From NCBI GenBank assembly GCA_016342685.1, contig JAEINU010000012.1:1-64000 (forward strand): a DNA stretch of 64,000 nucleotides. Reading direction: 5' to 3'. Source of the stretch: Bacteroidales bacterium (lineage in GTDB: Bacteria; Bacteroidota; Bacteroidia; Bacteroidales; UBA12077). The position numbers and the translations under genes were made by a program. The notes beneath the pieces are model-generated. The model ran no database searches. It was not told where the DNA came from and worked only from the letters and a program-made list of their open reading frames with translations. The stretch's first letter is position 1. Each line of letters opens with the position of its first letter. Shown in pieces: positions 1 through 64,000 of this stretch.

Positions 1-129
1 TTCGACAATAGAAGTACCAATGCTTCAGCTGAATCATTCAATGCTAAGCTTAAAGCTTTCAGAGCAACACTAAGAGGCGTGAAGGATATTAGATTTTTTC
101 TCTATAGAGTAGCAAAAATTTATGCTTAA
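1..129 (+). CDS. Transposase C-terminal end (ISAon1/ISL3-like), cut by window edge
   Basis: Frame 1 is open from the first base to a TAA at 127-129 and encodes 42 residues. They contain NRSTNASAESFNAKLKAFR and end in FFLYRVAKIYA. This matches the C-terminal end of the DDE transposase of ISAon1-type elements (ISL3-like), common in Bacteroidota; the conserved Glu of the AESFN motif belongs to the DDE catalytic triad. The rest of the gene lies to the left of the window, so I cannot say whether the element is intact. The AT-rich stretch after the stop (about 130-166, containing CACCAGAAATGTCAAGTGAT) is the likely right end of the element. The family call comes from memory of the conserved motif. 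Confidence 0.75.
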   Translation, partial: FDNRSTNASAESFNAKLKAFRATLRGVKDIRFFLYRVAKIYA

Positions 130-268
130 AAAAATTAATCCACCAGAAATGTCAAGTGATCCTTAATTATCTTCTAACATATATAGACATTTGTACTCGT
201 AATTATACCCTTTATCATTAATGAGGAAATGAGTATTTATACTGATGCTTTTCACATCACAAAGTTAC

Positions 269-276
269 TAAGTTTG
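269..276 (+). promoter_or_regulatory. Candidate Bacteroidota -7 box
   Basis: TAAGTTTG matches the Bacteroidota primary sigma factor -7 consensus TAnnTTTG. It would place the transcript start near 283, about 60 bases before the ATG at 344. No clear -33 TTTG is seen at the right distance, so this is a single-box match. Confidence 0.4.
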
Positions 277-343
277 TTTATTGCTATAAATCAAGGATAT
301 AATACTCAACCTATATTATGTTATTAACCAAAATCAAAATATT

Positions 344-2692
344 ATGAAATCACTCTACTTCTTAGTTAAAATTTCAATTGTAATTCTTTTTGTTACACTT
401 AGCTTTAATTCTTACGGACAAATAGGAGTATATACTGCCGGTGACGGTGCCGGATTTAGTAATTCTTCAGGCGACTTTAATACCTTTGTAGGCGATTCTG
501 CAGGATATACAAACACTACCGGACTTTACAATACATTTATTGGTTATCGTGCAGGTTATAGTTTAAGTTTTCCATCCTTTACACAAAGTGATAATACTAT
601 TATTGGTGCGGAAGCGATGGGAGGCACTCCGTTTTCTGTTAGCAGTACAGATAATGTTATAATTGGCAAAATGGCAGGATACAACCATTATGGTACCGAT
701 GTGGTAATTATCGGTACACAAGCGGGCTATTTTAATGAGGATGGCGCTGATGTAGTTTTTATAGGGGAAGAGGCCGGTTACAGTAATACTGAAGGCGATG
801 ATAATGTTTTTGTTGGTGAAGACGCCGGTTATAATAATACTACTGCGAGTTTTAATACTTTTGTTGGAAATCAGGCAGGACGAAGTAATACTACGGGTAC
901 TAGAAATGCCTTTTTTGGTAACGAAGCGGGATGGGATAATTCTACCGGTAATAGAAATACATTTATTGGTGATTCGGCTGGTTTTGATGTTGGTGTAGGA
1001 CATCATAATACTTTTGTTGGACAAGCTTCCGGATCATGCACCGAACATGCAGATTACAACACCTTTATTGGATCGTATGCAGGTTGGGATAATAATAGAA
1101 CAGACGAAACCAACAATGCAAATTATAATACTTACTTGGGTTACTATACAGGATTTACAAACAGAGAAGGACAATACAACGTGCTACTTGGAGCATTAAC
1201 AGACTTTTCAAGTACTGCCATGGGAGGAAATGGAAGCACAAATAGCTACAATATTGGAATTGGCTATGATGCTTTAATTAATGGGGAAAGAGTTTATTCA
1301 TGTGTAATAGGATCTAACGCAAGAGTATCATCAGATAATAGCTGTGTAATTGGCGGAACAACATCAGTAACACGAATGTCCGTTGGTATTGGTACGGATA
1401 CACCAGACCAGGATGCGTCTTTAGAATTATCAGAAAATGATAAAGGTTTTTTAATTAATCGTTTATCAAACTCAGAAAAAATAACTTTCGCCAGTGCATT
1501 AGCAGCATCCGATGAAGGAATGATGGTTTACGATAGCACCAGCAAACTCCTAAGCATCTGGAATGGAAGCCAATGGACTTCCTCAGGTATTCAAAATATA
1601 GGATTATCAAGTAATATTCTCACAATAACTGATGGGAACTCAGTTAACTTATCGGGGTATTTGGACAATACAGATGCACAAGATTTAAGCTTAACAAGCA
1701 ACACCCTTTCATTGACAAACGATGGCACGACAGTAGACCTATCTGCATACCTTGATGATACAGATACGGACGATCAGACCCTGAGTTTAAGTACAAATAC
1801 ATTATCAATTGCAGATGGGAACTCGGTTGATTTAGCTGGATATTTAGACAATACAGACTCGCAAAATTTAACATTTGATGGATCAAATATTACTATTACG
1901 GGCGGAAATTCTGTTGATATAACTTCACTGCAAGATGGTTTTGAAGCTAATACGGATGATCAAGATCTTAATTTAGCTTCAAATATTTTATCAATTACTG
2001 GTGGAAACTCTGTTAATTTGAGCCTTTATCTAGATGACACAGACGATCAAAGCCTTAGTCTAATTTCAAATGTATTATCTATATCTGATGGAAACTCAGT
2101 AGATTTAGCACCCTATATAGATGATACAGATGAGCAAAAATTAGCTTTTGATGGATCAAATATTACTATCTCAAATGGTAATTCAATAGATATTAGCAGT
2201 GCAATAACAAACACAGATGAACAAAATCTAACATCGGCTAATCTAACTGGAACAATTCTGGAAATAGGAATCGAAAATGGTTCTTCTGTTTCTGTTGATT
2301 TATCACCTTTATTGACAGATATAAATACAACTATAGCAAATCACGAAGAAAGAATAATAAAACTTGAAGCAGATGTTGCATATTTACAAAGTTTAAGCAC
2401 TGATGTAACGAATGCTTTTGTTGAAGGAACAGGAATTGAGTTATACCAAAATATTCCAAACCCAACCAATGAATCAACAAGAATTCAATATTTTATTCCC
2501 GAAAATATTAGTTCAGCTGCCTTAATAATTTACGATAACAAAGGTGTTGTGCACAAAAGAATTAATATAAAAGAAAGAGGATTGCATTTTATTGATCTGG
2601 AATTAACGGAACTGCCTGCCGGATACTACTACTATAGCTTATTAGTTGATGGTAGAAACGCCGGCTCAAAAAAGATGTCAATTATAAATTAA
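344..2692 (+). CDS. T9SS-exported repeat-rich surface protein (head-stalk adhesin-like)
   Basis: This 782-residue protein starts with a signal peptide (about residues 1-25, ending FNSYGQ). Residues about 28-345 are many short repeats of the type NTFVGxxAGxxNTTG, which resemble the left-handed beta-roll head repeats of trimeric autotransporters. Residues about 347-415 form an IGTxTPD...GMMVYD module common at the base of Bacteroidota tail-fibre-like proteins. Residues about 419-645 hold roughly nine degenerate units of the type LSISDGNSVDLAPYIDDTD. A short predicted coiled coil (about 658-686) and a T9SS type A sorting domain (about 705-782, from YQNIPNPTNESTRI) follow. A surface-displayed fibrous protein is a firm inference; its ligand is unknown. 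It stands alone between a candidate promoter and a strong terminator. Confidence 0.75.
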   Translation: MKSLYFLVKISIVILFVTLSFNSYGQIGVYTAGDGAGFSNSSGDFNTFVGDSAGYTNTTGLYNTFIGYRAGYSLSFPSFTQSDNTIIGAEAMGGTPFSVSSTDNVIIGKMAGYNHYGTDVVIIGTQAGYFNEDGADVVFIGEEAGYSNTEGDDNVFVGEDAGYNNTTASFNTFVGNQAGRSNTTGTRNAFFGNEAGWDNSTGNRNTFIGDSAGFDVGVGHHNTFVGQASGSCTEHADYNTFIGSYAGWDNNRTDETNNANYNTYLGYYTGFTNREGQYNVLLGALTDFSSTAMGGNGSTNSYNIGIGYDALINGERVYSCVIGSNARVSSDNSCVIGGTTSVTRMSVGIGTDTPDQDASLELSENDKGFLINRLSNSEKITFASALAASDEGMMVYDSTSKLLSIWNGSQWTSSGIQNIGLSSNILTITDGNSVNLSGYLDNTDAQDLSLTSNTLSLTNDGTTVDLSAYLDDTDTDDQTLSLSTNTLSIADGNSVDLAGYLDNTDSQNLTFDGSNITITGGNSVDITSLQDGFEANTDDQDLNLASNILSITGGNSVNLSLYLDDTDDQSLSLISNVLSISDGNSVDLAPYIDDTDEQKLAFDGSNITISNGNSIDISSAITNTDEQNLTSANLTGTILEIGIENGSSVSVDLSPLLTDINTTIANHEERIIKLEADVAYLQSLSTDVTNAFVEGTGIELYQNIPNPTNESTRIQYFIPENISSAALIIYDNKGVVHKRINIKERGLHFIDLELTELPAGYYYYSLLVDGRNAGSKKMSIIN

Positions 2693-2700
2693 TACTATAA

Positions 2701-2732
2701 AAAAAGCCATCCTATCAAAGATGGCTTTTTTT
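2701..2732 (+). terminator. Rho-independent terminator after the surface protein
   Basis: The inverted repeat GCCATC (2706-2711) / GATGGC (2720-2725) is flanked by an A run and followed by TTTTTTTAT. It starts nine bases after the stop codon of the gene ending at 2692. Confidence 0.85.
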
Positions 2733-2849
2733 ATATTCTTTACATTAAAACATATTCTATTTCTAGTATTTTATTGTACTCTACGCTCCTTCTCAATATC
2801 TAATTACAAAAACCTAATTAAGCATTTTTGACAATAAATCTATTTATGA

Positions 2850-3014
2850 TTAACTTTTAACATATTTAGCATTTATTCTCTCTAAATATCGAGATTTGGC
2901 CTTTACAGGATCTGCTCCTTTAGAAATATAAATAGTTGTCTTGTAATCGACCACGACTCCCTGCAATAAATTTAAATCAGGGGATTGAAAATTATTCTGT
3001 TTTTTTACACTCAT
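2850..3014 (-). CDS. Possible 54-residue hypothetical protein
   Basis: A minus-strand reading frame runs from the ATG at 3012-3014 to the TAA at 2850-2852 in an otherwise empty 612-base gap. The product begins MSVKKQNNFQSPDLNLLQGV, continues with a VVDYKTTIYISKGAD stretch and ends in a basic tail (SRYLERINAKYVKS). The charge pattern and codon use look protein-like, and it resembles in style small NF-SPD...VDxKTxIYI-type hypothetical proteins I recall from Bacteroidota. That resemblance is from memory and unchecked. No strong ribosome binding site is visible, which is normal for the phylum. No function can be assigned. Confidence 0.45.
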   Translation of the reverse strand: MSVKKQNNFQSPDLNLLQGVVVDYKTTIYISKGADPVKAKSRYLERINAKYVKS

Positions 3015-3304
3015 ACACGATTTCTTTTGTCCAATATAAGAACTTTATTATTAATAACATATTAAACACGCCTTTTGTTTTAAAAATCAACAATTTGTGC
3101 TTTATATAAATACGATTTATTTTTAAATAAATTCCGATTCCTTATTAAGCTCTATCTTCTTCAATCAAAGTAAAAAATAAAAAAATCTATGTTAGCAGAT
3201 AGATTGGGCATATAAAACTATTTTGTTTTTTAATATTCGTTTAAATATCCTATATTTATTTTCGCTGATAAAAATTATCTAATACTCAACCCTAAGTTTA
3301 ATAA

Positions 3305-5746
3305 ATGGTCTATAAATTCTTTTTACTCCTTTCAATAATAATATTTAACACCGTCACACCCAGTACATTTGCTCAAAATCAAAAAAAAATTGATAGTCTC
3401 GAATTCTTATTGAAGGAATCTAGCGAAGATTCTGTTAAAATAAATTTACATATTCAATTAAGTGAAACATTATTTTACACCGACACAAAATTAGCTGAAA
3501 TAAATGCAAATTTAGCATTAAATCTGTCAAAACTAAATAATTATTCATATAAAACAGCAACTTGCTATATAACGCTTGGTATAATTAAAGAAATTCAAGG
3601 TAATTATTCTGAAGCACTTGATTATCTCGATAAATCATTGAAAATTGAAAAAACCTTAGGTAATAAGAAGGGAATATCACGTTGTTTAAACAATATGGGA
3701 ATTCTTTATGAAACACAAGGTGATTATTCAAAAGCTTTAGAACATTACGAAAGATCTTTAATAATAGACACCGAACTAAATGACAAACACGGAATTGCTA
3801 TCTGTTTAATTAATATTGGAGGAACCTATGATTGTTTAGGAGAATATTCAAAAGCATTGGAACAGTACGAAAGATCATTAAAAATAAGTACGGAACTGAA
3901 TGATAATTTAGGAGTTGCTATTAATCTGAATAATATTGGTGAAATTAATCGATTACGAGGAAATTATGTTAAAGCCTTGGAGTATTATGAGAAATCTCTG
4001 AAGATTAATGAAGAATTAAATGACAGGTCGGGTATTTCTGTGTGTTTAAACAACATTGGAACGGTTCATCAGCATTTGGCGAATAACACCATAGCCATTA
4101 AGTACTATAAAAAATCATTGAAAATTGATGCAGAGCTTGGCGATCACAGTGGACAAGCCATTAGTCTGAATAATATTGGTGAAATAGAACTTTCACAAAA
4201 GGATTACGAAGGGGCACTAGAAAGTTTTACTCAGGCCATCCTTATTAGTCAGGAAATAGAGGATTTGAGCGGAATTGCCAGATCGGCTTCTCTTTTAGGA
4301 TCGGTGTATTTGGAAAAGAAAGAATTTTCAAATGCAATTAAGCAACTCGAAAAAGCTTTAAAATTGCACTTAGAAATTGAAGAAGATGCGTTTATTGCAA
4401 ACGATTATGCGAAAATTGGGCAAGCATATTTTGATTTAGAAAAATATGAAAAAGCAATAAGTTATAGCTTTAAAGCTATAAACATTTCAAAGAAAATTGG
4501 ATCCAAAGAAAATACGAGACTTGCCTCCAAGGTTTTATCTCAAAGTTTTGAACAACAACAAAAGTTTAAAGAAGCTTATAAATATCTTCTTCTCTTTAAA
4601 GAAACTCACGATAGTATTTTTACAATTGCAAGCAAAGAACAACTCACAAATTTAGAAACCAGGTTCGACCTTGAACGAAAAGAAAAACAAATAGAACTTC
4701 AACAAACACAACTAGATAAGCAAGATGTCAAAATCCAAAAACAACAAATTAGAAGTATAGCTTTAATTGGTGGATTTATAGCTATTTCAGTAATAATAGT
4801 GCTTATTATTATTGGTTATATGCGTATTCGAAAGGCAAATGAAGTAATTACATATCAAAAAGAAGAAATAATAGAATCGAACGAAGAACTAAATCAAACA
4901 AATGAGGAACTTCGCACAACAATGGAAACTATCAACAAACAAAAACAAGAAATTACAGATAGTATTCATTATGCTAAATACATTCAAAATGCCATATTAC
5001 CACGAAAGGAAAAAAGAGACAAACTTCTAAGTAAACATTTTGTTTATTTTAAGCCTAAAAACATTGTAAGTGGCGATTTTTATTGGACAACGGAAATTGA
5101 AGAAAGAACGATTGTTGCTGCAGCAGACTGCACGGGACATGGTGTCCCAGGAGCATTCATGAGCATGTTGGGAGTTTCATTTTTAAATGAAATCGTAAAT
5201 AAAGAGTATATAACACATCCTGGTGTTATTTTAAGACGATTAAGAAAGGATATTATAAATGCATTGCAACAAAAAGGTGAATTTGGAGAACAAAGGGATG
5301 GTATGGATATAGCTTTGTGCTCAATTGATTTTAAAAATATGGATCTGCAATTTTCAGGTGCAAACAACCCATTATATATTATCAGAGATAAAAACAAAAC
5401 TCCAATAGATCATTCAATTATTACCGAAAATGACAACAATGTTTTATATGAAATTAAAGGTGATAGAATGCCAATCGCCATTAATGAAAAAATGGATCGC
5501 TTTAAAATGTATGAGTTTAAGTTATTAAAAGGAGATTGTTTATACCTATTTTCGGATGGATATCAAGATCAGTTTGGGGGATTAAGGGGAAAGAAATTTA
5601 TGTCAAGCAATTTTAAAGATTTACTTCTTGCTAATTGCAATAAACCAATGAATAATCAATCCAAAATTATTGATGATACGATAAACAATTGGCAAAATGG
5701 CTACGAACAGGTCGACGACATTCTGGTTATTGGAATTAAAATTTAA
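3305..5746 (+). CDS. Membrane TPR protein with SpoIIE/PP2C-type phosphatase domain
   Basis: The 813-residue product has a signal peptide (about 1-24, ending TFAQ) and some ten tetratricopeptide repeats (about 30-430; units such as ALEYYEKSLKINEELND). One transmembrane helix (about 484-505), a coiled coil (about 505-555) and a C-terminal SpoIIE/PP2C phosphatase domain (about 580-813) follow. Metal-binding motifs are visible: GDFYW near 590, ADCTGHGVPGAFMSMLG near 608 and LFSDGYQDQFGG near 745. The layout suggests periplasmic TPRs sensing a protein or ligand and a cytoplasmic Ser/Thr phosphatase. In related families the targets are anti-anti-sigma factors, but no STAS or HPK anti-sigma gene lies nearby. 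The stop codon overlaps the decayed receiver on the other strand by a few bases. Confidence 0.88.
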   Translation: MVYKFFLLLSIIIFNTVTPSTFAQNQKKIDSLEFLLKESSEDSVKINLHIQLSETLFYTDTKLAEINANLALNLSKLNNYSYKTATCYITLGIIKEIQGNYSEALDYLDKSLKIEKTLGNKKGISRCLNNMGILYETQGDYSKALEHYERSLIIDTELNDKHGIAICLINIGGTYDCLGEYSKALEQYERSLKISTELNDNLGVAINLNNIGEINRLRGNYVKALEYYEKSLKINEELNDRSGISVCLNNIGTVHQHLANNTIAIKYYKKSLKIDAELGDHSGQAISLNNIGEIELSQKDYEGALESFTQAILISQEIEDLSGIARSASLLGSVYLEKKEFSNAIKQLEKALKLHLEIEEDAFIANDYAKIGQAYFDLEKYEKAISYSFKAINISKKIGSKENTRLASKVLSQSFEQQQKFKEAYKYLLLFKETHDSIFTIASKEQLTNLETRFDLERKEKQIELQQTQLDKQDVKIQKQQIRSIALIGGFIAISVIIVLIIIGYMRIRKANEVITYQKEEIIESNEELNQTNEELRTTMETINKQKQEITDSIHYAKYIQNAILPRKEKRDKLLSKHFVYFKPKNIVSGDFYWTTEIEERTIVAAADCTGHGVPGAFMSMLGVSFLNEIVNKEYITHPGVILRRLRKDIINALQQKGEFGEQRDGMDIALCSIDFKNMDLQFSGANNPLYIIRDKNKTPIDHSIITENDNNVLYEIKGDRMPIAINEKMDRFKMYEFKLLKGDCLYLFSDGYQDQFGGLRGKKFMSSNFKDLLLANCNKPMNNQSKIIDDTINNWQNGYEQVDDILVIGIKI

Positions 5747-6122
5747 AACTTTAAAGTAAAAGCACTTTGTGCTCCTAACGTTGATTGTACATTTATTGAT
5801 TCATTATGTAATCGCATGATCTGTCTCACAATACTCATCACCATTAATTGGTTTTCTCAATATCTCATTGCATTTTACATGATTTAAAGTTAGCCGTTCA
5901 TCTTCCGAAAATGCGGTGTGAACTATTATAGGAATATTAGGCATTACATTTCGAATCTGATTAATTGCCTCAACACCATCCATTTTTAATATGAACAATT
6001 TCTAAATTTGGTTTTACAATATGTAATAGCTCATTTAAATAAACATAACTATAGCAGTCATCATCTACTATTAACACCTTTGAATTTTTCTAGTGCATCT
6101 TTCCGTTTTTCAAGAATAATCC
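5743..6122 (-). pseudogene. Decayed response-regulator receiver domain
   Basis: Pieces of one receiver domain lie in different frames on the minus strand directly after the kinase stop at 6123. Next to the stop, a linker-like stretch (VRIILEKRKDALEKFKG) is in one frame. KVLIVDDDCYSYVYLNELL then appears in another, running to EIVHIKNG. The phospho-acceptor segment (about 25 residues) is missing, and the domain resumes as MDGVEAINQIRNVMPNIPII, with HTAF and the conserved lysine in ILRKPING. After CET one more frame change gives IMRLHNESINVQ and a stop near 5743. This is either the lost C-terminal receiver of a hybrid kinase or a separate regulator gene. Two or more frameshifts plus a deletion make a single sequencing error unlikely. 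Confidence 0.75.
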
Positions 6123-7055
6123 TTACAATGGTATTGAGAAGAAGAAATTAGTGCCTTTATTCAGAACAGAATTAAACCACATTTCTCCCCCTTGGATTTT
6201 TATAAATTCTTTAGCAATTGTTAAACCTAATCCAAGTCCACCAAATTTTCTGGTAATACCTTCATCTACTTGCCTAAAATTTTCCAATACTATTTTCTTA
6301 TGATTTTCATCAATTCCAATTCCCGTATCCTTTACAAAAAACACAAGATTACTACCTTCTTTTTGACATCCGAACTCAATTTTCCCACCCTCTGTAAACT
6401 TAATGGCATTATTAATTAAATGATATAGAGCTCTCTTCGTTTTACATTCATCAATAAATACCTTTTGTTCATAATCGTTGTACTGTGGCGAAACAAATGA
6501 AAAATCGATGGCATCTTTAATTTTTATAGAGTTTCTAAAAGTGTTATCTAGATTTTTAAACATATCTTCAATAGAAACATGATCTCTGGATACAGATAAA
6601 TTATTAGAATCTATTTTAGAGATATCAATTAAATTATCCATTAGGTCTAATAAATAGTAACCACAATCTTTCATAATCTGCAAACCCTCATTTTGTTTAT
6701 CTAACGACAATTTATTTGTTTGAATCAACTGAATAAAACCCATTAATCCATTTAGAGGGGTTCGAATTTCATGGCTAATATTAGCAAGAAATGATGATTT
6801 TAATTTTTCTGATTCCTCTGCTCTTTTATTAGCTATTCTAAGTTCAACTTCTTTTATCTCTAATTCCTTACTTACAACAGACAATTTTTTCTTTAAAATA
6901 TTAACATCTTCGGCTAAGCTTGTTAAGCCATTGTCTTTCATCATAAGCACTGCTCTATCGTTGAGTTTTTCCATATCAATAGTTGTTTTTGCTATTGCAG
7001 ATATGTTATTTATATATTTAATACCCTTATTCTCTTCTCTTCTAATTGATTTCAT
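6123..7055 (-). CDS. Cytoplasmic histidine kinase without sensor domain
   Basis: The 310-residue product has no membrane segment. Residues about 45-85 form a coiled coil, followed by a HisKA domain with the phospho-accepting histidine in SFLANISHEIRTPLNG (about 90-105). The HATPase domain shows the N box (LINNAIKFTEGG), G1 (DTGIGID) and G2 (GGLGLGLTIAKEF), ending in a normal FFFSIPL terminus. It begins 17 bases after the chemoreceptor stop, so the two are very likely co-transcribed and functionally linked. The decayed receiver just downstream suggests that it was once a hybrid kinase or had an adjacent partner; the phosphate acceptor today is unknown. Confidence 0.85.
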   Translation of the reverse strand: MKSIRREENKGIKYINNISAIAKTTIDMEKLNDRAVLMMKDNGLTSLAEDVNILKKKLSVVSKELEIKEVELRIANKRAEESEKLKSSFLANISHEIRTPLNGLMGFIQLIQTNKLSLDKQNEGLQIMKDCGYYLLDLMDNLIDISKIDSNNLSVSRDHVSIEDMFKNLDNTFRNSIKIKDAIDFSFVSPQYNDYEQKVFIDECKTKRALYHLINNAIKFTEGGKIEFGCQKEGSNLVFFVKDTGIGIDENHKKIVLENFRQVDEGITRKFGGLGLGLTIAKEFIKIQGGEMWFNSVLNKGTNFFFSIPL

Positions 7056-7072
7056 CCCCGTACATGTTGGAT

Positions 7073-8989
7073 TTAAAAATTTTCAAACTCTTGATCTGAT
7101 ACATTAAATGTTTCTAACTTAATTGGGATTCTTTCCGTTTTTTCCTTATCTAAACTATTTATATTCCCTTTTACTCTTTCTGTTTTCCCATTAATAACTA
7201 AAGATCTTTCATCAATCTTAAAATACAACACAGTTTCCTTAAGCTGTTCTGCCTGACTGGCAAGCTCTTCAGAGCTAGTTGCCATCTCTTCAGATGCAGC
7301 AGCATTATGTTGAGTTACCTGATTTAATTGTTGGATTGCACTATTTACCTGCTCAACACCACTGTTTTGTTCCATACTTGATGCTGTTATTTCCTGAACT
7401 AATTGCGCTGTTTTTTCAATTTCTGGTACAACTGCAGAAAGTTTACTTCCTGCTTCAGTAGAAACTTTAACTCCATGTTTTAATAGAATTTCTATTTCAT
7501 CAGCAGCAGTTTTACTTCTTTCAGCTAACCCTCTAACTTCAGCTGCTACCACTGCAAAACCTCTTCCATGTTCTCCTGCCCTTGCAGCTTCTACAGCAGC
7601 ATTTAACGCAAGAATATTCGTCTGAAAAGCAATATCATTAACAATCGTAATTTTCTCGGCTATTTCATTCATTGAATTTACTGCAATTGCTGCTGAATCA
7701 TTGCCTTTTTTTATCCCCTCAGCTGATAATCTTGCTATTTTCTCTGTTTCTTGTGCGTTATCAGTATTCTGTTGTATATTAGATCCTATTTCTTCCATTG
7801 AGGATGAAACCTCCTCTGACGATGAAGCTTGCTCGTTTGCTCCTTGTGACATTTGTTGAGAAGCTGAACTAATTTCTTGACTTGCAGCTGCGATATTTTC
7901 TGCCCCATCAGTTATACCTTTAACAATCTCTTTTAATTTCTCAACCATAAGCTGAATATCATGCATTACACCAATTCGCTTTTCGTTTCCAAAATCTATC
8001 ATAAGATCTCCATTTGCAATTTTATTTGCAATTACTTCTACTTCGTACGGTTCTCCTCCCAAACGCTTAGTTATTCCTTTCGTTAGAACAATTGCAATAA
8101 TCACACCTAAAATAATAGCTAACGCAGTAAAAATTCTTAAAACTAATCTCGCATTAGAAATTTCATTAAACATTTGAACTGTTTGGTATTTATCGTTAGT
8201 TTCTGACAATTCTATTACTTCTCCAGCATATTTTACCATTCTTTCAGTATCATCGATCTGATCATTTGTATTCTTACAAAAAATATCGAACGTGTTTTTA
8301 TACTTACGAGTATCTGTTAGTACATTTCTTGCCAAATCAAGATTCTCTGAATCCTCAAGTCTATTTATTAGTTCTGTTAAACTATTATTTGTTTCATCAT
8401 ACAATTGCATGTGTTTATCGAAATAACTTTTATCACCAAAAATGATTATATCCTTTTCTGCTTTTCTAAGTTCTAAAAACAACTGAAGACTACTATTTAC
8501 TAATACGATTTTTTCTGTCAGATTTTTATCATTGTTTTGAGCTATCAAAAGGTTTTTTTGTAACTTATTTAGATCATTAACAACAATGTCTCCTGACTCA
8601 CGCATTATTTTTAATGCAAGACTCTTCTGCTCTTCAATTTTTACATACATATCAAAAGATTCTTTATAAAGCCCTATGCTTTCAACAATCTTTTTATTTT
8701 CTGAATTATTTTTCTGAATTGAATTATTTGCAACATCTAAAATATTATTAACTCTATTATTAACCTCTGTTATATATTCGTCTTTTTTTCGAATGATATA
8801 ATCTTTTTCATGCCTTCTCATCTCGAGAACTTGTTCTACAATTTCCTTTGCTTCTTCTCCTTTATCGAGTCTGTCTAATACTTTAACAAAACCTATTAAA
8901 CCTATTAAATTTGCTATTAAAGCAAGAACTAAAACAACTCCAAAGCCTAATCCAAGCTTTTTTCCCAACTTCATTTTTTTAAAATCCAT
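7073..8989 (-). CDS. Methyl-accepting chemotaxis-type receptor
   Basis: The 638-residue product has an N-terminal transmembrane helix (about 11-35) and a mainly helical periplasmic domain (about 36-280). A second helix (about 283-305, ending IVLTKGI), a HAMP-like region and a long methyl-accepting signalling domain follow. The hairpin tip is unmistakable: [20 protein letters not shown], then [18 protein letters not shown]. The C-terminal 60 residues are a charged tail without a CheR-docking pentapeptide that I can see. No cheA, cheW, cheR or cheB lies in the window. The genes around it encode a stand-alone receiver (13 bases upstream) and a histidine kinase (17 bases downstream), so it may signal through that kinase and not through flagellar chemotaxis. 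Confidence 0.9.
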
Positions 8990-9002
8990 TTTTTTAAACC
9001 TT

Positions 9003-9419
9003 TTATTTTTTAAACCCTATTGTATTATCACTATAAAATAATTCTCCATTTAAAACTTGCTTTATTGCATTTTCAAGTTGATAATAAACATCTATCTCTT
9101 TTATATAACCATCAGCTCCTGCATTAATCATCATTTTTTCATACTCAATTTCATCAAATCTTGTAAGAACAATAAATTTTATTTTATTATGATATTTACG
9201 TTTTAATTTTAAAATAAAATCTGAACAAGTGCCATAAAGCATCTCCAGATTTAGTATCGCAATATCAGGCAATTCTTTTTCCAAAAGCATTGAAATTGCT
9301 TTACAATTTGCACTTTCTCCTACAACCTTATATTTACTCTTGCCCACCAAGAATAATTTTAAGGTTTCCCTAAAAATTTTACTCTGCTCAGCAATTAGTA
9401 TTTTTACTTTATCACCCAT
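9003..9419 (-). CDS. Stand-alone receiver domain lacking the phospho-acceptor Asp
   Basis: The 138-residue protein has the receiver fold pattern only, with no output domain. The N-terminal acidic pair is replaced ([15 protein letters not shown], where AEQ stands for the usual xDD). The phosphorylation-site strand reads [10 protein letters not shown], with Asn where Asp is expected. The later Thr (FIVLTRFDE) and Lys ([10 protein letters not shown]) positions are kept. It is therefore probably a pseudo-receiver working by protein contact, not phosphorylation. It is the first gene of the receiver-chemoreceptor-kinase cluster (next gene 13 bases on). Its closest style is the receiver half of NarL/LuxR-type regulators, so it may derive from one that lost its HTH. 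Confidence 0.8.
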
Positions 9420-9572
9420 TTTTGTGGTATAAACTTTAAGCTTATCAATAGAATCTAGCTTAATATTAACATTTAGTAAAGATAAATTTAGGGGGGAGCT
9501 TATAGTAGAGGCGTTATTCTCAATTTTTATTAGGATTCTTTTTATCCTTTTTATTGAAATAACCCCATGCGA

Positions 9573-9592
9573 TATAGGAATAAATTCCTATA
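9573..9592. promoter_or_regulatory. Inverted repeat upstream of the chemoreceptor operon
   Basis: TATAGGAATAAATTCCTATA has perfect 9-base arms with a 2-base centre. It lies about 155 bases upstream of the minus-strand operon starting at 9419 and has no T run, so it looks like a protein-binding dyad and not a terminator. The bound factor is unknown. Confidence 0.4.
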
Positions 9593-9616
9593 AATTCCAA
9601 ACAGTTAGGTTTCAAA

Positions 9617-9653
9617 TAAAAAGGGAGTAGCTGTAATTACTACTCCCTTTATC
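9617..9653 (-). terminator. Terminator of the NarL/kinase operon
   Basis: The arms AAAGGGAGTAG (9620-9630) and CTACTCCCTTT (9640-9650) form an 11-base stem. Read on the minus strand it is followed by a T-rich TTTATTTG tail. It lies 19 bases after the regulator stop at 9672. Confidence 0.8.
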
Positions 9654-9671
9654 TCAATATATATTTACTTA

Positions 9672-10310
9672 CTAATTTATTAGATTATGTTTGTACGCAT
9701 AACTAATTAAACTGGCAGAATTCTTAGTTCCAGTTTTTGACATAATATTTGTTCTGTGATTAATAACAGTTTTTTTACTTATAAAAAGTTTCTCTGCAAT
9801 TTTGGAATTTGTTAAACCTAAAGATATATATTGTAATATTTCGAGTTCCCTTTTTGTAAGATGTTCATTATAATCACCGTTTAATCCAGACACAAGTTGT
9901 TTAGTTAAAAAAGGCAAAAACTCTTCAGCAATGTATTGTTTGCCTTCGCTTATCAAATGAATTGCTCTTGTTAAATCTGCCTTTCCTGTATTTTTCAGTA
10001 TATAAGCATGTACTCCTAATTCAATCATTTTTTTAAAATAATCTTCTTCGTCGTACAAAGTCATTACAATAATTTTAATATTAGGGAATTTATCCTTAAG
10101 GATTTTTGTTGTTTCAAAGCCATCCATTACTGGCATTTTAATATCTGTGAATACAATATCTACTGGCTTTTTACTAATTAGTTTTAATAATTCTTCACCA
10201 TTCTCAACATCGCCAATAACACGCACACAATCAACTTCTTCTAATGTAGATACAAGTCCAGTTCTAAACAATTCATGATCTTCTGCGACTGCAACATTTA
10301 ATTTATCCAT
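9672..10310 (-). CDS. NarL/FixJ-family response regulator (REC-LuxR HTH)
   Basis: The product has 212 residues from the chosen start (MDKLNVAVAEDHELFRTG). An upstream in-frame ATG at 10406 would add 32 residues that overlap the kinase gene and do not look like a receiver, so I prefer the ATG at 10308-10310, 22 bases after the kinase stop. The receiver has the acidic pocket (AEDH), the acceptor Asp in DIVFTDIKMPVMDGFE, the T in IVMTLYDE and the K in YILKNTG. The C-terminal LuxR-type HTH (about 145-205) reads LTKRELEILQYISLGLTNSK...KLFISKKTVINHR. It is the obvious partner of the multi-PAS kinase upstream in the same operon. Targets are unknown. Confidence 0.92.
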   Translation of the reverse strand: MDKLNVAVAEDHELFRTGLVSTLEEVDCVRVIGDVENGEELLKLISKKPVDIVFTDIKMPVMDGFETTKILKDKFPNIKIIVMTLYDEEDYFKKMIELGVHAYILKNTGKADLTRAIHLISEGKQYIAEEFLPFLTKQLVSGLNGDYNEHLTKRELEILQYISLGLTNSKIAEKLFISKKTVINHRTNIMSKTGTKNSASLISYAYKHNLIN

Positions 10311-10332
10311 ATTTACAACATTATTATATGCA

Positions 10333-12963
10333 TTAATTCTGTTTAATCTCAAATTTGAAATATATTCCAGTTTCAGGTTTACTTCTAAACTGATAATTAC
10401 CATCAATAACTTTAAGTCTATTTAAAATATTTAATAGTCCATTACCATTTTTATTATTTAATTTTTCTTGTAAATTGAATCCTATACCATCATCTGAGAA
10501 ACAGATTTTTATATTCTTATTATTTATAAAACTTATCCTTATATTTTTTGCTTCAGAATGTTTTAATGAATTATTAATTAATTCAATTAAAATTCTATAA
10601 ATAATTATCTCAACATTTTTTTCTAATTTAAGATCTCTACTTAAATTATTATTAAATTCAATATTTATTTTATGTGCAGATTCTATTTTCTTTAGAAACG
10701 ACTCTAATGCTTTAATTAATCCAAAATCAATTAAAATATTCGGCATTAAACAATTTGAAATATACCTTGTAATAGATATAGAGCTATCAATCATTTCATC
10801 CAAATTATTTAAAATAGTATCCTTGCTCTTCTTTTTAAAATCTTCATCTCTTAACTGATTGACATTTAGCTTAATAACAGACAAATAAGGTCCTAATTCG
10901 TCATGTAAGTCTTCGGATAGTCTTTTACGCTCTACCTCTTCAGCATTAACAGTTGCATTTAGCATTCTACTAGCGAATAACTTTTGTTCCGTTATATCTT
11001 CTAAAATAGTTATAATGGAATTTATTTCCCCATTTTGAAAGATTGGAGTTTTGCTAATTTTCGCCCAGAAGGTATTTCCATTCTTTTTACCCCAAAGCAC
11101 CTCTCCATACCATTCATTGCCACAACTTAATTCTTTATTCATCTCAGCAATAATCGTTCGTGTAGTTTTTTGGGGATCATGAATTGGTAAGAGTCTATTT
11201 ATAATATCATTTTTAGAAAATCCTGTAACCTCTCTATATTTTTTATTAGTGTACTCAACAAGTCCTGAAGAATTAGTTATTATTATCATACTTGAGCTGT
11301 GTTCCACTGCCGTAATAAGGTTTCTAATTTTATGTTCTGATTCTTTTAGTTTACTAATATCTTTAAGTATATTTAACATTGATCCGTTTTCAAGTAATAC
11401 ACTTTCTACTTTAAACCGTTTATTTGTAATTGGATAATTAAATTCGCTTGTAGAACCTTTTTGTTTACCATTCTTATCAAAATTACACCATGCACATTGC
11501 TCTGATAATCCAAATATTTCTTTATAGCATTTTTTACCTAATATATTCTTACCTGCTTTAATTATAGCCGGTGTATTCATATAATCAATAATAAAATTAT
11601 CAGAACACACATAAACTCCATCTTCAAAAGTATCCAGAATCTTATTTAATTTGATTTCATTATTTTCTACCTTATTTAATAATTTCTGAAGTTCAAATTC
11701 ACTTTCTTTTTGAGAAGTAATATCCTGAATTACGCCAAATGCAGATATAGGTATACCATTATCAACTATAGTTTTATATGTGCCATATAAATATTTAACA
11801 TTTTTATTCTCTTGAATAATTCGAAATTGAAAACTTGTATTCAGTTTCGAATTTCTATTTTCAATAATTTTCTCTTTAAAAATTTCCCTATCCTCAGGAT
11901 GAATCAAGTTAATAAGAAAATATTTGGTGATTTTATGTGTATTTAAATCGAAAATATTTTTTGATTCCTCAGATAGTTCAATGTAATTAGTGTTTAAATC
12001 TAAATTCCAATGACCAAACTTTCCCACTTTTTGGGCCTCTTCTAATTTACTACTACTTTCTCTTAAAGCACGTTCTGTGATTTTTAAATCATTAATATTA
12101 GTTATAGATACAAGTAATATATAGTTATCTGTAAGCGTGCTAAACTCAATAATTGATGAAAACGTTTTTCCTTTTAAATCAACATATTCAATCTCACTTC
12201 TATATCTAAACTCATCTTTAAATAAAGAGATCAATTCTTGAGTAAAAACCGTAATTGTATTTTGATTAAATGTATCTTTTATTTTTACCCTTAAATGTTC
12301 AACACTTTTAGCTGAATAAATTCTTAATGCAGCCTTATTAGCTTTCAAAATTTTGATTTTAGACAAACATTCATATACAAACTGAGGATTACTGTCAATA
12401 TATTGTTTTAAATCAAAAACCCCTTGCTTTTTCTTCGCATTTAATAGCTTAATAAGTTCAGAAATATCCTCTTCAAATAAAGAAACTGGACTTTCTTCAA
12501 ATAACGAACGGTATTTTATTACAGACTCTTTATACAAATTCGTTCTTTCACGCACTTGATATTCCAACTCATTATTTACATGATATAAATTATTTTGATA
12601 AGTACTTAAGTTAATTTTGTTTCTAATCCTTGCAATTAATTCTTCTTTATTTAACGGTTTTAAAATAAAATCATAGTTGCTTAACTTAAATTCTTTAATG
12701 TTTTTTACCTCTCCTGAATTATTGAATATAAATATACAAGGTACTTTCGAAATATATTTACTGATTATAGATTTTGTTAACCACTTGTAATTATTGTTAA
12801 CATCGATTAAAAGTAAATCTGAAAAATTTGAAGCATTAAAATAAAACTCGATTTTATTAAAATGCACAAAATCTATTTCAAAACTTTCATTATCTAACAA
12901 TCCTTCAAATAAATTTAAACTAGAGTTATTATCGCATATAATAATGATTTTCAATCCATTCAC
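10333..12963 (-). CDS. Multi-PAS NarX-type sensor histidine kinase with N-terminal receiver-like domain
   Basis: The 876-residue soluble protein starts with a receiver-like domain (about 1-115; LLLIDVNNN and FILKPLNKEE, but the first acidic pair is partly lost as CDNN). Four PAS-type regions follow, about 140-290, 300-420, 440-540 and 550-660. The third carries a cysteine-containing segment (CYKEIFGLSEQCAWC) like that of PAS domains suspected of binding metal or Fe-S. The kinase core is of the NarX/DegS class: SEDLHDELGPYLSVIKLNVN with the phospho-accepting His, then LIELINNSLKHSEA, DDGIGF and NGNGLLNI. No transmembrane helix is seen, so it senses a cytoplasmic signal. It is translated just ahead of its NarL-type partner. 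Confidence 0.9.
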   Translation of the reverse strand: MNGLKIIIICDNNSSLNLFEGLLDNESFEIDFVHFNKIEFYFNASNFSDLLLIDVNNNYKWLTKSIISKYISKVPCIFIFNNSGEVKNIKEFKLSNYDFILKPLNKEELIARIRNKINLSTYQNNLYHVNNELEYQVRERTNLYKESVIKYRSLFEESPVSLFEEDISELIKLLNAKKKQGVFDLKQYIDSNPQFVYECLSKIKILKANKAALRIYSAKSVEHLRVKIKDTFNQNTITVFTQELISLFKDEFRYRSEIEYVDLKGKTFSSIIEFSTLTDNYILLVSITNINDLKITERALRESSSKLEEAQKVGKFGHWNLDLNTNYIELSEESKNIFDLNTHKITKYFLINLIHPEDREIFKEKIIENRNSKLNTSFQFRIIQENKNVKYLYGTYKTIVDNGIPISAFGVIQDITSQKESEFELQKLLNKVENNEIKLNKILDTFEDGVYVCSDNFIIDYMNTPAIIKAGKNILGKKCYKEIFGLSEQCAWCNFDKNGKQKGSTSEFNYPITNKRFKVESVLLENGSMLNILKDISKLKESEHKIRNLITAVEHSSSMIIITNSSGLVEYTNKKYREVTGFSKNDIINRLLPIHDPQKTTRTIIAEMNKELSCGNEWYGEVLWGKKNGNTFWAKISKTPIFQNGEINSIITILEDITEQKLFASRMLNATVNAEEVERKRLSEDLHDELGPYLSVIKLNVNQLRDEDFKKKSKDTILNNLDEMIDSSISITRYISNCLMPNILIDFGLIKALESFLKKIESAHKINIEFNNNLSRDLKLEKNVEIIIYRILIELINNSLKHSEAKNIRISFINNKNIKICFSDDGIGFNLQEKLNNKNGNGLLNILNRLKVIDGNYQFRSKPETGIYFKFEIKQN

Positions 12964-13002
12964 AATATTATTAATTATTACGCTGTTAATAAATTAGGGA
13001 TT

Positions 13003-13035
13003 AAAAAAGTGCAATATTCTTAACAAATATTGCAC
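13003..13035 (-). terminator. Terminator of the RND efflux operon
   Basis: The stem GTGCAATATT (13009-13018) / AATATTGCAC (13026-13035) is followed on the minus strand by six T residues. It lies about 175 bases beyond the TolC-type gene stop at 13209 and just before the kinase gene that starts at 12963. Confidence 0.75.
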
Positions 13036-13062
13036 CTTTAATTTTTTTCGTAATTCTTAAAA

Positions 13063-13070
13063 CAAAGATA
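13063..13070 (-). promoter_or_regulatory. Weak candidate -7 box for the kinase operon
   Basis: On the minus strand this reads TATCTTTG, a match to TAnnTTTG. No -33 box is seen. A transcript starting here would read through the hairpin at 13009-13035 before reaching the kinase ATG at 12963, so either it is not used or the hairpin acts as an attenuator. Confidence 0.25.
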
Positions 13071-13208
13071 ATATTATGATTACTAATAACATTTTTGGTA
13101 TTATGTTTCTAAACAGGAAACCTTATGATTTAAACAAGGAAAAAAACACAATAAATTAAATACGTGGTATTATATTTTCCAATATGTAATTAAAGTAAAA
13201 TCGATTTC

Positions 13209-14498
13209 CTACTCATTTAAAAACCCACCCGTCAATCTAGTTAAGGTAGTATTTGAATAAATAAGGTTATAAATCGATTGTAATTGGGTTAATGCAGAAT
13301 TCAAATAACTTAACTGAATATCTCTATAATTAAAAGAATTAATTACTCCCGATTTAAACTTTTCATCAGCAATTTGAAGATTCATTTCAGCTGCTTCTAA
13401 ACTCTCATTAGAAACTTCAAGAAGCACTTTGCGTAAATTGTAAACCTCATATTCGTTATACAACTGATTGCTTAAACTATGCTTAATTTCGTCCGTTTCA
13501 ATTTGAGTAATTTCTTCGTTTATTCGAGCAATTTCGATTGCTCGTTTTCGATTACCCGCCGAAAAGATATCATAAGTTAAAGATAAATTTGCAGAGGGAG
13601 TAAGTGCTTCGGTGTATAATTCAGGTTGTGCATCTGGTTTTACCCACGAGTACGTATTGTTTATACCTGCCGATAAACTAACTCTTGGGTACAAAGTACT
13701 TTTTTGCAGACCAATCTCATCCTGCTGCAATAATAAATTTACATATTGATTTTGCAATGTTTGGTTACTTGCCATCATCTTGTCCATCAAGTCTCCTAAG
13801 ATATATTCATAGGTTTCCGAACTAAACTCTTCCGTAAAGATCCACTCTTTTGATGCATCTTCGCCTAAAAGGAAGTTCATGTTTCGAATAGCATTTCTAA
13901 CTACCACTTCCTGATTTAAAAAAGAAGCCTTATCATCTAAATAAATATTTTTTGCCAACAAAACATTGTAAGTTACCGATCCTCCAATATCATATTTTGT
14001 TTGTTCATATTCATATCTATCTTTCGATAAAACCATCACTTTATTAAGCACATCCAATCGATTTTTCTGCAAAAGAATATTGTAATAACTCATTGTAACA
14101 TCCTGAATTGCACTCTCAACAACAACAGCAGATCGACCCTTTGCCAGATTCTCAAGTTTTTCGAGTTTTTCTTTCGTAATATTTACCTTAAAACCATTAA
14201 AAAGTGTCCAGTTAAGAGTTATATCGCCTGAAATTCTATTTGTTTTTAGCTTATCGTTTAATTCCTGACTATTTGCAGAAACGGCATTAAATCCAAGCGT
14301 TGGAATTCGTCCTGCTGTTCCCCAATTATTATTAATACTAGCAATTGCAACATCCGACTTAGATATTACAATTCCGTAGTTATTTTCCAAAGCCTTTTCA
14401 ATTGCTACAGAAAGAACAAGTTCATCTTCTTGCGCATGTACACTAATCGATATTAAAACAACGAAAAGAGATATAATATATTTACTCAAATTACTCAT
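13209..14498 (-). CDS. TolC-family outer-membrane channel of RND efflux system
   Basis: The 429-residue product has a signal peptide (about 1-23, ending ISVHAQ). Two long helical halves of the outer membrane efflux protein family follow (for example LSVAIEKALENNYGIVISKSD near the start and SLEAAEMNLQIADEKFKSGV near 370). The length is normal for TolC/OprM-type channels. It is the last gene of a three-gene minus-strand operon, 21 bases after the RND pump, and would form the outer-membrane exit duct. No lipobox is present, so it is not an OprM-type lipoprotein. Confidence 0.9.
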   Translation of the reverse strand: MSNLSKYIISLFVVLISISVHAQEDELVLSVAIEKALENNYGIVISKSDVAIASINNNWGTAGRIPTLGFNAVSANSQELNDKLKTNRISGDITLNWTLFNGFKVNITKEKLEKLENLAKGRSAVVVESAIQDVTMSYYNILLQKNRLDVLNKVMVLSKDRYEYEQTKYDIGGSVTYNVLLAKNIYLDDKASFLNQEVVVRNAIRNMNFLLGEDASKEWIFTEEFSSETYEYILGDLMDKMMASNQTLQNQYVNLLLQQDEIGLQKSTLYPRVSLSAGINNTYSWVKPDAQPELYTEALTPSANLSLTYDIFSAGNRKRAIEIARINEEITQIETDEIKHSLSNQLYNEYEVYNLRKVLLEVSNESLEAAEMNLQIADEKFKSGVINSFNYRDIQLSYLNSALTQLQSIYNLIYSNTTLTRLTGGFLNE

Positions 14499-14519
14499 AG
14501 CTAATACTTTTTATACTTA

Positions 14520-17500
14520 TTACTCCTTTATTTCTGGTGTTAATTTCATGCTATTTTGCTCGTATTTCATTCTCCGTTTTTGCAAAATAATAGCAACTTC
14601 AACATCTTCACGTTCTGGTTTTATTCCAGTCCATAAATATTTTAAATAAACCCGAACATCATTTAATAACATTATTAAAACCGGGAAAAATATCAAGATA
14701 AAAATCGTTCCAATTGCTACACCATATGCCAAACTAATTGCCATTGGAATAAGAAATTGAGCCTGGATACTTTTCTCTAAAATTATTGGAAATAAACCAA
14801 CCGATGTTGTAACTGTAGTAAGAATAATGGGTCGTAATCTGAGTTTACCGGCCTCTACAATTGCATCATGTACTTTTCTTCCTTCCAGCAAGCTCCTATC
14901 GTACTTTGAGAGAAAGACAATTGCATCATTTATCACAACCCCTGTAAGAGCAACCATTCCCCACATGCTCATTAAAGATAATGGCTTTCCGTGAATTCCA
15001 TGTCCCCAGAACACTCCAAGCATCGATAAAGGAATCATCGCTAAAATGATTAAAGTCTGATTAAAACTCTTAAAGTGAATAATCATAATAAATATTATAA
15101 GAAGAAAAGCAATCGAAAAGTAAGGAATTATTTTAGCCATTGCTTCGTTTCCTGCTTTTTGCTGCCCTTGAAACTCGTATCGAATACCTGCAAACTGAGC
15201 TTTTACATCAGGCATAATTTCACGACTAATCTGATCCAAAATTTCCGGAACAGGAGCTAAGGGATTAATTGTTTCTGCTTCCACTCGAATCTCTCTTGAA
15301 CCTTGATATCGATTTATTGCTACAGGACCTCGCTCCATATGATAATCGGCTAATTCTGTTAATGGAAACTCACCCTTTGCCGTTTTAATTTTCATATTTT
15401 CCATCTGTCCCAGAGTCATTCTATCCGATTTTGGATAACGAACCCAAACACGCAATTCGTCTCGCCCTTCTTGCAATCTCTGCGCTTGTCCTCCATAAAA
15501 AGCCTGACGAACCTGCTGTGCAATGATACTCTCATCCAATCCTAAAAAATAAGCTTTTGGTTTTAACTTTAATCTAACTTCTTGTTTCCCTAATGCAACA
15601 TTTTCATTAATATCTTTTAATTGTGGCATCTCCGACAAGCGACTCATTAAATAGTCTTTTGCCTCATCAAGCTCATGTAAATTCTTAGACATTAAACTAA
15701 TAGATACAGGCGAACCCCAGCGATTTCTACCTGCAACAGTAAATTTTCGTGCTTCAGGAATTTTACCGATCTCTTCTCGAACCCGATTAGCGATCTCATG
15801 TCCACTTATTGCAATACCTTCCAAATTTATTGGATACACCCGAAGATTTCCAGCATGTGATCCAATTTCTTGCCCGCTAAATGAATTTCCAATAGATTTC
15901 ATTACAAAATCAATAATATCTTCTTCGAGATTAAATTCTTTTACCAACTCGTTGTTTATCTCCCAAACAATAGATTCAAATTTATCTAAATAGATCTTCG
16001 TTTGTCTCTCTCCATCGCCAGGAGTAAACGCAATATTTACTTCGAAATTATCGAAATCGACCATTGGAAAAAAAGTATTCTTAATATGTCCACCTGCTAG
16101 TAATCCCATTGTTATTAAAAACAAAGCAATAGGAATTCCAATTACAGCATGTCTCCATCTTAACAACCAAATAAGTGCATGGTGATATATATCGTCGCGC
16201 AGCCAAGCAATAAATCCTTCAAAATACTTTTTTATTCCTCTATTTTTCTTTTCGAGACTTTTACGACTAAGAATATATTCACTACTCAAGTGAGCAGGTA
16301 AAACAAAGAATGCCTCGAATAAAGAAAAGAACAAACTTGCCACAACCACAATTGCCATGTGATACATCATTTCCATTCGTGTACCCGATAATAATAATAA
16401 AGGCACAAAGGCAATTATTGTTGTTGTAACCGAAGTTAAAACTGCTGGGAAAACTTCCATTGTTCCATCAACAGCTGCTTGCATTGGGGTCTTTCCTTTT
16501 TCAAAATGCAAGTAAATATTTTCTGCTATTACAATTCCATCATCAACCAAAATACCAATAACCAAAATCATTCCAAATAAGGATACCATATTAATAGTAA
16601 TTCCTGCCAGATTAGCATAAATAAACATGGCTAAGAAACTAAATGGAATACCCCACGACACCCATAAAGACAATCGAACATTTAGAAACATAGATAAAAC
16701 AAGAATTACCAGTACTAATCCAATTACCCCATTTTTTGTAAGAAGATCTAAACGACTATCTAAAATCTCCATAAACGAAAATGATATCTCTAATTTTATT
16801 CCTTCATTCGCTTTATTAAATTCTTCTGCATATTTCTCTGCATATTCGGTTATCTCTTCTAAATCTTCTTCAGGCAATTTATCAACACCAATAAAAACGG
16901 CATTTTTTCCATTAATCCAAGATTTATTTGATGTGTCGGCAAATTTCTTTTTTACTTCGGCTATATCTCGAATACGAATATGTCCCCCATCCGATTGTCC
17001 ACGAATAATAATATTACCTATTTTAACCGGATCGGTACTTCGTGATCGTAAACGAATTAAAAGCTCTTCGTCGTCGGATTTTATCTGTCCTCCCGAAATA
17101 TCTTGATTATTTGATTGGATTGCTCTAATAATTTCACTTATAGTGATGTTATAGCGAAGAAGCTCTTCTTCTTTTATTTCAACCGAGATTTCGGGCGTTG
17201 GGAATCCCGATAAGGAGACCTGACTCATAACACCGGAATTCATTAAATCCTCTTCGATTCGTTGACCGTATTCTTTTAAGGTCATTAGATCAACATCTGA
17301 ATCTTCCCGAGAAACCAAGGTCATGTACAAAGCTCCCGATCGAGATCTTCGTTTTGACACAACTGGCCGTTCAGCGGCTGTAGGTAAAGATGATATTCCA
17401 TCAACTGCCGTTTTTACCTCCATCAAAACTTCATCAATTGGGTATTCACCTGTTGTTTCCACAGTTACAACAGAGCTATTTTCCATTGATGTTGAGTTGA

Positions 17501-17741
17501 TTTCTTTTATGCCAACCAATCCACGAATAGCCTCTTCGATTCGTGAAGTAACTCCTTCTTCCATTTCTACCGGCGAGGCGCCTGGATAATATACAGATAT
17601 ATTTAGTATTCGACTTTCTGACTCAGGAAAAAATGCCTTTTTCATACTAAAAAGACTCGCAAGACCAGCAATCAAAACAAATATAATTATCAAATTAGCA
17701 TATATTGGATACTCTACAAATCGTTCTACAATCTTTCTCAT
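14520..17741 (-). CDS. RND-family efflux pump, inner-membrane transporter
   Basis: At 1073 residues it has the standard length of an AcrB/MexB-type transporter. The N-terminal helix (about 13-32), first large periplasmic domain (about 33-330), central helix bundle, second periplasmic domain (about 560-860) and C-terminal helix bundle are all present. The TM4 proton-relay signature GILVDDGIVIAENIY carries the paired aspartates. The TM10-11 repeat of this motif is GVVINDAIVFLSKYD. It exports unknown compounds by proton antiport together with the adaptor (20 bases upstream) and TolC-type channel (21 bases downstream). Substrate cannot be told from sequence; divergence in the docking loops is compatible with drugs, dyes, lipids or bile-like compounds. 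Confidence 0.93.
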   Translation of the reverse strand: MRKIVERFVEYPIYANLIIIFVLIAGLASLFSMKKAFFPESESRILNISVYYPGASPVEMEEGVTSRIEEAIRGLVGIKEINSTSMENSSVVTVETTGEYPIDEVLMEVKTAVDGISSLPTAAERPVVSKRRSRSGALYMTLVSREDSDVDLMTLKEYGQRIEEDLMNSGVMSQVSLSGFPTPEISVEIKEEELLRYNITISEIIRAIQSNNQDISGGQIKSDDEELLIRLRSRSTDPVKIGNIIIRGQSDGGHIRIRDIAEVKKKFADTSNKSWINGKNAVFIGVDKLPEEDLEEITEYAEKYAEEFNKANEGIKLEISFSFMEILDSRLDLLTKNGVIGLVLVILVLSMFLNVRLSLWVSWGIPFSFLAMFIYANLAGITINMVSLFGMILVIGILVDDGIVIAENIYLHFEKGKTPMQAAVDGTMEVFPAVLTSVTTTIIAFVPLLLLSGTRMEMMYHMAIVVVASLFFSLFEAFFVLPAHLSSEYILSRKSLEKKNRGIKKYFEGFIAWLRDDIYHHALIWLLRWRHAVIGIPIALFLITMGLLAGGHIKNTFFPMVDFDNFEVNIAFTPGDGERQTKIYLDKFESIVWEINNELVKEFNLEEDIIDFVMKSIGNSFSGQEIGSHAGNLRVYPINLEGIAISGHEIANRVREEIGKIPEARKFTVAGRNRWGSPVSISLMSKNLHELDEAKDYLMSRLSEMPQLKDINENVALGKQEVRLKLKPKAYFLGLDESIIAQQVRQAFYGGQAQRLQEGRDELRVWVRYPKSDRMTLGQMENMKIKTAKGEFPLTELADYHMERGPVAINRYQGSREIRVEAETINPLAPVPEILDQISREIMPDVKAQFAGIRYEFQGQQKAGNEAMAKIIPYFSIAFLLIIFIMIIHFKSFNQTLIILAMIPLSMLGVFWGHGIHGKPLSLMSMWGMVALTGVVINDAIVFLSKYDRSLLEGRKVHDAIVEAGKLRLRPIILTTVTTSVGLFPIILEKSIQAQFLIPMAISLAYGVAIGTIFILIFFPVLIMLLNDVRVYLKYLWTGIKPEREDVEVAIILQKRRMKYEQNSMKLTPEIKE

Positions 17742-17761
17742 AATAATTCTTGATTAAAGAT

Positions 17762-18952
17762 TTAATTGTTCGCGCCTTTTTCTTCCTTCTCTGTTTTCTT
17801 CTTTTGCTGATCTAAACTTAGATCACCTTGAATCTCAACAGGAGTTCCTTCAAGCACATTAATTAATGGCTGTACAACAATCATCTTTCCTTCTTTAAGT
17901 CCATTAAAGATCAGTGATTTCTCGTTTACTTTAATTATATTAATTGTTTCCTTATGAATTTTTCCGTCGTCGACAATAAACACTTCGTTTGTATTAAATA
18001 CAGCATTTCGTTGAATTTCCATTACTCCTTTAACAGGATGTCCAGAAAAAGAGGCATTCAGAAACTCACCAACCAATACTGGATTTCTTTTGTTATTTTC
18101 TATTCGAATAAAAATTCCTTGCGATTGTGTATTTGCGTCAACAAATTGACTTTTTCGAATAACTTTCCCTGTGTAAACAGAATTTCTTGATTTAGAAGAA
18201 ACCTCCACTAGATCGCCTATCTTTATCCATTCAGCATCAAATTTATCCAACGGAACTTCAAGCTCCAACTTATCGGTTTGAATGATATGAGCAACTCGTC
18301 CTCCCATATTTGTATATGACCCTTCTTCAACAAATACATCAGAGTATGTTCCATTAAATGGAGCAATTATCGTATGGCGACTTAGCTGAAGTTCGTCTTT
18401 TAAAATTCCATAATAATCGCTTAATATATTCCGACTTGCTAAAAATATTTCTAATTTCTCATTATCAAATTGAGGAAATTCTGGCAGCTTCTTATTTACA
18501 TTAATGTTATTAAAGAATGATCTAAAATCAGATTCATATTCTGAATAGTCAATTTTTATATCTGGCAGTAAATTAGCCAATGAATTTAAAAAATTGCTTT
18601 TTTTCGATTTTAAAGCTAAAATAGCTTCATCAGGATACACTGTAAATAATATGTCTCCTTTTGAAAATTCTGCTCCCTTTTTTAATGCTATATTGTTTGT
18701 TAGAATTTTTCCTGACGCTTCGGCAACTACATCTATTTCAGAAATCGAAGAAACTCTGCCTGGTGCTGATACCGGAGAAATAATTACTTGATACTTTATC
18801 TTCTCAGCTTTAACATATCTTTTTGCAACAACTGGCGGACGTCTAAATGGTTCTTCTTTTTGTGCAATTAAGAATTTCATTACTCCAAAAGCCATACCAA
18901 CAATAAATATAAATGCAGCAACTATGACTATTCGCCTATCAATCTGTTTCAT
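17762..18952 (-). CDS. RND efflux periplasmic adaptor (membrane fusion protein)
   Basis: The 396-residue product has an N-terminal membrane anchor (about 8-30, RIVIVAAFIFIVGMAFGVM). A biotinyl-lipoyl domain (about 70-112, VVAEASGKILTNN...KGAEFSKGDILF) is followed by an insert in place of the usual long helical hairpin (about 115-185). The second lipoyl half (about 190-230), beta-barrel domain and membrane-proximal domain come next. The charged C-terminal tail (KKKTEKEEKGANN) is unusual for the family but harmless. It is the first gene of the adaptor-pump-channel operon. There is no TetR- or MarR-type regulator beside it. Confidence 0.9.
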   Translation of the reverse strand: MKQIDRRIVIVAAFIFIVGMAFGVMKFLIAQKEEPFRRPPVVAKRYVKAEKIKYQVIISPVSAPGRVSSISEIDVVAEASGKILTNNIALKKGAEFSKGDILFTVYPDEAILALKSKKSNFLNSLANLLPDIKIDYSEYESDFRSFFNNINVNKKLPEFPQFDNEKLEIFLASRNILSDYYGILKDELQLSRHTIIAPFNGTYSDVFVEEGSYTNMGGRVAHIIQTDKLELEVPLDKFDAEWIKIGDLVEVSSKSRNSVYTGKVIRKSQFVDANTQSQGIFIRIENNKRNPVLVGEFLNASFSGHPVKGVMEIQRNAVFNTNEVFIVDDGKIHKETINIIKVNEKSLIFNGLKEGKMIVVQPLINVLEGTPVEIQGDLSLDQQKKKTEKEEKGANN

Positions 18953-19377
18953 ATATCAATTTATTAATATTTAACAAAAACGTTCGTATTTTTATCCCTA
19001 GCTAAGACAAAAAATAATTTACAAAGTTTAAAAATAAATCTATTTAGATTTTGTATTTATAGTAATCTTGAAATAGCAAATAACTAATATAATTTCTATT
19101 CCCAAGATTTGGAACCTTCATTTTTTTTATTCATTACAATCCTTATTCTTTAATCATTACTAATCAAATTTAATATTAACTTTTCATTTACAATCTTATT
19201 TTTCAATATTTTACACTCTTATAAGTTACATAAAAGCAAGTGTCGTAAAACATTTTCGATTAAAGATACTGTGCTTTAATAGATTAAATGCGACACATAT
19301 TCACCAGTATAAATACATCCATATTTTTCTAGTATTATATTATACCTTTGGGCAAATTAATTCTGAAGAACTAAAAT
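18953..19377. other. Divergent intergenic region between RND operon and TPR regulator
   Basis: This 425-base gap has no reading frame I would call. It holds a palindrome AAATCTATTTAGATTT at 19036-19051 (7-base arms, 2-base centre) about 85 bases upstream of the RND operon. The pair GTGTCG (19240-19245) / CGACAC (19291-19296) encloses a smaller hairpin ATTAAAG/CTTTAAT. A -7 box for the rightward gene lies at 19343. No -7 match for the leftward operon was found. The palindrome is the best candidate operator for the efflux operon. Confidence 0.4.
19343..19350 (+). promoter_or_regulatory. Candidate -7 box for the TPR/HTH regulator
   Basis: TACCTTTG matches TAnnTTTG and would start the transcript near 19357, giving a leader of about 20 bases before the ATG at 19378. 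No -33 TTTG is evident. Confidence 0.45.
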
Positions 19378-21054
19378 ATGAGTAAATTCCTGTTAATTTT
19401 TGTTTTATTTTTTTCCAACTTAACACATATTAATTGTCAGGAGAATACTACATTAAAAAATATAGATAGAACACAAAGATTAGTTGATTCATTAAATCTT
19501 ATTTCAGAAAAATTAATAAAAAGTAATCCTCAAGAAAGTATTGAGTATATTATCAAATCTTTTAATCTTTCTAAAAAAATCAATTATAAAAAAGGTGAAC
19601 TTATAGCCCTTAATAATCTTGGGCGATCTTATTATGATTTAGGAGAATATGAAAAATCTCTTTCCAATTTGTATTCCGCACTGCAACTAGCTGAAAAACT
19701 TAATGATCTTAGTGTAGTTGGAAAAATAAACAATGATATTGGAATGTGCCATCGTTCAACAGGAAACTTTGTTGAAGCTTTGGAAAATCATGAAAATGCA
19801 CTAGAGATCTTTAAATCACAAAATCACAAATCAGGAATTGGCAGATCGCTTAACAATATTGGTATTTGTAAATTTTCAATGGGCGATAAAGATATTGAAA
19901 GCTATTTTACCCAAGCTCTTAAGCTTTATAATGAAGCTAATGATTTAGAAGGCATAGCAACATCTTTGAATAACCTAGCAATATATTATTCTTCAATTAA
20001 CAATTATACAAAAGCCGAAGAATATTTCTTTTCTTCGATAAATATTCTTGATCAGATAGGCAACGCCACGGCACTTCAAATGTGTTATAATAATTTGGGG
20101 AAGTTAAATATTTTAAAACGAGATTTTCAAAAAGCAAAAATGTATCTTGATACAAGTATGGCTATGAATAAAAAAATCGGAGCTAAAGAAAACCTTTTTA
20201 ATAATTATATTCTTTTTCAACAATTATACGAAGAAACGGATAATTACAAACAAGCCTTGTATTATTCGAAAGAATTATCAAAGTTAAAAGATACCTTATT
20301 TCAAGATAAAAGAACGGAACAGATTAATCGTTTAAATACAATTTATAATCTTGAAAATAAAGAAAAAGAATTAGATTTCTTGCAAATAGAACTCTCTTTA
20401 AAAAACAAACTTACTTATTTTCTAATTGCTATAATTGCTGGATTACTGATTATTGCATTATTGGTATTTGCTATTTTCAAATATCGATTAAAAATTGCAA
20501 AAGATAAACAGCTGTTGTTGAAACAAGAAAAAAAATTAACACAATTAAAAATTAATAATCAGGAAAAAGAGTTGGCAAAGTTATCTCAAGATAATATGAG
20601 TAATCAAAAAAGACTCGAAAACGAATTAGAACACATTAATAGAGAACTTACTACAACTGCAATGAAAATTATGCAAAATAATGAGATGCTTATTGAGTTA
20701 AAAGATTCTTTATTATCGGTTGATATAAAAAACAGAACATTTCAGAAAAAAATTGATACTATTATTAACAAGATCAACACTATTATTAATAACGATACCA
20801 GTTGGGAGCAATTTGTTTTACATTTTAATGATGTGCATCCTTCTTTTTTCAAAATTCTTAAAACTCAGTTCCCAAGTATTACCAGTAAAGAACTAAAACA
20901 TTGTGCTTTTGTGAAAATCAATCTCTCAGTTAAAGAGGTTGCAATTATGATGAATGTAACAATCGGAGCTGTTGATAAAGCTCGTAGCAGAATTAAAACA
21001 AAATTTAATTTAGAGAAGAATACTTCCCTAGAAGATTTTATTATACAGCTCTAA
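19378..21054 (+). CDS. Membrane-anchored TPR protein with C-terminal helix-turn-helix
   Basis: The 558-residue product has a signal peptide (about 1-20, ending HINCQ) and about six TPR units (25-300, for example SLSNLYSALQLAEKLND). A transmembrane helix (about 345-368), a coiled coil (about 370-430) and a C-terminal HTH of LuxR/sigma-70 region 4 style (about 499-545; TSKELKHCAFVKINLSVKEV, then GAVDKARSRIKTKF) follow. This architecture is common in Bacteroidota and is thought to link periplasmic sensing to DNA binding at the membrane. It precedes a set of T9SS-exported proteins and may control them; that is inference from position only. No terminator is visible between it and the next genes. 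Confidence 0.85.
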   Translation: MSKFLLIFVLFFSNLTHINCQENTTLKNIDRTQRLVDSLNLISEKLIKSNPQESIEYIIKSFNLSKKINYKKGELIALNNLGRSYYDLGEYEKSLSNLYSALQLAEKLNDLSVVGKINNDIGMCHRSTGNFVEALENHENALEIFKSQNHKSGIGRSLNNIGICKFSMGDKDIESYFTQALKLYNEANDLEGIATSLNNLAIYYSSINNYTKAEEYFFSSINILDQIGNATALQMCYNNLGKLNILKRDFQKAKMYLDTSMAMNKKIGAKENLFNNYILFQQLYEETDNYKQALYYSKELSKLKDTLFQDKRTEQINRLNTIYNLENKEKELDFLQIELSLKNKLTYFLIAIIAGLLIIALLVFAIFKYRLKIAKDKQLLLKQEKKLTQLKINNQEKELAKLSQDNMSNQKRLENELEHINRELTTTAMKIMQNNEMLIELKDSLLSVDIKNRTFQKKIDTIINKINTIINNDTSWEQFVLHFNDVHPSFFKILKTQFPSITSKELKHCAFVKINLSVKEVAIMMNVTIGAVDKARSRIKTKFNLEKNTSLEDFIIQL

Positions 21055-21203
21055 AAACTACCACCTTCTTCTTTGATTACTAACAACTTTTACAATTCTG
21101 TCCTGCATTTGTCTATAGATGTCTATTCTTTGTATTAAGAATTTTTTCTTTAAAAAAAATCATCGAATTATCATTATACTCAAATTATAAAATGATAGAG
21201 TGC

Positions 21204-21401
21204 ATGAAATTTTTAAGCGAGATTTTAATACTGTTTTTGTTTATCGGAGGATGTAATATGAGCGGCAAAGATGAAAATAAAATGATAAAATCAACAAAAA
21301 GAGACAGTATAATTATTAACAATAATTTCAATCTTTCTGATTCGTCTAAACTTGAGTTTTATACTACAAAAGATAAATTCATTTTTTTTGAAAACAAATA
21401 A
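21204..21401 (+). CDS. Small predicted lipoprotein
   Basis: A 65-residue product starts at the second in-frame ATG (MKFLSEILILFLFIGGCNMS). The first ATG at 21192 would add only MIEC before the basic start of the signal peptide. The lipobox LFIGGC predicts a lipid-anchored mature protein of about 48 residues, rich in Lys, Asn and Ser. It ends nine bases before the giant protease gene, so the two are probably co-transcribed. I do not recognise the family. A role in export or anchoring of the protease is conceivable but unsupported. Confidence 0.5.
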   Translation: MKFLSEILILFLFIGGCNMSGKDENKMIKSTKRDSIIINNNFNLSDSSKLEFYTTKDKFIFFENK

Positions 21402-21409
21402 ATAATCAT

Positions 21410-24400
21410 ATGATAAAAAAGGTACTATTAACAAGCATTTATTATTTTTTGGCACTGACAATGCTCTCAGGTCAAACAATAAATCTTAGAAATGGGGAAA
21501 TTAAAAACCCAGAATATTATAAAGCAAAAACTCCTTCTAAAAGGCAATTAAAATCTGATACAAATCCATTAAGTGGCTTTTATTGTATTATACAATTTAA
21601 TCATGCCTTAAATGAGAATGACCAAACTGAACTTCAGAAAAAGGGAATAGAACTTTTAAAATATATTCCTGATAATTCTTATACAGCAGTTATAACAAAT
21701 CAAGAAGCATTTAAATTTGAGCAGGTAAAATACATTTTAGATATTCCTGTTAATTTTAAATATGATCTTCGACTTGATGAAGAGTCAGATCTTTGGTTTA
21801 AAAAAGAACAAAACCACTTAGATATAAATCTAGTATTAGCACAAGGTACAAATTCGGAATTGGCTATAACTTATTTAAAAAAGAAGTTTGATATTGAAAT
21901 CTTATCAAAAATAACTTCCAATATTTTAACCCTAAGAATAGAAAACGAAGATTTATATACTATCGCTTCATTAAACTGGGTTGAATGGATTGAACCCGTT
22001 TTAACAGATTTTCAACTAAATAATTCAAGCTGCTCACAAAACCAGAGGATTAATTATATTACCAACAATACCGACGGCACTACAAATCTTTCTGGAGACG
22101 GCATTTGGGTTGGTGTTTGGGACGGTGGAGCTATAGGCTCTCATTTTGATATATCAGGAAGAGTTACAACAAATACCGATCAGAAAGAAAATACACATTC
22201 AACACATGTGGTTGGAACGATTGGAGGTCGTGGATTAATTGATCCCGAAGCCAAAGGAATGGCTACTAATGTAAATGTTTATGCATCTGATATTAATCAT
22301 GATATTTCGGGTATTGTGAATAACGTAAGGAGTGCATTAGATAATTACGATCTTTCTGTAAACAATAATTCCTGGGGTCCGGGTTTTGAAAGAGAATTCT
22401 GTTCAGATCCAGTACCATACACATCTGAAATGGTAATAATTGACCAATTATCCCTTGATTTTCCAACACTTACACAAGTATATGCTAATGGAAATCAACA
22501 AACAAAATGTCATTTAGGATTTGGTACAACAACATGGACAATGAAAAATGTAATTTTTGTTGGTGCTTCAAACGATAGTTCAGCAATGAGCAATTTCTCA
22601 AGTTTTGGTCCTATGTTCGATGGTCGCCTTACACCACATATTTGTGCCGATGGAGTAGATGTAATGTCAACTCAAGATAATAACAAATACGACTCAATGA
22701 ATGGAACTTCTATGGCTACTCCAGTAATAACCGGAGGAATTGCTTTACTCGATGAAAAATATAAAAATCAATATAATACTTTACCTACATCAGATCTAGT
22801 AAAAGCGATTGTATGTAATTCTGCAAATGATATAAATGAATTAGGTCCGGATTATAAATATGGTTTTGGTGTTGCTAACTTTAAAAAAGCGATAAATACA
22901 ATTGAACAAGAGCAATTTTTCCAATCTGAATTATCAACAACAAACAAAACTAAAGAACATCAAATAACAGTACCCGAGAATTGCTCTCAACTTAAAGTTA
23001 CTATTTGTTGGAATGATTTACCTGGAACACCTATGTCTGGAAAAGTTCTCGTTAACGATTTGGATATTCTCTTAAAAAAAGATTCGCAAGAATGGAAACC
23101 ATGGATTCTTGATCCTACCAAACCCATAAATACTGCAACAAGAGGAAATGATCATATTAATAATATTGAACAAATTACCATCAATAATCCTGAAAAAGGT
23201 AATTATATTATTGATGTTAATGCATTTAATATTGTTAGCACACAAGCTTACAGCATTTCTTATGATTTTATCATTTCTGATATTGAAATAACTTTTCCTC
23301 GTGGTGGAGAAAAATTAGTTACAGGAAATAGCTATGTTTTTCAGTGGGATAATGGGAATTCTACCAGCACATATAATGTTAATATTAGCTATGATGGTAT
23401 AAATTGGGAAAGCCTAGCAACAAATCTTAAAGCTAATCATAATTATTTAACATTTACCATACCCAATACCGTAAGTAATAATGCAAAATTACAAGTTAGC
23501 AATGGAAGTAAAACAGCTGAAAGCTCAATATTTTATATCTCACCAAACTTAGAAATTGAAAAATTAACACAAGGATTTAAAACGGTAAGCTTAGAATGGA
23601 AAGCAATAGAAGGAATCAGTAAATATAACATATACGAAATTAAAGAAACAGGGTTAGTTAAGGCAGGAGAAAGTAACTCAACAGAGTTTACAATCAACAA
23701 TTTGGAAACCGGTAGTAAATACTGGTATTCCATTTCTCCTGTATTCGATAATGGAAAAGAAGGAGCTAGAAATAAAGCTATTGAAATATTTTCTATCCCC
23801 GAATACGATATAGCAGTTAAAGAAATCATTAATCCTTGGCCGGGATCACATCTAGAATCTTCTGAACAATTAGTATTAAGAATTAAAAATGTTGGAGCCA
23901 ACACAATACCCGAAAACACTCTTTTAAAAGTGGGTTATTCTTTAAATAATGGAACTATTAAATCATTGGAACTAACAACAGATGAAATTCTAGAAAAGGG
24001 AAAAACAATAGATATAATAGGTGGCGAAAAACTATTTATGGAAACCCCTGGTTACTACACAATTAAAGCATGGGTAAAATATTCCGAGGATATAACAAAT
24101 AATGGAAACGATACTATTTACAGAAATGTTTCAAAAGATAAAGTAATTGAAAATTTCCCATACCAATATGGTTTTGAAGGTCAATTAGATCTAGTTCAAC
24201 TTATTAATACTGTTTTTGATCCTGTTAATTTATGTGACGGATGGCTTAATGATAGAAAAGATGATGATTTTGATTGGTGGCCAGTAAGAGGACCTGCTTA
24301 TAGAAAAGATAATGGTCCAAGAGAAGGTTACAAAGGGGGAAAATATCTTTATACAGAAGCTTCGCTTTTACCAAGTTTGCCAGCAACAGCAAATTTAATT

Positions 24401-26707
24401 AGTCCTTCGTTTGATCTTATGCGAACAAGCAAACCTCAACTTAAATTCTATTATCATATATGGGGCGAGCAAAACGATATGGGCTCTTTACACATAGACG
24501 TATACAAACAAAATAGCGATACATGGGAAAGCGATGTAATAAGTCCATTAACTCAGTATGGAGTAAACGAATGGAAATGTTGCATGGTCGATTTATCAAA
24601 GTATAAATATGAAGGTGTTATTCGAATTCGATTCAGAATGGAATCTTCAGAAAGTATTCACAATTCTATAGCTATTGACGAATTTGAGATCAGCGAAGCA
24701 AAGCAACACGACTTTGAAGTATTATCAGTAAAGCCTGTTTCTGCCAAAAAACTATTTACAAATAACGAAGCTGTATCCATTGAAATATTGAATATGGGTC
24801 AGAATACTTATGAAGTTGGAACTGAAATTCCGGTAAGCTATAATATTGATGGAGTAGAAAATCAGGAAAATATAATTACAGAAACGATTATTTCTCCATT
24901 AGATACTATCAAATATGAATTTAATAAAGCAATCGATCTTTCAAATTTAACGAAACGATATAATCTTGATGCTTGGAGTAATTATTCAAACGATCAATAT
25001 AAGTTAAATGATAGTATTAGAGATAACTATGTTCAAACTTATGTTGAAACAAAATCAAATTGTATTGCTAATAATTATTTTATAGGAATAGGCTACTTTC
25101 AGCTAAGCGGAATATCAGAAAATCTCTCAGTAGAAAACACAACAATTTGTGAAAACACAAATACCCAAGGATATAGTTTTTATAACGATCATGTTATAAG
25201 AATGTATGCTGGTAAAAAATATGGTTTTTCGTTAAGATGTCTAACTCCTCCACCTGCAATGGAAACTGAATCGACAGGTGTTTATTATAAAATGTGGATT
25301 GATTTTAACCAAGATGGACATTTTGGAGCTGAAGAATCTGTTTATCAAAACAATTGGCAAGATTATATATTACTTTCAGATTCTATACCTATTCCTTCTG
25401 ATTTAACATTTACAGGAAAAACAAGATTAAGAATCCAAGCTGCAGTATACAAAGAAGATATTAATGAAACAGGAGATACCGAAGAATTTATACTAGGAGA
25501 AACTGAGGATTACATTGTTGATTTACGCAAATATCCAGAGTTTGATGTTGAAATGAAGCATTTTATTACTATGCCTGCTTCAGGATTAGATTTACCTTCT
25601 GATCAAAAAGTATCATTTATAATTAACAACAAAGGAATAAACAATATTAGCACAGAAAAACAACTGCATTTTGCTTATTGTGTAAATAATTCCGAAGCTA
25701 TTGAACAATCTTTTAATTTAACCAAGGAGCTTACTCCTGAAAGCACAATACAGCTTACTTTTGACCAAACAGTTGACCTTTCAAAACTAGGAAAATATAA
25801 TATCAAACTTTGGTTAACCAATGGTGATGAAAATGAAATAAACGACACCCTATATTACCGTGTTCAATGTTTGGGACTTACTAATGCCGAGAATTATTTC
25901 GAAGATTTTGAAAATGGAACAGGAAACTGGTTTGATGCTTCAGAAAGTAATGTCCCTGTTTGGCAACATTGCACTCCTGCCAAATCTCAATTAAATACTG
26001 CTGGTAGCGGCGAAAAATGTTGGGTAACACTTAAAGATCAAAATTATCCTAATAACGGAAAGTTAGTTCTTCAATCTCCTGTTTTTGATTTTACAAATGT
26101 CAAAAACCCGAAAATTTCTTTTGCATTGTATCTCGATACTGAAAACGAATGGGATGGAATGATACTGGAAGTAAAAAAACCAAACAGAAATTGGGAGAAA
26201 ATTGGAGCATCAGAAGATGGATTCTACAATTGTGAGAAAACCGAAAACCCTGATTGGAACTTTAGAACCCCTTGGTGGAGTGGATATACAGGAGCTTGGA
26301 TAAATAAGACAGTTACTTTACCTGAACTTGCCGAATTATCAAGTGTTTCATTCCGATTTAGATTTAATTCGGATCAATACGAAAATGACGAAGGAGCTGG
26401 AATAGATGCCTTCAAAATTGAATCAACATCGACAACCGATGTAAATGATATAACTACAAATAAAGATATAACTGTCTATCCAAATCCTTCTAATGGTCAA
26501 TTTAAAATAGTATTAAATAATGCTGTTCAATCAAATACCGTAATTGAAATAGAATCTATGGAGGGTAAATCAATTTATAATACATCCATAAATGCACAAA
26601 CAGATAATATTAATATCGACGTTTCTCAAGTGCCTGAAGGTATATATATTATAAGAATTCAAAATAATATAGATCTAATTCAATCGAAAATATTAATTAC
26701 AAAATAA
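21410..26707 (+). CDS. Giant subtilisin-like (S8) protease exported by T9SS
   Basis: The 1765-residue product has a signal peptide (about 1-21, ending MLSGQT), a propeptide-like region (about 40-210) and an S8 catalytic domain (about 225-490). The triad is Asp238 (GVWDGG), His263 (HSTHVVGT) and Ser434 (GTSMATP). A subtilase-associated beta-sandwich (about 520-620), Ig/FnIII-like modules (620-790), a jelly-roll of the choice-of-anchor J type (about 915-1105), a GEVED domain (about 1220-1375, MWIDFNQDGHFGAEESVY), another jelly-roll (about 1490-1670) and a T9SS type A sorting domain (from VYPNPSNGQF, about 1685) follow. It should be a secreted or cell-surface endopeptidase. A perfect hairpin terminator follows directly. 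Confidence 0.9.
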   Translation: MIKKVLLTSIYYFLALTMLSGQTINLRNGEIKNPEYYKAKTPSKRQLKSDTNPLSGFYCIIQFNHALNENDQTELQKKGIELLKYIPDNSYTAVITNQEAFKFEQVKYILDIPVNFKYDLRLDEESDLWFKKEQNHLDINLVLAQGTNSELAITYLKKKFDIEILSKITSNILTLRIENEDLYTIASLNWVEWIEPVLTDFQLNNSSCSQNQRINYITNNTDGTTNLSGDGIWVGVWDGGAIGSHFDISGRVTTNTDQKENTHSTHVVGTIGGRGLIDPEAKGMATNVNVYASDINHDISGIVNNVRSALDNYDLSVNNNSWGPGFEREFCSDPVPYTSEMVIIDQLSLDFPTLTQVYANGNQQTKCHLGFGTTTWTMKNVIFVGASNDSSAMSNFSSFGPMFDGRLTPHICADGVDVMSTQDNNKYDSMNGTSMATPVITGGIALLDEKYKNQYNTLPTSDLVKAIVCNSANDINELGPDYKYGFGVANFKKAINTIEQEQFFQSELSTTNKTKEHQITVPENCSQLKVTICWNDLPGTPMSGKVLVNDLDILLKKDSQEWKPWILDPTKPINTATRGNDHINNIEQITINNPEKGNYIIDVNAFNIVSTQAYSISYDFIISDIEITFPRGGEKLVTGNSYVFQWDNGNSTSTYNVNISYDGINWESLATNLKANHNYLTFTIPNTVSNNAKLQVSNGSKTAESSIFYISPNLEIEKLTQGFKTVSLEWKAIEGISKYNIYEIKETGLVKAGESNSTEFTINNLETGSKYWYSISPVFDNGKEGARNKAIEIFSIPEYDIAVKEIINPWPGSHLESSEQLVLRIKNVGANTIPENTLLKVGYSLNNGTIKSLELTTDEILEKGKTIDIIGGEKLFMETPGYYTIKAWVKYSEDITNNGNDTIYRNVSKDKVIENFPYQYGFEGQLDLVQLINTVFDPVNLCDGWLNDRKDDDFDWWPVRGPAYRKDNGPREGYKGGKYLYTEASLLPSLPATANLISPSFDLMRTSKPQLKFYYHIWGEQNDMGSLHIDVYKQNSDTWESDVISPLTQYGVNEWKCCMVDLSKYKYEGVIRIRFRMESSESIHNSIAIDEFEISEAKQHDFEVLSVKPVSAKKLFTNNEAVSIEILNMGQNTYEVGTEIPVSYNIDGVENQENIITETIISPLDTIKYEFNKAIDLSNLTKRYNLDAWSNYSNDQYKLNDSIRDNYVQTYVETKSNCIANNYFIGIGYFQLSGISENLSVENTTICENTNTQGYSFYNDHVIRMYAGKKYGFSLRCLTPPPAMETESTGVYYKMWIDFNQDGHFGAEESVYQNNWQDYILLSDSIPIPSDLTFTGKTRLRIQAAVYKEDINETGDTEEFILGETEDYIVDLRKYPEFDVEMKHFITMPASGLDLPSDQKVSFIINNKGINNISTEKQLHFAYCVNNSEAIEQSFNLTKELTPESTIQLTFDQTVDLSKLGKYNIKLWLTNGDENEINDTLYYRVQCLGLTNAENYFEDFENGTGNWFDASESNVPVWQHCTPAKSQLNTAGSGEKCWVTLKDQNYPNNGKLVLQSPVFDFTNVKNPKISFALYLDTENEWDGMILEVKKPNRNWEKIGASEDGFYNCEKTENPDWNFRTPWWSGYTGAWINKTVTLPELAELSSVSFRFRFNSDQYENDEGAGIDAFKIESTSTTDVNDITTNKDITVYPNPSNGQFKIVLNNAVQSNTVIEIESMEGKSIYNTSINAQTDNINIDVSQVPEGIYIIRIQNNIDLIQSKILITK

Positions 26708-26709
26708 TA

Positions 26710-26744
26710 TGATTATGGGCTATGCCCATAATCATTATTTTATT
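26710..26744 (+). terminator. Terminator after the subtilisin-like protease
   Basis: A perfect 11-base stem, TGATTATGGGC / GCCCATAATCA (26710-26720 and 26724-26734) with a 3-base loop, is followed by TTATTTTATT. Confidence 0.85.
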
Positions 26745-26764
26745 AACCAACAATATTACTTAAT

Positions 26765-29700
26765 ATGAAAAACAAGTACCAATCTTTAAAAAGAACATTC
26801 CTAATTTTTATAAGTTTGTTTTTGTTCTATTCAAGTTATTCTCAGCAATCATGCGAATTACCACAACAAGTAACTTTTGAAGGATTTTACGGAGTTAATC
26901 TTCCAGAATTAAATTCGGGATGGATTGAAGCAAGAGGATTACCTACATCAGTAACTATAAGTGAATCGGGATGGTATGCTAGTGGAGTATTATATTCTTC
27001 AATGGACGCTTCTGTTTCTCTAGTGGGAACGAATAATCATAACTGGATCATCAGCCCTGTTTTTACAGCAAAAGCAAATACCGTTCTAAAATTTAAAGCC
27101 GGTATTTCCCTTTTACATAAAGAACCTATGTTTTCATCGTTGGGTGGCGATGATAAATTTGCAATCATGGTTTCTGGTGAACAAGATGGCAGTTTCGAAT
27201 CTCTTATGGAATTTACCATAAGGTCAGAAAACCAACTTACACTTGATTTGAAAGAATACGAAGTTGACCTTAGCCAGTTCGATGGAAAAAATATAAAAAT
27301 TGGATTCTATGCTACCGATGGAAATCTTCAGGATGGAATGTGTGCAGTACATCTTGATGACATTGTTTTAGAAAACAAAGAAGAAATAGATCCTTTAATT
27401 GTAAGTATTGTAAATCCCGAAAAAAAATCTGTAGCCGGCAATACTAAAAGCTTTGATGTTATTATAAAAAATAATGGTTCGAAAGCTATTTCAAATATTC
27501 CTGTAAGAGGAAATATCAGGGGAACAATAAATGATAACTTCTTTGCCACTTATAATAAAACACTTGAACCTGGACAAACAGATATATTAAGTTTAGGATC
27601 TTTTAATTATACAGAAGCTGGCGATTATAAAATTCAGGCTATTGTCGATTACGAGCAAGATCAAGTAAATTATAATAACGAAATACAATCGGAATTGAAT
27701 TTTACAGGTTTACAGGAAAATCCATTACCTGTTCTTAACTTCTCAGATATTCTTATTCAAATTTCTAAGGATGGTTGGGAAGAAGCCCGTGGAGAAAAAG
27801 AATTCTTTATTTACCCTTTCGATTCTGATTGGAGTATTTCAGATCACAATTATGAAGTATGTGCCAAGGTTTATTTTACAGAAATTTACACACACGACTG
27901 GCTCATATCCCCTAATATTCATGTAACAGAAAATACAAAAATTGCTTTCGATTTTGCCCTTAAATATATGGACGATGTTACAAGTATGGGGTCTGATGAT
28001 CATGTATCTGTTTTGGTTTCAGAAGATGATATGAAAACTTGGACTGAGATAGGTAAAATTGATAAAAATTCGAATATTGGTGAAGAGTGGAAAAACTTCT
28101 CTTTTGATCTTAAAGATTATAAAGACAAAAATATAGTTGTTGCAGTTTTTGCAACAACAGATGAAGCAAACGATCCTGAATATTATAATGCTTTTATCGA
28201 TAATATCGAAATAAGAGAATTCAGAGAAAATGATATAGCCATTAATAAAATTGTCACACCTGGAGTATTGCCAGAATATGGAAACGATCATATTATATCT
28301 GCAGAGATAGAGAATCTAGGCTTAAATGCTGCAAGTAATTTCAAATTAAAATATAGTATTGATGATAAGGTGTTCTCGATGGAAACATATACTAAGACTT
28401 TAAACCCCGGCGAAAAAACAATATATAGTTTTGCTCTTCATGCTGATTTAACTGAATGTACTGACAAAACACTAAAAGTTGAACTTGTTTTTCCTGATGA
28501 TAATAATGCTGAAAACAATAGTATTTCAAAATCTTTAAAAACCAACTTTATTGATTTATCAAAAGGTTCTTATACAAACGGTTTTGAAGAAAATGAAGAT
28601 ATTTCTGCATGGACCATTCTAAACGCCAATAAGGACGAAAAAGAATGGAAAATAAATGAAGAATCCAGAGGTGTTTATATGGGAGAACGTGCTTTTTCAT
28701 ATTTTTCTCAAGGTAGCATTCAATCTTCCGACGACTGGCTTATTTCTCCTGCTGTAAAAATGTTCCCAGGAACCTATCGAATTAGTTTTTACTATGCAAA
28801 TTATGCTGGGTCTTTGCCAGAAAAATTGCGAATAATGTTAGGTAGTAAACCTGAAAAAGAATACTTCCTAACTGAGATAATTGATATGGGAGAAATTTCA
28901 AATAACGAATTTTATCAAACCGAACCAGAAATTACAATTCTTGAAGAAGGCTATTATTATATCGCATGGCATAATTACGGTGATCCTAGTCAGATGGGAA
29001 TGAGTATAGATAACGTAGAAATTGAAAGAGTTTCAACAGTTGATTTAAAAGCAAATTCTGTTGTTGTTCCTCGAAATAAAATGGCTGGCAGTGAACAATT
29101 AGCAAATATCAACGATTTTGTTTTTACGATCGAAAATTCAGGTCAATCTGCAATAACTGATTTTAAAGCTTATGTCAGTATCAACAATGGCGAAGCTATC
29201 GAAAAAGACTTTACTCAAGCCATAAGTGCTGGTAGTACCTACCGCGGTGTTCTTACTACAGATTTAGATCTTGATCCATATTCAGTTTATGATATTAAAT
29301 TCTGGGTAAATACTTTGGATGATGGAAATCAATATAATGATACCATTTTTCGTGAAGATCTATATTTGGCCGCATTTAAAACCAGTTTCGAAACAGAAGA
29401 TTTAACAGGAAACTGGATTGCTCAAAGTATCAAAGGATCTGAACAAACATTTGAACTTATAAATAGTAACTATAAGGCACATATTGGAGACTATTCATAT
29501 AAGTTAAAAACGGACGATTATAATCAATCTGAAAATGATGATTGGTTAATTAGCGAAGGTTTCTATTTAGAAAAAGATAAATGCTATGAACTAGTATATT
29601 GGTATAATTCTCAATTTACAGAAGATAGCGTTGTTGTTGCTTTAGCTTCCTTGCAAAATGCCGAAAGCATGACTACTATTCTACATGATTATGGAGTTTT

Positions 29701-30583
29701 AGGAAATAAAAAAGGAGATAAGTATTATAAAGAATCATTACATATCGCAGTTTCAGAAACCGGAGATTATTATATTGGTTGGCATGTGTTCGGTGATATG
29801 GAAACAATGACTCGATATAAATTCTTTATTGATGATGTTTCTTTAACTGAAGTTAGTAATTATGAACCTGTGGTTGATTTTACATATAATGTGCTTGATA
29901 AAGAAGTTTCATTTGTTTCTAGTCTCGAAAGAACAGAAAATGTAATTTGGAATTTTGGAGATAATTCAAATTCAAATGATCCCAAGCCATTTCATAAATA
30001 TGACGATAATGGTGAATACGAGGTTATACTAAATGCAATAAATGGATGTGCAAATACCGAAGTAAAGAAAACAATCCAGATCGATTGCCCATTAAACACA
30101 GAATTTAGTTATTCCATTAATAATAATGAAGTTGTATTTAGCTCCAATATAACTGCTGGCGATCTTGCAATATGGGATTTTGGTGATGGTGAATATTCTT
30201 TCGAAGAAAACCCTACTCATACATATTCTTCTAATGGAGATTACAACGTAACCTTAAAAGTAATTGGTAAATGTGGAGCCGATTCACAAAGTAAAGAGGT
30301 TAATTACAATCCAACAACAGGCATAAATGATGATAATCAAAAAATAGATCTTTCTGTTTATCCATCTCCTGTATCAACAACACTTTATGTTGATGGTATT
30401 GAAAATATCAATTTAAAACAAATAAACATCTACAATTCTGTGGGCTTTAAAGTTCAAGGATTAACAAATACAAGCAATTTTAACAATTCAATCAATTTAA
30501 GCAAGCTGAATAGTGGAGTTTATTTTATTGAATTTGTTTTAAACGATAATACACAAATTGTTAAGAAAATAATTAAAAAATAA
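26765..30583 (+). CDS. T9SS-exported multi-domain adhesin-like protein (jelly-rolls and PKD)
   Basis: The 1272-residue product starts with a signal peptide (about 1-27, SLFLFYSSYSQQ). It has four jelly-roll modules of the choice-of-anchor J type, recognised by WLISP-like signatures near residues 92 (HNWIISP), 377 (HDWLISP), 656 (DDWLISP) and 925 (DDWLISE), joined by CARDB-like spacers. Two PKD domains (about 1035-1110 and 1115-1185; IWNFGDN and IWDFGDGEYS) and a T9SS type A sorting domain (about 1200-1272) end it. No catalytic motif is visible. The modules suggest binding to carbohydrate or to other surface proteins. It is bracketed by its own terminators, so it is probably transcribed singly or by partial read-through from the protease. 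Confidence 0.82.
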   Translation: MKNKYQSLKRTFLIFISLFLFYSSYSQQSCELPQQVTFEGFYGVNLPELNSGWIEARGLPTSVTISESGWYASGVLYSSMDASVSLVGTNNHNWIISPVFTAKANTVLKFKAGISLLHKEPMFSSLGGDDKFAIMVSGEQDGSFESLMEFTIRSENQLTLDLKEYEVDLSQFDGKNIKIGFYATDGNLQDGMCAVHLDDIVLENKEEIDPLIVSIVNPEKKSVAGNTKSFDVIIKNNGSKAISNIPVRGNIRGTINDNFFATYNKTLEPGQTDILSLGSFNYTEAGDYKIQAIVDYEQDQVNYNNEIQSELNFTGLQENPLPVLNFSDILIQISKDGWEEARGEKEFFIYPFDSDWSISDHNYEVCAKVYFTEIYTHDWLISPNIHVTENTKIAFDFALKYMDDVTSMGSDDHVSVLVSEDDMKTWTEIGKIDKNSNIGEEWKNFSFDLKDYKDKNIVVAVFATTDEANDPEYYNAFIDNIEIREFRENDIAINKIVTPGVLPEYGNDHIISAEIENLGLNAASNFKLKYSIDDKVFSMETYTKTLNPGEKTIYSFALHADLTECTDKTLKVELVFPDDNNAENNSISKSLKTNFIDLSKGSYTNGFEENEDISAWTILNANKDEKEWKINEESRGVYMGERAFSYFSQGSIQSSDDWLISPAVKMFPGTYRISFYYANYAGSLPEKLRIMLGSKPEKEYFLTEIIDMGEISNNEFYQTEPEITILEEGYYYIAWHNYGDPSQMGMSIDNVEIERVSTVDLKANSVVVPRNKMAGSEQLANINDFVFTIENSGQSAITDFKAYVSINNGEAIEKDFTQAISAGSTYRGVLTTDLDLDPYSVYDIKFWVNTLDDGNQYNDTIFREDLYLAAFKTSFETEDLTGNWIAQSIKGSEQTFELINSNYKAHIGDYSYKLKTDDYNQSENDDWLISEGFYLEKDKCYELVYWYNSQFTEDSVVVALASLQNAESMTTILHDYGVLGNKKGDKYYKESLHIAVSETGDYYIGWHVFGDMETMTRYKFFIDDVSLTEVSNYEPVVDFTYNVLDKEVSFVSSLERTENVIWNFGDNSNSNDPKPFHKYDDNGEYEVILNAINGCANTEVKKTIQIDCPLNTEFSYSINNNEVVFSSNITAGDLAIWDFGDGEYSFEENPTHTYSSNGDYNVTLKVIGKCGADSQSKEVNYNPTTGINDDNQKIDLSVYPSPVSTTLYVDGIENINLKQINIYNSVGFKVQGLTNTSNFNNSINLSKLNSGVYFIEFVLNDNTQIVKKIIKK

Positions 30584-30589
30584 ATAAAT

Positions 30590-30618
30590 AAGAAGGAGGA
30601 ACTACCTCCTTCTTTTAT
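30590..30618 (+). terminator. Terminator after the PKD/jelly-roll protein
   Basis: The stem AAGAAGGAGG / CCTCCTTCTT (30590-30599 and 30605-30614) with a 5-base loop is followed by TTATTCTTT. Confidence 0.85.
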
Positions 30619-30643
30619 TCTTTAACCTAAATCATTTAAAATT

Positions 30644-33600
30644 ATGATTAAACATTTATCCCTATTCATTATGAGCTTATTTACGATTTTAACCGTAAAT
30701 GCTCAACAAATTTTATTTGAAGATTTTACAGATTTCCCAAGTTCTTATTCAGGTGATCCTATCTCATCACCAGGATGGAGCGAAGCACAAGGCCCAGAGG
30801 GAGCATTAGTAACAGGAAATGCTGGATGGTGCGGTTCAGGCTATTCGGATCGAATGGCATCCTTTAGCTTTAGCGAGTACAATTCGACTGATAACGACGA
30901 ATGGTTAATTACCCCAGTTTTGGATCTTTCCCAAAATGAAGGAAAAAACACCTTGTCATTCTTATACAATTGTACTTTTAACCAAACTTTAGGTAATGAC
31001 TTTATTAAAATAATGATTTCAACAGATGGAGGAACAAGCTTTTCTACTTTAAAAGAATTTAGTAGATACTCTAAAGATCTTACATCCGAAATGATCGATT
31101 TATCAGCATATGGTACTAATAATAATGTAAAGATCGCTTTTTATGCACACGATAGTGGTAGCGACGATTACGATATTTCTTTTTATTTCGACAAACTTAC
31201 AATAGATGCTACTCCTGCTGTAGAACTTGCATTATTATCAAGTATTGATAATTCAAATGCAACAGCAGATACTACAGTTTTTATTTCAAATACTGCTACA
31301 TTTAGAACAGCTGTTAAAAATTATGGTAAAGAAACAGCTACAGCTACAATTAAAATGCTAGTAAATAGTGCTGAAGTTAATTCTAAGTCTGTTAGTATTA
31401 ATGCTGGTGAAACAACTACAGTTTCATTCCCCGAATGGACAACACCGACAAACGAAGGTGAATATAGCATTGATTTTTTGCTTGAAAACGATTTAGATGT
31501 CAATGCTGATAACAACAGTAACTCTATTAAAGTTAAAGTTTATGAACCATATACAAGTTTAAGTGAAAATTTTGATGCTAATACCGATATGCCTGCAAAC
31601 TGGTATAGTTTTATAAATAGTTCGGGTTCTAATCCTAAAGTAGAAGTTAAAAGCTACTACAAAGCATTCTCACAACCTAATTGTCTTTACTTAAATGACG
31701 AGACAACTTATGTGAGCGAGCTTTCTGTTTCTACACCTGCATTAAAACTAACTACTGGAGAAAAGTATCGCGCTTCGTTCCAGTTTAATGGAAGTAGCAC
31801 TAGTAGTAGTATAAAAGTTTTTCAAACTAGTAATCCATATGATAAATCTTCTTTTCAAGAATTAAATACGTTCAATTTAGAAGTATCATATACCAACCAA
31901 TTATGTGAATTTGAATTTACCCCTACAGAAATTACATATATCGTATTTGCTTATAATTCTCCTAGCAAATTTATATATATCGATGATTTTAATATCGAAA
32001 AAGTATTGGATTATGAATTAGATTTTTCTTTTACTTCAGAAGAAGCTAGTGTAGCTGCGGGATTAAGTACTACTTACAAATATGAGCTTTATAACAAAGG
32101 TGCAAAAGATGCAACTATAAAATTTACTAAACCAAGTTCTGAAAAAATAGTTTTCTCTATAATGGATGAAACTGCAACAAATACAATAGAATCTATTAAT
32201 ATTACTGCTGGTCAAAAGGCTACTGTTGTATTAAATATGGAAACTAAAGATATTACCGAAGCATCTGTTAAAGAAACATTCGACCTAGATGTATTTATTG
32301 ATGGACATACAGATATCACAGCTTCTGCAAGTGCTAATTTGAATATTTACAAACCTCTTGTTACATTAAACGAAGGCTTCGAGACAGGAAAAGTTATTCC
32401 TGCATTATGGACAAAATATGAAGTTGGTGCAACAAACCTTATCAGATTTTTTCAATATGCTTCTTATGCACATGATGGCGAAGGTTATGTTCAATTAGGA
32501 AATTCTTCTGCTGAAGGAGCAAATGCACATTTAGTTACACCTTTATTTAAAAAAGGAGCAAGTTATAAGGTAAGCGTTTTTGCTTCAGGTGGTGGTAAAT
32601 TGGTTGTTGGAACACAAACAAACCCTGCCTTACCAGAAACATATTCAGAATTACAAACAATTGATGTATCAAGTTCATATGAACAATATTTCTTTTTTGT
32701 TAAAACTCTAGACGAAGCAAAATCAATTGTCTTTAGCAACTTAATCGATGGTTCTTACGACAAAGTAATTATTGATGATGTTGTTGTTGAAGAAATGCCT
32801 GCTGTCGATCCTGAAATAAATTATATCTCAAAAGCAAATTCGGTATACAGTAGTGCTTCAGATCAATTCTATTTTAGTATAAAAAATAAAGGTTATATAG
32901 ACGCATTATTAAACATTTCAGTTTCTGGCAATTGGGAGTACTCAATATATGATGCAGAAGGAATCAACGAAGTGACTGAACTTACTCTTGGTGAAAATGA
33001 AAGTGATACTTTAATGATTAAATTTACTGCTGCACAAGTTACAGATCTTGATTTAACTGAAGATTGCAATATAAAATTAGCATACACTTTAAATGCAGAA
33101 GAAAAGGAATATAACGGAGCCTTTACCTTAAATGCTTACAAGTCATATAAAGAATTGGTAAACGACTTTGAAGAGTTTGAGAGTTTACCTACGCATTTTT
33201 CATGTAATATTGAAGGAGATAACGGTGTTTCCGTTACTACTACAAATCCTTATTCAGGAAACAATTGCATAAAAGTAAGAAAAAGCTTTTCTGCTACAGA
33301 CGCAACAATTTTAGCTCTTCCTGCTTTCGAAAATTATTCAGGAGGATATAATGTGTCTTTTTATGCAATAGGAGGAAATAATGCTATTGCTGAAATAGGA
33401 ACCATATCAACAATGGAGGGTTTTGATTCATTCACTAAACTAGAAGAAACTTCTTTCACTGAAGAACATTCTCATTATATGATAAGAGTGAGACCCGAAA
33501 ACAACAGGTATCTTGCAATTAGAAATAATGTTGCGGGTGGTGTTATTTATATGGATAGTTTAGTAATTATGCCTTATCCTGTTGCAGTAGATTTTACTCC

Positions 33601-34855
33601 TACTGATAATGCAGAAAATGTAACCGTTGATCTGCACCCAACGATTACTTTTAGCAAGGCTATAAGACTACTTGATAACACGGAGATAAGTGCCGAAAAT
33701 GTAAAATCACTTATTGAAATTCGCACAAATAGTATTGATGGTGAATTAATAAATTACTCCTTAAATATTTCTGATGATTTCACATCGATCGAAATTATTC
33801 CTGAGCATACATTAAATGATAATCAGTTATATTTTGTTTCGGTATTAGAAGGATTAGAAGATTTCGCAAACAATCCAGTTGGTAATGAATCTATTAGCTT
33901 TACCACAGAGGATAATACAGCTCCCGAGTTTAAAAACACTTATCCTTTATTATCAGATGTAACAACATCTTACGCTGATATTAAGATAACTGTTAACGAA
34001 GATGCTAAAGTACACTATATCCTTGTTGAAGAAAACTCTAAAGCACCAACTGCTCAACAAGTAATTTCTGGAGTCAATTATAATGAAGTAAATATTATAA
34101 ATGCAGGACAACTTCCATTAAAGGCAGATACAGAAGCAATTCTTTCTGTTTTAGGTTTAGAAGCTGAAACTAGTTATAATGTATATCTTGCTTTAATTGA
34201 CATTTCATCAAATAATAATATTAACGAAAATGTCGTATTAATAGAAATTGAAACTCCAGACATTACTGCTCCTGTATTTAATGAGAATTATCCTTCGGTA
34301 GATAATATTACCATAACTGAAGCCAGAATTAATCTCGAACTTAATGAGTTATGCGATATATACTTTGCTATTATGCAAACAGATATTGAAGATCCTTCAG
34401 TTGATCAGCTTATAAACGAATTGGAATCTATCAATTCTATTAATACAGCTACTCTCGAAGTAGAGGCTAATACTGGCGTTTCAACTACTATTGAAGGTTT
34501 GACACAAGACACCGAATACAAGCTATGTATTGTTGCAATAGATAAATCAGGTAATAAACAGAATGCTATTTCTAAAACTGTCTTCAAAACTCAAAAAGAA
34601 ACTACTGGAATCGAAGATCTTAATATCTCAACATATAAAATATGGCCAAATCCAGTTACTAATGATGTATTAAATGTTTATCTAATTGAAAAAGCTGATA
34701 TTACAATATATAATTCATTAGGAAATAAAGTTAAGGCAGTAAATAATGTTACAGAAACAACACAAATTTCCGTATCAAATCTAAACGAAGGTATTTATTT
34801 TGTAAAAATTAAAAATGATAATTTTAATATTACACATAAAATTATTGTAAAATAA
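30644..34855 (+). CDS. T9SS-exported multi-domain adhesin-like protein (jelly-rolls, SbsA-type Ig)
   Basis: The 1403-residue product has a signal peptide (about 1-20, ending TVNAQ) and four repeated jelly-roll modules opening with SENFDANTDMPANW-type signatures (about 25-180, 306-450, 575-720, 838-980). An SbsA-type Ig domain follows (about 986-1090; DLHPTITFSKAI, then FVSVLEGLEDFANNPV). Two matching FnIII-like domains (about 1090-1320; each begins with a TAP-F-N/K-YP motif and holds the phrase Y-LVEEN or YFAIMQT) and a T9SS type A sorting domain (about 1330-1403) complete it. It shares architecture with the two preceding giant genes and probably arose by module shuffling among them. No enzyme motif was found. 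Confidence 0.8.
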   Translation: MIKHLSLFIMSLFTILTVNAQQILFEDFTDFPSSYSGDPISSPGWSEAQGPEGALVTGNAGWCGSGYSDRMASFSFSEYNSTDNDEWLITPVLDLSQNEGKNTLSFLYNCTFNQTLGNDFIKIMISTDGGTSFSTLKEFSRYSKDLTSEMIDLSAYGTNNNVKIAFYAHDSGSDDYDISFYFDKLTIDATPAVELALLSSIDNSNATADTTVFISNTATFRTAVKNYGKETATATIKMLVNSAEVNSKSVSINAGETTTVSFPEWTTPTNEGEYSIDFLLENDLDVNADNNSNSIKVKVYEPYTSLSENFDANTDMPANWYSFINSSGSNPKVEVKSYYKAFSQPNCLYLNDETTYVSELSVSTPALKLTTGEKYRASFQFNGSSTSSSIKVFQTSNPYDKSSFQELNTFNLEVSYTNQLCEFEFTPTEITYIVFAYNSPSKFIYIDDFNIEKVLDYELDFSFTSEEASVAAGLSTTYKYELYNKGAKDATIKFTKPSSEKIVFSIMDETATNTIESINITAGQKATVVLNMETKDITEASVKETFDLDVFIDGHTDITASASANLNIYKPLVTLNEGFETGKVIPALWTKYEVGATNLIRFFQYASYAHDGEGYVQLGNSSAEGANAHLVTPLFKKGASYKVSVFASGGGKLVVGTQTNPALPETYSELQTIDVSSSYEQYFFFVKTLDEAKSIVFSNLIDGSYDKVIIDDVVVEEMPAVDPEINYISKANSVYSSASDQFYFSIKNKGYIDALLNISVSGNWEYSIYDAEGINEVTELTLGENESDTLMIKFTAAQVTDLDLTEDCNIKLAYTLNAEEKEYNGAFTLNAYKSYKELVNDFEEFESLPTHFSCNIEGDNGVSVTTTNPYSGNNCIKVRKSFSATDATILALPAFENYSGGYNVSFYAIGGNNAIAEIGTISTMEGFDSFTKLEETSFTEEHSHYMIRVRPENNRYLAIRNNVAGGVIYMDSLVIMPYPVAVDFTPTDNAENVTVDLHPTITFSKAIRLLDNTEISAENVKSLIEIRTNSIDGELINYSLNISDDFTSIEIIPEHTLNDNQLYFVSVLEGLEDFANNPVGNESISFTTEDNTAPEFKNTYPLLSDVTTSYADIKITVNEDAKVHYILVEENSKAPTAQQVISGVNYNEVNIINAGQLPLKADTEAILSVLGLEAETSYNVYLALIDISSNNNINENVVLIEIETPDITAPVFNENYPSVDNITITEARINLELNELCDIYFAIMQTDIEDPSVDQLINELESINSINTATLEVEANTGVSTTIEGLTQDTEYKLCIVAIDKSGNKQNAISKTVFKTQKETTGIEDLNISTYKIWPNPVTNDVLNVYLIEKADITIYNSLGNKVKAVNNVTETTQISVSNLNEGIYFVKIKNDNFNITHKIIVK

Positions 34856-34874
34856 AATATTCTTTATCATAAAT

Positions 34875-34910
34875 AAAAAAGAAGCTTCTAATTAAAGAAG
34901 CTTCTTTTTT
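34875..34910 (+). terminator. Terminator after the third giant T9SS substrate
   Basis: A perfect 15-base stem (34875-34889 with 34896-34910, core GAAGCTTC) with a 6-base loop ends in a T run. It closes the three-gene T9SS substrate block. Confidence 0.88.
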
Positions 34911-35005
34911 TGTTATAAAACAGTCTTATTCTACTAAACTAAAGCCTATTAAGTTTCATCTCAAATTATTTTTTAGAATATTAGAATTTTTTATTCTATT
35001 TTTTG

Positions 35006-35035
35006 TTTGTTTGAATTTTTATTGACATATATTTG
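35006..35035 (+). promoter_or_regulatory. Promoter of the TetR-led efflux operon
   Basis: TTTG at 35006-35009 and TATATTTG at 35028-35035 are 18 bases apart, matching the -33 TTTG / -7 TAnnTTTG pattern of Bacteroidota. Overlapping TTTG copies at 35002 and 35010 give alternative spacings. The transcript would start near 35042, about 40 bases before the ATG at 35082. Confidence 0.6.
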
Positions 35036-35081
35036 CATTCTGATTTTAAATGAATGCTTACTCACTTAAAAACTATAGAAC

Positions 35082-35669
35082 ATGCCACGTTTAGTTGATG
35101 AAACAAAATTAATTCGTATTAAAGATGCAGCAATTGAGCTTATTGTTTCTAATGGATATGGTGGTGCATCAATTTCTTCGATCGCAAAAAAAGCAGAAGT
35201 TGCCGAAGGTTACCTTTACAGATATTACAATAGTAAACAGGATTTAATTGAAGATCTTCTTTTTACTCGTTTAAAAGTTCTGATTGAAAAACTAGAACAT
35301 CTTATTGAAATCTGCGATACTGTTTCTGAAATTATTGAAAGATTGTTTATCCGTTTTTTCGACCTTGCTAAAAAGAATCCTGAACACATTAAATTTATTC
35401 ATGTTTTAATGCATGATTATAACTTCCAGGTTGAAGATCGACAACGAAAAACAATTAAAAGCTTATGTTCTAAAGTTCTCCTAAAAGGGAAAGAAACTAA
35501 AGAAATCTGTCCTAAGAAAACTGAAGAGGAAATATATCTTATTGCAGTTACTTATCCTCTTGAATTTATAAATATGAGAATGAAGAATTTTTTTAATAAA
35601 AATTCTTGCACAAAAACTGATATATCACGATTAACTAATTTTTGTATTAATACTTTAAATCAATCATAA
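35082..35669 (+). CDS. TetR/AcrR-family transcriptional regulator
   Basis: The 195-residue product has the N-terminal TetR HTH (about 8-55): IKDAAIELIVSNGYGGASIS followed by IAKKAEVAEGYLYRYYNSKQ. The remaining helical region (60-195) is a ligand-binding and dimerisation domain of unrecognised specificity. It is the first gene of an operon with TolC, HlyD and two ABC-2 permeases (next gene 4 bases on), so autogenous control of an export system is the obvious reading. Unusually for TetR regulators it is co-directional with, not divergent from, its likely targets. Confidence 0.9.
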   Translation: MPRLVDETKLIRIKDAAIELIVSNGYGGASISSIAKKAEVAEGYLYRYYNSKQDLIEDLLFTRLKVLIEKLEHLIEICDTVSEIIERLFIRFFDLAKKNPEHIKFIHVLMHDYNFQVEDRQRKTIKSLCSKVLLKGKETKEICPKKTEEEIYLIAVTYPLEFINMRMKNFFNKNSCTKTDISRLTNFCINTLNQS

Positions 35670-35673
35670 ACAA

Positions 35674-37200
35674 ATGAAAAAGATTGTTTTTACTATTGAA
35701 TGTTGTTTTCTTCTTTTTATCTCAACAACTCTTTTGAGTCAAGAAGCAAACACGAATCTTAAAGAACTTAGTTTTGAAGATGCTTTACAAATAACCGAAC
35801 AAAACAGTTTAATCTTAAAACAAGCACAACAAAACATCGATCAAAAAGAACAAGAACAGAAAGCAACATTAGGATTGTATATGCCTAAAGTTTCTTTGAA
35901 TGCGCAGTATGTTTATATGTCTGAAGATATAAATTTAGATTTAACTCCTGTAAAAGATGCTATAACTCCTATTTATGGTGCTTTGGGAAACTATGGTGTT
36001 TTTTCCGACGTTCCAAATCCCGATCCAAACACTTCAGGTGTAATGCCTTATTTACCTGACGACATTGCAACGGCCGCTGTTCGTCAAGAACTTTTAAATG
36101 GCTTGAATGAAATTAATTCTAAGGATTGGAATCAAATAATTCAGAAAAAACAATTTGGAGTTGTTAGCGCTGGATTTACAATGCCCTTATACACAGGAGG
36201 TAAAATTCGAACAGCAAATAAAGCAGCAAAAATAAAAGTAGAAGAAGCTCAAGTTGAAAGCAAACAAAAATTAGATGAACTAACATGCGAACTTATTGGA
36301 CGTTATTATGGATTGGCACTCGCAAATAATGCTCAAAAAATCCGTGAAGAAGTTTTACGTACAATGCAAGATCATTTAGGTGATGCCGAGAAATTAATGA
36401 ATGAAGGGCTAATAGCAAAAGCCGAATACTTGCACGCTAAAGTATATCATTCTTCGGCCGACAGAGAACTTAAAAAAGTAAAAAGACAGGTAAATATTGT
36501 AAACGACGCGCTTCTAAACACACTTGCTGTTAAAGAAAGTACTACTATTTATCCAATTTCAAATCTTTTTTACACAAAAGAAATTGAGTCAATAGATTTC
36601 TACTGGGAAAAAGCAAATCAGAATAGTTCTTTGTTAAAACAAATCGATACAAAAAAACAACTTGCCGAACAGGGTTACAAAATTGAAAAAGCCGGATTTT
36701 TCCCTACGATTGCTGCAATGGGAACTTACGATTTATACAATAAAGATCTTTCGCCAAACATCCCAGAATATATGGTTGGGGTTGGAATGAAGTGGAATTT
36801 ATTTACCGGAACTGAACGATTAAAGAAACTAAAAGCGTCGAAGATTCAGCAAATGCAAGTCGAAACATTTTATCAAAAAGCAGAATCAGATATAAAAACA
36901 GCTATAACAAAGTATTATCAGGAAATTCAAATGAATCTGGAACAACTTGAGGAACTTGAATCGGCACTTGAATTTGCAACAGAATATTATCGTGTTCGTG
37001 AAAGTGCATTTAAAGAAGGAATGGCAACTACAACCGAAGTTTCGGATGCAAGTTTAGCAGTTGCAAAAGTGAAGATTGAACGCTTAGAGGTAATGTACTC
37101 CTTCGACATCTCACTTTCTAACCTACTTTATTACTCGGGATTATCGAGTGAATTTAGTAGCTATATGTCAAATCCGAATACTATTTACGAATCTTATTAA
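35674..37200 (+). CDS. TolC-family outer-membrane channel
   Basis: The 508-residue product has a signal peptide (about 1-22, ending TLLSQ) and two outer membrane efflux protein halves (for example LSFEDALQITEQNSLILKQA near 30 and YRVRESAFKEGMATTTEVSD near 450). A Pro- and Gly-rich insert near residues 90-140 (VPNPDPNTSGVMPYLPDD) is longer than in typical TolC and could be a surface loop. It is the second gene of the TetR-led export operon and supplies the outer-membrane duct. Confidence 0.9.
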   Translation: MKKIVFTIECCFLLFISTTLLSQEANTNLKELSFEDALQITEQNSLILKQAQQNIDQKEQEQKATLGLYMPKVSLNAQYVYMSEDINLDLTPVKDAITPIYGALGNYGVFSDVPNPDPNTSGVMPYLPDDIATAAVRQELLNGLNEINSKDWNQIIQKKQFGVVSAGFTMPLYTGGKIRTANKAAKIKVEEAQVESKQKLDELTCELIGRYYGLALANNAQKIREEVLRTMQDHLGDAEKLMNEGLIAKAEYLHAKVYHSSADRELKKVKRQVNIVNDALLNTLAVKESTTIYPISNLFYTKEIESIDFYWEKANQNSSLLKQIDTKKQLAEQGYKIEKAGFFPTIAAMGTYDLYNKDLSPNIPEYMVGVGMKWNLFTGTERLKKLKASKIQQMQVETFYQKAESDIKTAITKYYQEIQMNLEQLEELESALEFATEYYRVRESAFKEGMATTTEVSDASLAVAKVKIERLEVMYSFDISLSNLLYYSGLSSEFSSYMSNPNTIYESY

Positions 37201-37224
37201 TTCTTATTCCATCACAATTAAAAT

Positions 37225-38226
37225 ATGAACACAATGAAAAAGTCAAGAAATTATATCATAGCATCCTTTCTAGTAATCCTAATCTTATTTATAATATATA
37301 CTATATGTATTTTAAGCAAAGCTAAACCTATAGAAATTCAAGGTGAAGTTGATGCAACACAAATTAAAGTGGCCTCAAAAATCATTGGAAGAATTGATAG
37401 CTTAGGAGTTCATAAAGGACAGGATGTAAAACAAGGCGATTTACTTTTTGTAATAAATAGTCCTGAACTAGAAGCTAAAAAAATACAAGCATCTGCAGTT
37501 AAATTGGCTGCTGAAGCACAACAAGAAAAAGCTGAGAACGGAGCTCAGTCTGAAGATATTCAAGCTGCATTTAACACATGGCAAAAAGCAAAAGCTGCTG
37601 CTGAGTATGCGCAAAAAACCTATTCAAGAATAAATAATCTTTACGAAGACGGTGTTATTGCAGAACAAAAGAAAGATGAAACTGAAATGTATATGAAAGC
37701 GGCAACCGAAACAGAAAAGGCTGCTAAATCGATATATGAAAAAGCACAAAAAGGGGCTCGTTACGAAGATAAAGAAGCTGCCGGAGCACTTGTAAAACAG
37801 GCCGAAGGTGTTTTAACCGAATTAAATTCGTACATAAACGAAACTCAGATTTATGCTCCAATTAATGGAGAAATAAGTAATATTCTTGCAGAAAGAGGTG
37901 AGCTTATTCCTGCAGGATATCCAATTATTACGGTTGTCGATTTAAATGATATCTGGATTGTATTTAACTTAACAGAAGATCTGCTTTCAGATATCGCAAA
38001 GGATGATATTATTCCTGCAAAATTTCCTGCTCTCAAAATGAAAGAAGTAAAATTAAAAATTACTTACATCAATGCTTTAGGCGATTATGCTACAAAAACG
38101 GCAACAAAAACTTCCGGTGATTTTGATATGAAAACATTTGAAGTACATGCTGTTCCTGTTGAAAAAACTGAAGGACTTCGTCCAGGAATGAGTGCCTTGG
38201 TTAATTGGAATAATATTGTCAAATAG
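37225..38226 (+). CDS. HlyD/EmrA-type membrane fusion protein
   Basis: The 333-residue product has a single N-terminal transmembrane helix (about 8-30, YIIASFLVILILFIIYTICI). The biotinyl-lipoyl half-motif (VASKIIGRIDSLGVHKGQDV, then KQGDLLFVI), an Ala/Glu/Lys-rich helical hairpin (about 90-195) and the second lipoyl half (QIYAPINGEISNILAERGEL) follow. The product begins MNTMKK, and the second Met (37234) could equally be the start. It bridges the inner-membrane ABC-2 permeases downstream with the TolC channel upstream (24 bases between genes). Confidence 0.9.
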   Translation: MNTMKKSRNYIIASFLVILILFIIYTICILSKAKPIEIQGEVDATQIKVASKIIGRIDSLGVHKGQDVKQGDLLFVINSPELEAKKIQASAVKLAAEAQQEKAENGAQSEDIQAAFNTWQKAKAAAEYAQKTYSRINNLYEDGVIAEQKKDETEMYMKAATETEKAAKSIYEKAQKGARYEDKEAAGALVKQAEGVLTELNSYINETQIYAPINGEISNILAERGELIPAGYPIITVVDLNDIWIVFNLTEDLLSDIAKDDIIPAKFPALKMKEVKLKITYINALGDYATKTATKTSGDFDMKTFEVHAVPVEKTEGLRPGMSALVNWNNIVK

Positions 38227-38282
38227 CTTTTTTATTAAAATCATTAAATAAATTTTTTATTGATTTAAACAAACTGTTCAAA

Positions 38283-39467
38283 ATGCTCAAGAGAATATAT
38301 AACTCGGCACTCTTTAGTGTTATAAAACGTGAAACAAATAGGTTGTCGAAAAACTGGATTTTGTTATTTATAACACTTATTGCTCCTATTGCTGCATATT
38401 TAATTATTATGTGGATGTTTTCCGATGGTGTAATAAGAGATATTCCCATTTCGGTTGTTGATTTAGATAATACTTCTTTATCAAGAAACATTATTCGGCA
38501 AGTGAATGTCACACCAGCAACTCACGTACAATATAATTCAGGTTCGTTAAAAGATGCAAAATCTCTTATGGAGAAAGGAAAAATTGATGCCGTTGTTGTT
38601 ATTCCTGAAGGATCGGAGAAAAAAATACTATCCGGCGGATCGACTTCTATAGCTGTATACATCAACAATTCGAATGTTGTAAAAGGTGGGGTGATAAAAG
38701 GTGGATTGTACAAAACTTTATCGACTGTTTCGGCAGGAATTAAAGTACAAACACAACTTAAAAAAGGCTATACACAAGGTCAAGCAATTTCCAGAGCTGT
38801 GCCAATTAATTTAAATACCCATTTATTATTTAATCCATACACCAACTATTCCTATTTTCTTACACTAGGATTATTGCCATTGATGGCCGTGGTATTTATT
38901 TTTCTTGGATCAGTTTACGTATTGGGAATTGAACTAAAAGAAAGTACAGCAAAAGAACTTTTAAAAACCGCAGAAGGCAGTGCTACTGTTGCTATAACTG
39001 GAAAATTACTTCCATATACCCTTTTGTTTTTTATAAACGTAATGGTAATGAACCTTGTTTTGTTCTCGGTATTAGGAACTCCATTAAATGGAAATCTGAC
39101 TATAATAATACTATCAGAACTACTTTTAATTATTGCTTATCAGATGCTTGCCGTATTATTTTTAAATATTACAGCAAATATGCGTTTATCTCTTTCTTTA
39201 GGTAGTGCATACACAATGATGGCTTTAACTTTCTCAGGATTAACATTCCCAACAATGGCGATGCCTTTAATTGCCAAAGTTTTTTCTTGGATCTTTCCTT
39301 ACACGTTTTGGTTAAAAATATTTGTTGGTCAAAGCATAAGGAATGAACCTCTGTTTGAAATTATACCTTACATCATAATTCTTGTTGCATTTATTCTTTC
39401 GGGAGTTTTATCTTTTAAAGGAATGAAAAAGAAATTGAGCGATAGTAAGTATTGGGGAAAAGAATAA
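38283..39467 (+). CDS. ABC-2-type permease (first of two)
   Basis: The 394-residue product has one N-terminal transmembrane helix (about 27-47), a long extracytoplasmic domain (about 50-180; DIPISVVDLDNTSLSRNIIR) and five to six C-terminal helices (about 190-385; the FSGLTFPTMAMP segment is typical of the ABC-2 membrane fold, YbhR/YbhS/YhgE style). It pairs with the next permease, which has the same layout. No nucleotide-binding subunit is encoded in this operon, so energy must come from an ATPase elsewhere or from another source. The substrate is unknown. Confidence 0.87.
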   Translation: MLKRIYNSALFSVIKRETNRLSKNWILLFITLIAPIAAYLIIMWMFSDGVIRDIPISVVDLDNTSLSRNIIRQVNVTPATHVQYNSGSLKDAKSLMEKGKIDAVVVIPEGSEKKILSGGSTSIAVYINNSNVVKGGVIKGGLYKTLSTVSAGIKVQTQLKKGYTQGQAISRAVPINLNTHLLFNPYTNYSYFLTLGLLPLMAVVFIFLGSVYVLGIELKESTAKELLKTAEGSATVAITGKLLPYTLLFFINVMVMNLVLFSVLGTPLNGNLTIIILSELLLIIAYQMLAVLFLNITANMRLSLSLGSAYTMMALTFSGLTFPTMAMPLIAKVFSWIFPYTFWLKIFVGQSIRNEPLFEIIPYIIILVAFILSGVLSFKGMKKKLSDSKYWGKE

Positions 39468-39480
39468 TAAATCAAAAAGA

Positions 39481-40692
39481 ATGAATAATATAAGAACAGG
39501 CTTACGTATTACCGCCACATCCTATAAAAATGAATTGAAAGAGATTCTTTCCGATAAAGGAGCTTTATTAATTCTATTTTTTGCAGTTATTGCTTATCCA
39601 ATTGTATACTCCATAGGTTACAAAAACAATGTGCTTAGCGATATTCCAATTGCGGTGGTTGATCTGGATCACACACAAGGAAGTAGAGTTTTATCACGAA
39701 TGATAAATAATACAAAACAAGTTGATGTGCATAGCAAGCCAAATAATCTGAATGAAGCCGAACAATTATTCTGGGATGGAAAAATAAATGGGATCGTACT
39801 TATACCATCCAATTTTGAAAAGAATCTTTTAAAAGGAGAACAAGCTGATTTAGATGTATATTGCGATGCTGGTTATTTCTTGATTTACAAAGAAACACTT
39901 AATGCAGCGCTAAAAGCATCGGGTACATTTTCAGCAGGTGTCGAAATAAAAAGATATATGGCCTCTGGAAGTTCTTTTAATCAAGCTATAGAACAACAAC
40001 ACCCTTTAAACTCTCAATTTTTTAGTTTGTACAACCCTTCGGGGGCATATGGCTCATTTGTAATGCCGGGAATGATTCTTATTATAATACAACAAACCCT
40101 ATTAATTGGAATAGGAATGATTGGTGGTGCAGGTCGACAAAAAAATAATAGTCAGTTCGTTGCCCCTGGCGTAATGGTGCGAAAAGGAGTATTCTCAGTA
40201 ATTATGGGAAAAGGATTCGCCTATTTTACAATTTATATTGTTAATATCATTGTTACATTGATATGGATTTATAGTTGGTTTGGATTTCCCAATAAAGGAA
40301 ACTTATTTCATGTATTAATGCTTATTATACCATTTCTGTTTTCAGTAATATTTCTTGGATTAACGATTTCTTTATTATTTAAAAAACGAGAATATTCAAT
40401 TATATTCTTAGTTTTCCTATCGCCTATAGTTCTTTTTCTAACCGGACTATCATGGCCATCGACATCTATACCTAAAGTCCTATATCAAATAGCACATGTT
40501 TTTCCAACAACAAGTATGATTCCTGCATATACAAGAATAAGAACCATGGGAGTAGATATAAGTAATGTAAAATTTGAACTTTTCTTTTTAATTGGACAAA
40601 TGATTGTTTATTATCTACTTGCATGTTTAAGCTTTAAGTATTTAGCCAAGAAACATTCAATAAAATCAAATAAAAAAACCGTAATTATTTAA
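39481..40692 (+). CDS. ABC-2-type permease (second of two)
   Basis: The 403-residue product is a paralogue of the preceding permease: N-terminal helix (about 27-45), extracytoplasmic domain with DIPIAVVDLDHTQGSRVLSR (about 55-75) and C-terminal helices (about 195-395; LTGLSWPSTSIPKV). The two probably form a heterodimer. It starts 13 bases after its partner. Its last 27 bases overlap the 3' end of the LytTR regulator gene on the opposite strand, an unusually tight convergent arrangement. No terminator separates them. Confidence 0.87.
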   Translation: MNNIRTGLRITATSYKNELKEILSDKGALLILFFAVIAYPIVYSIGYKNNVLSDIPIAVVDLDHTQGSRVLSRMINNTKQVDVHSKPNNLNEAEQLFWDGKINGIVLIPSNFEKNLLKGEQADLDVYCDAGYFLIYKETLNAALKASGTFSAGVEIKRYMASGSSFNQAIEQQHPLNSQFFSLYNPSGAYGSFVMPGMILIIIQQTLLIGIGMIGGAGRQKNNSQFVAPGVMVRKGVFSVIMGKGFAYFTIYIVNIIVTLIWIYSWFGFPNKGNLFHVLMLIIPFLFSVIFLGLTISLLFKKREYSIIFLVFLSPIVLFLTGLSWPSTSIPKVLYQIAHVFPTTSMIPAYTRIRTMGVDISNVKFELFFLIGQMIVYYLLACLSFKYLAKKHSIKSNKKTVII

Positions 40693-41385
40693 TTTCTTAA
40701 TAACCGTACTTTTATAGTTTCTCCCGATAGGAATGGTTTTATCACCAACCTCAACCGAGGTTGCTGAAAATACCTTAACCTTATTCATGGCAACAATATA
40801 CGATTTATGAATTCGGATAAAACCATCGGGAGGTAAACCCTCATCGAGCTTACTTAAGGCACACTTAATAAGAATATTTGCACTATCGGAGTATATTTTT
40901 ACATATTCTCTTAAACTCTCGATATACAATATGTCTTTTAAGTTAACATTGTATACTTTTTTATTGTCCTTTAAACTTAAGATCTTTTCTTCTGATTTCT
41001 CTTTTAATCTTTCTCTCCTTGACTCAAGTATTTGTTTCCCTTTGTACTTATTAACCGCTTTTAAGAATCGGTCAAATGAAATTGGCTTTAAAAGATAATC
41101 AACGACACACAATTCAAAACCATCGATTGCATATTCTTTATGCCCCGAGATTAAAACTATTTTTGGAGGATATTGTATCGACTTTACTAATTCTAAACCA
41201 GAAATTCTGGGCATATTTATATCTAAGAACATTAAATCTATTTTCTCTATTTCCATTATCTTTAGTGCTTCCAGAGCATTCCGAGCTTCTCCTACTAACA
41301 CAAAGTCGTCTAACTCATTTATATATCCCTTTATTAATTTAATAGATAATGGCTCATCATCTACGATCAAACAATTTGTTTTCAT
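40666..41385 (-). CDS. LytTR-family response regulator
   Basis: The 239-residue product has a receiver domain (about 1-120) with the acidic pair (LIVDDEPLS), acceptor Asp in DLMFLDINMPRISGLE and Lys in DYLLKPIS. The C-terminal LytTR DNA-binding domain (about 135-239) includes ILYIESLREYVKIY and FIRIHKSYIVAMNKV. It partners the LytS-type kinase whose gene overlaps its start by 29 bases. LytTR regulators of this class bind direct repeats in target promoters; the neighbouring ABC-2 export operon and SusC operon are possible targets, but no site was identified. Confidence 0.92.
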   Translation of the reverse strand: MKTNCLIVDDEPLSIKLIKGYINELDDFVLVGEARNALEALKIMEIEKIDLMFLDINMPRISGLELVKSIQYPPKIVLISGHKEYAIDGFELCVVDYLLKPISFDRFLKAVNKYKGKQILESRRERLKEKSEEKILSLKDNKKVYNVNLKDILYIESLREYVKIYSDSANILIKCALSKLDEGLPPDGFIRIHKSYIVAMNKVKVFSATSVEVGDKTIPIGRNYKSTVIKKLNNYGFFI

Positions 41386-42430
41386 TATTCATGGTTATTT
41401 CAAGTTTAACAATATATTTATCTCTCATTTTATTAATCGAATATTTATTTTTTTCCGGATAATACAATTCCAGTCTTCTTTGAACATTTTTTAATCCAAC
41501 ACCTTCTCTACATGATTTTTTACAACAGCACTCATCAAAGCTATTCCCAATATTTATATTAAAAGTTTCATCTTTCTGACACATCTCAATATTTATCCAA
41601 GGATTATCAACAGATTTACTCACACCATGTTTAAATGCATTTTCAACCAGTGTAAATATGAGCAGTGGAGGAATTAGAATTGTTGTTTTTTCTAAATCGG
41701 TTAAATCTATATTGGCATCAATCCTTAAATGATTATCATATCTCAACCGTTCTACTTCGATATAAGATTTAATTACTTCTAACTCTCGCGTTAAGTTCAC
41801 AAGTTTTTTATCTCTATCGTCAAGAATATACCTCATAATCTCAGAAAGCCTCATAATTATTTCAGGGGCTTTGTCTGATTTTTCTAAAGAAAGAAGATAA
41901 AGATTGTTAAGTGTATTAAACAGAAAATGAGGATGAAGTTGAGATGTTAAAACAGACATATTTGTTTCCTTGTTTCTGATTTCTAAATCATGCTTTTCAA
42001 GCCTTAGCATATGTAATTGTTTTAATACACGAATAAATATTGCAGGAGTATTTATTATAAGGAATATTTTGAAGTTTAAAAGAAAGCTAAAAGAAAATAA
42101 ATTCCCTTTATAATATTCCCAGTTATTTGTCAATGTTTTTTCTATCAAAAAATTTAATCCAGAATAGATTAACAATAGAATAAAACAGCGCACTAAGAAT
42201 CTAGAAAATTTATTGTCTGCAAAATATCTTGGTAAAAAAACATATAATATTATGTATGTAGTAATGATGTTTATTGGTAATAATAAAAAATTACTGTTTA
42301 CAGTATAAAAATAAAGCGATTGATTATAACCACACGAAATAAAATACAAACTGATAAATACCCAAAATAAATTGTGCCTTGAAATCTTAAATTCGAACTT
42401 CTCACTATATATAAGTTTGTTAATAAACAT
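41357..42430 (-). CDS. LytS/YehU-type sensor histidine kinase
   Basis: The 357-residue product has four predicted transmembrane helices (about 18-145; for example FWVFISLYFISCGY and LLIYSGLNFLIEKT). A linker coiled coil and the His_kinase domain with phospho-accepting His in QLHPHFLFNTLNNLYLLS (about 165-185) come next, followed by a HATPase domain (LVENAFKHGV near 260; SCREGVGLKNVQRRLELYY near 315). A CCCKKSC cysteine cluster sits between the N box and the glycine loop, which is unusual and could bind metal or be redox-active. It is co-translated with the LytTR regulator. Confidence 0.9.
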   Translation of the reverse strand: MFINKLIYSEKFEFKISRHNLFWVFISLYFISCGYNQSLYFYTVNSNFLLLPINIITTYIILYVFLPRYFADNKFSRFLVRCFILLLIYSGLNFLIEKTLTNNWEYYKGNLFSFSFLLNFKIFLIINTPAIFIRVLKQLHMLRLEKHDLEIRNKETNMSVLTSQLHPHFLFNTLNNLYLLSLEKSDKAPEIIMRLSEIMRYILDDRDKKLVNLTRELEVIKSYIEVERLRYDNHLRIDANIDLTDLEKTTILIPPLLIFTLVENAFKHGVSKSVDNPWINIEMCQKDETFNINIGNSFDECCCKKSCREGVGLKNVQRRLELYYPEKNKYSINKMRDKYIVKLEITMNNENKLFDRR

Positions 42431-42929
42431 TTTGTAAGATTTAGTTAATAGACATAAATTAAATATTTATTATTTATAATTTAGATTACGGGTTTATCTA
42501 GTTGTTTAATTACTCTTATGATTAATAATTAAAACTTAACCCTATTTTTAAAAAGCTCCTAAAACCTAAGTAGTTCTAAACGAATCAATAAATTCTACTT
42601 TTTAAAGTAAAACCTCCTAATTCATTTTTTTATCAACAACAACATTATATTTTCTCCACAATACGTACTGCATTCTCCTTCATATATCATCCATTTTTTT
42701 TATTTAAGAACTGTTTGTAACAAGTCCTAAGTATTTGATTGATTTTTTTTTTAATCGACACTCACACTAAATATTTTAGCGTCATATAAATTGTGAAGGA
42801 AAATATGTTAAACACTGGTTATACCCTTATTAGAGTCGTTCGAAACATTATCAATAGTAGATATAACTAACTTGGCATATCTCCAAATCAATCTTATCCT
42901 AAAAAAAGTAATCATTAAAAATTTAATCT
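42431..42929. other. Long leader region upstream of the SusC/SusD operon
   Basis: This 499-base AT-rich gap separates the divergent LytS kinase and SusC genes. I found no exact TAnnTTTG box in either direction. A small palindrome TACTTTTTAAAGTA lies near 42597. A 21-codon frame (42805-42870, MLNTGYTLIRVVRNIINSRY) follows GAAGGAAA at good spacing and could be a leader peptide, but evidence is thin. The region probably holds both promoters and the regulatory leader common upstream of susC-type genes. Confidence 0.35.
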
Positions 42930-45900
42930 ATGAAAAAAGTAACAATTTTTCTTGCATTCTTGCTGTTTGTAAGCTTTCAAGCGGCAGCACAGATGCAAAT
43001 TACAGGTACGGTAACCGGAGTAGAAGACGGTTTGTCAATACCTGGAGTATCGGTTGTTGTAAAGGGTAACTCTACAATTGGTACTACTACTGACATAGAT
43101 GGCAAGTATTCTTTAACTATTCCTGCAAGTGCTGAAATATTAGAATTCAGTTTTGTAGGTATGAAAAAACTAGAAATTGCTATCAATGGTCAATCAGTAA
43201 TTGATGTGCAAATGGAAGCAGATGTACTAGAGATGGAGCAAGTTATTGTAACTGCTTATGGTATTAAAAGAGAAAAAAGAGAGGTGGCATACCAAACCGA
43301 GCGTATCACTGGAGATCAGTTATTACAAGCTTCTCCCGACAGAGCGGCAACAGCTTTAGCTGGGAAAGTTGCCGGTCTTCAAATAAATGTTCAAGACAAT
43401 GGGGTAAATCCAAACACACAAATCTTATTAAGAGGTATGCGTTCAATATCTAAAGGTAACGATGCTTTAGTTGTTATTGATGGATCAGTAGCTTCAGCAG
43501 GAGCTTTTGACGATTTAAACCCAAACGATATTGAAAGCATCAACATTCTTAAAGGAGCTAATGCTGCCGTTCTTTACGGTGCCGAAGCTGGCAATGGTGC
43601 AGTTATTGTAACAACAAAATCTGGTAAAGGAGCCGAAAAGTTTACCGTTGGTGTTAACTCTTCATTCTCCATGACCCAAGTTGCATACATGCCTGATTTT
43701 CAATCCGAATACGGTACTGGAATCGATGGTGCATACAATCCTGTTGAAAATACAAACTGGGGACCTCGATTTGACGGTACTATACGCCAAATTGGACCAG
43801 CATTCCCTGCTGATTATGGATTAGCTACTCAAATGGTTCCTTATGCTCCGGTAAAAAATAACCTTTTAGATTTTTACGAAACAGGGAATAAACTTACAAA
43901 CACAATTTACTTAAGTGGTAGTACAGACGATAGTAAGTTTTATGCTTCTTTTGGAGATCAAAGAGCCGAAGGCATCGTTCCTAACGACGAATACAGAAGA
44001 AATACCTTAAGAATTAATGCAAGTAAAAAAATTGGTAAGGTAGAAGTTGGTTTAAACCTTAGCTTTTTAACCGATAAAACAAATGTTGTCGGCAACACAA
44101 TTGGCGATCAAGACAGACCATTGTATTGGTTCGTATTAAATCAATCAGCAAACATTCCATTATCTGAATACAAAGATTGGGATAATCCACTTAGTTATGG
44201 CTATTCCGACAATTACTATAATGCTTACTACCAAAACCCATATTGGGCGGTAGGAACCAATAGAAACATCGACTATACCAATAGACTAGTAGGTAATTTT
44301 AGTTTATCATACGATATTACCGAGAATATTAACTTCATAGGAAGAGTTTCAGCAAACAACGTGTGGGGAAATGGAAAAAACTGGCGTGCATACCAAGCAT
44401 ACAATGAAGATTTACAGCCTGCACATTCTGTAGTAAGTTCTTTTGTTGAAGACACTGAATTTAAAACCGAATCGTATATTGGTGATGCTATTTTAACAGG
44501 AAACTTTAAATTCTTCGAAGATTTTTCATTAAAAGGTATTATTGGTGGAACAACCACTTCACGTAAAACCTACCAAAATGAAATTAGAGCAAATAATTTA
44601 AGTATTCCAGATTTTTATGATGTTTCTAATGGAACAGGAGCACCCGAAGTAATGGTTGACGAATTAAAGAAAAGAACATTTGGTTACTATGGTGATTTTA
44701 CCTTTGGATACAAAAATTATTTATTCTTAAACCTATCGGGTAGATACGACTGGACGTCGACTTTAAGTAAAGATGACCGTAGTTATTTTTATCCAGGAGT
44801 AGGACTTTCATTTGTTGCAACCGATGCTTTCGAAGTTCTAAAAACGGGCGATGTACTTACATTTGCTAAAGTTACATTTAACAATTCAACGGTATATAAC
44901 GACTTAGGGATTTATGAATTAAACGAAAGATACTTTCAAGAAAATGGTTTCCCATTTGGTCCTAACAATGGCTTCTCTCAGGGAGTAACAGCTGTAGACG
45001 CAAACATTAAGAAAGAAAAATTAAATACCAACGAAATAGGTGTAAACTTAGGTTTCTTAAAAGGTAGAGCATCTCTTGACTTTGCTTGGTTTAAGACAAA
45101 AACTACCGATTTAATAACCAACACAACTCCTTCAAATTCTTCTGGATCATTAAGATATTTAACAAACATTGGTGAATTAGAAGGTACAGGAATAGAACTT
45201 TCATTATCAGGAACAATTGTTAAAACCAAAGATATTGAGTGGGAAATAAGTTTTAACTATTTCAGCAACGAAACCGTTGTTAATGAAATTTACGAAGGTT
45301 TAAATGAGATATCTATTTATACTACCGGTCAATTTGGTATTTATGCAGTTAAAGGCGAAACTTATCCTCAGTTAAAAGCAAATGATTATGCAAGAGATCC
45401 TCAAGGAAGAATAATCATAGATCCTGTTAGTGGTTATCCAACAACAAAAGATGGTCTTCAAAATTTAGGAAAAACTACTCCTGATTACATAATGGGATTA
45501 ACATCATCACTTAAATACAAAGGCTTCACACTATCTGGAACTTTAGATTACAGAACTGGTCATGTTTATTATGAAGAAGGTTCTGATGCTATGGAATTTA
45601 CAGGTAGATCTGTTGCCAGTGTTTCTTCGAACCGACAAGATTTCATAATCCCTAACTCGGTAATCGAAACAAGTCCTGGTGTTTTTATAGAAAACACAAA
45701 CATTCCAATTTCAGGAGGAAATCAATCGTATTGGATGGATGTATATAATGAGGTAAAATCGAATTATGTAAAAGACGCTACTGCACTTAAGGTAAGAGAA
45801 TTATCGCTAAGCTATGAATTGCCAAAATCTCTTTTAAGCAAAACTCCTTTAAGCAAAGCAACTATCGGTTTTGTAGCAACCAATCCTTGGACATGGTTAC

Positions 45901-46049
45901 CTGAAGAAAACAGATTTGGAGATCCTGAATTTAAGAATCAAACAAATAGAACAAATCAAGCTGTTGCAGCTAATGCTGTAGGTATCGGAGGATTTATGCA
46001 GTCTCCACCTGTAAAAACATACGGATTTAAAATCAATATTGAATTCTAA
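42930..46049 (+). CDS. SusC/RagA-family TonB-dependent outer-membrane transporter
   Basis: The 1039-residue product has a signal peptide (about 1-21, ending FQAAAQM) and a carboxypeptidase-regulatory-like domain (about 24-100, GTVTGVEDGLSIPGVSVVVK). A TonB plug domain (about 110-230; NTQILLRGMRSISKGNDALV, then NAAVLYGAEAGNGAVIVTT) and a beta-barrel to the C-terminus, ending in an aromatic-type KINIEF, follow. It imports a ligand captured by the SusD lipoprotein, driven by TonB-ExbBD from elsewhere in the genome. The operon has no glycosidase, lyase or sulfatase gene, so the substrate cannot be predicted; peptide or other non-glycan ligands are possible. Confidence 0.93.
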   Translation: MKKVTIFLAFLLFVSFQAAAQMQITGTVTGVEDGLSIPGVSVVVKGNSTIGTTTDIDGKYSLTIPASAEILEFSFVGMKKLEIAINGQSVIDVQMEADVLEMEQVIVTAYGIKREKREVAYQTERITGDQLLQASPDRAATALAGKVAGLQINVQDNGVNPNTQILLRGMRSISKGNDALVVIDGSVASAGAFDDLNPNDIESINILKGANAAVLYGAEAGNGAVIVTTKSGKGAEKFTVGVNSSFSMTQVAYMPDFQSEYGTGIDGAYNPVENTNWGPRFDGTIRQIGPAFPADYGLATQMVPYAPVKNNLLDFYETGNKLTNTIYLSGSTDDSKFYASFGDQRAEGIVPNDEYRRNTLRINASKKIGKVEVGLNLSFLTDKTNVVGNTIGDQDRPLYWFVLNQSANIPLSEYKDWDNPLSYGYSDNYYNAYYQNPYWAVGTNRNIDYTNRLVGNFSLSYDITENINFIGRVSANNVWGNGKNWRAYQAYNEDLQPAHSVVSSFVEDTEFKTESYIGDAILTGNFKFFEDFSLKGIIGGTTTSRKTYQNEIRANNLSIPDFYDVSNGTGAPEVMVDELKKRTFGYYGDFTFGYKNYLFLNLSGRYDWTSTLSKDDRSYFYPGVGLSFVATDAFEVLKTGDVLTFAKVTFNNSTVYNDLGIYELNERYFQENGFPFGPNNGFSQGVTAVDANIKKEKLNTNEIGVNLGFLKGRASLDFAWFKTKTTDLITNTTPSNSSGSLRYLTNIGELEGTGIELSLSGTIVKTKDIEWEISFNYFSNETVVNEIYEGLNEISIYTTGQFGIYAVKGETYPQLKANDYARDPQGRIIIDPVSGYPTTKDGLQNLGKTTPDYIMGLTSSLKYKGFTLSGTLDYRTGHVYYEEGSDAMEFTGRSVASVSSNRQDFIIPNSVIETSPGVFIENTNIPISGGNQSYWMDVYNEVKSNYVKDATALKVRELSLSYELPKSLLSKTPLSKATIGFVATNPWTWLPEENRFGDPEFKNQTNRTNQAVAANAVGIGGFMQSPPVKTYGFKINIEF

Positions 46050-46051
46050 AA

Positions 46052-47548
46052 ATGAAAAATACTAAGAATATGAAAAATATATTTAAATACATAAACGTGC
46101 TGATAGCCATACTACTATTAGCATCGTGCGATGCTTATTTGGATGTAAATACAGATCCAAATAATCCAACAAGTGTATCCCCAGACTTGGTACTTCCTGT
46201 TGCTCAGAAATACTCTGCTGAGATGATAAAAGGAGGCCCGGATGCACCTCTTAGATTGGCTAATCATGTTGGTAATATGATGATGTATAATTGGACCCAA
46301 ACAAATGGTTTCTCTTGGTATGCTGATGAATTTAAATACCTGGTTACATCCTCTTTCTACCAAAGAATGTTTGAGCAATCATACTACGATGCTTTAAAAC
46401 AATATCAGGTACTTATTAATTTAGATCCAATGTACGATAATTATAAGGCCATAGCTAAAATAATGAAAGCATATCATTTTCAATTATTAGTCGATTTTTA
46501 TGGCGACATACCTTATTCTGAGGCTCTATTAAGAGGAGAAAATCCAACGCCAAAATACGACGGTGCTCAAACAATTTACGAAAATCTCATGCTTGAATTA
46601 ACCGAGGCTATAGATGTAATAAACAATGTACCTGCTAATGCAGTAGAAATTGGAACCGACGATGCCATGTTTGCAGGTAATATGGATGAGTGGAAAAAAT
46701 TTGCAAACACCGTAAAACTTAGAATTTTAACTCGTCAAATGAGTATGTCGGGAAGAAGTACTTACATTCAAACCGAATTTGATGTTATTGCTGCCGAAGG
46801 TTCTGGTTTTATTACCGAAGATATTGGAATTAATCCGGGATATGTAGAAGGAGAAGAAAATAAACAAAATCCATTATGGAACATGATGGGATCTGATCCA
46901 GGCGGTAACGAAACAATGAGCAATAAAGCGACTTGTGCAACCGATTATGTAATCTCTTATTTACAAGGAACAAATGATTCCCGTATTGATTATTTATATG
47001 AAAAACCAGCCGATGGACATCTAGGTGTACCTCAGGGATTACTTGTTTATCCAGAAAATACCACTTTTGAATATGTTTCAAATATTGGTCCTGGTATCCT
47101 AAAACGTGGCGACATGGATGCTATTATCTTAACATTAGCCGAATGCTATTTTAATCAAGCCGAAGCTGTTGAAAACTCCTACATATCGGGAGACCCTAAA
47201 GCCTTATATGAGAGCGGAATACAAGCATCATTTGATTATTTAGGGGCTGGTGATGCTTCTTCTTATTATGGACAGGCAATAGCTAACGTTAGTTGGAATG
47301 CCTCCACAAATAAACTTGAAGCAATTATAACTCAAAAATGGATTGCAGTAAATGGCATAACAGCAGAACAATCATGGTTTGATTATAACCGAACAGGATA
47401 TCCTTTAGGATTACCCGTTTCATTGCAAGCTTCAACTCCAGATCGTCCTGTAAGGTTAGCATATCCATCCAGTGAAATATCAGCGAATGGCGGAAATGTT
47501 CCTGCACAACCAGATGTATTTACAACTAAGATATTTTGGGGAAACTAA
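46052..47548 (+). CDS. SusD/RagB-family nutrient-binding lipoprotein
   Basis: The 498-residue product has a lipoprotein signal (INVLIAILLLASCDAYLDVN; lipid anchor on the Cys near residue 26). The body follows the SusD-like family pattern: NTDPNNPTSVSP near 35 and FHFQLLVDFYGDIPYSEAL near 145, then ILTLAECYFNQAEAVE and QKWIAVNGITAEQSWFDYNR. It begins two bases after the SusC stop; a second Met at 46070 is an alternative start. It forms the extracellular lid of the SusC transporter. It belongs to the SusD-like group often found in loci without carbohydrate enzymes. Confidence 0.93.
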   Translation: MKNTKNMKNIFKYINVLIAILLLASCDAYLDVNTDPNNPTSVSPDLVLPVAQKYSAEMIKGGPDAPLRLANHVGNMMMYNWTQTNGFSWYADEFKYLVTSSFYQRMFEQSYYDALKQYQVLINLDPMYDNYKAIAKIMKAYHFQLLVDFYGDIPYSEALLRGENPTPKYDGAQTIYENLMLELTEAIDVINNVPANAVEIGTDDAMFAGNMDEWKKFANTVKLRILTRQMSMSGRSTYIQTEFDVIAAEGSGFITEDIGINPGYVEGEENKQNPLWNMMGSDPGGNETMSNKATCATDYVISYLQGTNDSRIDYLYEKPADGHLGVPQGLLVYPENTTFEYVSNIGPGILKRGDMDAIILTLAECYFNQAEAVENSYISGDPKALYESGIQASFDYLGAGDASSYYGQAIANVSWNASTNKLEAIITQKWIAVNGITAEQSWFDYNRTGYPLGLPVSLQASTPDRPVRLAYPSSEISANGGNVPAQPDVFTTKIFWGN

Positions 47549-47567
47549 ACGATAAAACAATTAAATT

Positions 47568-48392
47568 ATGAAAAAGATAAAATATATAATTGTATTTATA
47601 TTAAGTCTGGGATTATTAAATTCTTGCTTAATAGATAATGATACGGATATTGATAAAAATGATGAAGGAAAAAACTTTGTCAGTTTTGTACAGTCAACAG
47701 GTTCTCTAGCTGTTATTGCAGATGGAATGGAATATACTTTTAAAATCAAACTAGCCCTTACAGGCCCTAGTTCTATGAATATCACGTCTGATTTAGAAGC
47801 AGTTATTTCGGTAAATGAGACTTCTACAGCAATAGAAGGAACACACTATAGAATAGATAACCCTTCCGTAACTTTAACAAAAGAAAACAATTACCTTGTT
47901 GAATTAGAAGTTACCATGCTAACAGAAGGAATTGCTACACCCTTAGATGCGTCCCCAGTATTGGTCTTAAATGTGATTAGTACAACAGGTGATGCAAATG
48001 TAATTGCAAATGGTAAGCCTATTACTTTAAGCATGAATTATGCCTGTCCTTCATTCTTAGAAGGAACATACGATGTAGTTCACACTAGAGAAGATGGCGC
48101 TAGGCAAGCATTTACAGGCGAAAAAATAACAAATATCGGAATAGGCGAATATATTACAGAATCCGTTGGTTTATGGGAAACTCCATTACAACCACAAGGA
48201 ATGAGATTTATCGATATTTGTAATGTTATTACAGTTCCTCTTCAAGATTTATATCAGGCATATTCTAACGAAAATTATGGACATGAAGCAGGTTTTGTAA
48301 ATGAAAGTACCGGTGTAATTACAATCTACTATACTATTGGCTTTGATGCTGGAGACAAAACATATACCGCAGTTTACACTCCAGCTAAATAG
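47568..48392 (+). CDS. SusCD-associated lipoprotein, Calx-beta/DUF4843-like
   Basis: The 274-residue product has a lipoprotein signal (IVFILSLGLLNSCLID). Residues about 35-150 form a beta-sandwich reminiscent of Calx-beta or DUF4843-type modules (EGTHYRIDNPSVTLTKENNY). Residues 150-274 are a second beta-rich domain (CPSFLEGTYDVVHTREDGAR) of the kind seen in surface lipoproteins encoded after SusD. Nineteen bases separate it from the SusD gene. A ligand-binding role on the cell surface is likely; specificity is unknown. Confidence 0.7.
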   Translation: MKKIKYIIVFILSLGLLNSCLIDNDTDIDKNDEGKNFVSFVQSTGSLAVIADGMEYTFKIKLALTGPSSMNITSDLEAVISVNETSTAIEGTHYRIDNPSVTLTKENNYLVELEVTMLTEGIATPLDASPVLVLNVISTTGDANVIANGKPITLSMNYACPSFLEGTYDVVHTREDGARQAFTGEKITNIGIGEYITESVGLWETPLQPQGMRFIDICNVITVPLQDLYQAYSNENYGHEAGFVNESTGVITIYYTIGFDAGDKTYTAVYTPAK

Positions 48393-48426
48393 ATAAATAT
48401 ATTTGTTAAACTTAAAAAAAGATATA

Positions 48427-49425
48427 ATGAAAAGATATTTCAAATATAAAATAATTGGACTGACCCTATTGATAGCCAGTTTTGTATCTTGCAACACAGC
48501 AGATCAAGATGTAGAATCAATTGTGGAAGTCAATAATAGCTATCCAGTAGTAAATTTCACTACCAATTTTACTGGAAACACAGCATCTGAAGGTGATACA
48601 ATTGAATATCATATGTCTCTAAATAAACCTATTAATAAAGACCTTACATTCTCGGCATATATTATTAGCGGTACAGCTGATGCATCAGATATTGAGGTTG
48701 TAACAGGTACAATTATAGCATATGAAACGGAAACTAATGTATCTGTTATATTCACACAAGATTGGCTTGCCGACGATTCGGAAACTATAGAAATAGAATT
48801 TGGTCTTGCATCCTTAGGCGAAAAATATCTAGTTCATCCGAGTACAACAAATCCAGTACTTAATTTAACAATTTCTAACTTTGTGCCAGATTTACTAACA
48901 ATTACTTGTGATTGGGAAAAAGATGTTATCATAAACTCTAATGAAGTTTACCATGAGGATTATACATTTATTGAACATGCAAGTGCAAATATGGACTTTG
49001 ATATATTTGTCTTTGACGAGGCTGATAATAAAGTTGCCAGCGCAGAAACAGGATCGTGTCCCGAAGTAATTGAAATATCAGGTGCCGATTTACCAAATGG
49101 AACCTATAACGTATATAGTTTCCTTTACGCTAATGATTTTGCACATTGGAATACAGATAATGAACCCGAAACAATCAATCACATAGATGTACCTTTTACA
49201 TGTAATTTCTCTGAACAAGGTGTATTTAATGATATTGCTGTTAAACAAAGCCCTGATCAAGTGACTAATACATCAGCATTAGATTATGATAACGATGGTG
49301 TTGTTGACTTAAGAGCTGTTGCTACATTTACTGTTACTGAAGGAGTAGTGAATGTTCTTAACATTGATGGAACAGGTCTTGGAGGAGGAAAAATGATCCC
49401 AAGTCATAAAATACAAAGAAAATAA
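48427..49425 (+). CDS. SusCD-associated lipoprotein with Calx-beta-like domain
   Basis: From the chosen ATG at 48427 (MKRYFKYKIIGLTLLIASFV, then SCNT) it encodes 332 residues. The ATG at 48403 would add eight charged residues before the signal peptide. A lipobox (IASFVSC) is followed by a Calx-beta-like domain (about 40-145; SGTADASDIEVVTGTIIAY) and a C-terminal beta-rich domain (about 150-332, LTITCDWEKDVIINSNEVYH). It is the last gene of the SusC operon and is followed by a strong terminator. Function is inferred only from context. Confidence 0.68.
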   Translation: MKRYFKYKIIGLTLLIASFVSCNTADQDVESIVEVNNSYPVVNFTTNFTGNTASEGDTIEYHMSLNKPINKDLTFSAYIISGTADASDIEVVTGTIIAYETETNVSVIFTQDWLADDSETIEIEFGLASLGEKYLVHPSTTNPVLNLTISNFVPDLLTITCDWEKDVIINSNEVYHEDYTFIEHASANMDFDIFVFDEADNKVASAETGSCPEVIEISGADLPNGTYNVYSFLYANDFAHWNTDNEPETINHIDVPFTCNFSEQGVFNDIAVKQSPDQVTNTSALDYDNDGVVDLRAVATFTVTEGVVNVLNIDGTGLGGGKMIPSHKIQRK

Positions 49426-49448
49426 GGACTTAATTATCAAATACAAAG

Positions 49449-49478
49449 AAAGGCTGCAATAATTTGCAGCCTTTTATT
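49449..49478 (+). terminator. Terminator of the SusC/SusD operon (possibly bidirectional)
   Basis: The stem AAGGCTGCAA / TTGCAGCCTT (49450-49459 and 49464-49473) with a 4-base loop is followed by TTATTATT. The convergent Crp/Fnr-type gene ends at 49499, so the hairpin may serve both transcripts. Confidence 0.85.
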
Positions 49479-49498
49479 ATTATAAATAGATTTTTCGC

Positions 49499-50194
49499 TT
49501 ATCCATATTCGCTAATCTTTTTTAACAAATCATAATTTGCAACATTAACCGTTTTTCCTTCCAAGGTAATAATACCATCATCCTTGAATTTTTTAAGCAT
49601 GCGAATTACACTTTCGGTTGACATTCCAGTTAACTCAGCCAACTCTTTTCTTGAAAGATTTAATTCAAAGCTTTTATCTTTAAAAATCCTTTCTGATAAA
49701 CATATCAATATATCTGCCATTCGCCCATACAATTGTTTATGAGTTAAACAAAAAAATCGACCATGGGTTTGTAGGGCATTTTCACATAAAATATTAATTA
49801 TTGAATTGGCAAATTTCACATTTTGTTTCAATATTTTCCTTATTATATTAATATCAATTAAACTTGCTGTTGATTCAATATATGCTGATGATGAATAATG
49901 AAATACATTACTATTTTCCATCACAGAAGTTAATCCTATTAAATTTCCTGAAGGAATAATTTTAAGTATAAGGGAATCATTTACTCCTTCCAAAAAAATC
50001 TTTGCCAATCCTTCTTTTAAAAAAATAACATGTGATGCAAAAGTTCCATGTTTGCAAATCACTTCTCCTTTTTTATATCTAACATCAATGGAATTTTTAT
50101 CAATAAGCTCTTGCTCTTCATCAGTTAACATATCGAAGCAAAAGTCTTTGGCATTACTTACAGTACAGCTATTTAGAGCAGAGAATTTTTCCAT
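49499..50194 (-). CDS. Crp/Fnr-family transcriptional regulator
   Basis: The product has 231 residues from the preferred start MEKFSALNSCTVSNAKDFCF. An ATG 33 bases upstream (50227) lies inside the predicted -7 box and so cannot be in the transcript. The cyclic-nucleotide-type effector domain (about 30-135; RYKKGEVICKHGTFASHVIF) is followed by the Crp-type HTH (about 165-215; LSRKELAELTGMSTESVIRM). The N-terminus carries CTVSNAKDFCF, a Cys pair resembling the start of Bacteroidota Fnr-like regulators; whether it binds an Fe-S cluster is unknown. It is divergent from the sulfur operon and probably controls it. Confidence 0.88.
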   Translation of the reverse strand: MEKFSALNSCTVSNAKDFCFDMLTDEEQELIDKNSIDVRYKKGEVICKHGTFASHVIFLKEGLAKIFLEGVNDSLILKIIPSGNLIGLTSVMENSNVFHYSSSAYIESTASLIDINIIRKILKQNVKFANSIINILCENALQTHGRFFCLTHKQLYGRMADILICLSERIFKDKSFELNLSRKELAELTGMSTESVIRMLKKFKDDGIITLEGKTVNVANYDLLKKISEYG

Positions 50195-50224
50195 ATGACT
50201 TACATTTTTAAATTCAATATGGCA

Positions 50225-50232
50225 CAAATATA
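50225..50232 (-). promoter_or_regulatory. Candidate -7 box for the Crp/Fnr-type gene
   Basis: The minus strand reads TATATTTG, matching TAnnTTTG. The transcript would start near 50218, 24 bases before the ATG at 50194. This decides the start codon of that gene. Confidence 0.5.
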
Positions 50233-50238
50233 ATCACA

Positions 50239-50260
50239 ATATCATAAAATAAGATGATAT
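50239..50260. promoter_or_regulatory. Inverted repeat, possible Crp/Fnr-type operator
   Basis: The perfect 7-base arms ATATCAT (50239-50245) and ATGATAT (50254-50260) are separated by 8 bases, giving a 22-base dyad, the usual footprint of a Crp-family dimer. It lies next to the -7 box of the regulator gene and about 125 bases upstream of the sulfur operon, where it could act on both. Confidence 0.45.
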
Positions 50261-50384
50261 GAATCAGTTTTATATCTATGCGATCTCATACTTTATACTG
50301 GGGGCATGTCAGTTAGGTTCTTTCTTCTTCTGTTAATTAAATAACAATCTTTACCCCAACGAAAATCTCTTAAAATTTAACGAT

Positions 50385-50615
50385 ATGGAAATAAAAGAAA
50401 CATTAGACTGCAAAGGGCTTTCATGCCCAATGCCAATGATGAAATTGGCTAAAACAATTAAAGGATTAAACTCAGGAGAAGTACTTGAAATGATTGGAAC
50501 TGATCCTGGAACAAAGTCAGATCTCCCAAAATGGTGCGAGAAAACAGGAAATGCCTTAGTTGAAGAAGGTGAAGTTGAAGCAGGTGTTTTCAGATTTTTA
50601 ATCCAGAAAAAATAG
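50385..50615 (+). CDS. tusA: TusA-family sulfur carrier protein (first copy)
   Basis: The 76-residue product has the TusA/SirA fold with the sulfur-carrying Cys14 in the signature LDCKGLSCPMPMMKLAKTI and a second cysteine (Cys9) five residues before it. TusA proteins carry sulfur as a protein persulfide between sulfurtransferases. It is the first gene of the long sulfur operon and sits ten bases before a YeeE/YedE-type transporter, a pairing well known from thiosulfate or sulfur uptake systems. It likely accepts sulfur brought in by that transporter. TusA in tRNA thiolation is an alternative, but no other thiolation gene is nearby. Confidence 0.9.
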   Translation: MEIKETLDCKGLSCPMPMMKLAKTIKGLNSGEVLEMIGTDPGTKSDLPKWCEKTGNALVEEGEVEAGVFRFLIQKK

Positions 50616-50624
50616 GAGGTTAAA

Positions 50625-51839
50625 ATGGCTGATCAAAAAAAAGAGCCAGGTATTCTTCAGGAGCTATTTAATACTTTTTTTGCTAAGCACTGGCCAGTAT
50701 GGGTTGGTGGTGTAACTCTGGGATTATTAAACATTTTACTATTTACAGTAAAGAGTCCTTGGGGAGCAAGTGGTGGAATAAATAATTGGGGCGAAAATAT
50801 TTTTAAACTGATGGGTATTTCTGCGTTTGAGAATGCAGCTCCAACAGGAACAAGCTTATATGGAATGCTTTGCTTGCTAATTATATTAGGTTCGTTTGCA
50901 GGTGCATTGTTTTCCAAAGAATTTGCACTAAGAATTCCCCCAAAAGGAGAACTAGTAAAAGGTTTTATTGGCGGAGCGCTTATGGCTATTGGAGCAACAT
51001 TAGGCTTAGGATGTACAATTGGTTCATTCTTTAGTGGTGTCCCTGCATTATCTGGAGGAGCAATAATCTTTACAATTGGATTATTTGCAGGAACCATAAT
51101 AGCTTTAAAATATTTAATCTGGGAAATGGAAAAATTCCCAAGCTTTAGCTCAGGTAAAAGCTTTACATTTCTTGCTGCATCAGAGAAAAAAGGGCAATGG
51201 CAAATCTGGTTAGGCTGGATTGTTTCAATCGGAACGTTCATTTTAGCTTATAGAGTTGCCGGTACAAATGGTGTTTTAGCGTGGTTTATAATCTCTGGAT
51301 TATTAATGGGACTAATTTGTCAAAGATCTCGATTTTGCATAGTAAAAGCATTTAGAGACCCATTTATGACGGGCGAAAGCGATGGTTCAGTTGGTGTTAT
51401 GGCTGGATTATTAATAGGCCTTATTGGATTTACAGCAATCAAATTCTTCGGAATTGGTGCTGGCGAAACATCAATCCGTGCCAGAGAAATGTCATGGGTT
51501 TTTGGACAATTCTGGTTACGTGGACTTTTGGGTGGTTTTATTTTTGGGTTAGGAATGACTGTTGCCGGTGGTTGCGCTGTAGGTACATTATGGCGAGTTG
51601 GCGAAGGTCAAGTAAAACTATGGATGGCAGCTTTAGGATTTTTATTAATATCTCCTATCTCAAAGCATTACATCGTTCCTTCAATTGTTGAAGCCCTTCC
51701 ATTTACAACAAAATTTAAAAGTTATTTACCCGATTATTTTGGTTATGCCGGTGCAGTTCTAATTGTACTTGCCATAATTCTAATTTGGTATGTATTTGTT
51801 AAATGGAACGAACGTACAGGAAAATTCAGTGCTTTTTAA
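50625..51839 (+). CDS. YeeE/YedE-family sulfur-compound transporter
   Basis: The 404-residue integral membrane protein has about nine to ten helices in two related halves. It keeps the conserved cysteines of the YeeE/YedE (TsuA) family: LGLGCTIGSFFSG near 130, CQRSRFCIVKAFRDP near 230 and VAGGCAVGTLWRVGEG near 310. Family members import thiosulfate or related sulfur species by passing them along cysteines. It follows TusA by ten bases. In this operon it is the predicted inner-membrane entry point for sulfur released by the periplasmic rhodaneses. Selenium species are a less likely cargo. Confidence 0.9.
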   Translation: MADQKKEPGILQELFNTFFAKHWPVWVGGVTLGLLNILLFTVKSPWGASGGINNWGENIFKLMGISAFENAAPTGTSLYGMLCLLIILGSFAGALFSKEFALRIPPKGELVKGFIGGALMAIGATLGLGCTIGSFFSGVPALSGGAIIFTIGLFAGTIIALKYLIWEMEKFPSFSSGKSFTFLAASEKKGQWQIWLGWIVSIGTFILAYRVAGTNGVLAWFIISGLLMGLICQRSRFCIVKAFRDPFMTGESDGSVGVMAGLLIGLIGFTAIKFFGIGAGETSIRAREMSWVFGQFWLRGLLGGFIFGLGMTVAGGCAVGTLWRVGEGQVKLWMAALGFLLISPISKHYIVPSIVEALPFTTKFKSYLPDYFGYAGAVLIVLAIILIWYVFVKWNERTGKFSAF

Positions 51840-51864
51840 TCATGATAAATTATTGAACTGTAAA

Positions 51865-52350
51865 ATGAAAAAAATGAAATTCAATATATCAATTTTAGCA
51901 CTACTTATTATAATTTTCTCTTCGTGCACAGCCATTTATGAAGACGGTAAAGATATTGTAAGTGTTGTTAAATCGGAAATAAATGAAGTATCGGTTGATA
52001 CTTTAAAATCAATGATAGAAAAAGGAGAAGAATTTCTATTATTAGATATACGTCAACCTGCAGACTATGAAACTGGCAACATTCCTGGTTCATTTTCAAT
52101 CCCTCGTGGTGAATTAGAATTCTTAATTCTTGATGAATATTTCTGGGAAGAACAATTCATGTACACCCCTCTTAAAACCGATAAAATTATTGTGTATTGC
52201 ACATCTGGCAATCGTGCAACGCTTGCTACGCAATCACTTATGAAATTAGGTTTCGAAAATGTTTCAAACCTAGAAGGCGGATGGACAGCTTTTGCTGGAG
52301 AAAATCCAGTTGCCGAAATGCAACCTGAATCAGGTGGTTGCGGTGGATGA
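51865..52350 (+). CDS. Rhodanese-domain lipoprotein with C-terminal Cys tail
   Basis: A start at 51865 (MKKMKFNISILALLIIIFSS, then C) gives a 161-residue lipoprotein. The longer frame from 51790 overlaps the transporter and is rejected. The single rhodanese domain (about 40-150) has LLDIRQPADYETGNIPGSFS and the active loop VYCTSGNRATLATQS with the catalytic Cys. The protein ends in SGGCGG, a flexible Gly/Cys tail found again in the lipoprotein at 55275-55778. The tail cysteine could be a second persulfide site. It lies 25 bases after the YeeE gene and should be anchored in the periplasm or at the outer membrane. Confidence 0.85.
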   Translation: MKKMKFNISILALLIIIFSSCTAIYEDGKDIVSVVKSEINEVSVDTLKSMIEKGEEFLLLDIRQPADYETGNIPGSFSIPRGELEFLILDEYFWEEQFMYTPLKTDKIIVYCTSGNRATLATQSLMKLGFENVSNLEGGWTAFAGENPVAEMQPESGGCGG

Positions 52351-52383
52351 TAATTCTTTAATACTAACTAAATAAATACAACT

Positions 52384-53349
52384 ATGAAAAAGTTTTTAAA
52401 ATTTGCATTTTTATTTTTATTGATTCCTGCGTTTGTTTTAACTTCTTGTAAAGATGATGGTGATGATCCAATTCCAGAACGTCAAACAGATACAGAATTT
52501 CAAACATTAGTTACATATTTACAAACTAGCGACCTTGATTTGAATAATATTTTAACTGCATGGAACATTTCTGCAGCAGATTTAAATACAGGTTTAGCAA
52601 ATTACTATGTAATCGATATTAGATCAGCAGAATCTTATAATGCAGGTCACATTAATGGAGCAATCAATTCTACTTTAGCTGGAATCTTAACAGCAGCTGA
52701 TGGTTTAGACGACAAGCCTATCGTTGTTGCTTGTTATAGCGGACAAACTGCAGGTCATGCTGTAGCTGCATTAAGATTAAGTGGTTATGCTGATGCTAAA
52801 GTATTATTATGGGGAATGAGCGGATGGCATACTACATTAGATTCTTGGAGTGGTGCTTGTAACACTATTTCTAGTGCAAACTGGACTTCGTCTCCAGGTT
52901 CAATTGTTGAACATACAACTGAATTTGCAGATCCTGATATTACTGAAACAGGTACTGGAGCTGAAATATTAGCTGCAAGAGTTACTTCATTATTAAACGG
53001 AAGTTTAAGAGGTGTTGCAGGTGCTGATGTATTAGCTGCTCCTGGATCATATTTTATTAATAATTACTGGGCTGCTGAAGATGTTGCTACATACGGAAAC
53101 ATTTCTGGTGCTCACAGAATTAATCCATTAACATTAGCTGGTGGAGAATATAAGAACTTAGATCCTTCTAAAGATATCGTTACATATTGCTGGACTGGTC
53201 AAACATCTTCTGTTATAACTGCTTACTTATATATTTTAGGTTATAACTCTCATAGTTTAAAGAATGGTTCTAACAGTATGATTTATGATAATCTTACTGC
53301 TCATAAATGGAATGCTTCTTCAATCTCTGATTTAACTTTAGTACAATAA
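52384..53349 (+). CDS. Tandem rhodanese-domain lipoprotein
   Basis: The 321-residue product has a lipoprotein signal (IPAFVLTSCKDDGDD; lipid on the Cys near 22). The first rhodanese domain (about 35-160) has YVIDIRSAESYNAGHINGAI and active loop ACYSGQTAGHAVAAL. The second (about 200-320) has active loop YCWTGQTSSVITAYL. Both keep the catalytic Cys, so both may transfer sulfur. CxxGQT loops are typical of exported rhodaneses. It is followed by a strong terminator and then by the porin gene, so its expression may exceed that of the genes after it. Confidence 0.87.
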   Translation: MKKFLKFAFLFLLIPAFVLTSCKDDGDDPIPERQTDTEFQTLVTYLQTSDLDLNNILTAWNISAADLNTGLANYYVIDIRSAESYNAGHINGAINSTLAGILTAADGLDDKPIVVACYSGQTAGHAVAALRLSGYADAKVLLWGMSGWHTTLDSWSGACNTISSANWTSSPGSIVEHTTEFADPDITETGTGAEILAARVTSLLNGSLRGVAGADVLAAPGSYFINNYWAAEDVATYGNISGAHRINPLTLAGGEYKNLDPSKDIVTYCWTGQTSSVITAYLYILGYNSHSLKNGSNSMIYDNLTAHKWNASSISDLTLVQ

Positions 53350-53355
53350 AAATAT

Positions 53356-53389
53356 AAAAGCTTGGGTAGTATACACTACCCAAGCTTTT
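53356..53389 (+). terminator. Terminator inside the sulfur gene cluster
   Basis: A perfect 15-base stem (53356-53370 with 53375-53389, core AGCTTGGGTAGT) with a 4-base loop is followed by AATC, so the T run is short (four T). It may act as a partial terminator or as an mRNA-stabilising hairpin between the rhodanese and porin genes. Confidence 0.7.
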
Positions 53390-53407
53390 AATCAAAAAAT
53401 AGTAAAA

Positions 53408-54445
53408 ATGACATTTAAAAAATCTCTTTCAACAATAGTACTTACCTTATCAGTAGCATTTATGTCAATGAATTTGGCAAATGCACAAGGTTGTATGGAA
53501 GCTTCTTCAGACGAAGGAGTAAGTATAAAAGGATATATTCAGCCTCAATGGGAATATTATCAAACAACAGACGGTAAAGATGCAAACAGCTTCACATTTA
53601 ATCGTGCTAGAATAGCTGCTTTAGGAAACATTCCTTACGATGTAAGTTATTTTGTAATGATGGATCTTTCTAAATTCAAAGGTGGACCTGAGTTAATAGA
53701 TGCATTTGTAACTTATAATAGATTTGATTGGGCTAAAATAACATTTGGTCAATTTAAATCACCATTAAGTTTAGAACAAAACACGGCGTGCCAAGGACTA
53801 CATACAATTTACAGATCAAAAGCGGTAGATGAACTTGCCGGTCCTCAACGCGACATAGGAGCAATGATTTTTGGAGGAAAAGCGGATTCCAAATTCCACT
53901 ACTATTTAGCAGTTATGAACGACTATGCTAGAGGTTTTGAAGATGAAAATAATGGGAAAAGTCTTAAAGGTAGATTAACATATTCTCCTTTAGATTTTCT
54001 TCAGATAGGTGGAAGTTTTGCGTATGGTGAAACCGGTGTTGAATCAGATAACGAAAAAACTCGTTTAGGCGGCGAACTTCAATTAACATTTGGAAATTTC
54101 TTATTCCAAAGTGAATATTTATGGGCAGATGATACCGGAAATTACACAACAGGTGGTGGATGCGATGGAACACCTATTGAATTTCACACAGGTGGTGTAA
54201 CAAGAAATGGATATTATGCTCAAGCAATGTATATGACATCTTGGAATCTTCAACCAGTAGTTAAATTAGAATCATTTGATTCTAATGTAGATATCGATGA
54301 TAACTCTGAAACTATTTTGACATTTGGTGTTAATTACTTTTTAAATGAATGGACAAGAATACAAGCCAATTACAGATATAAAGCAGAACAATTATTAGAA
54401 ATACCTAATGATCAATTTGTATTACAAGTTCAAGTAAAATTTTAA
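53408..54445 (+). CDS. Outer-membrane porin (OprP/OprO-like beta-barrel)
   Basis: The 345-residue product has a signal peptide (about 1-26, ending MNLANAQ) and alternating beta-strands of a 16-stranded-type porin. Phosphate-selective porin style motifs appear: GYIQPQWEYYQTTDG near 42, FTFNRARIAALGNIPYDVSY near 60, WAKITFGQFKSPLSLEQN near 112. The last strand ends in VLQVQVKF, with a C-terminal Phe as needed for BAM insertion. It is flanked by rhodanese genes, so it probably admits anionic sulfur species (thiosulfate, polysulfide, polythionate) or another oxyanion. The specificity is inference. Confidence 0.85.
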   Translation: MTFKKSLSTIVLTLSVAFMSMNLANAQGCMEASSDEGVSIKGYIQPQWEYYQTTDGKDANSFTFNRARIAALGNIPYDVSYFVMMDLSKFKGGPELIDAFVTYNRFDWAKITFGQFKSPLSLEQNTACQGLHTIYRSKAVDELAGPQRDIGAMIFGGKADSKFHYYLAVMNDYARGFEDENNGKSLKGRLTYSPLDFLQIGGSFAYGETGVESDNEKTRLGGELQLTFGNFLFQSEYLWADDTGNYTTGGGCDGTPIEFHTGGVTRNGYYAQAMYMTSWNLQPVVKLESFDSNVDIDDNSETILTFGVNYFLNEWTRIQANYRYKAEQLLEIPNDQFVLQVQVKF

Positions 54446-54457
54446 AACCGACAAATC

Positions 54458-55267
54458 ATGAAAATAAAAAATATACTTTCTAGCTTTCTTTTAGTGGTAA
54501 TATTTGCTAATATTTCATTAGCTCAAGATATTATTTCTGCTGCAGAGGCAAAGAAACTACTTAATAGTAAAACCACTGTTTTAGTTTCAGCAAGAAAAGT
54601 TACAGATTACGCAAAAGTTCACATTAAGAATGCGGTTAATATTAGTGTAACCGATTTAGCGAGCACAACAGAACCAAAGGGAATTATTAAATCCCCTACT
54701 GAATTAGCGACAATACTAGGAGAAAAAGGTATAAATCCTGCTAAAAAAGTTATCATCTACGATAGTGGATCAAACAAAAGTGCTGGAAGATTGTACTGGA
54801 CTCTTAAATATCTTGGTTTTAATGATGTAAAAATTCTTGATGGTCACATGAAAGCATGGAGAACAGCCAGAGGACCAGTAACAGGAGCTGCAACAAAAAC
54901 AGTTGCTACACCTTTCACCCCAAAAGTAAATTCTAAAGTTTTTGCAGATAAAGCTTATGTAAAATCTAAATTAAATTCAGCTGCTATTATTGATGTTCGA
55001 GACGATACTGAATGGGGTGCAGGACATATCCAGAATGCTAAGCATCTTGAGTTCAAAAATGTTTTAACAGATGGTGGCAAATTAAAGTCAAAAGCTGAAT
55101 TGGAAGCATTATTTAATGCAACAGGAATCACAAAAAACAAAGAGGTTATTCTTTATTGTGCAACTAGTGTTCGTGCTGGTGTTGTATTTCTTGCATTATC
55201 ATCAATCCTTGAATATCCAAACGTTAAGGTATATGATGGCGCATACAACGAATGGAAATTAAACTAA
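54458..55267 (+). CDS. Exported thiosulfate/3-mercaptopyruvate sulfurtransferase-like protein
   Basis: The 269-residue product has a cleavable signal peptide (about 1-23, ending NISLAQD) and two rhodanese domains. The first (about 25-140) carries Asp in place of Cys (IIYDSGSNKSAGRLYW), as is normal for the inactive half of this family. The second (about 150-269) has the substrate-binding IIDVRDDTEWGAGHIQNA and active-site loop LYCATSVRAG. It is a soluble periplasmic enzyme, unlike its lipoprotein neighbours. It starts 12 bases after the porin stop and ends seven bases before the next gene. It likely moves sulfane sulfur from thiosulfate or polysulfide to periplasmic acceptors. Confidence 0.88.
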   Translation: MKIKNILSSFLLVVIFANISLAQDIISAAEAKKLLNSKTTVLVSARKVTDYAKVHIKNAVNISVTDLASTTEPKGIIKSPTELATILGEKGINPAKKVIIYDSGSNKSAGRLYWTLKYLGFNDVKILDGHMKAWRTARGPVTGAATKTVATPFTPKVNSKVFADKAYVKSKLNSAAIIDVRDDTEWGAGHIQNAKHLEFKNVLTDGGKLKSKAELEALFNATGITKNKEVILYCATSVRAGVVFLALSSILEYPNVKVYDGAYNEWKLN

Positions 55268-55274
55268 AATAATT

Positions 55275-55778
55275 ATGAAATTCATAAAATTTATTGTTCC
55301 TACGATACTTTCAGTTACACTGCTTTTAAGTTGTGTACAAAGAGATACTACAGTATATGAAAGTACCGATGCGATGGTTACTACGGTAAAAGCAGAAATT
55401 AAAACCATGAGTATGGAAGATTTAAAAACTTTAATTGATAATCATTCCGAAATTCAAATTATTGATTGTCGCGAAGATTATGATTTCATACTTGGTCATA
55501 TTACAGGTTCAATTCATATCCCAAGAGGCTTGCTCGAATTTTCGAGTAAAATATCTAACCGAAGACTCAAAACTTTAGTAATTGGAAATGAAATGGGAAG
55601 CGGAGCATTAGCTGTTCAATCATTAGAGTTATTAAAATACTCAGATTCCTATTTACTAGATTTTTCTTGGTTCGATTGGGAAGAAACTTATCCAGATTTA
55701 GTAGATCAAGGAATGGGAGAATCGGTTTCTGCTGAACCAGCAAAGAAAGAATCATCAGGTGGTGGTTGTGGCGACTAA
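55275..55778 (+). CDS. Degenerate rhodanese-domain lipoprotein with C-terminal Cys tail
   Basis: The 167-residue product has a lipoprotein signal (TILSVTLLLSCVQRD). The rhodanese domain (about 40-145) resembles the protein at 51865 (QIIDCREDYDFILGHITGSI; HIPRGLLEF). The active loop is lost: LVIGNEMGSGALAVQSL has no cysteine where CxxGxR is expected. The protein ends SSGGGCGD, like the SGGCGG tail of its relative. It may have become a sulfur-binding or docking protein that uses the tail Cys or the Cys in IIDCRE instead of a classic active site. It sits seven bases after the sulfurtransferase gene. Confidence 0.8.
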   Translation: MKFIKFIVPTILSVTLLLSCVQRDTTVYESTDAMVTTVKAEIKTMSMEDLKTLIDNHSEIQIIDCREDYDFILGHITGSIHIPRGLLEFSSKISNRRLKTLVIGNEMGSGALAVQSLELLKYSDSYLLDFSWFDWEETYPDLVDQGMGESVSAEPAKKESSGGGCGD

Positions 55779-55803
55779 TAGTTAATCTTAAAAGCAAAAC
55801 GAA

Positions 55804-56217
55804 ATGGCAAAAATGACAGTAGGCTTAAGCACTTCAAGCATTGACAAACTAACAAGCGTTGGAGTAATACTTAGTGGTGCAGCTGCCGATGATATGGAAG
55901 TGGATCTGTTTGTTCTGGTAAATGCTGGTCACGCATTTCTAAAAAACAAAGCGGAGAACATCTCAGCAATGAGTGAGGACATTCAAACATCAGAAGAATT
56001 TAAGGCTTCTCTTGAAAAAGTATCTTCACCATCGTGGTTAGAATTCTTTGAAATGGCTAAAGAACTAACCGAAGTAAAAATTCACATTTGCTCACTTGCC
56101 GGTAAAATTGCTGGTGGAGAAAAAATGGAAGATTTCATCGATATTGTTGATGACATTTGTGGAATTGGTGAATATATTGAATCAATCCAAAATACAGATA
56201 TCAACATATTTATATAA
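55804..56217 (+). CDS. DsrE-family sulfur carrier (first)
   Basis: The 137-residue cytoplasmic protein shows the DsrE fold pattern (TVGLSTSSIDKLTSVGVILS, then AADDMEVDLFVLVNAGHAF). A conserved cysteine lies in VKIHICSLAGKIAGG and a second in DICGIGEYI near the C-terminus. DsrE proteins accept and pass persulfide sulfur to or from TusA. It differs from the next DsrE-type protein by lacking the N-terminal helical extension. It ends 50 bases before a predicted internal promoter region. Partner choice between the two TusA copies cannot be told from sequence. Confidence 0.83.
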   Translation: MAKMTVGLSTSSIDKLTSVGVILSGAAADDMEVDLFVLVNAGHAFLKNKAENISAMSEDIQTSEEFKASLEKVSSPSWLEFFEMAKELTEVKIHICSLAGKIAGGEKMEDFIDIVDDICGIGEYIESIQNTDINIFI

Positions 56218-56266
56218 TTAACATGTTTTATAATATAAAATATATAAACTTATGTATGTAGACATG

Positions 56267-56299
56267 TTTGTGGTATTATGATATAAAGATCTACTTTTG
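56267..56299 (+). promoter_or_regulatory. Internal promoter of the TusA/Qmo-like half of the cluster
   Basis: TTTG at 56267-56270 and TACTTTTG at 56292-56299 are 21 bases apart, fitting the Bacteroidota -33/-7 pattern. The start would be near 56306, 37 bases before the ATG at 56343. Two copies of ACATGTTT (56221 and 56263), 42 bases or about four helical turns apart, lie just upstream and may be regulator sites. Confidence 0.6.
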
Positions 56300-56342
56300 T
56301 GGAATTAATTTTAATATCATTAACCCTTAATATCACTGACAT

Positions 56343-56888
56343 ATGGATTCTGAGTTTAAAAAACAATTTCTTGATTTACAAAACAAGGTTAACAACCTCG
56401 AAAAAGGTACTAAAGATCAAATGAGCATGGTCGTTTTTTCTGGCGATCTCGACAAACTACTTGCTGCATTAATTATGGCTACAGGAGCCACAGCAATGGA
56501 TACTGAGGTAAAATTATTTTTCACTTTTTGGGCAACAGCCGCTTTACGCGACAAGAACAAAAAAGTAAAAGGGAAGAATTTGATTTCTAAATTATTTGGA
56601 GCTATGCTGCCCAAAGGAAGTACAAAAGTAAAATTATCACAAATGAACATGATGGGAATGGGAACATCCATGATGAAAAAATTGATGAAAAAGAATAATG
56701 TTGCTTCATTAGAAGATATGTTTAAAATGGCCGGCGAACTTGGTGTGCAAATTAATATTTGCGAAATGTCCATGGAGCTAATGGGTTTAAAGAAAGAAGA
56801 AATGATCGATTATCCAAACCTAAACATTTGTGGAGTAGCAACATTTTTAGTTGATGCAGAAGAAAGTAAAGTTCAATTATTTATTTAA
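56343..56888 (+). CDS. DsrE/DrsE-like sulfur carrier (second, DsrE2-type)
   Basis: The 181-residue protein starts with a predicted coiled coil (about 4-25) followed by a DsrE/DsrF/DrsH-like domain. The motifs DLDKLLAALIMATGATAMDT and VKLFFTFWATAAL are typical of the DsrE2 group, with NICEMSMELMG and NLNICGVATFLVDA giving two cysteines in the C-terminal half. The segment MNMMGMGTSMMKKLMKKNN is strikingly methionine-rich. DsrE2 proteins accompany TusA and rhodanese in sulfur-oxidising and sulfur-reducing organisms. It is the first gene after the internal promoter and is followed by TusA 12 bases on. It may be membrane-associated. Confidence 0.85.
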   Translation: MDSEFKKQFLDLQNKVNNLEKGTKDQMSMVVFSGDLDKLLAALIMATGATAMDTEVKLFFTFWATAALRDKNKKVKGKNLISKLFGAMLPKGSTKVKLSQMNMMGMGTSMMKKLMKKNNVASLEDMFKMAGELGVQINICEMSMELMGLKKEEMIDYPNLNICGVATFLVDAEESKVQLFI

Positions 56889-56900
56889 AAATAAAATATC

Positions 56901-57152
56901 ATGACAACAGAAGAATTACAAGCAATAAATGTAGACAAATCAGTTGACGCAAGAGGTACTGCATGTCCAGGACCACTTTTAGCTGCTAAAAAAGCAATTG
57001 GTGAAATTACTTCAGGACAAATAATGGAAGTTCTTTCAGCAGATGAAGGTACTAAAAAAGATATTCCAAAGTGGGCTACTAAAAAAGGTCACGAATACCT
57101 AGGTACAGTTGAAGATTCAGGATATTACAAAATTTACATGAAGAAAGGTTAG
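56901..57152 (+). CDS. tusA: TusA-family sulfur carrier protein (second copy)
   Basis: The 83-residue product has the TusA signature VDARGTACPGPLLAAKKAIG with the sulfur-carrying Cys near residue 20, and the downstream GTKKDIPKWATKKGHEYLG. The first TusA (50385) has the same DPGTKSDLPKW-type motif, so both belong to one subfamily linked to dissimilatory sulfur metabolism. It is placed between the DsrE2-type gene and the MvhD/HdrA-type genes (six bases to the next), which suggests that it is the direct sulfur donor or acceptor of the Qmo-like complex. Confidence 0.9.
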   Translation: MTTEELQAINVDKSVDARGTACPGPLLAAKKAIGEITSGQIMEVLSADEGTKKDIPKWATKKGHEYLGTVEDSGYYKIYMKKG

Positions 57153-57157
57153 TATTC

Positions 57158-57559
57158 ATGGAAAAATTAGATAATCCAAAAATTCTGGTTTTTTCAACGG
57201 AGAAAATTTCCGACCCCGCTATAGATATGGCGGGGCTCCTAAAAAAGCACTATCCTGCTACAGTATATACTGTGAACGTCCCTTGTTCCAGTGCCGTAAA
57301 ACCAAAGTGGATTTTACATGCATTCGATAAAGGTTTCGATGGCGTATTTATAGCGGCCGATGGAACAGATTGCTCATACAGTGATACCTGTTCGGAAAAA
57401 ACCTCTGAAATTGTAAAAACCACACACGAAATAATGCGAGAGAAAAACATTGATCCTGCTCGATTAAAAATGGCAGCCATTTGTTCTGTTTGTGCAGAAG
57501 CTTTTGTTAAGCACATGAAATCTTTCCATTCTCATTTATTAGAAGCTAAAGGAAATTAA
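57158..57559 (+). CDS. MvhD/FlpD-like electron-transfer protein
   Basis: The 133-residue product matches the MvhD (hydrogenase iron-sulfur subunit) fold. ILVFSTEKISDPAIDMAGLL, VPCSSAVKPKWILHAFDKGF, DGVFIAADGTDCSYSD and ICSVCAEAFVKHMKSF follow the family order. In canonical MvhD the N-terminal strand ends in CCNWC to bind a [2Fe-2S] cluster; here it reads FSTEKI, so those cysteines are missing. The remaining cysteines (about 43, 71, 76, 107, 110) are mostly kept. In sulfate reducers this domain is fused to QmoB; here it is a separate gene next to an HdrA-like gene. It likely connects the flavoproteins to another electron carrier. Confidence 0.75.
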   Translation: MEKLDNPKILVFSTEKISDPAIDMAGLLKKHYPATVYTVNVPCSSAVKPKWILHAFDKGFDGVFIAADGTDCSYSDTCSEKTSEIVKTTHEIMREKNIDPARLKMAAICSVCAEAFVKHMKSFHSHLLEAKGN

Positions 57560-57575
57560 TTTTAAATAACTCAAT

Positions 57576-58874
57576 ATGTCAAAATCAGAAGAATATGATG
57601 TTCTTGTTATTGGAGGAGGAATTTCTGGTGTTGAAGCATCATTAAATCTAGCAAATCAAGGACATAAAGTTCTTGTTGTTGAGAAAGATTTATCTGTAGG
57701 TGGAAAAATGATTCACTTAAGTAAAGTGTTTCCAACCTTAGACTGTTCTGCTTGTATAACAACCCCAAAAGTTTCCGAGGCAGCAAGACACTCAAATATA
57801 ACAATCTATACTTACAGCCAGGTAAATGATATTGATAAAAAGGCTGAACATGATTTTAGGGCAAGCATAACAAAATTCCCTCGTTACGTTGATGAAGAAT
57901 CTTGCACAGGCTGCCAAGTTTGTGAAGATAAGTGCCCTGTTGTTGTTCAAGATCAATATCAATATGATTTAGTTGGAAGAAAAGCAGCGTATGTTCCTTT
58001 TAGTATTGCCAATCCGAGAATTGCTGCTATCGATATTGAAAACTGTAGTCTTTGTGGTGCTTGCGAAAGAGCGTGTCCTGCAGACTGTATAGATTTCACT
58101 CAAGAAAAACAAGATATTGAAATTAAAGTAAAATCAGTAATTGTAGCTACAGGCTTCAAATTATTTGATCCAACTTTAATACCTAGATATGGTTTTGGTC
58201 TATTTAAAAATGTTGTTACATCCATGCAAATGGAACGCCAACTGGTTCCAACTCGACCATTCAATAATGTTCTAAGACCAAAAGACGGCAAAATGCCCGA
58301 TAATATTGCATACGTTCTTTGCGCTGGTTCTCGCGACGAAACTGTTGGAAATCCAATCTGTTCGCAAGTATGTTGCATGTACTCCATTAAACAAGCTCAG
58401 CTGTTATTAGGTGCATTACCTATGGCCGATGTAACAATTTATTACTTAAATATCAGATCTTTTGGAAAAGGATTCAACGAATTCTATCAGCAAGCAAAAG
58501 ATATGGGAGTAACATTTGTTAAAGGTAAAATTGGTAAAGTTGAAGAATTAGAAGGTGGAGATCTTAAATTAAGATATGAAGATATAGAACAAGGAGTTGT
58601 TAAAGAAGCAAATCATGATATGGTTGTTCTTTCTGTTGGAATATTAGCCAACGATGGAGTTACTTCTTTATTCAAACAAAATTTAGAACTTGATCAGTTC
58701 AACTATGTTAATCAAAAAGATTTATTAGCTAATCCTGCACAAACCAATATTGGTGGAGTTTATGTTGCAGGAACTGCTTCAGGACCAATGGATATTCCTG
58801 ATTCTATTTTATCGGCTGGTGCTGCATCATCAGAAACAGCTGGTTATTTGAGAGGAGGTAATCATGAAAAATAA
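57576..58874 (+). CDS. HdrA/QmoA-like flavin and iron-sulfur protein
   Basis: The 432-residue product has an N-terminal FAD-binding Rossmann motif (VLVIGGGISGVEASLNLANQ) and a LDCSACITTPKV motif (about 48-60). Two [4Fe-4S] ferredoxin-type motifs are CTGCQVCEDKCPVV (about 110-124) and CSLCGACERACPADCIDF (about 150-168). The HdrA hallmark YVLCAGSRDE...CSQVCCMYSIKQAQ lies near 250-275, followed by a C-terminal FAD contact region. Its length and lack of the HdrA N-terminal module match QmoA of the quinone-interacting membrane-bound oxidoreductase. Its last 11 bases overlap the next HdrA-like gene, implying translational coupling and a fixed complex. Confidence 0.85.
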   Translation: MSKSEEYDVLVIGGGISGVEASLNLANQGHKVLVVEKDLSVGGKMIHLSKVFPTLDCSACITTPKVSEAARHSNITIYTYSQVNDIDKKAEHDFRASITKFPRYVDEESCTGCQVCEDKCPVVVQDQYQYDLVGRKAAYVPFSIANPRIAAIDIENCSLCGACERACPADCIDFTQEKQDIEIKVKSVIVATGFKLFDPTLIPRYGFGLFKNVVTSMQMERQLVPTRPFNNVLRPKDGKMPDNIAYVLCAGSRDETVGNPICSQVCCMYSIKQAQLLLGALPMADVTIYYLNIRSFGKGFNEFYQQAKDMGVTFVKGKIGKVEELEGGDLKLRYEDIEQGVVKEANHDMVVLSVGILANDGVTSLFKQNLELDQFNYVNQKDLLANPAQTNIGGVYVAGTASGPMDIPDSILSAGAASSETAGYLRGGNHEK

Positions 58875-60798
58875 AATAGGTGTTTACGTATGTATGTGTG
58901 GATCTAACATTTCAGACTATGTTGATGTTGAAAAAGTAAAAGCAGAAGCCGAGAAAATTGGTGGCGTTTTACTTTCAAAAACAACTATGTTTGCTTGCGC
59001 AGATTCAACTCAGCAAGAAATTGCGAATGACATTAAAGATCAAGAATTAGATGCTATAGTAGTAGCTTCATGTTCTCCTAAATTACACTTGCACACATTT
59101 AGAAATGTTGCCATTCGAGCGGGTCTGAATCCTTACAATTATGTTCAGGTTAACATTCGCGAACAAGGTTCTTGGGCTCATTCCGACAATCCTGCACAAG
59201 CAACTGAAAAAGCTATTAAATTAGTACAGGCTGGTATAGAGAGAGTAAAACATTCGAAAGAATTAAGCACAGTTAAAATTCCTTCTGAAAATTCTGTAGC
59301 AGTTGTTGGTGCTGGAATCGCAGGAATGCGTTCTGCTCTGGAACTTGCAGAAATGGGAACCGAAGTGCATTTAATAGAGCGTGAACATTTTGTTGGCGGT
59401 CGTACTTCACAGTGGAATGTGTTATTTACAACAAATGAAACTGGACAAGAAGTTATTTCACGATTGTACAATCAAATAATTTCTCATCCGAAAATTACCT
59501 TATACACTGGAACTAATATTATTTCGAAAAAAGGAAGTGTTGGAGATTTCAATTTAACTCTTAAGGTTAATCCAAGATATATTAAACCAGAATGTAAACT
59601 GGATAAAAAGAAATTTCAGGAAGCTATTGATTTGTGTCCTATCGAAGTTGACGATAAATTCAATTTTAATATCACAAAAAGAAAAGCTATTTACAAAAAT
59701 TACGATAGCGAATTTCCCGAGATGCCTGCAATTGATTACGAAGCTTGTAACAAATGCGGCGAATGTGCCAAACTTTGCGATGAGATAGATTTAAATCAAC
59801 AACCTGAAGAGAAATTAATTAATGTTGGTTCTGTTTTATTAAGTACTGGTTTTAATCCATACGAACCACCAAAAGGCGAGTTTGGATACGAGGATATTGA
59901 TAATGTTATCACTTTACAACAGTTCAAAAGATTAATTGAACTGAACGGTGGTAAATTAATCTATAACAATAAAGAGATTAAGAATATAGCATATATTTAT
60001 TGTGTTGGAAGCCGACAGGTCGATGGAGAAAATAAATATTGCTCAAGATATTGTTGTACATCGGCAATTCATACTGCAATACTCGTAAAAGAAAAGTATC
60101 CGAATATAAATAATTTCCATTTTAATCGTGGTATAAGAACTTACGGTAAACAAGAAGTGCTTTACAATAAGGCTTCTGAGCAAGGAGATATTTTCTTACA
60201 ATCGTTCGAAGACGCTCCTACTCAAGTAGAAAAAGTGGGCAATGAAACCATTGTTAAAATAAAAGATATTTTAACTGCTAACGAAGAACTTGAGGTAAGC
60301 GCAGATTTAGTTGTGTTGGTAACCGGAATGGTTCCTCGCGAAAATGCAGATCTTGTAAATATTCTGAAAGTTCCTATTGGTCGTGATAAATTCTTTAATG
60401 AAATTCATCCAAAATTACGCCCGGTTGAAACTGTAATTGATGGAGTATTAATTTCAGGTGCATGTCAAGCTCCGCTGAATATTACCGAATCTGTTAAATC
60501 ATCTTTATCAGCAGCATCAAAAGTTAACTCATTGGTTAGTTCTGGCGAAATAGAACTTGAACCAACCATGGCTGTTGTACACAACGACAAATGTACTTGG
60601 TGCGACAAATGCACGAATGCTTGTCCATACGATGCCATCTCTGTTACAAAAGTGAACGACAAAGAAGTAGCCTTGGTAGCAAAATCATTGTGTAAAGGAT
60701 GCGGAATGTGTTTACCAGTTTGTCCGGAAAATGCAATCGATTTAATCGGATATACAGATATAGAAATGGAAAGTATGATAGAAGCTTTAATTGATTAA
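58864..60798 (+). CDS. HdrA/QmoB-like flavin and iron-sulfur protein
   Basis: The 644-residue product is a full-length HdrA-like protein: N-terminal YVCMCGSNISDYVDVEKV module, CSPKLHLHTFRNVAIRAGLN, FAD motif VAVVGAGIAGMRSALELAEM (near 145), CNKCGECAKLCDEID, YIYCVGSRQVDGENKYCSRY (then CCTSAIHTAI), and two C-terminal [4Fe-4S] motifs (CTWCDKCTNACPYDAIS and CKGCGMCLPVCPENAIDL). The usual Cys in the NIREQCSWVH-type motif is Gly here (NIREQGSWAH). With the upstream MvhD-like and QmoA-like proteins it matches a QmoB whose MvhD part is a separate gene. It overlaps the upstream gene by 11 bases. Confidence 0.85.
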   Translation: MKNKIGVYVCMCGSNISDYVDVEKVKAEAEKIGGVLLSKTTMFACADSTQQEIANDIKDQELDAIVVASCSPKLHLHTFRNVAIRAGLNPYNYVQVNIREQGSWAHSDNPAQATEKAIKLVQAGIERVKHSKELSTVKIPSENSVAVVGAGIAGMRSALELAEMGTEVHLIEREHFVGGRTSQWNVLFTTNETGQEVISRLYNQIISHPKITLYTGTNIISKKGSVGDFNLTLKVNPRYIKPECKLDKKKFQEAIDLCPIEVDDKFNFNITKRKAIYKNYDSEFPEMPAIDYEACNKCGECAKLCDEIDLNQQPEEKLINVGSVLLSTGFNPYEPPKGEFGYEDIDNVITLQQFKRLIELNGGKLIYNNKEIKNIAYIYCVGSRQVDGENKYCSRYCCTSAIHTAILVKEKYPNINNFHFNRGIRTYGKQEVLYNKASEQGDIFLQSFEDAPTQVEKVGNETIVKIKDILTANEELEVSADLVVLVTGMVPRENADLVNILKVPIGRDKFFNEIHPKLRPVETVIDGVLISGACQAPLNITESVKSSLSAASKVNSLVSSGEIELEPTMAVVHNDKCTWCDKCTNACPYDAISVTKVNDKEVALVAKSLCKGCGMCLPVCPENAIDLIGYTDIEMESMIEALID

Positions 60799-60811
60799 TA
60801 ATGGAATAATT

Positions 60812-61078
60812 ATGGGAAAAACAATAGACATTATTAAGAAAAAAAGGGAAGTTCCTCAAGAAGTAAAAGATAATATAAAGGCTTTTACAAAAATCAAGAA
60901 ACAGATTTTAAAAACTCTTGAAACGGAACCAAAATCTGTTCCGCAAATTGCAAAGGAAATAGATCTTGCCCAGGATATTGTAACATATCATTTAATGACA
61001 CTGCAGAAATTTGGAAGTGTTGAAGTTGACGATATAGATGATATGGACGAATATTATTTATACAAATTGAAAAAGTAA
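60812..61078 (+). CDS. Small winged-helix DNA-binding protein
   Basis: The product has 88 residues from the chosen ATG (MGKTIDIIKKKREVPQEVKD). The ATG at 60791 overlaps the HdrA-like gene and would add MINNGII. Residues about 30-80 form an ArsR-like winged helix: QILKTLETEPKSVPQIAKEI then IVTYHLMTLQKFGSVEVDDI. It carries no cysteine and so is not a thiol-based sensor. It sits between the HdrA/QmoB-like and QmoC-like genes, a spot where small HTH proteins are also known in other Hdr operons. It may be a local regulator or a structural subunit. Confidence 0.78.
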   Translation: MGKTIDIIKKKREVPQEVKDNIKAFTKIKKQILKTLETEPKSVPQIAKEIDLAQDIVTYHLMTLQKFGSVEVDDIDDMDEYYLYKLKK

Positions 61079-61083
61079 AAGAT

Positions 61084-62136
61084 ATGGCAAAAATAAATCC
61101 TGATTTTGCAAAAGAAATCTTTAAATATGGCAACAACGATTTTAACGCATGTTATAATTGTGGAAATTGTACAGCCGTATGTAGCTTATCAGATAAGGAC
61201 AATTCATTTCCACGAAAAATGGTTCGTTTAAGTGTTCTTGGTTTAGATGATAAAATTACTGAATCACTCGATCCATGGTTATGTTATTACTGTGGAGAAT
61301 GTGCAACTTTATGTCCTCGCGAAGCAAATCCAGGCGAACTTATGATGTCGTTGCGTCGTTGGTTAACAGCGAAATACGACTGGACAGGTTTATCTGGAAT
61401 ACTATACAAATCGTTATTTGCAACGCTGTTTGCATTTATTGCAACAGCAATTGCCGTAATTTGGTTTAGTGCAAAACTCAACTTTAATACCGAAGCAATC
61501 ATGCATTTTGGTCATCAGTTTGAGATGATTTCAATAGCTGCAGTTTTTACATTGATATTATTACCAAATATTGCACGCATGTGGTGGTTTACAATAATTA
61601 AACCCGGTGTAAAAGTTAAGTTTAAAACTTATTTGCAAAGTGCCAAAGAGTTATTCATTCATATGTTTACCCAAAAAAGAACTTTAGGTTGCGACGATAG
61701 TAAAGCTCGTTGGTTTATGCACTTAATTCTTGTTTTTGGTTATTTGGCATTATTATTTACAACTGTAGTTTTAGATTGGTTTGGAACCGAGAATATGTTC
61801 ATTATTGCTTTGGGCTATATCGAAAGCATCTCCATTTTTATAATAACTGCTATTTTTGTTACTGGTCGAATTAAAAAGAACCGAGAATTAAATAAATTCT
61901 CGCAACCATCAGATTGGTTTTTTGTAATCTGGTTATTTTTAATGGGATTTACGGCATTCATAGTTCGTATATTCATCGACTTAGATTTAATCGAAAATAA
62001 TCTTTGGATGTATTTATTCCATTTAATTGTTCTTGTTCAATGGGCATTAATAATTGTACCTTTTGGAAAATGGACTCACTTTTTGTATCGTTCGTTTGCA
62101 ATGTATTTTGAAAAAGTAATACAAGCTAACAAATAA
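61084..62136 (+). CDS. QmoC/HdrC-HdrE-like membrane iron-sulfur cytochrome b subunit
   Basis: The 350-residue product begins with an HdrC-type dicluster domain: CYNCGNCTAVCSLS (about 20-33) and CYYCGECATLCPREANPGEL (about 66-85). Residues 100-345 hold six transmembrane helices (for example LYKSLFATLFAFIATAIAVI, MHLILVFGYLALLFTTVVLD and YLFHLIVLVQWALIIVPFGK). Histidines in MHLILVFGY and FHLIVLVQW...KWTHFLYR are placed to bind heme b, as in the NarI-like half of QmoC and HdrE. It should connect the cytoplasmic flavin/Fe-S subunits to menaquinone. It is the last gene before a perfect terminator. Together with the two HdrA-like proteins it completes a QmoABC-like set. Confidence 0.87.
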   Translation: MAKINPDFAKEIFKYGNNDFNACYNCGNCTAVCSLSDKDNSFPRKMVRLSVLGLDDKITESLDPWLCYYCGECATLCPREANPGELMMSLRRWLTAKYDWTGLSGILYKSLFATLFAFIATAIAVIWFSAKLNFNTEAIMHFGHQFEMISIAAVFTLILLPNIARMWWFTIIKPGVKVKFKTYLQSAKELFIHMFTQKRTLGCDDSKARWFMHLILVFGYLALLFTTVVLDWFGTENMFIIALGYIESISIFIITAIFVTGRIKKNRELNKFSQPSDWFFVIWLFLMGFTAFIVRIFIDLDLIENNLWMYLFHLIVLVQWALIIVPFGKWTHFLYRSFAMYFEKVIQANK

Positions 62137-62148
62137 ATATACACAACA

Positions 62149-62190
62149 TTTAAAAAAAGGAGATCTACAAATAGATCTCCTTTTTTTAAA
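62149..62190 (+). terminator. Terminator of the Qmo-like operon
   Basis: A perfect 18-base stem (62149-62166 with 62173-62190, core AAGGAGATCT / AGATCTCCTT) with a 6-base loop contains a seven-T run on the 3' side. It begins 13 bases after the QmoC-like stop. Confidence 0.9.
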
Positions 62191-62201
62191 ATAAGCAAGC
62201 A

Positions 62202-62282
62202 TGTCATTCCGCACTTGATGCGGAATCTTTTTTATTAAAGTATTGAGATTCCGGATCTGTAATTCGTTTGTCCAGAATGACA
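62202..62282. repeat. REP-like palindromic intergenic repeat (GTCATTCCG...GAATGAC)
   Basis: An 81-base imperfect palindrome starts with TGTCATTCCGCACTTGATGC and ends CCAGAATGACA. An inner hairpin (ATTCCGCA / TGCGGAAT) and a second arm AGATTCCGGATC are visible. This is the widespread family of dispersed GTCATTCCG repeats, whose translation on one strand gives the recognisable IPHQVRNDM string. It is probably present in many copies in the genome; none other is in the window. The 62137-62444 gap otherwise holds only the terminator before it and the promoter at 62380. Confidence 0.75.
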
Positions 62283-62379
62283 ATAAACTAAAAACATATC
62301 TAAGCTTTATTTTTTCTTCGTCACAATTCTCATTTAGTGGCCCTTACAAATTTTATTGTTAAATTTTCACCTGAATAAC

Positions 62380-62410
62380 TTGACATTTAAAAATATGCGT
62401 TGTATGTTTG
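62380..62410 (+). promoter_or_regulatory. Promoter of the GntR/SPFH operon
   Basis: TTG at 62380-62382 and TATGTTTG at 62403-62410 (20-base spacing) fit the Bacteroidota -33/-7 pattern. The transcript would start near 62417, about 28 bases before the ATG at 62445. Confidence 0.6.
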
Positions 62411-62428
62411 TACTATATATATATGACA
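62409..62428. promoter_or_regulatory. Dyad at the transcription start, possible GntR operator
   Basis: TGTACTATATATATATGACA is a 20-base imperfect palindrome (16 of 20 positions symmetric) spanning the predicted start site. The placement and the TGT...ACA ends suit autorepression by the YtrA-type GntR protein encoded just downstream. Confidence 0.4.
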
Positions 62429-62444
62429 ATAACACATCAGAACA

Positions 62445-62813
62445 ATGATACAATTTAAATTAGACCCAAAAGCAGGAGCGCCATTTTACCGTCAGATTAT
62501 CGATCAAATCAAATTTGGTATAGCAAGCGGCAATCTCAAAATTGGCGAGCAACTTCCAACGGTTCGTGCATTGGCTGTAGATTTAAAAGTTAATTTAAAT
62601 ACAGTTGCTAAAGCATATAAAGAACTAGAAATTCAGGACATTCTGGAAACACAACAAGGAACCGGAACATTCATAAGTAAAATTGAAATTCAAATCTCTG
62701 AAAAAGAGAAAGCCAAAAAAATTCAGGAAATATGCCATGAGTTTAGCACCATTGCATTTAGTTATGGATTTTCAGTAAATGATATTATATATGAACTTCA
62801 AAAACAAAAATGA
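62445..62813 (+). CDS. GntR-family regulator, YtrA-type
   Basis: The 122-residue product is an N-terminal GntR winged helix (about 10-75): PFYRQIIDQIKFGIASGNLK, then GEQLPTVRALAVDLKVNLNT, then TGTFIS. A short helical tail (75-122) and no large effector domain are typical of the YtrA subfamily, which often control membrane transport or stress operons. It overlaps the following SPFH gene (ATGA junction at 62810-62813), so the two are translationally coupled and probably functionally linked. Confidence 0.9.
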   Translation: MIQFKLDPKAGAPFYRQIIDQIKFGIASGNLKIGEQLPTVRALAVDLKVNLNTVAKAYKELEIQDILETQQGTGTFISKIEIQISEKEKAKKIQEICHEFSTIAFSYGFSVNDIIYELQKQK

Positions 62814-63697
62814 TTATGAAAAAAAACACTCTTACTAAAAGCTTTTTTAATCCGATCTCTTTTACAGTATTAATTATATTACTAACTGTTTCTATTGGAT
62901 TGTTTCTATTGGAATTAATCGGTATTTCCATTTTAGTTCCTGCCTTACTCTTTTCAATATTTGTTGCTACATCTATTAACATTGCAGATCAATGGGAAAA
63001 AGCAATAGTATTAAGAATGGGAAAATATAACGGTCTTAAAGGACCTGGACTTTTTTTTATAATCCCAATTGTCGATAAAGTAGATGACTACATTGATCAA
63101 CGAGTTCGAGTAACTGATTTTAAAGCAGAACAGACTTTAACAAAAGACACCGTTCCTGTTAACGTTGATGCGGTTGTGTATTGGACCGTTTGGGATGTTG
63201 AAAAAGCAGCACTCGAAGTGCAAGAGTATCAAAGAGCTATATCTTACATTGCACAAACGGGCTTACGAGATATTATTGGAAAACACGAATTAGCCGAACT
63301 TTTACAAGAACGTGATAAAATTGCCGAAGACCTACAAAAAATCCTCGATAACAACACGAATTCGTGGGGGATTACTTGTCAAACCGTGGGTATAAAAGAC
63401 ATTATTATTCCACAGGGTTTAGCCGATGCCATGAGTAAAGAAGCGCAAGCAGAAAGAGAACGCCGTGCACGAGTTATTCTTGGAACAGCCGAAACAGAAA
63501 TAGCGCTAAAATTCGCAAAAGCCAGCGAGCAATACAAAGATAATCCAGTAGCCTTGCATCTTCGTGGTATGAATATGCTATTCGAAGGATTAAAAGAAAA
63601 AGGTTCAATGGTTATTGTACCGAGTTCGGCATTAGACTCAATGAATTTGGGAGCTATGGGCGGTTTAGTTTCTTTAGCTAAAACTAATGAAAAATAG
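62810..63697 (+). CDS. Slipin-type SPFH/band 7 membrane protein
   Basis: The 295-residue product has a membrane-entry hydrophobic hairpin (about 16-55; SFTVLIILLTVSIGLFLLEL and GISILVPALLFSIF) and an SPFH/band 7 domain (about 60-240; ADQWEKAIVLRMGKYNGLKG, GPGLFFIIPIVDKVDDYIDQ). The stomatin signature QTGLRDIIGKHELAELLQER and the coiled AMSKEAQAERERRARVILG segment are both present. Slipins organise membrane microdomains, often with an NfeD protease partner, which is not seen here. ATG at 62810 (overlapping the GntR stop) or 62816 are both possible starts. Confidence 0.9.
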   Translation: MIMKKNTLTKSFFNPISFTVLIILLTVSIGLFLLELIGISILVPALLFSIFVATSINIADQWEKAIVLRMGKYNGLKGPGLFFIIPIVDKVDDYIDQRVRVTDFKAEQTLTKDTVPVNVDAVVYWTVWDVEKAALEVQEYQRAISYIAQTGLRDIIGKHELAELLQERDKIAEDLQKILDNNTNSWGITCQTVGIKDIIIPQGLADAMSKEAQAERERRARVILGTAETEIALKFAKASEQYKDNPVALHLRGMNMLFEGLKEKGSMVIVPSSALDSMNLGAMGGLVSLAKTNEK

Positions 63698-63719
63698 TTC
63701 TTAACAAAAAACAGTGATT

Positions 63720-64000
63720 ATGAGAAAATTACCAGCGTTTTTAATTATAGCATTAATAGCCCTGTCTTGCACGGAAAAAAAACCTAATTATGAAGATATT
63801 GGGGAAATTGCGAAAGCATATGCTTCTAAAGATCAATTAAACGGTTCAATCCTTATTGCTCAAAAAAACAACATTATATATCAGGAATCATTCGGATTAG
63901 CCAATATTGAAACAAACTCAAAAATTACATCTTCAACCCTTTTCCCTTTAGGCTCAGTAACAAAGCAATTTACAGCAACAGCTATAATGATACTGCAAGA
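63720..64000 (+). CDS. Lipoprotein of the beta-lactamase/serine hydrolase family, 5' part
   Basis: The first 93 codons are visible; the gene runs off the window. It opens with MRKLPAFLIIALIALSC, a lipoprotein signal with the acylated Cys at 17, followed by a charged linker and a beta-lactamase-like fold start (NGSILIAQKNNIIYQESFGL). The catalytic SxxK motif is in PLGSVTKQFTATAIMILQ (Ser and Lys of SVTK). Class C-type serine hydrolases, esterases and D,D-peptidases share this pattern. Only 22 bases separate it from the SPFH gene, so it may belong to the same operon. Confidence 0.85.
   Translation, partial: MRKLPAFLIIALIALSCTEKKPNYEDIGEIAKAYASKDQLNGSILIAQKNNIIYQESFGLANIETNSKITSSTLFPLGSVTKQFTATAIMILQ

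Follow-up and report, generated by a model that had tools for sequence, protein, structure and literature searches.

Fifteen genes in the 64,000-nucleotide stretch of Bacteroidales DNA analysed here (the window) appear, on balance, to encode a Dsr-independent route for sulfane sulfur, in which an import and relay system is joined to a quinone-linked HdrA/QmoC-type oxidoreductase that most likely reduces persulfide to sulfide, a substrate and direction that we infer. All 15 open reading frames lie on the plus strand at positions 50385-62136, and the co-directional set reported in the first-pass annotation was borne out by the ORF list of the window and by Pfam. Pfam assigned the two TusA proteins, the Sulf_transp protein, the four Rhodanese proteins, Porin_O_P, the two DsrE_2 proteins and FlpD/MvhD that had been named there; the two HdrA-like proteins, winged helix and QmoC-like subunit were recovered through HdrA models, as an ArsR-type protein and with a QmoC score below the cut-off, respectively. 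The gene set and order of that annotation stand; its absence of AprAB holds for the window alone, and the listed Rhd1 start is probably wrong. It also did not see that the operon is composed of two separable modules, an uptake module (TusA, YedE, rhodaneses and porin) and an electron-transfer core (DsrE-TusA-MvhD-HdrA-HdrA-wHTH-QmoC-like). The gene order is not due to chance, because other genomes carry these genes in an identical order. A divergent Crp/Fnr-family gene (49499..50227, minus strand; HTH_Crp_2 and cNMP_binding over the Pfam cut-off) is probably the operon regulator. Such a gene is directed away from the core in 30 of 41 loci, some copies being only 30-39% identical, and among loci from named records it was seen only in those of Bacteroidota type.

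The uptake module begins with TusA1 (50385..50615; PF01206, 88 bits), a sulfur carrier with a CPMP motif whose Cys14 is kept in 12/12 rows of the alignment of relatives. Next to it lies a YedE/YeeE-family importer (50625..51839; PF04143, 181 bits), whose two halves are exchanged in position when compared with YeeE (TsuA) of Spirochaeta thermophila. When the PDB match takes this swap into account, the three working cysteines of YeeE find their counterparts in Cys238, Cys317 and Cys130, so that the conserved transport cysteines of the YeeE/TsuA thiosulfate transporters are present in the window protein; they are invariant in the 13-14 relatives' rows that cover them. The three corresponding cysteines are described as essential in SoxT1B (PMC11582611). 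The outer-membrane porin (53408..54445; Porin_O_P, PF07396, 61 bits) sits between Rhd2 and Rhd3, an arrangement also found in eight other uptake modules (L079, L080, L087, L094, L099, L115, L122 and L166). In a locus titled as Hodarchaeota (L142), a 63% identical TusA and an adjoining YedE sit after the core.

The four rhodaneses are exported, as had been claimed: on sequence reading, a lipobox-like Cys is present in Rhd1, Rhd2 and Rhd4, and Rhd3 has an ordinary signal sequence. Rhd1 (51865..52350; PF00581, 74 bits) is a lipoprotein rhodanese with an active-site Cys and a C-terminal GGCGG tail; it probably starts at 51865 instead of the listed 51790, which gives 161 aa as in its closest relative (L115). 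Its lipobox Cys46, Cys137 and tail Cys184 are kept in 13/13 rows, including L166:221-730, which is possibly an Rhd4, and all 13 have the C-terminal GCG, once as SGCGG. Rhd2 (52384..53349) is a lipoprotein with two rhodanese domains (two PF00581 stretches); of its 11 aligned rows, 82% keep Cys117 and every one keeps Cys269. Rhd3 (54458..55267; PF00581, 133 bits in two stretches) is an exported tandem rhodanese, mercaptopyruvate sulfurtransferase-like, and its Cys234 is kept in 11/11 rows. Rhd4 (55275..55778; PF00581, 46 bits) is a lipoprotein with a GGGCGD tail and a predicted rhodanese fold, the tail (150-167) being modelled with low confidence. The catalytic Cys is missing in 10 of 12 aligned Rhd4 rows, all 12 of which have a GGCG tail, and a C-terminal GCG was counted in 11/11 Rhd4 rows; Rhd4 is probably a sulfur carrier.

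The SoxY-like GCG(G) tail on two lipoprotein rhodaneses was overlooked in the earlier annotation. SoxY carries its sulfur substrate on the Cys of a GGCGG at the C-terminus (PMC6067878). A scan of 3963 ORFs from 121 loci found 26 with GGCG or GGCC no more than three residues from the C-terminus, and 25 of these were Rhd1 or Rhd4. No SoxY domain was found in Rhd1 or Rhd4, whose sole Pfam match was Rhodanese. SoxY was over the cut-off in 0/20 genomes, a weak negative, since no control genome gave a match either.

The core begins with two DsrE-family carriers. DsrEa (55804..56217; PF13686, 28 bits) is cytoplasmic, has Cys96 in 44/44 rows and a predicted fold matching the DsrE-family structures 2qs7, 3pnx and 3mc3; the DsrE2-type carrier (56343..56888; PF13686, 160 bits), with 3pnx as its PDB relative, has Cys140 in 38/38 rows. 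Many related loci have only one of the two, and BLAST found a DsrE relative in only 10 of 26 non-Bacteroidales loci. TusA2 (56901..57152; PF01206, 81 bits), the carrier belonging to the core, has a CPGP motif with Cys22 kept in 99% of 104 rows, and is followed by a separate gene for an MvhD/FlpD-type electron-transfer subunit (57158..57559; PF02662, 101 bits).

The short, QmoA-like HdrA-type flavoprotein (57576..58874) scored 461 bits on the HdrA2 model, below the cut-off of 1100. In the tree it belongs to a clade separate from both canonical QmoA and 660-aa HdrA, and the path from this core clade to six HdrA rows is much shorter than that to three rows of canonical QmoA, whose branch has a length of 2.42. 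Its bit scores reach 341 with 660-690-aa HdrA and 235 with 423-431-aa QmoA-sized proteins, with overlapping identity ranges (36-42% and 32-37%), and the solved structures closest to it are HdrA chains from heterodisulfide reductases. The earlier label "Qmo-like" fits the layout, but not the tree position of this flavoprotein, which is nearer HdrA than canonical QmoA. The second, QmoB-like HdrA-type flavoprotein (58864..60798; Pfam Fer4 and Pyr_redox_2; HdrA2 model 573 bits, under the cut-off) has a C-terminal 2[4Fe-4S] ferredoxin; no MvhD domain was found in it, and 46 to 49 of the 111 related rows show a gap where its inner four-Cys stretch (295-305) lies. A small ArsR-like winged-helix protein without Cys (60791..61078; PF01022, 26.5 bits) precedes the QmoC-like membrane subunit (61084..62136), which combines an HdrC-type 2[4Fe-4S] domain with a membrane domain that probably holds a quinone site. 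This subunit scored 165 bits on NF038018 against a cut-off of 300, and its solved relatives are HdrC chains only. Its eight Cys and His213 and His332 are kept in every row covering them (82 rows for the Cys).

A survey of HdrA-QmoC neighbourhoods beside TusA/DsrE, which the first-pass annotation had proposed, revealed an operon conserved across the order and beyond. Of 393 genomes from the same order, at least 68 contain the core, which also occurs in named records from Asgard archaea and from further bacterial phyla. Its gene order holds, with rare exceptions, across 39 loci from the order; 76 of the 80 named loci were usable, and most of these show it too. Where enough sequence was available, TusA lies upstream of the HdrA gene in 37/37 order loci and 63/65 named loci, the MvhD gene is present in the same numbers (37/37 and 63/65), and the winged-helix gene is present in 31/33 and 42/54. 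TusA was found in 0/8 HdrA or canonical Qmo loci, one of which (L044) has only 0.6 kb upstream. In an even draw across the phylum, core-type HdrA at 50% identity or more occurred in only 3/395 genomes, the window's own included. The uptake module is rarer than the core: its YedE was found in 20/393 genomes, 15 of them with the core against 3.5 expected (one-sided Fisher p 7e-9, relatedness uncorrected). Since 53 of the 68 core genomes have no close YedE, importer-supplied outside sulfur cannot serve as the core's general substrate. A GltD-fused HdrA (the 914-aa protein of L113) is encoded by a congeneric genome, a hint that complexes of this kind can take electrons from NAD(P)H.

In the favoured reading, thiosulfate or polysulfide would cross the porin, and the exported rhodaneses would capture its sulfane sulfur and place it on the flexible, Cys-bearing tails of two lipoproteins, Rhd1 and Rhd4. 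These tails would deliver the sulfur to the inner-membrane YedE, filling the role that SoxYZ has elsewhere, and in the cytoplasm TusA1 would accept it, in the way that YeeD serves YeeE. The DsrE proteins and TusA2 would then relay it as protein persulfide, and a complex of both HdrA proteins, MvhD and the QmoC-like subunit would exchange electrons with persulfide on one side and the quinone pool on the other; most likely it turns persulfide into sulfide and so acts as an electron sink. The order of transfer and the formation of this complex are those that we infer. Such a route would be independent of Dsr and sHdr and would not depend on Apr. The earlier proposal of import and relay to a quinone complex without Dsr or HdrB is supported by the gene content, conserved cysteines and operon conservation, but the genome does contain AprAB.

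On textbook potentials, the reduction of sulfane sulfur with menaquinol runs uphill, and would therefore need proton-motive force or a second low-potential donor. No persulfide-reducing site of a known kind was found in any subunit of the complex. The relay may instead run oxidatively, with TusA/DsrE sulfane sulfur, or sulfide while persulfide is made, giving electrons to quinone; this direction is thermodynamically easier but is considered unlikely. A sulfur-oxidising archaeon has TusA-DsrE genes adjoining those of an Hdr-like complex (PMC4175335), sHdr works oxidatively (PMC6067878), and YedE-TusA-DsrEFH type II is interpreted as oxidative in cable bacteria (PMC13293266). Against oxidation, no CCG domain (HdrB) was found by Pfam in the operon, the only match in the genome being a 266-aa protein elsewhere that adjoins ORFs resembling EtfA and EtfB (names read from sequence), and no DsrAB-type protein (PF01077) was matched genome-wide, with 11/14 controls positive. 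ATP sulfurylase Sat (PF01747) likewise gave no genome-wide match (5/14 controls positive). Of the absences stated earlier, those of DsrAB and Sat agree with these genome-wide searches, that of HdrB holds within the operon, and that of AprAB in the window only. Contig C23 of the same genome carries aprB-aprA-qmoA-qmoB-qmoC (AprA 875 vs 642, AprB 202 vs 136 and QmoC 391 vs 300 bits against cut-offs). This aprBA comes with its own qmoABC. The AprAB-QmoABC of this genome leaves room for an oxidative or disproportionating pathway.

Rather less likely still is a Dsr-less disproportionation of thiosulfate or sulfur, in which the window complex turns sulfane sulfur into sulfide, the C23 AprAB-QmoABC oxidises the sulfite half and menaquinone joins both. 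The two quinone complexes do occur in one genome, and among the 393 genomes core and AprA co-occur in 9 vs 4.2 expected (p 0.012) and uptake YedE and AprA in 4 vs 1.2 (p 0.027), relatedness uncorrected in both. However, AprA over the cut-off is absent from 59 of 68 core genomes, and therefore the core has no obligate Apr partner; 15 of 24 AprA genomes have no core. Sat was matched in 0/25 genomes searched, 24 of them AprA-positive, although CysD/CysH-family proteins occur in 25/25, and a CysH-sized PF01507 ORF within about 3 kb of aprBA in four other loci suggests APS reduction. An assimilatory or repair role, with thiosulfate imported as a sulfur source and sulfide freed for cysteine or Fe-S synthesis, is improbable. 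YeeE/YeeD take up thiosulfate for assimilation (PMC11073785) and the genome has no PF01077 sulfite reductase match, but a QmoC-type membrane subunit, two HdrA flavoproteins and four rhodaneses exceed uptake needs, and most core genomes lack the importer, as counted above. The selenium oxyanion alternative raised earlier found little support, and reduction of selenium or tellurium oxyanions, as in the Geobacter Ext gene sets, is very improbable. Rhd3 matches the ExtH model and the best NCBIfam match of YedE is the selenium YedE/FdhT model, but at 71 and 136 bits both are far below their cut-offs of 200 and 350; the same YedE scores 94 vs 400 and 89 vs 645 bits on the thiosulfate TsuA equivalog models, also below cut-off, and TusA, DsrE and the Cys-tailed carriers point to sulfur.

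The earlier description of a "previously undescribed type" was too strong, as type II QmoABC and YedE-TusA-DsrE clusters are already in print. HdrA-like type II QmoABC is reported in organisms with or without Dsr/Apr, its role being left open (PMC10504309), and the window complex probably belongs to it. Both have HdrA-like QmoA and QmoB with a QmoC; the greater nearness to HdrA than to canonical forms that marks type II was found here for QmoA only. The TusA-DsrE-MvhD-wHTH operon and the exported module go unmentioned in the available portion of PMC10504309. YedE-TusA-DsrE (YTD) clusters are described in PMC12998232 and PMC13293266; one paper of this pair places complete YTD only in Desulfobacterota and Nitrospirota, and the other counts dsrEFH type II in 985 genomes of 20 phyla, among which relatives of the window set may lie. 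Archaeal dsrEFH type II genes are reported with qmoAB or dsrMK (PMC13293266). The window shares adjacent yedE-tusA (50385-51839) and dsrE-type genes (55804-56888) with these clusters, but it has two DsrE-family ORFs by Pfam in place of dsrE, dsrF and dsrH, and adds the HdrA-QmoC-type complex, porin and Cys-tailed rhodaneses. With canonical QmoABC-AprAB it shares two flavoproteins and a QmoC-type membrane subunit, but it has no adjoining AprAB, its QmoC score is below cut-off, and its MvhD is a separate gene, whereas in the C23 copy MvhD forms the C-terminal end of QmoB. Like sHdr-LbpA sulfur oxidation, the window set places TusA and DsrE carriers next to HdrA-type proteins, but it has a QmoC-type subunit in place of HdrB1/HdrB2, and its ORFs include no LbpA. 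As in the window, Sox-SoxT import (PMC11582611) combines a periplasmic carrier with a C-terminal GGCGG Cys, a YeeE-family importer and TusA as likely acceptor, but the carriers in the window are rhodanese-fold lipoproteins. HdrL of Desulfobacterium autotrophicum (PMC2702500) joins HdrA to a glutamate-synthase-type NAD(P)H domain, like the L113 protein, whereas the window HdrA is unfused.

More tentatively, the core could be a widespread respiratory enzyme that passes electrons directly between persulfide on proteins and quinone, a third route beside Dsr and sHdr, whose TusA-MvhD-HdrA-HdrA-wHTH-QmoC set would range from Asgard archaea to Bacteroidales. In the window, rhodanese lipoproteins with independently acquired SoxY-like carrier arms would supply it from outside, and together with AprAB-QmoABC it could make Dsr-less disproportionation possible. 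If the sulfane-sulfur import and reduction favoured here is true, uncultured Dsr-less anaerobes, which are easily missed in sulfur-cycle counts, have a quinone-linked sulfane-sulfur route. Type II Qmo complexes would gain a substrate, TusA/DsrE persulfide, and the operon would offer a gene marker for sulfur use in Bacteroidales as well as a rhodanese-based answer to the carrier job of SoxYZ.

The operon at 50385-62136 comprises fifteen open reading frames (ORFs), all on the plus strand, and lies on contig C15 (the window) of a 4.77 Mb genome with an estimated completeness of 100%. A Crp/Fnr regulator gene (49499-50227) is divergent from it. The gene names given in the first-pass annotation were backed by Pfam matches. 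The first part of the operon, TusA1-YedE-Rhd1-Rhd2-porin-Rhd3-Rhd4, is termed the uptake module here, and the second part, DsrE-TusA2-MvhD-HdrA-HdrA-wHTH-QmoC-like, is termed the core. The start of Rhd1, the first rhodanese, is most likely at 51865. Inspection of the four exported rhodanese-type proteins by eye revealed a lipobox-like cysteine in three and a plain signal sequence in the fourth. The window also encodes a 1765-aa subtilase with a Por_Secre_tail sorting domain (21410-26707) and ORFs resembling a SusC/SusD pair (42930-47548), SusC by its size and SusD by its beginning.

The core is conserved in Bacteroidales. Of 393 genomes of the order, at least 68 encode a close orthologue of the HdrA-type protein (57576-58874); this number was compiled by hand from the listed matches with identities from about 57% upwards and may leave out short fragments. 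In 39 such loci, the gene arrangement deviates only rarely from DsrE-TusA-MvhD-HdrA-HdrA-wHTH-QmoC. TusA and MvhD were upstream in all 37 loci having at least 1.5 kb of upstream sequence, the QmoC-like gene was downstream in 33 of 33, and the second HdrA and wHTH genes were found in 31 of 33. A DsrE relative was present in 21 of 23 loci, and many loci of the order have just one of the two DsrE types (DsrEa and DsrE2). An even draw of 395 genomes across the phylum gave three with a core-type HdrA at 50% identity or more; one is the window's own genome, and the other two share the order TusA-MvhD-HdrA-HdrA-wHTH-QmoC. Many of the surveyed genomes are incomplete MAGs. Some named records overlap other genomes (locus L080 appears to be the same contig as L117, and L100 the same as L132); therefore, the loci are not all independent, which also applies to the count of C-terminal tails below. 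In L080 and L117, the core HdrA gene is broken by one in-frame stop (TAG) in an otherwise complete operon.

The core also extends beyond the order. Among the best 80 named loci, from at least 587 confirmed stretches, the core HdrA ORF was readable in 76. These loci include the Desulfobacterota Delta proteobacterium NaphS2, Desulfosarcina cetonica, and Desulfamplus magnetovallimortis, records titled Chloroflexi/Anaerolineae, Planctomycetota, Elusimicrobia, Chthonomonas, and Acidobacteria, and the archaeal titles Hodarchaeota, Njordarchaeota, Heimdallarchaeota, and Thermoproteota. Record titles can mislead, as L132 (titled Chlorobiota) and L134 (titled Krumholzibacteriia) sit among Bacteroidales in the tree. 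Where upstream sequence sufficed, TusA and MvhD were each found in 63 of 65 best named loci; TusA was absent from L190 and L194 despite enough upstream sequence. Where downstream sequence sufficed, the second HdrA and the QmoC-like gene were each present in 52 of 54 loci and wHTH in 42 of 54, while BLAST found a DsrE relative in 25 of 41. For the non-Bacteroidales records, a set picked from record titles, the corresponding counts were 37/39 for TusA, 34/36 for QmoC-like, 24/36 for wHTH, and 10/26 for DsrE. TusA was not found by tblastn in six loci with a 660-aa HdrA and two canonical Qmo loci (L044 has only 0.6 kb upstream). Two Desulfobacterota loci carry rhodanese-type ORFs with CQC near the C-terminus (L153:15892-16641 and L170:15958-16707), about 6 kb downstream of the core HdrA start.

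In an HdrA tree of 93 rows, built by a quick method without bootstrap, the 84 core HdrA proteins formed one group (SH-aLRT 99). The three canonical QmoA rows and the six HdrA rows fall outside this group, which is nearer to the latter. The Bacteroidales core HdrA proteins group with four archaeal sequences. The nearest solved structures are HdrA chains (for core HdrA) and HdrC chains (for the QmoC-like protein) of heterodisulfide reductases. The core probably belongs to type II QmoABC as presented in PMC10504309.

Conservation was determined from rows sharing 30% identity or more with the window protein and having 0.75 to 1.4 times its length. The carrier cysteines are kept in TusA1 (Cys14, 12/12), TusA2 (Cys22, 99% of 104 rows), DsrEa (Cys96, 44/44), and DsrE2 (Cys140, 38/38). 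DsrEa, which has a weak Pfam match, is predicted to adopt a DsrE fold (mean pLDDT 82.7) and matches structures 2qs7, 3pnx, and 3mc3. In the first HdrA, 14 of 15 cysteines are kept in at least 99% of 112 rows. The second HdrA is more variable, and between 46 and 49 of its 111 rows have a gap at the inner four-cysteine stretch. The QmoC-like proteins retain eight cysteines and two histidines throughout.

A complete uptake module directly before the core is found in a minority of loci (L079, L080, L087, L094, and L115). In L099, L122, L090, and L083, it precedes the core and is cut by contig ends; in L076, it precedes the core without Rhd2 and the porin; and in L093, L098, and L166, it lies near the core in a different orientation. 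The closest named relative, Bacteroidales MAG SMBSF07 (L115), has an 86% identical HdrA and all parts of the arrangement, except that DsrE2 is replaced by a second DsrEa-type gene. Close matches to YedE (E 1e-60 or better) were found in 20 of the 393 genomes, 15 of which also have the core (3.5 expected); the five others are 66 to 92% complete. The alignment of YedE with YeeE of Spirochaeta thermophila falls into two segments, with the two halves of the protein in exchanged order, and places Cys238, Cys317, and Cys130 of YedE opposite cysteines of YeeE. Judging by their positions and by the alanine variants among the matched chains, these YeeE residues are C22, C91, and C293, described as the important conserved cysteines in PMC11073785.

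Rhd1 ends in SGGCGG and Rhd4 in SGGGCGD, and a glycine-flanked C-terminal cysteine is present in 13/13 Rhd1 and 11/11 Rhd4 rows. A survey of 3963 ORFs of at least 90 aa from 121 loci gave 26 with a terminal GGCG or GGCC followed by no more than three residues; 25 of the 26 belong to Rhd1 or Rhd4, a few of them from contigs that are present twice. Ten of 12 aligned Rhd4 rows lack the usual rhodanese catalytic cysteine; Rhd4 is modelled as a rhodanese fold (mean pLDDT 80.9), its tail with low confidence. In SoxY, sulfur binding by the cysteine of the C-terminal GGCGG is well established (PMC6067878), and PMC11582611 discusses SoxYZ as the sulfur source for YeeE-like SoxT importers. By analogy, rhodanese lipoproteins with cysteine arms, encoded next to a YeeE-family importer, would fit the same job as SoxYZ. 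No paper on Cys-tailed rhodanese lipoproteins was among the three open-licence PMC papers listed for this subject.

Several parts of this picture have already been seen. YTD clusters share YedE, TusA, and DsrE with the window set (accessible portions of PMC12998232 and PMC13293266). The latter reports dsrEFH type II from 985 genomes in 20 phyla, with archaeal copies adjoining qmoAB or dsrMK. Rhodaneses are mentioned in a sulfidic-spring sulfur-cycle survey (PMC9040765), and rhodaneses with a heterodisulfide reductase system in Black Sea isolates of Bacteroidota and others (PMC11129491); the available sections of both do not contain the window gene set. Among the open-licence PMC papers listed (at most 8 to 20 per query), none was seen to describe the whole set. 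Single parts are known; what appears to be new with respect to the searchable literature is the constant TusA-MvhD-wHTH operon context, the breadth of its occurrence, and the rhodaneses with cysteine tails.

DsrAB, AprAB, Sat, HdrB, and lipoate-binding proteins had been reported absent, which holds within the window; genome-wide it fails for AprAB, since contig C23 carries aprBA. There, aprB, a small ORF, aprA, qmoA, qmoB, and qmoC lie at 445-453 kb (L036:1989-9639). AprA, AprB, and QmoC score above curated cut-offs; thus, in the host genome AprAB is accompanied by a canonical Qmo of its own. Small four-helix-bundle-like ORFs, judged from sequence, lie within this apr-qmo operon (L036:2462-2833) and another (L228:14348-14752). 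The genome had no match to PF01077, the sulfite-reductase domain found in DsrAB as well as in assimilatory enzymes (11/14 control genomes positive), or to ATP sulfurylase PF01747 (5/14 positive). Its single CCG-domain match adjoins EtfA-like and EtfB-like ORFs. Among 25 surveyed genomes (24 AprA-positive and one of the window's genus), Sat was found in none and PF01507 (CysD/CysH family) in all. In four other loci (L228, L229, L230, and L237), aprBA has a CysH-sized PF01507 ORF no more than about 3 kb away, which suggests APS-to-sulfite reduction in other genomes of the order. The molybdopterin domain occurs at three places in the genome, checked from ORF beginnings as possible polysulfide/thiosulfate reductases; two adjoin NuoE-like and NuoF-like ORFs. 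The third, a 680-aa molybdopterin oxidoreductase next to a ferredoxin-like ORF (contig C2:44743-45963; L241:8095-10137), is still a candidate for such a role. A weak SoxY match on C23 (23.9 bits) was rejected, as its 125-aa protein has no GGCGG tail.

These findings suggest what the operon may do. An sHdr identity was rejected because the operon lacks HdrB, and the selenium role first offered as an alternative was rejected because the family models score far below their cut-offs. A role of the core as the Apr partner was also rejected, as AprAB adjoins its own qmoABC and AprA is missing from 59 of the 68 core genomes. Probably, the operon as a whole forms a relay from sulfane uptake to an HdrA/QmoC-type complex, with the evidence stopping at the end of the chain. 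The exported rhodaneses would take up outside sulfane sulfur, which would travel on the cysteine arms and enter through YedE. TusA1 would receive the imported sulfur, the DsrE proteins would hand sulfur to TusA2, and the HdrA/QmoC-type membrane complex would process it. Reduction to sulfide is the first choice for this processing because no sulfite-forming part (DsrAB or HdrB) lies alongside. Oxidation, or disproportionation together with AprAB, is possible: the core and AprA co-occur in 9 genomes against 4.2 expected (Fisher p 0.012, ignoring relatedness), but the same 59 core genomes without AprA speak against the latter.

A difficulty for the preferred reduction to sulfide is that, judged by redox potentials, menaquinol donates electrons to sulfane sulfur only weakly; the reaction would therefore need an additional donor or an input of energy. 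A 914-aa core HdrA from a genome of the window's genus (L113:6396-9140) contains an inserted glutamate-synthase-type NAD(P)H domain. L114:7057-9801 is probably alike, and eleven similar frames of 916-933 aa were found, these two included, with the domain scan covering L113. The fused HdrA resembles HdrL of Desulfobacterium autotrophicum as described in part of PMC2702500. This fusion suggests that NAD(P)H can enter at the HdrA-type complex.
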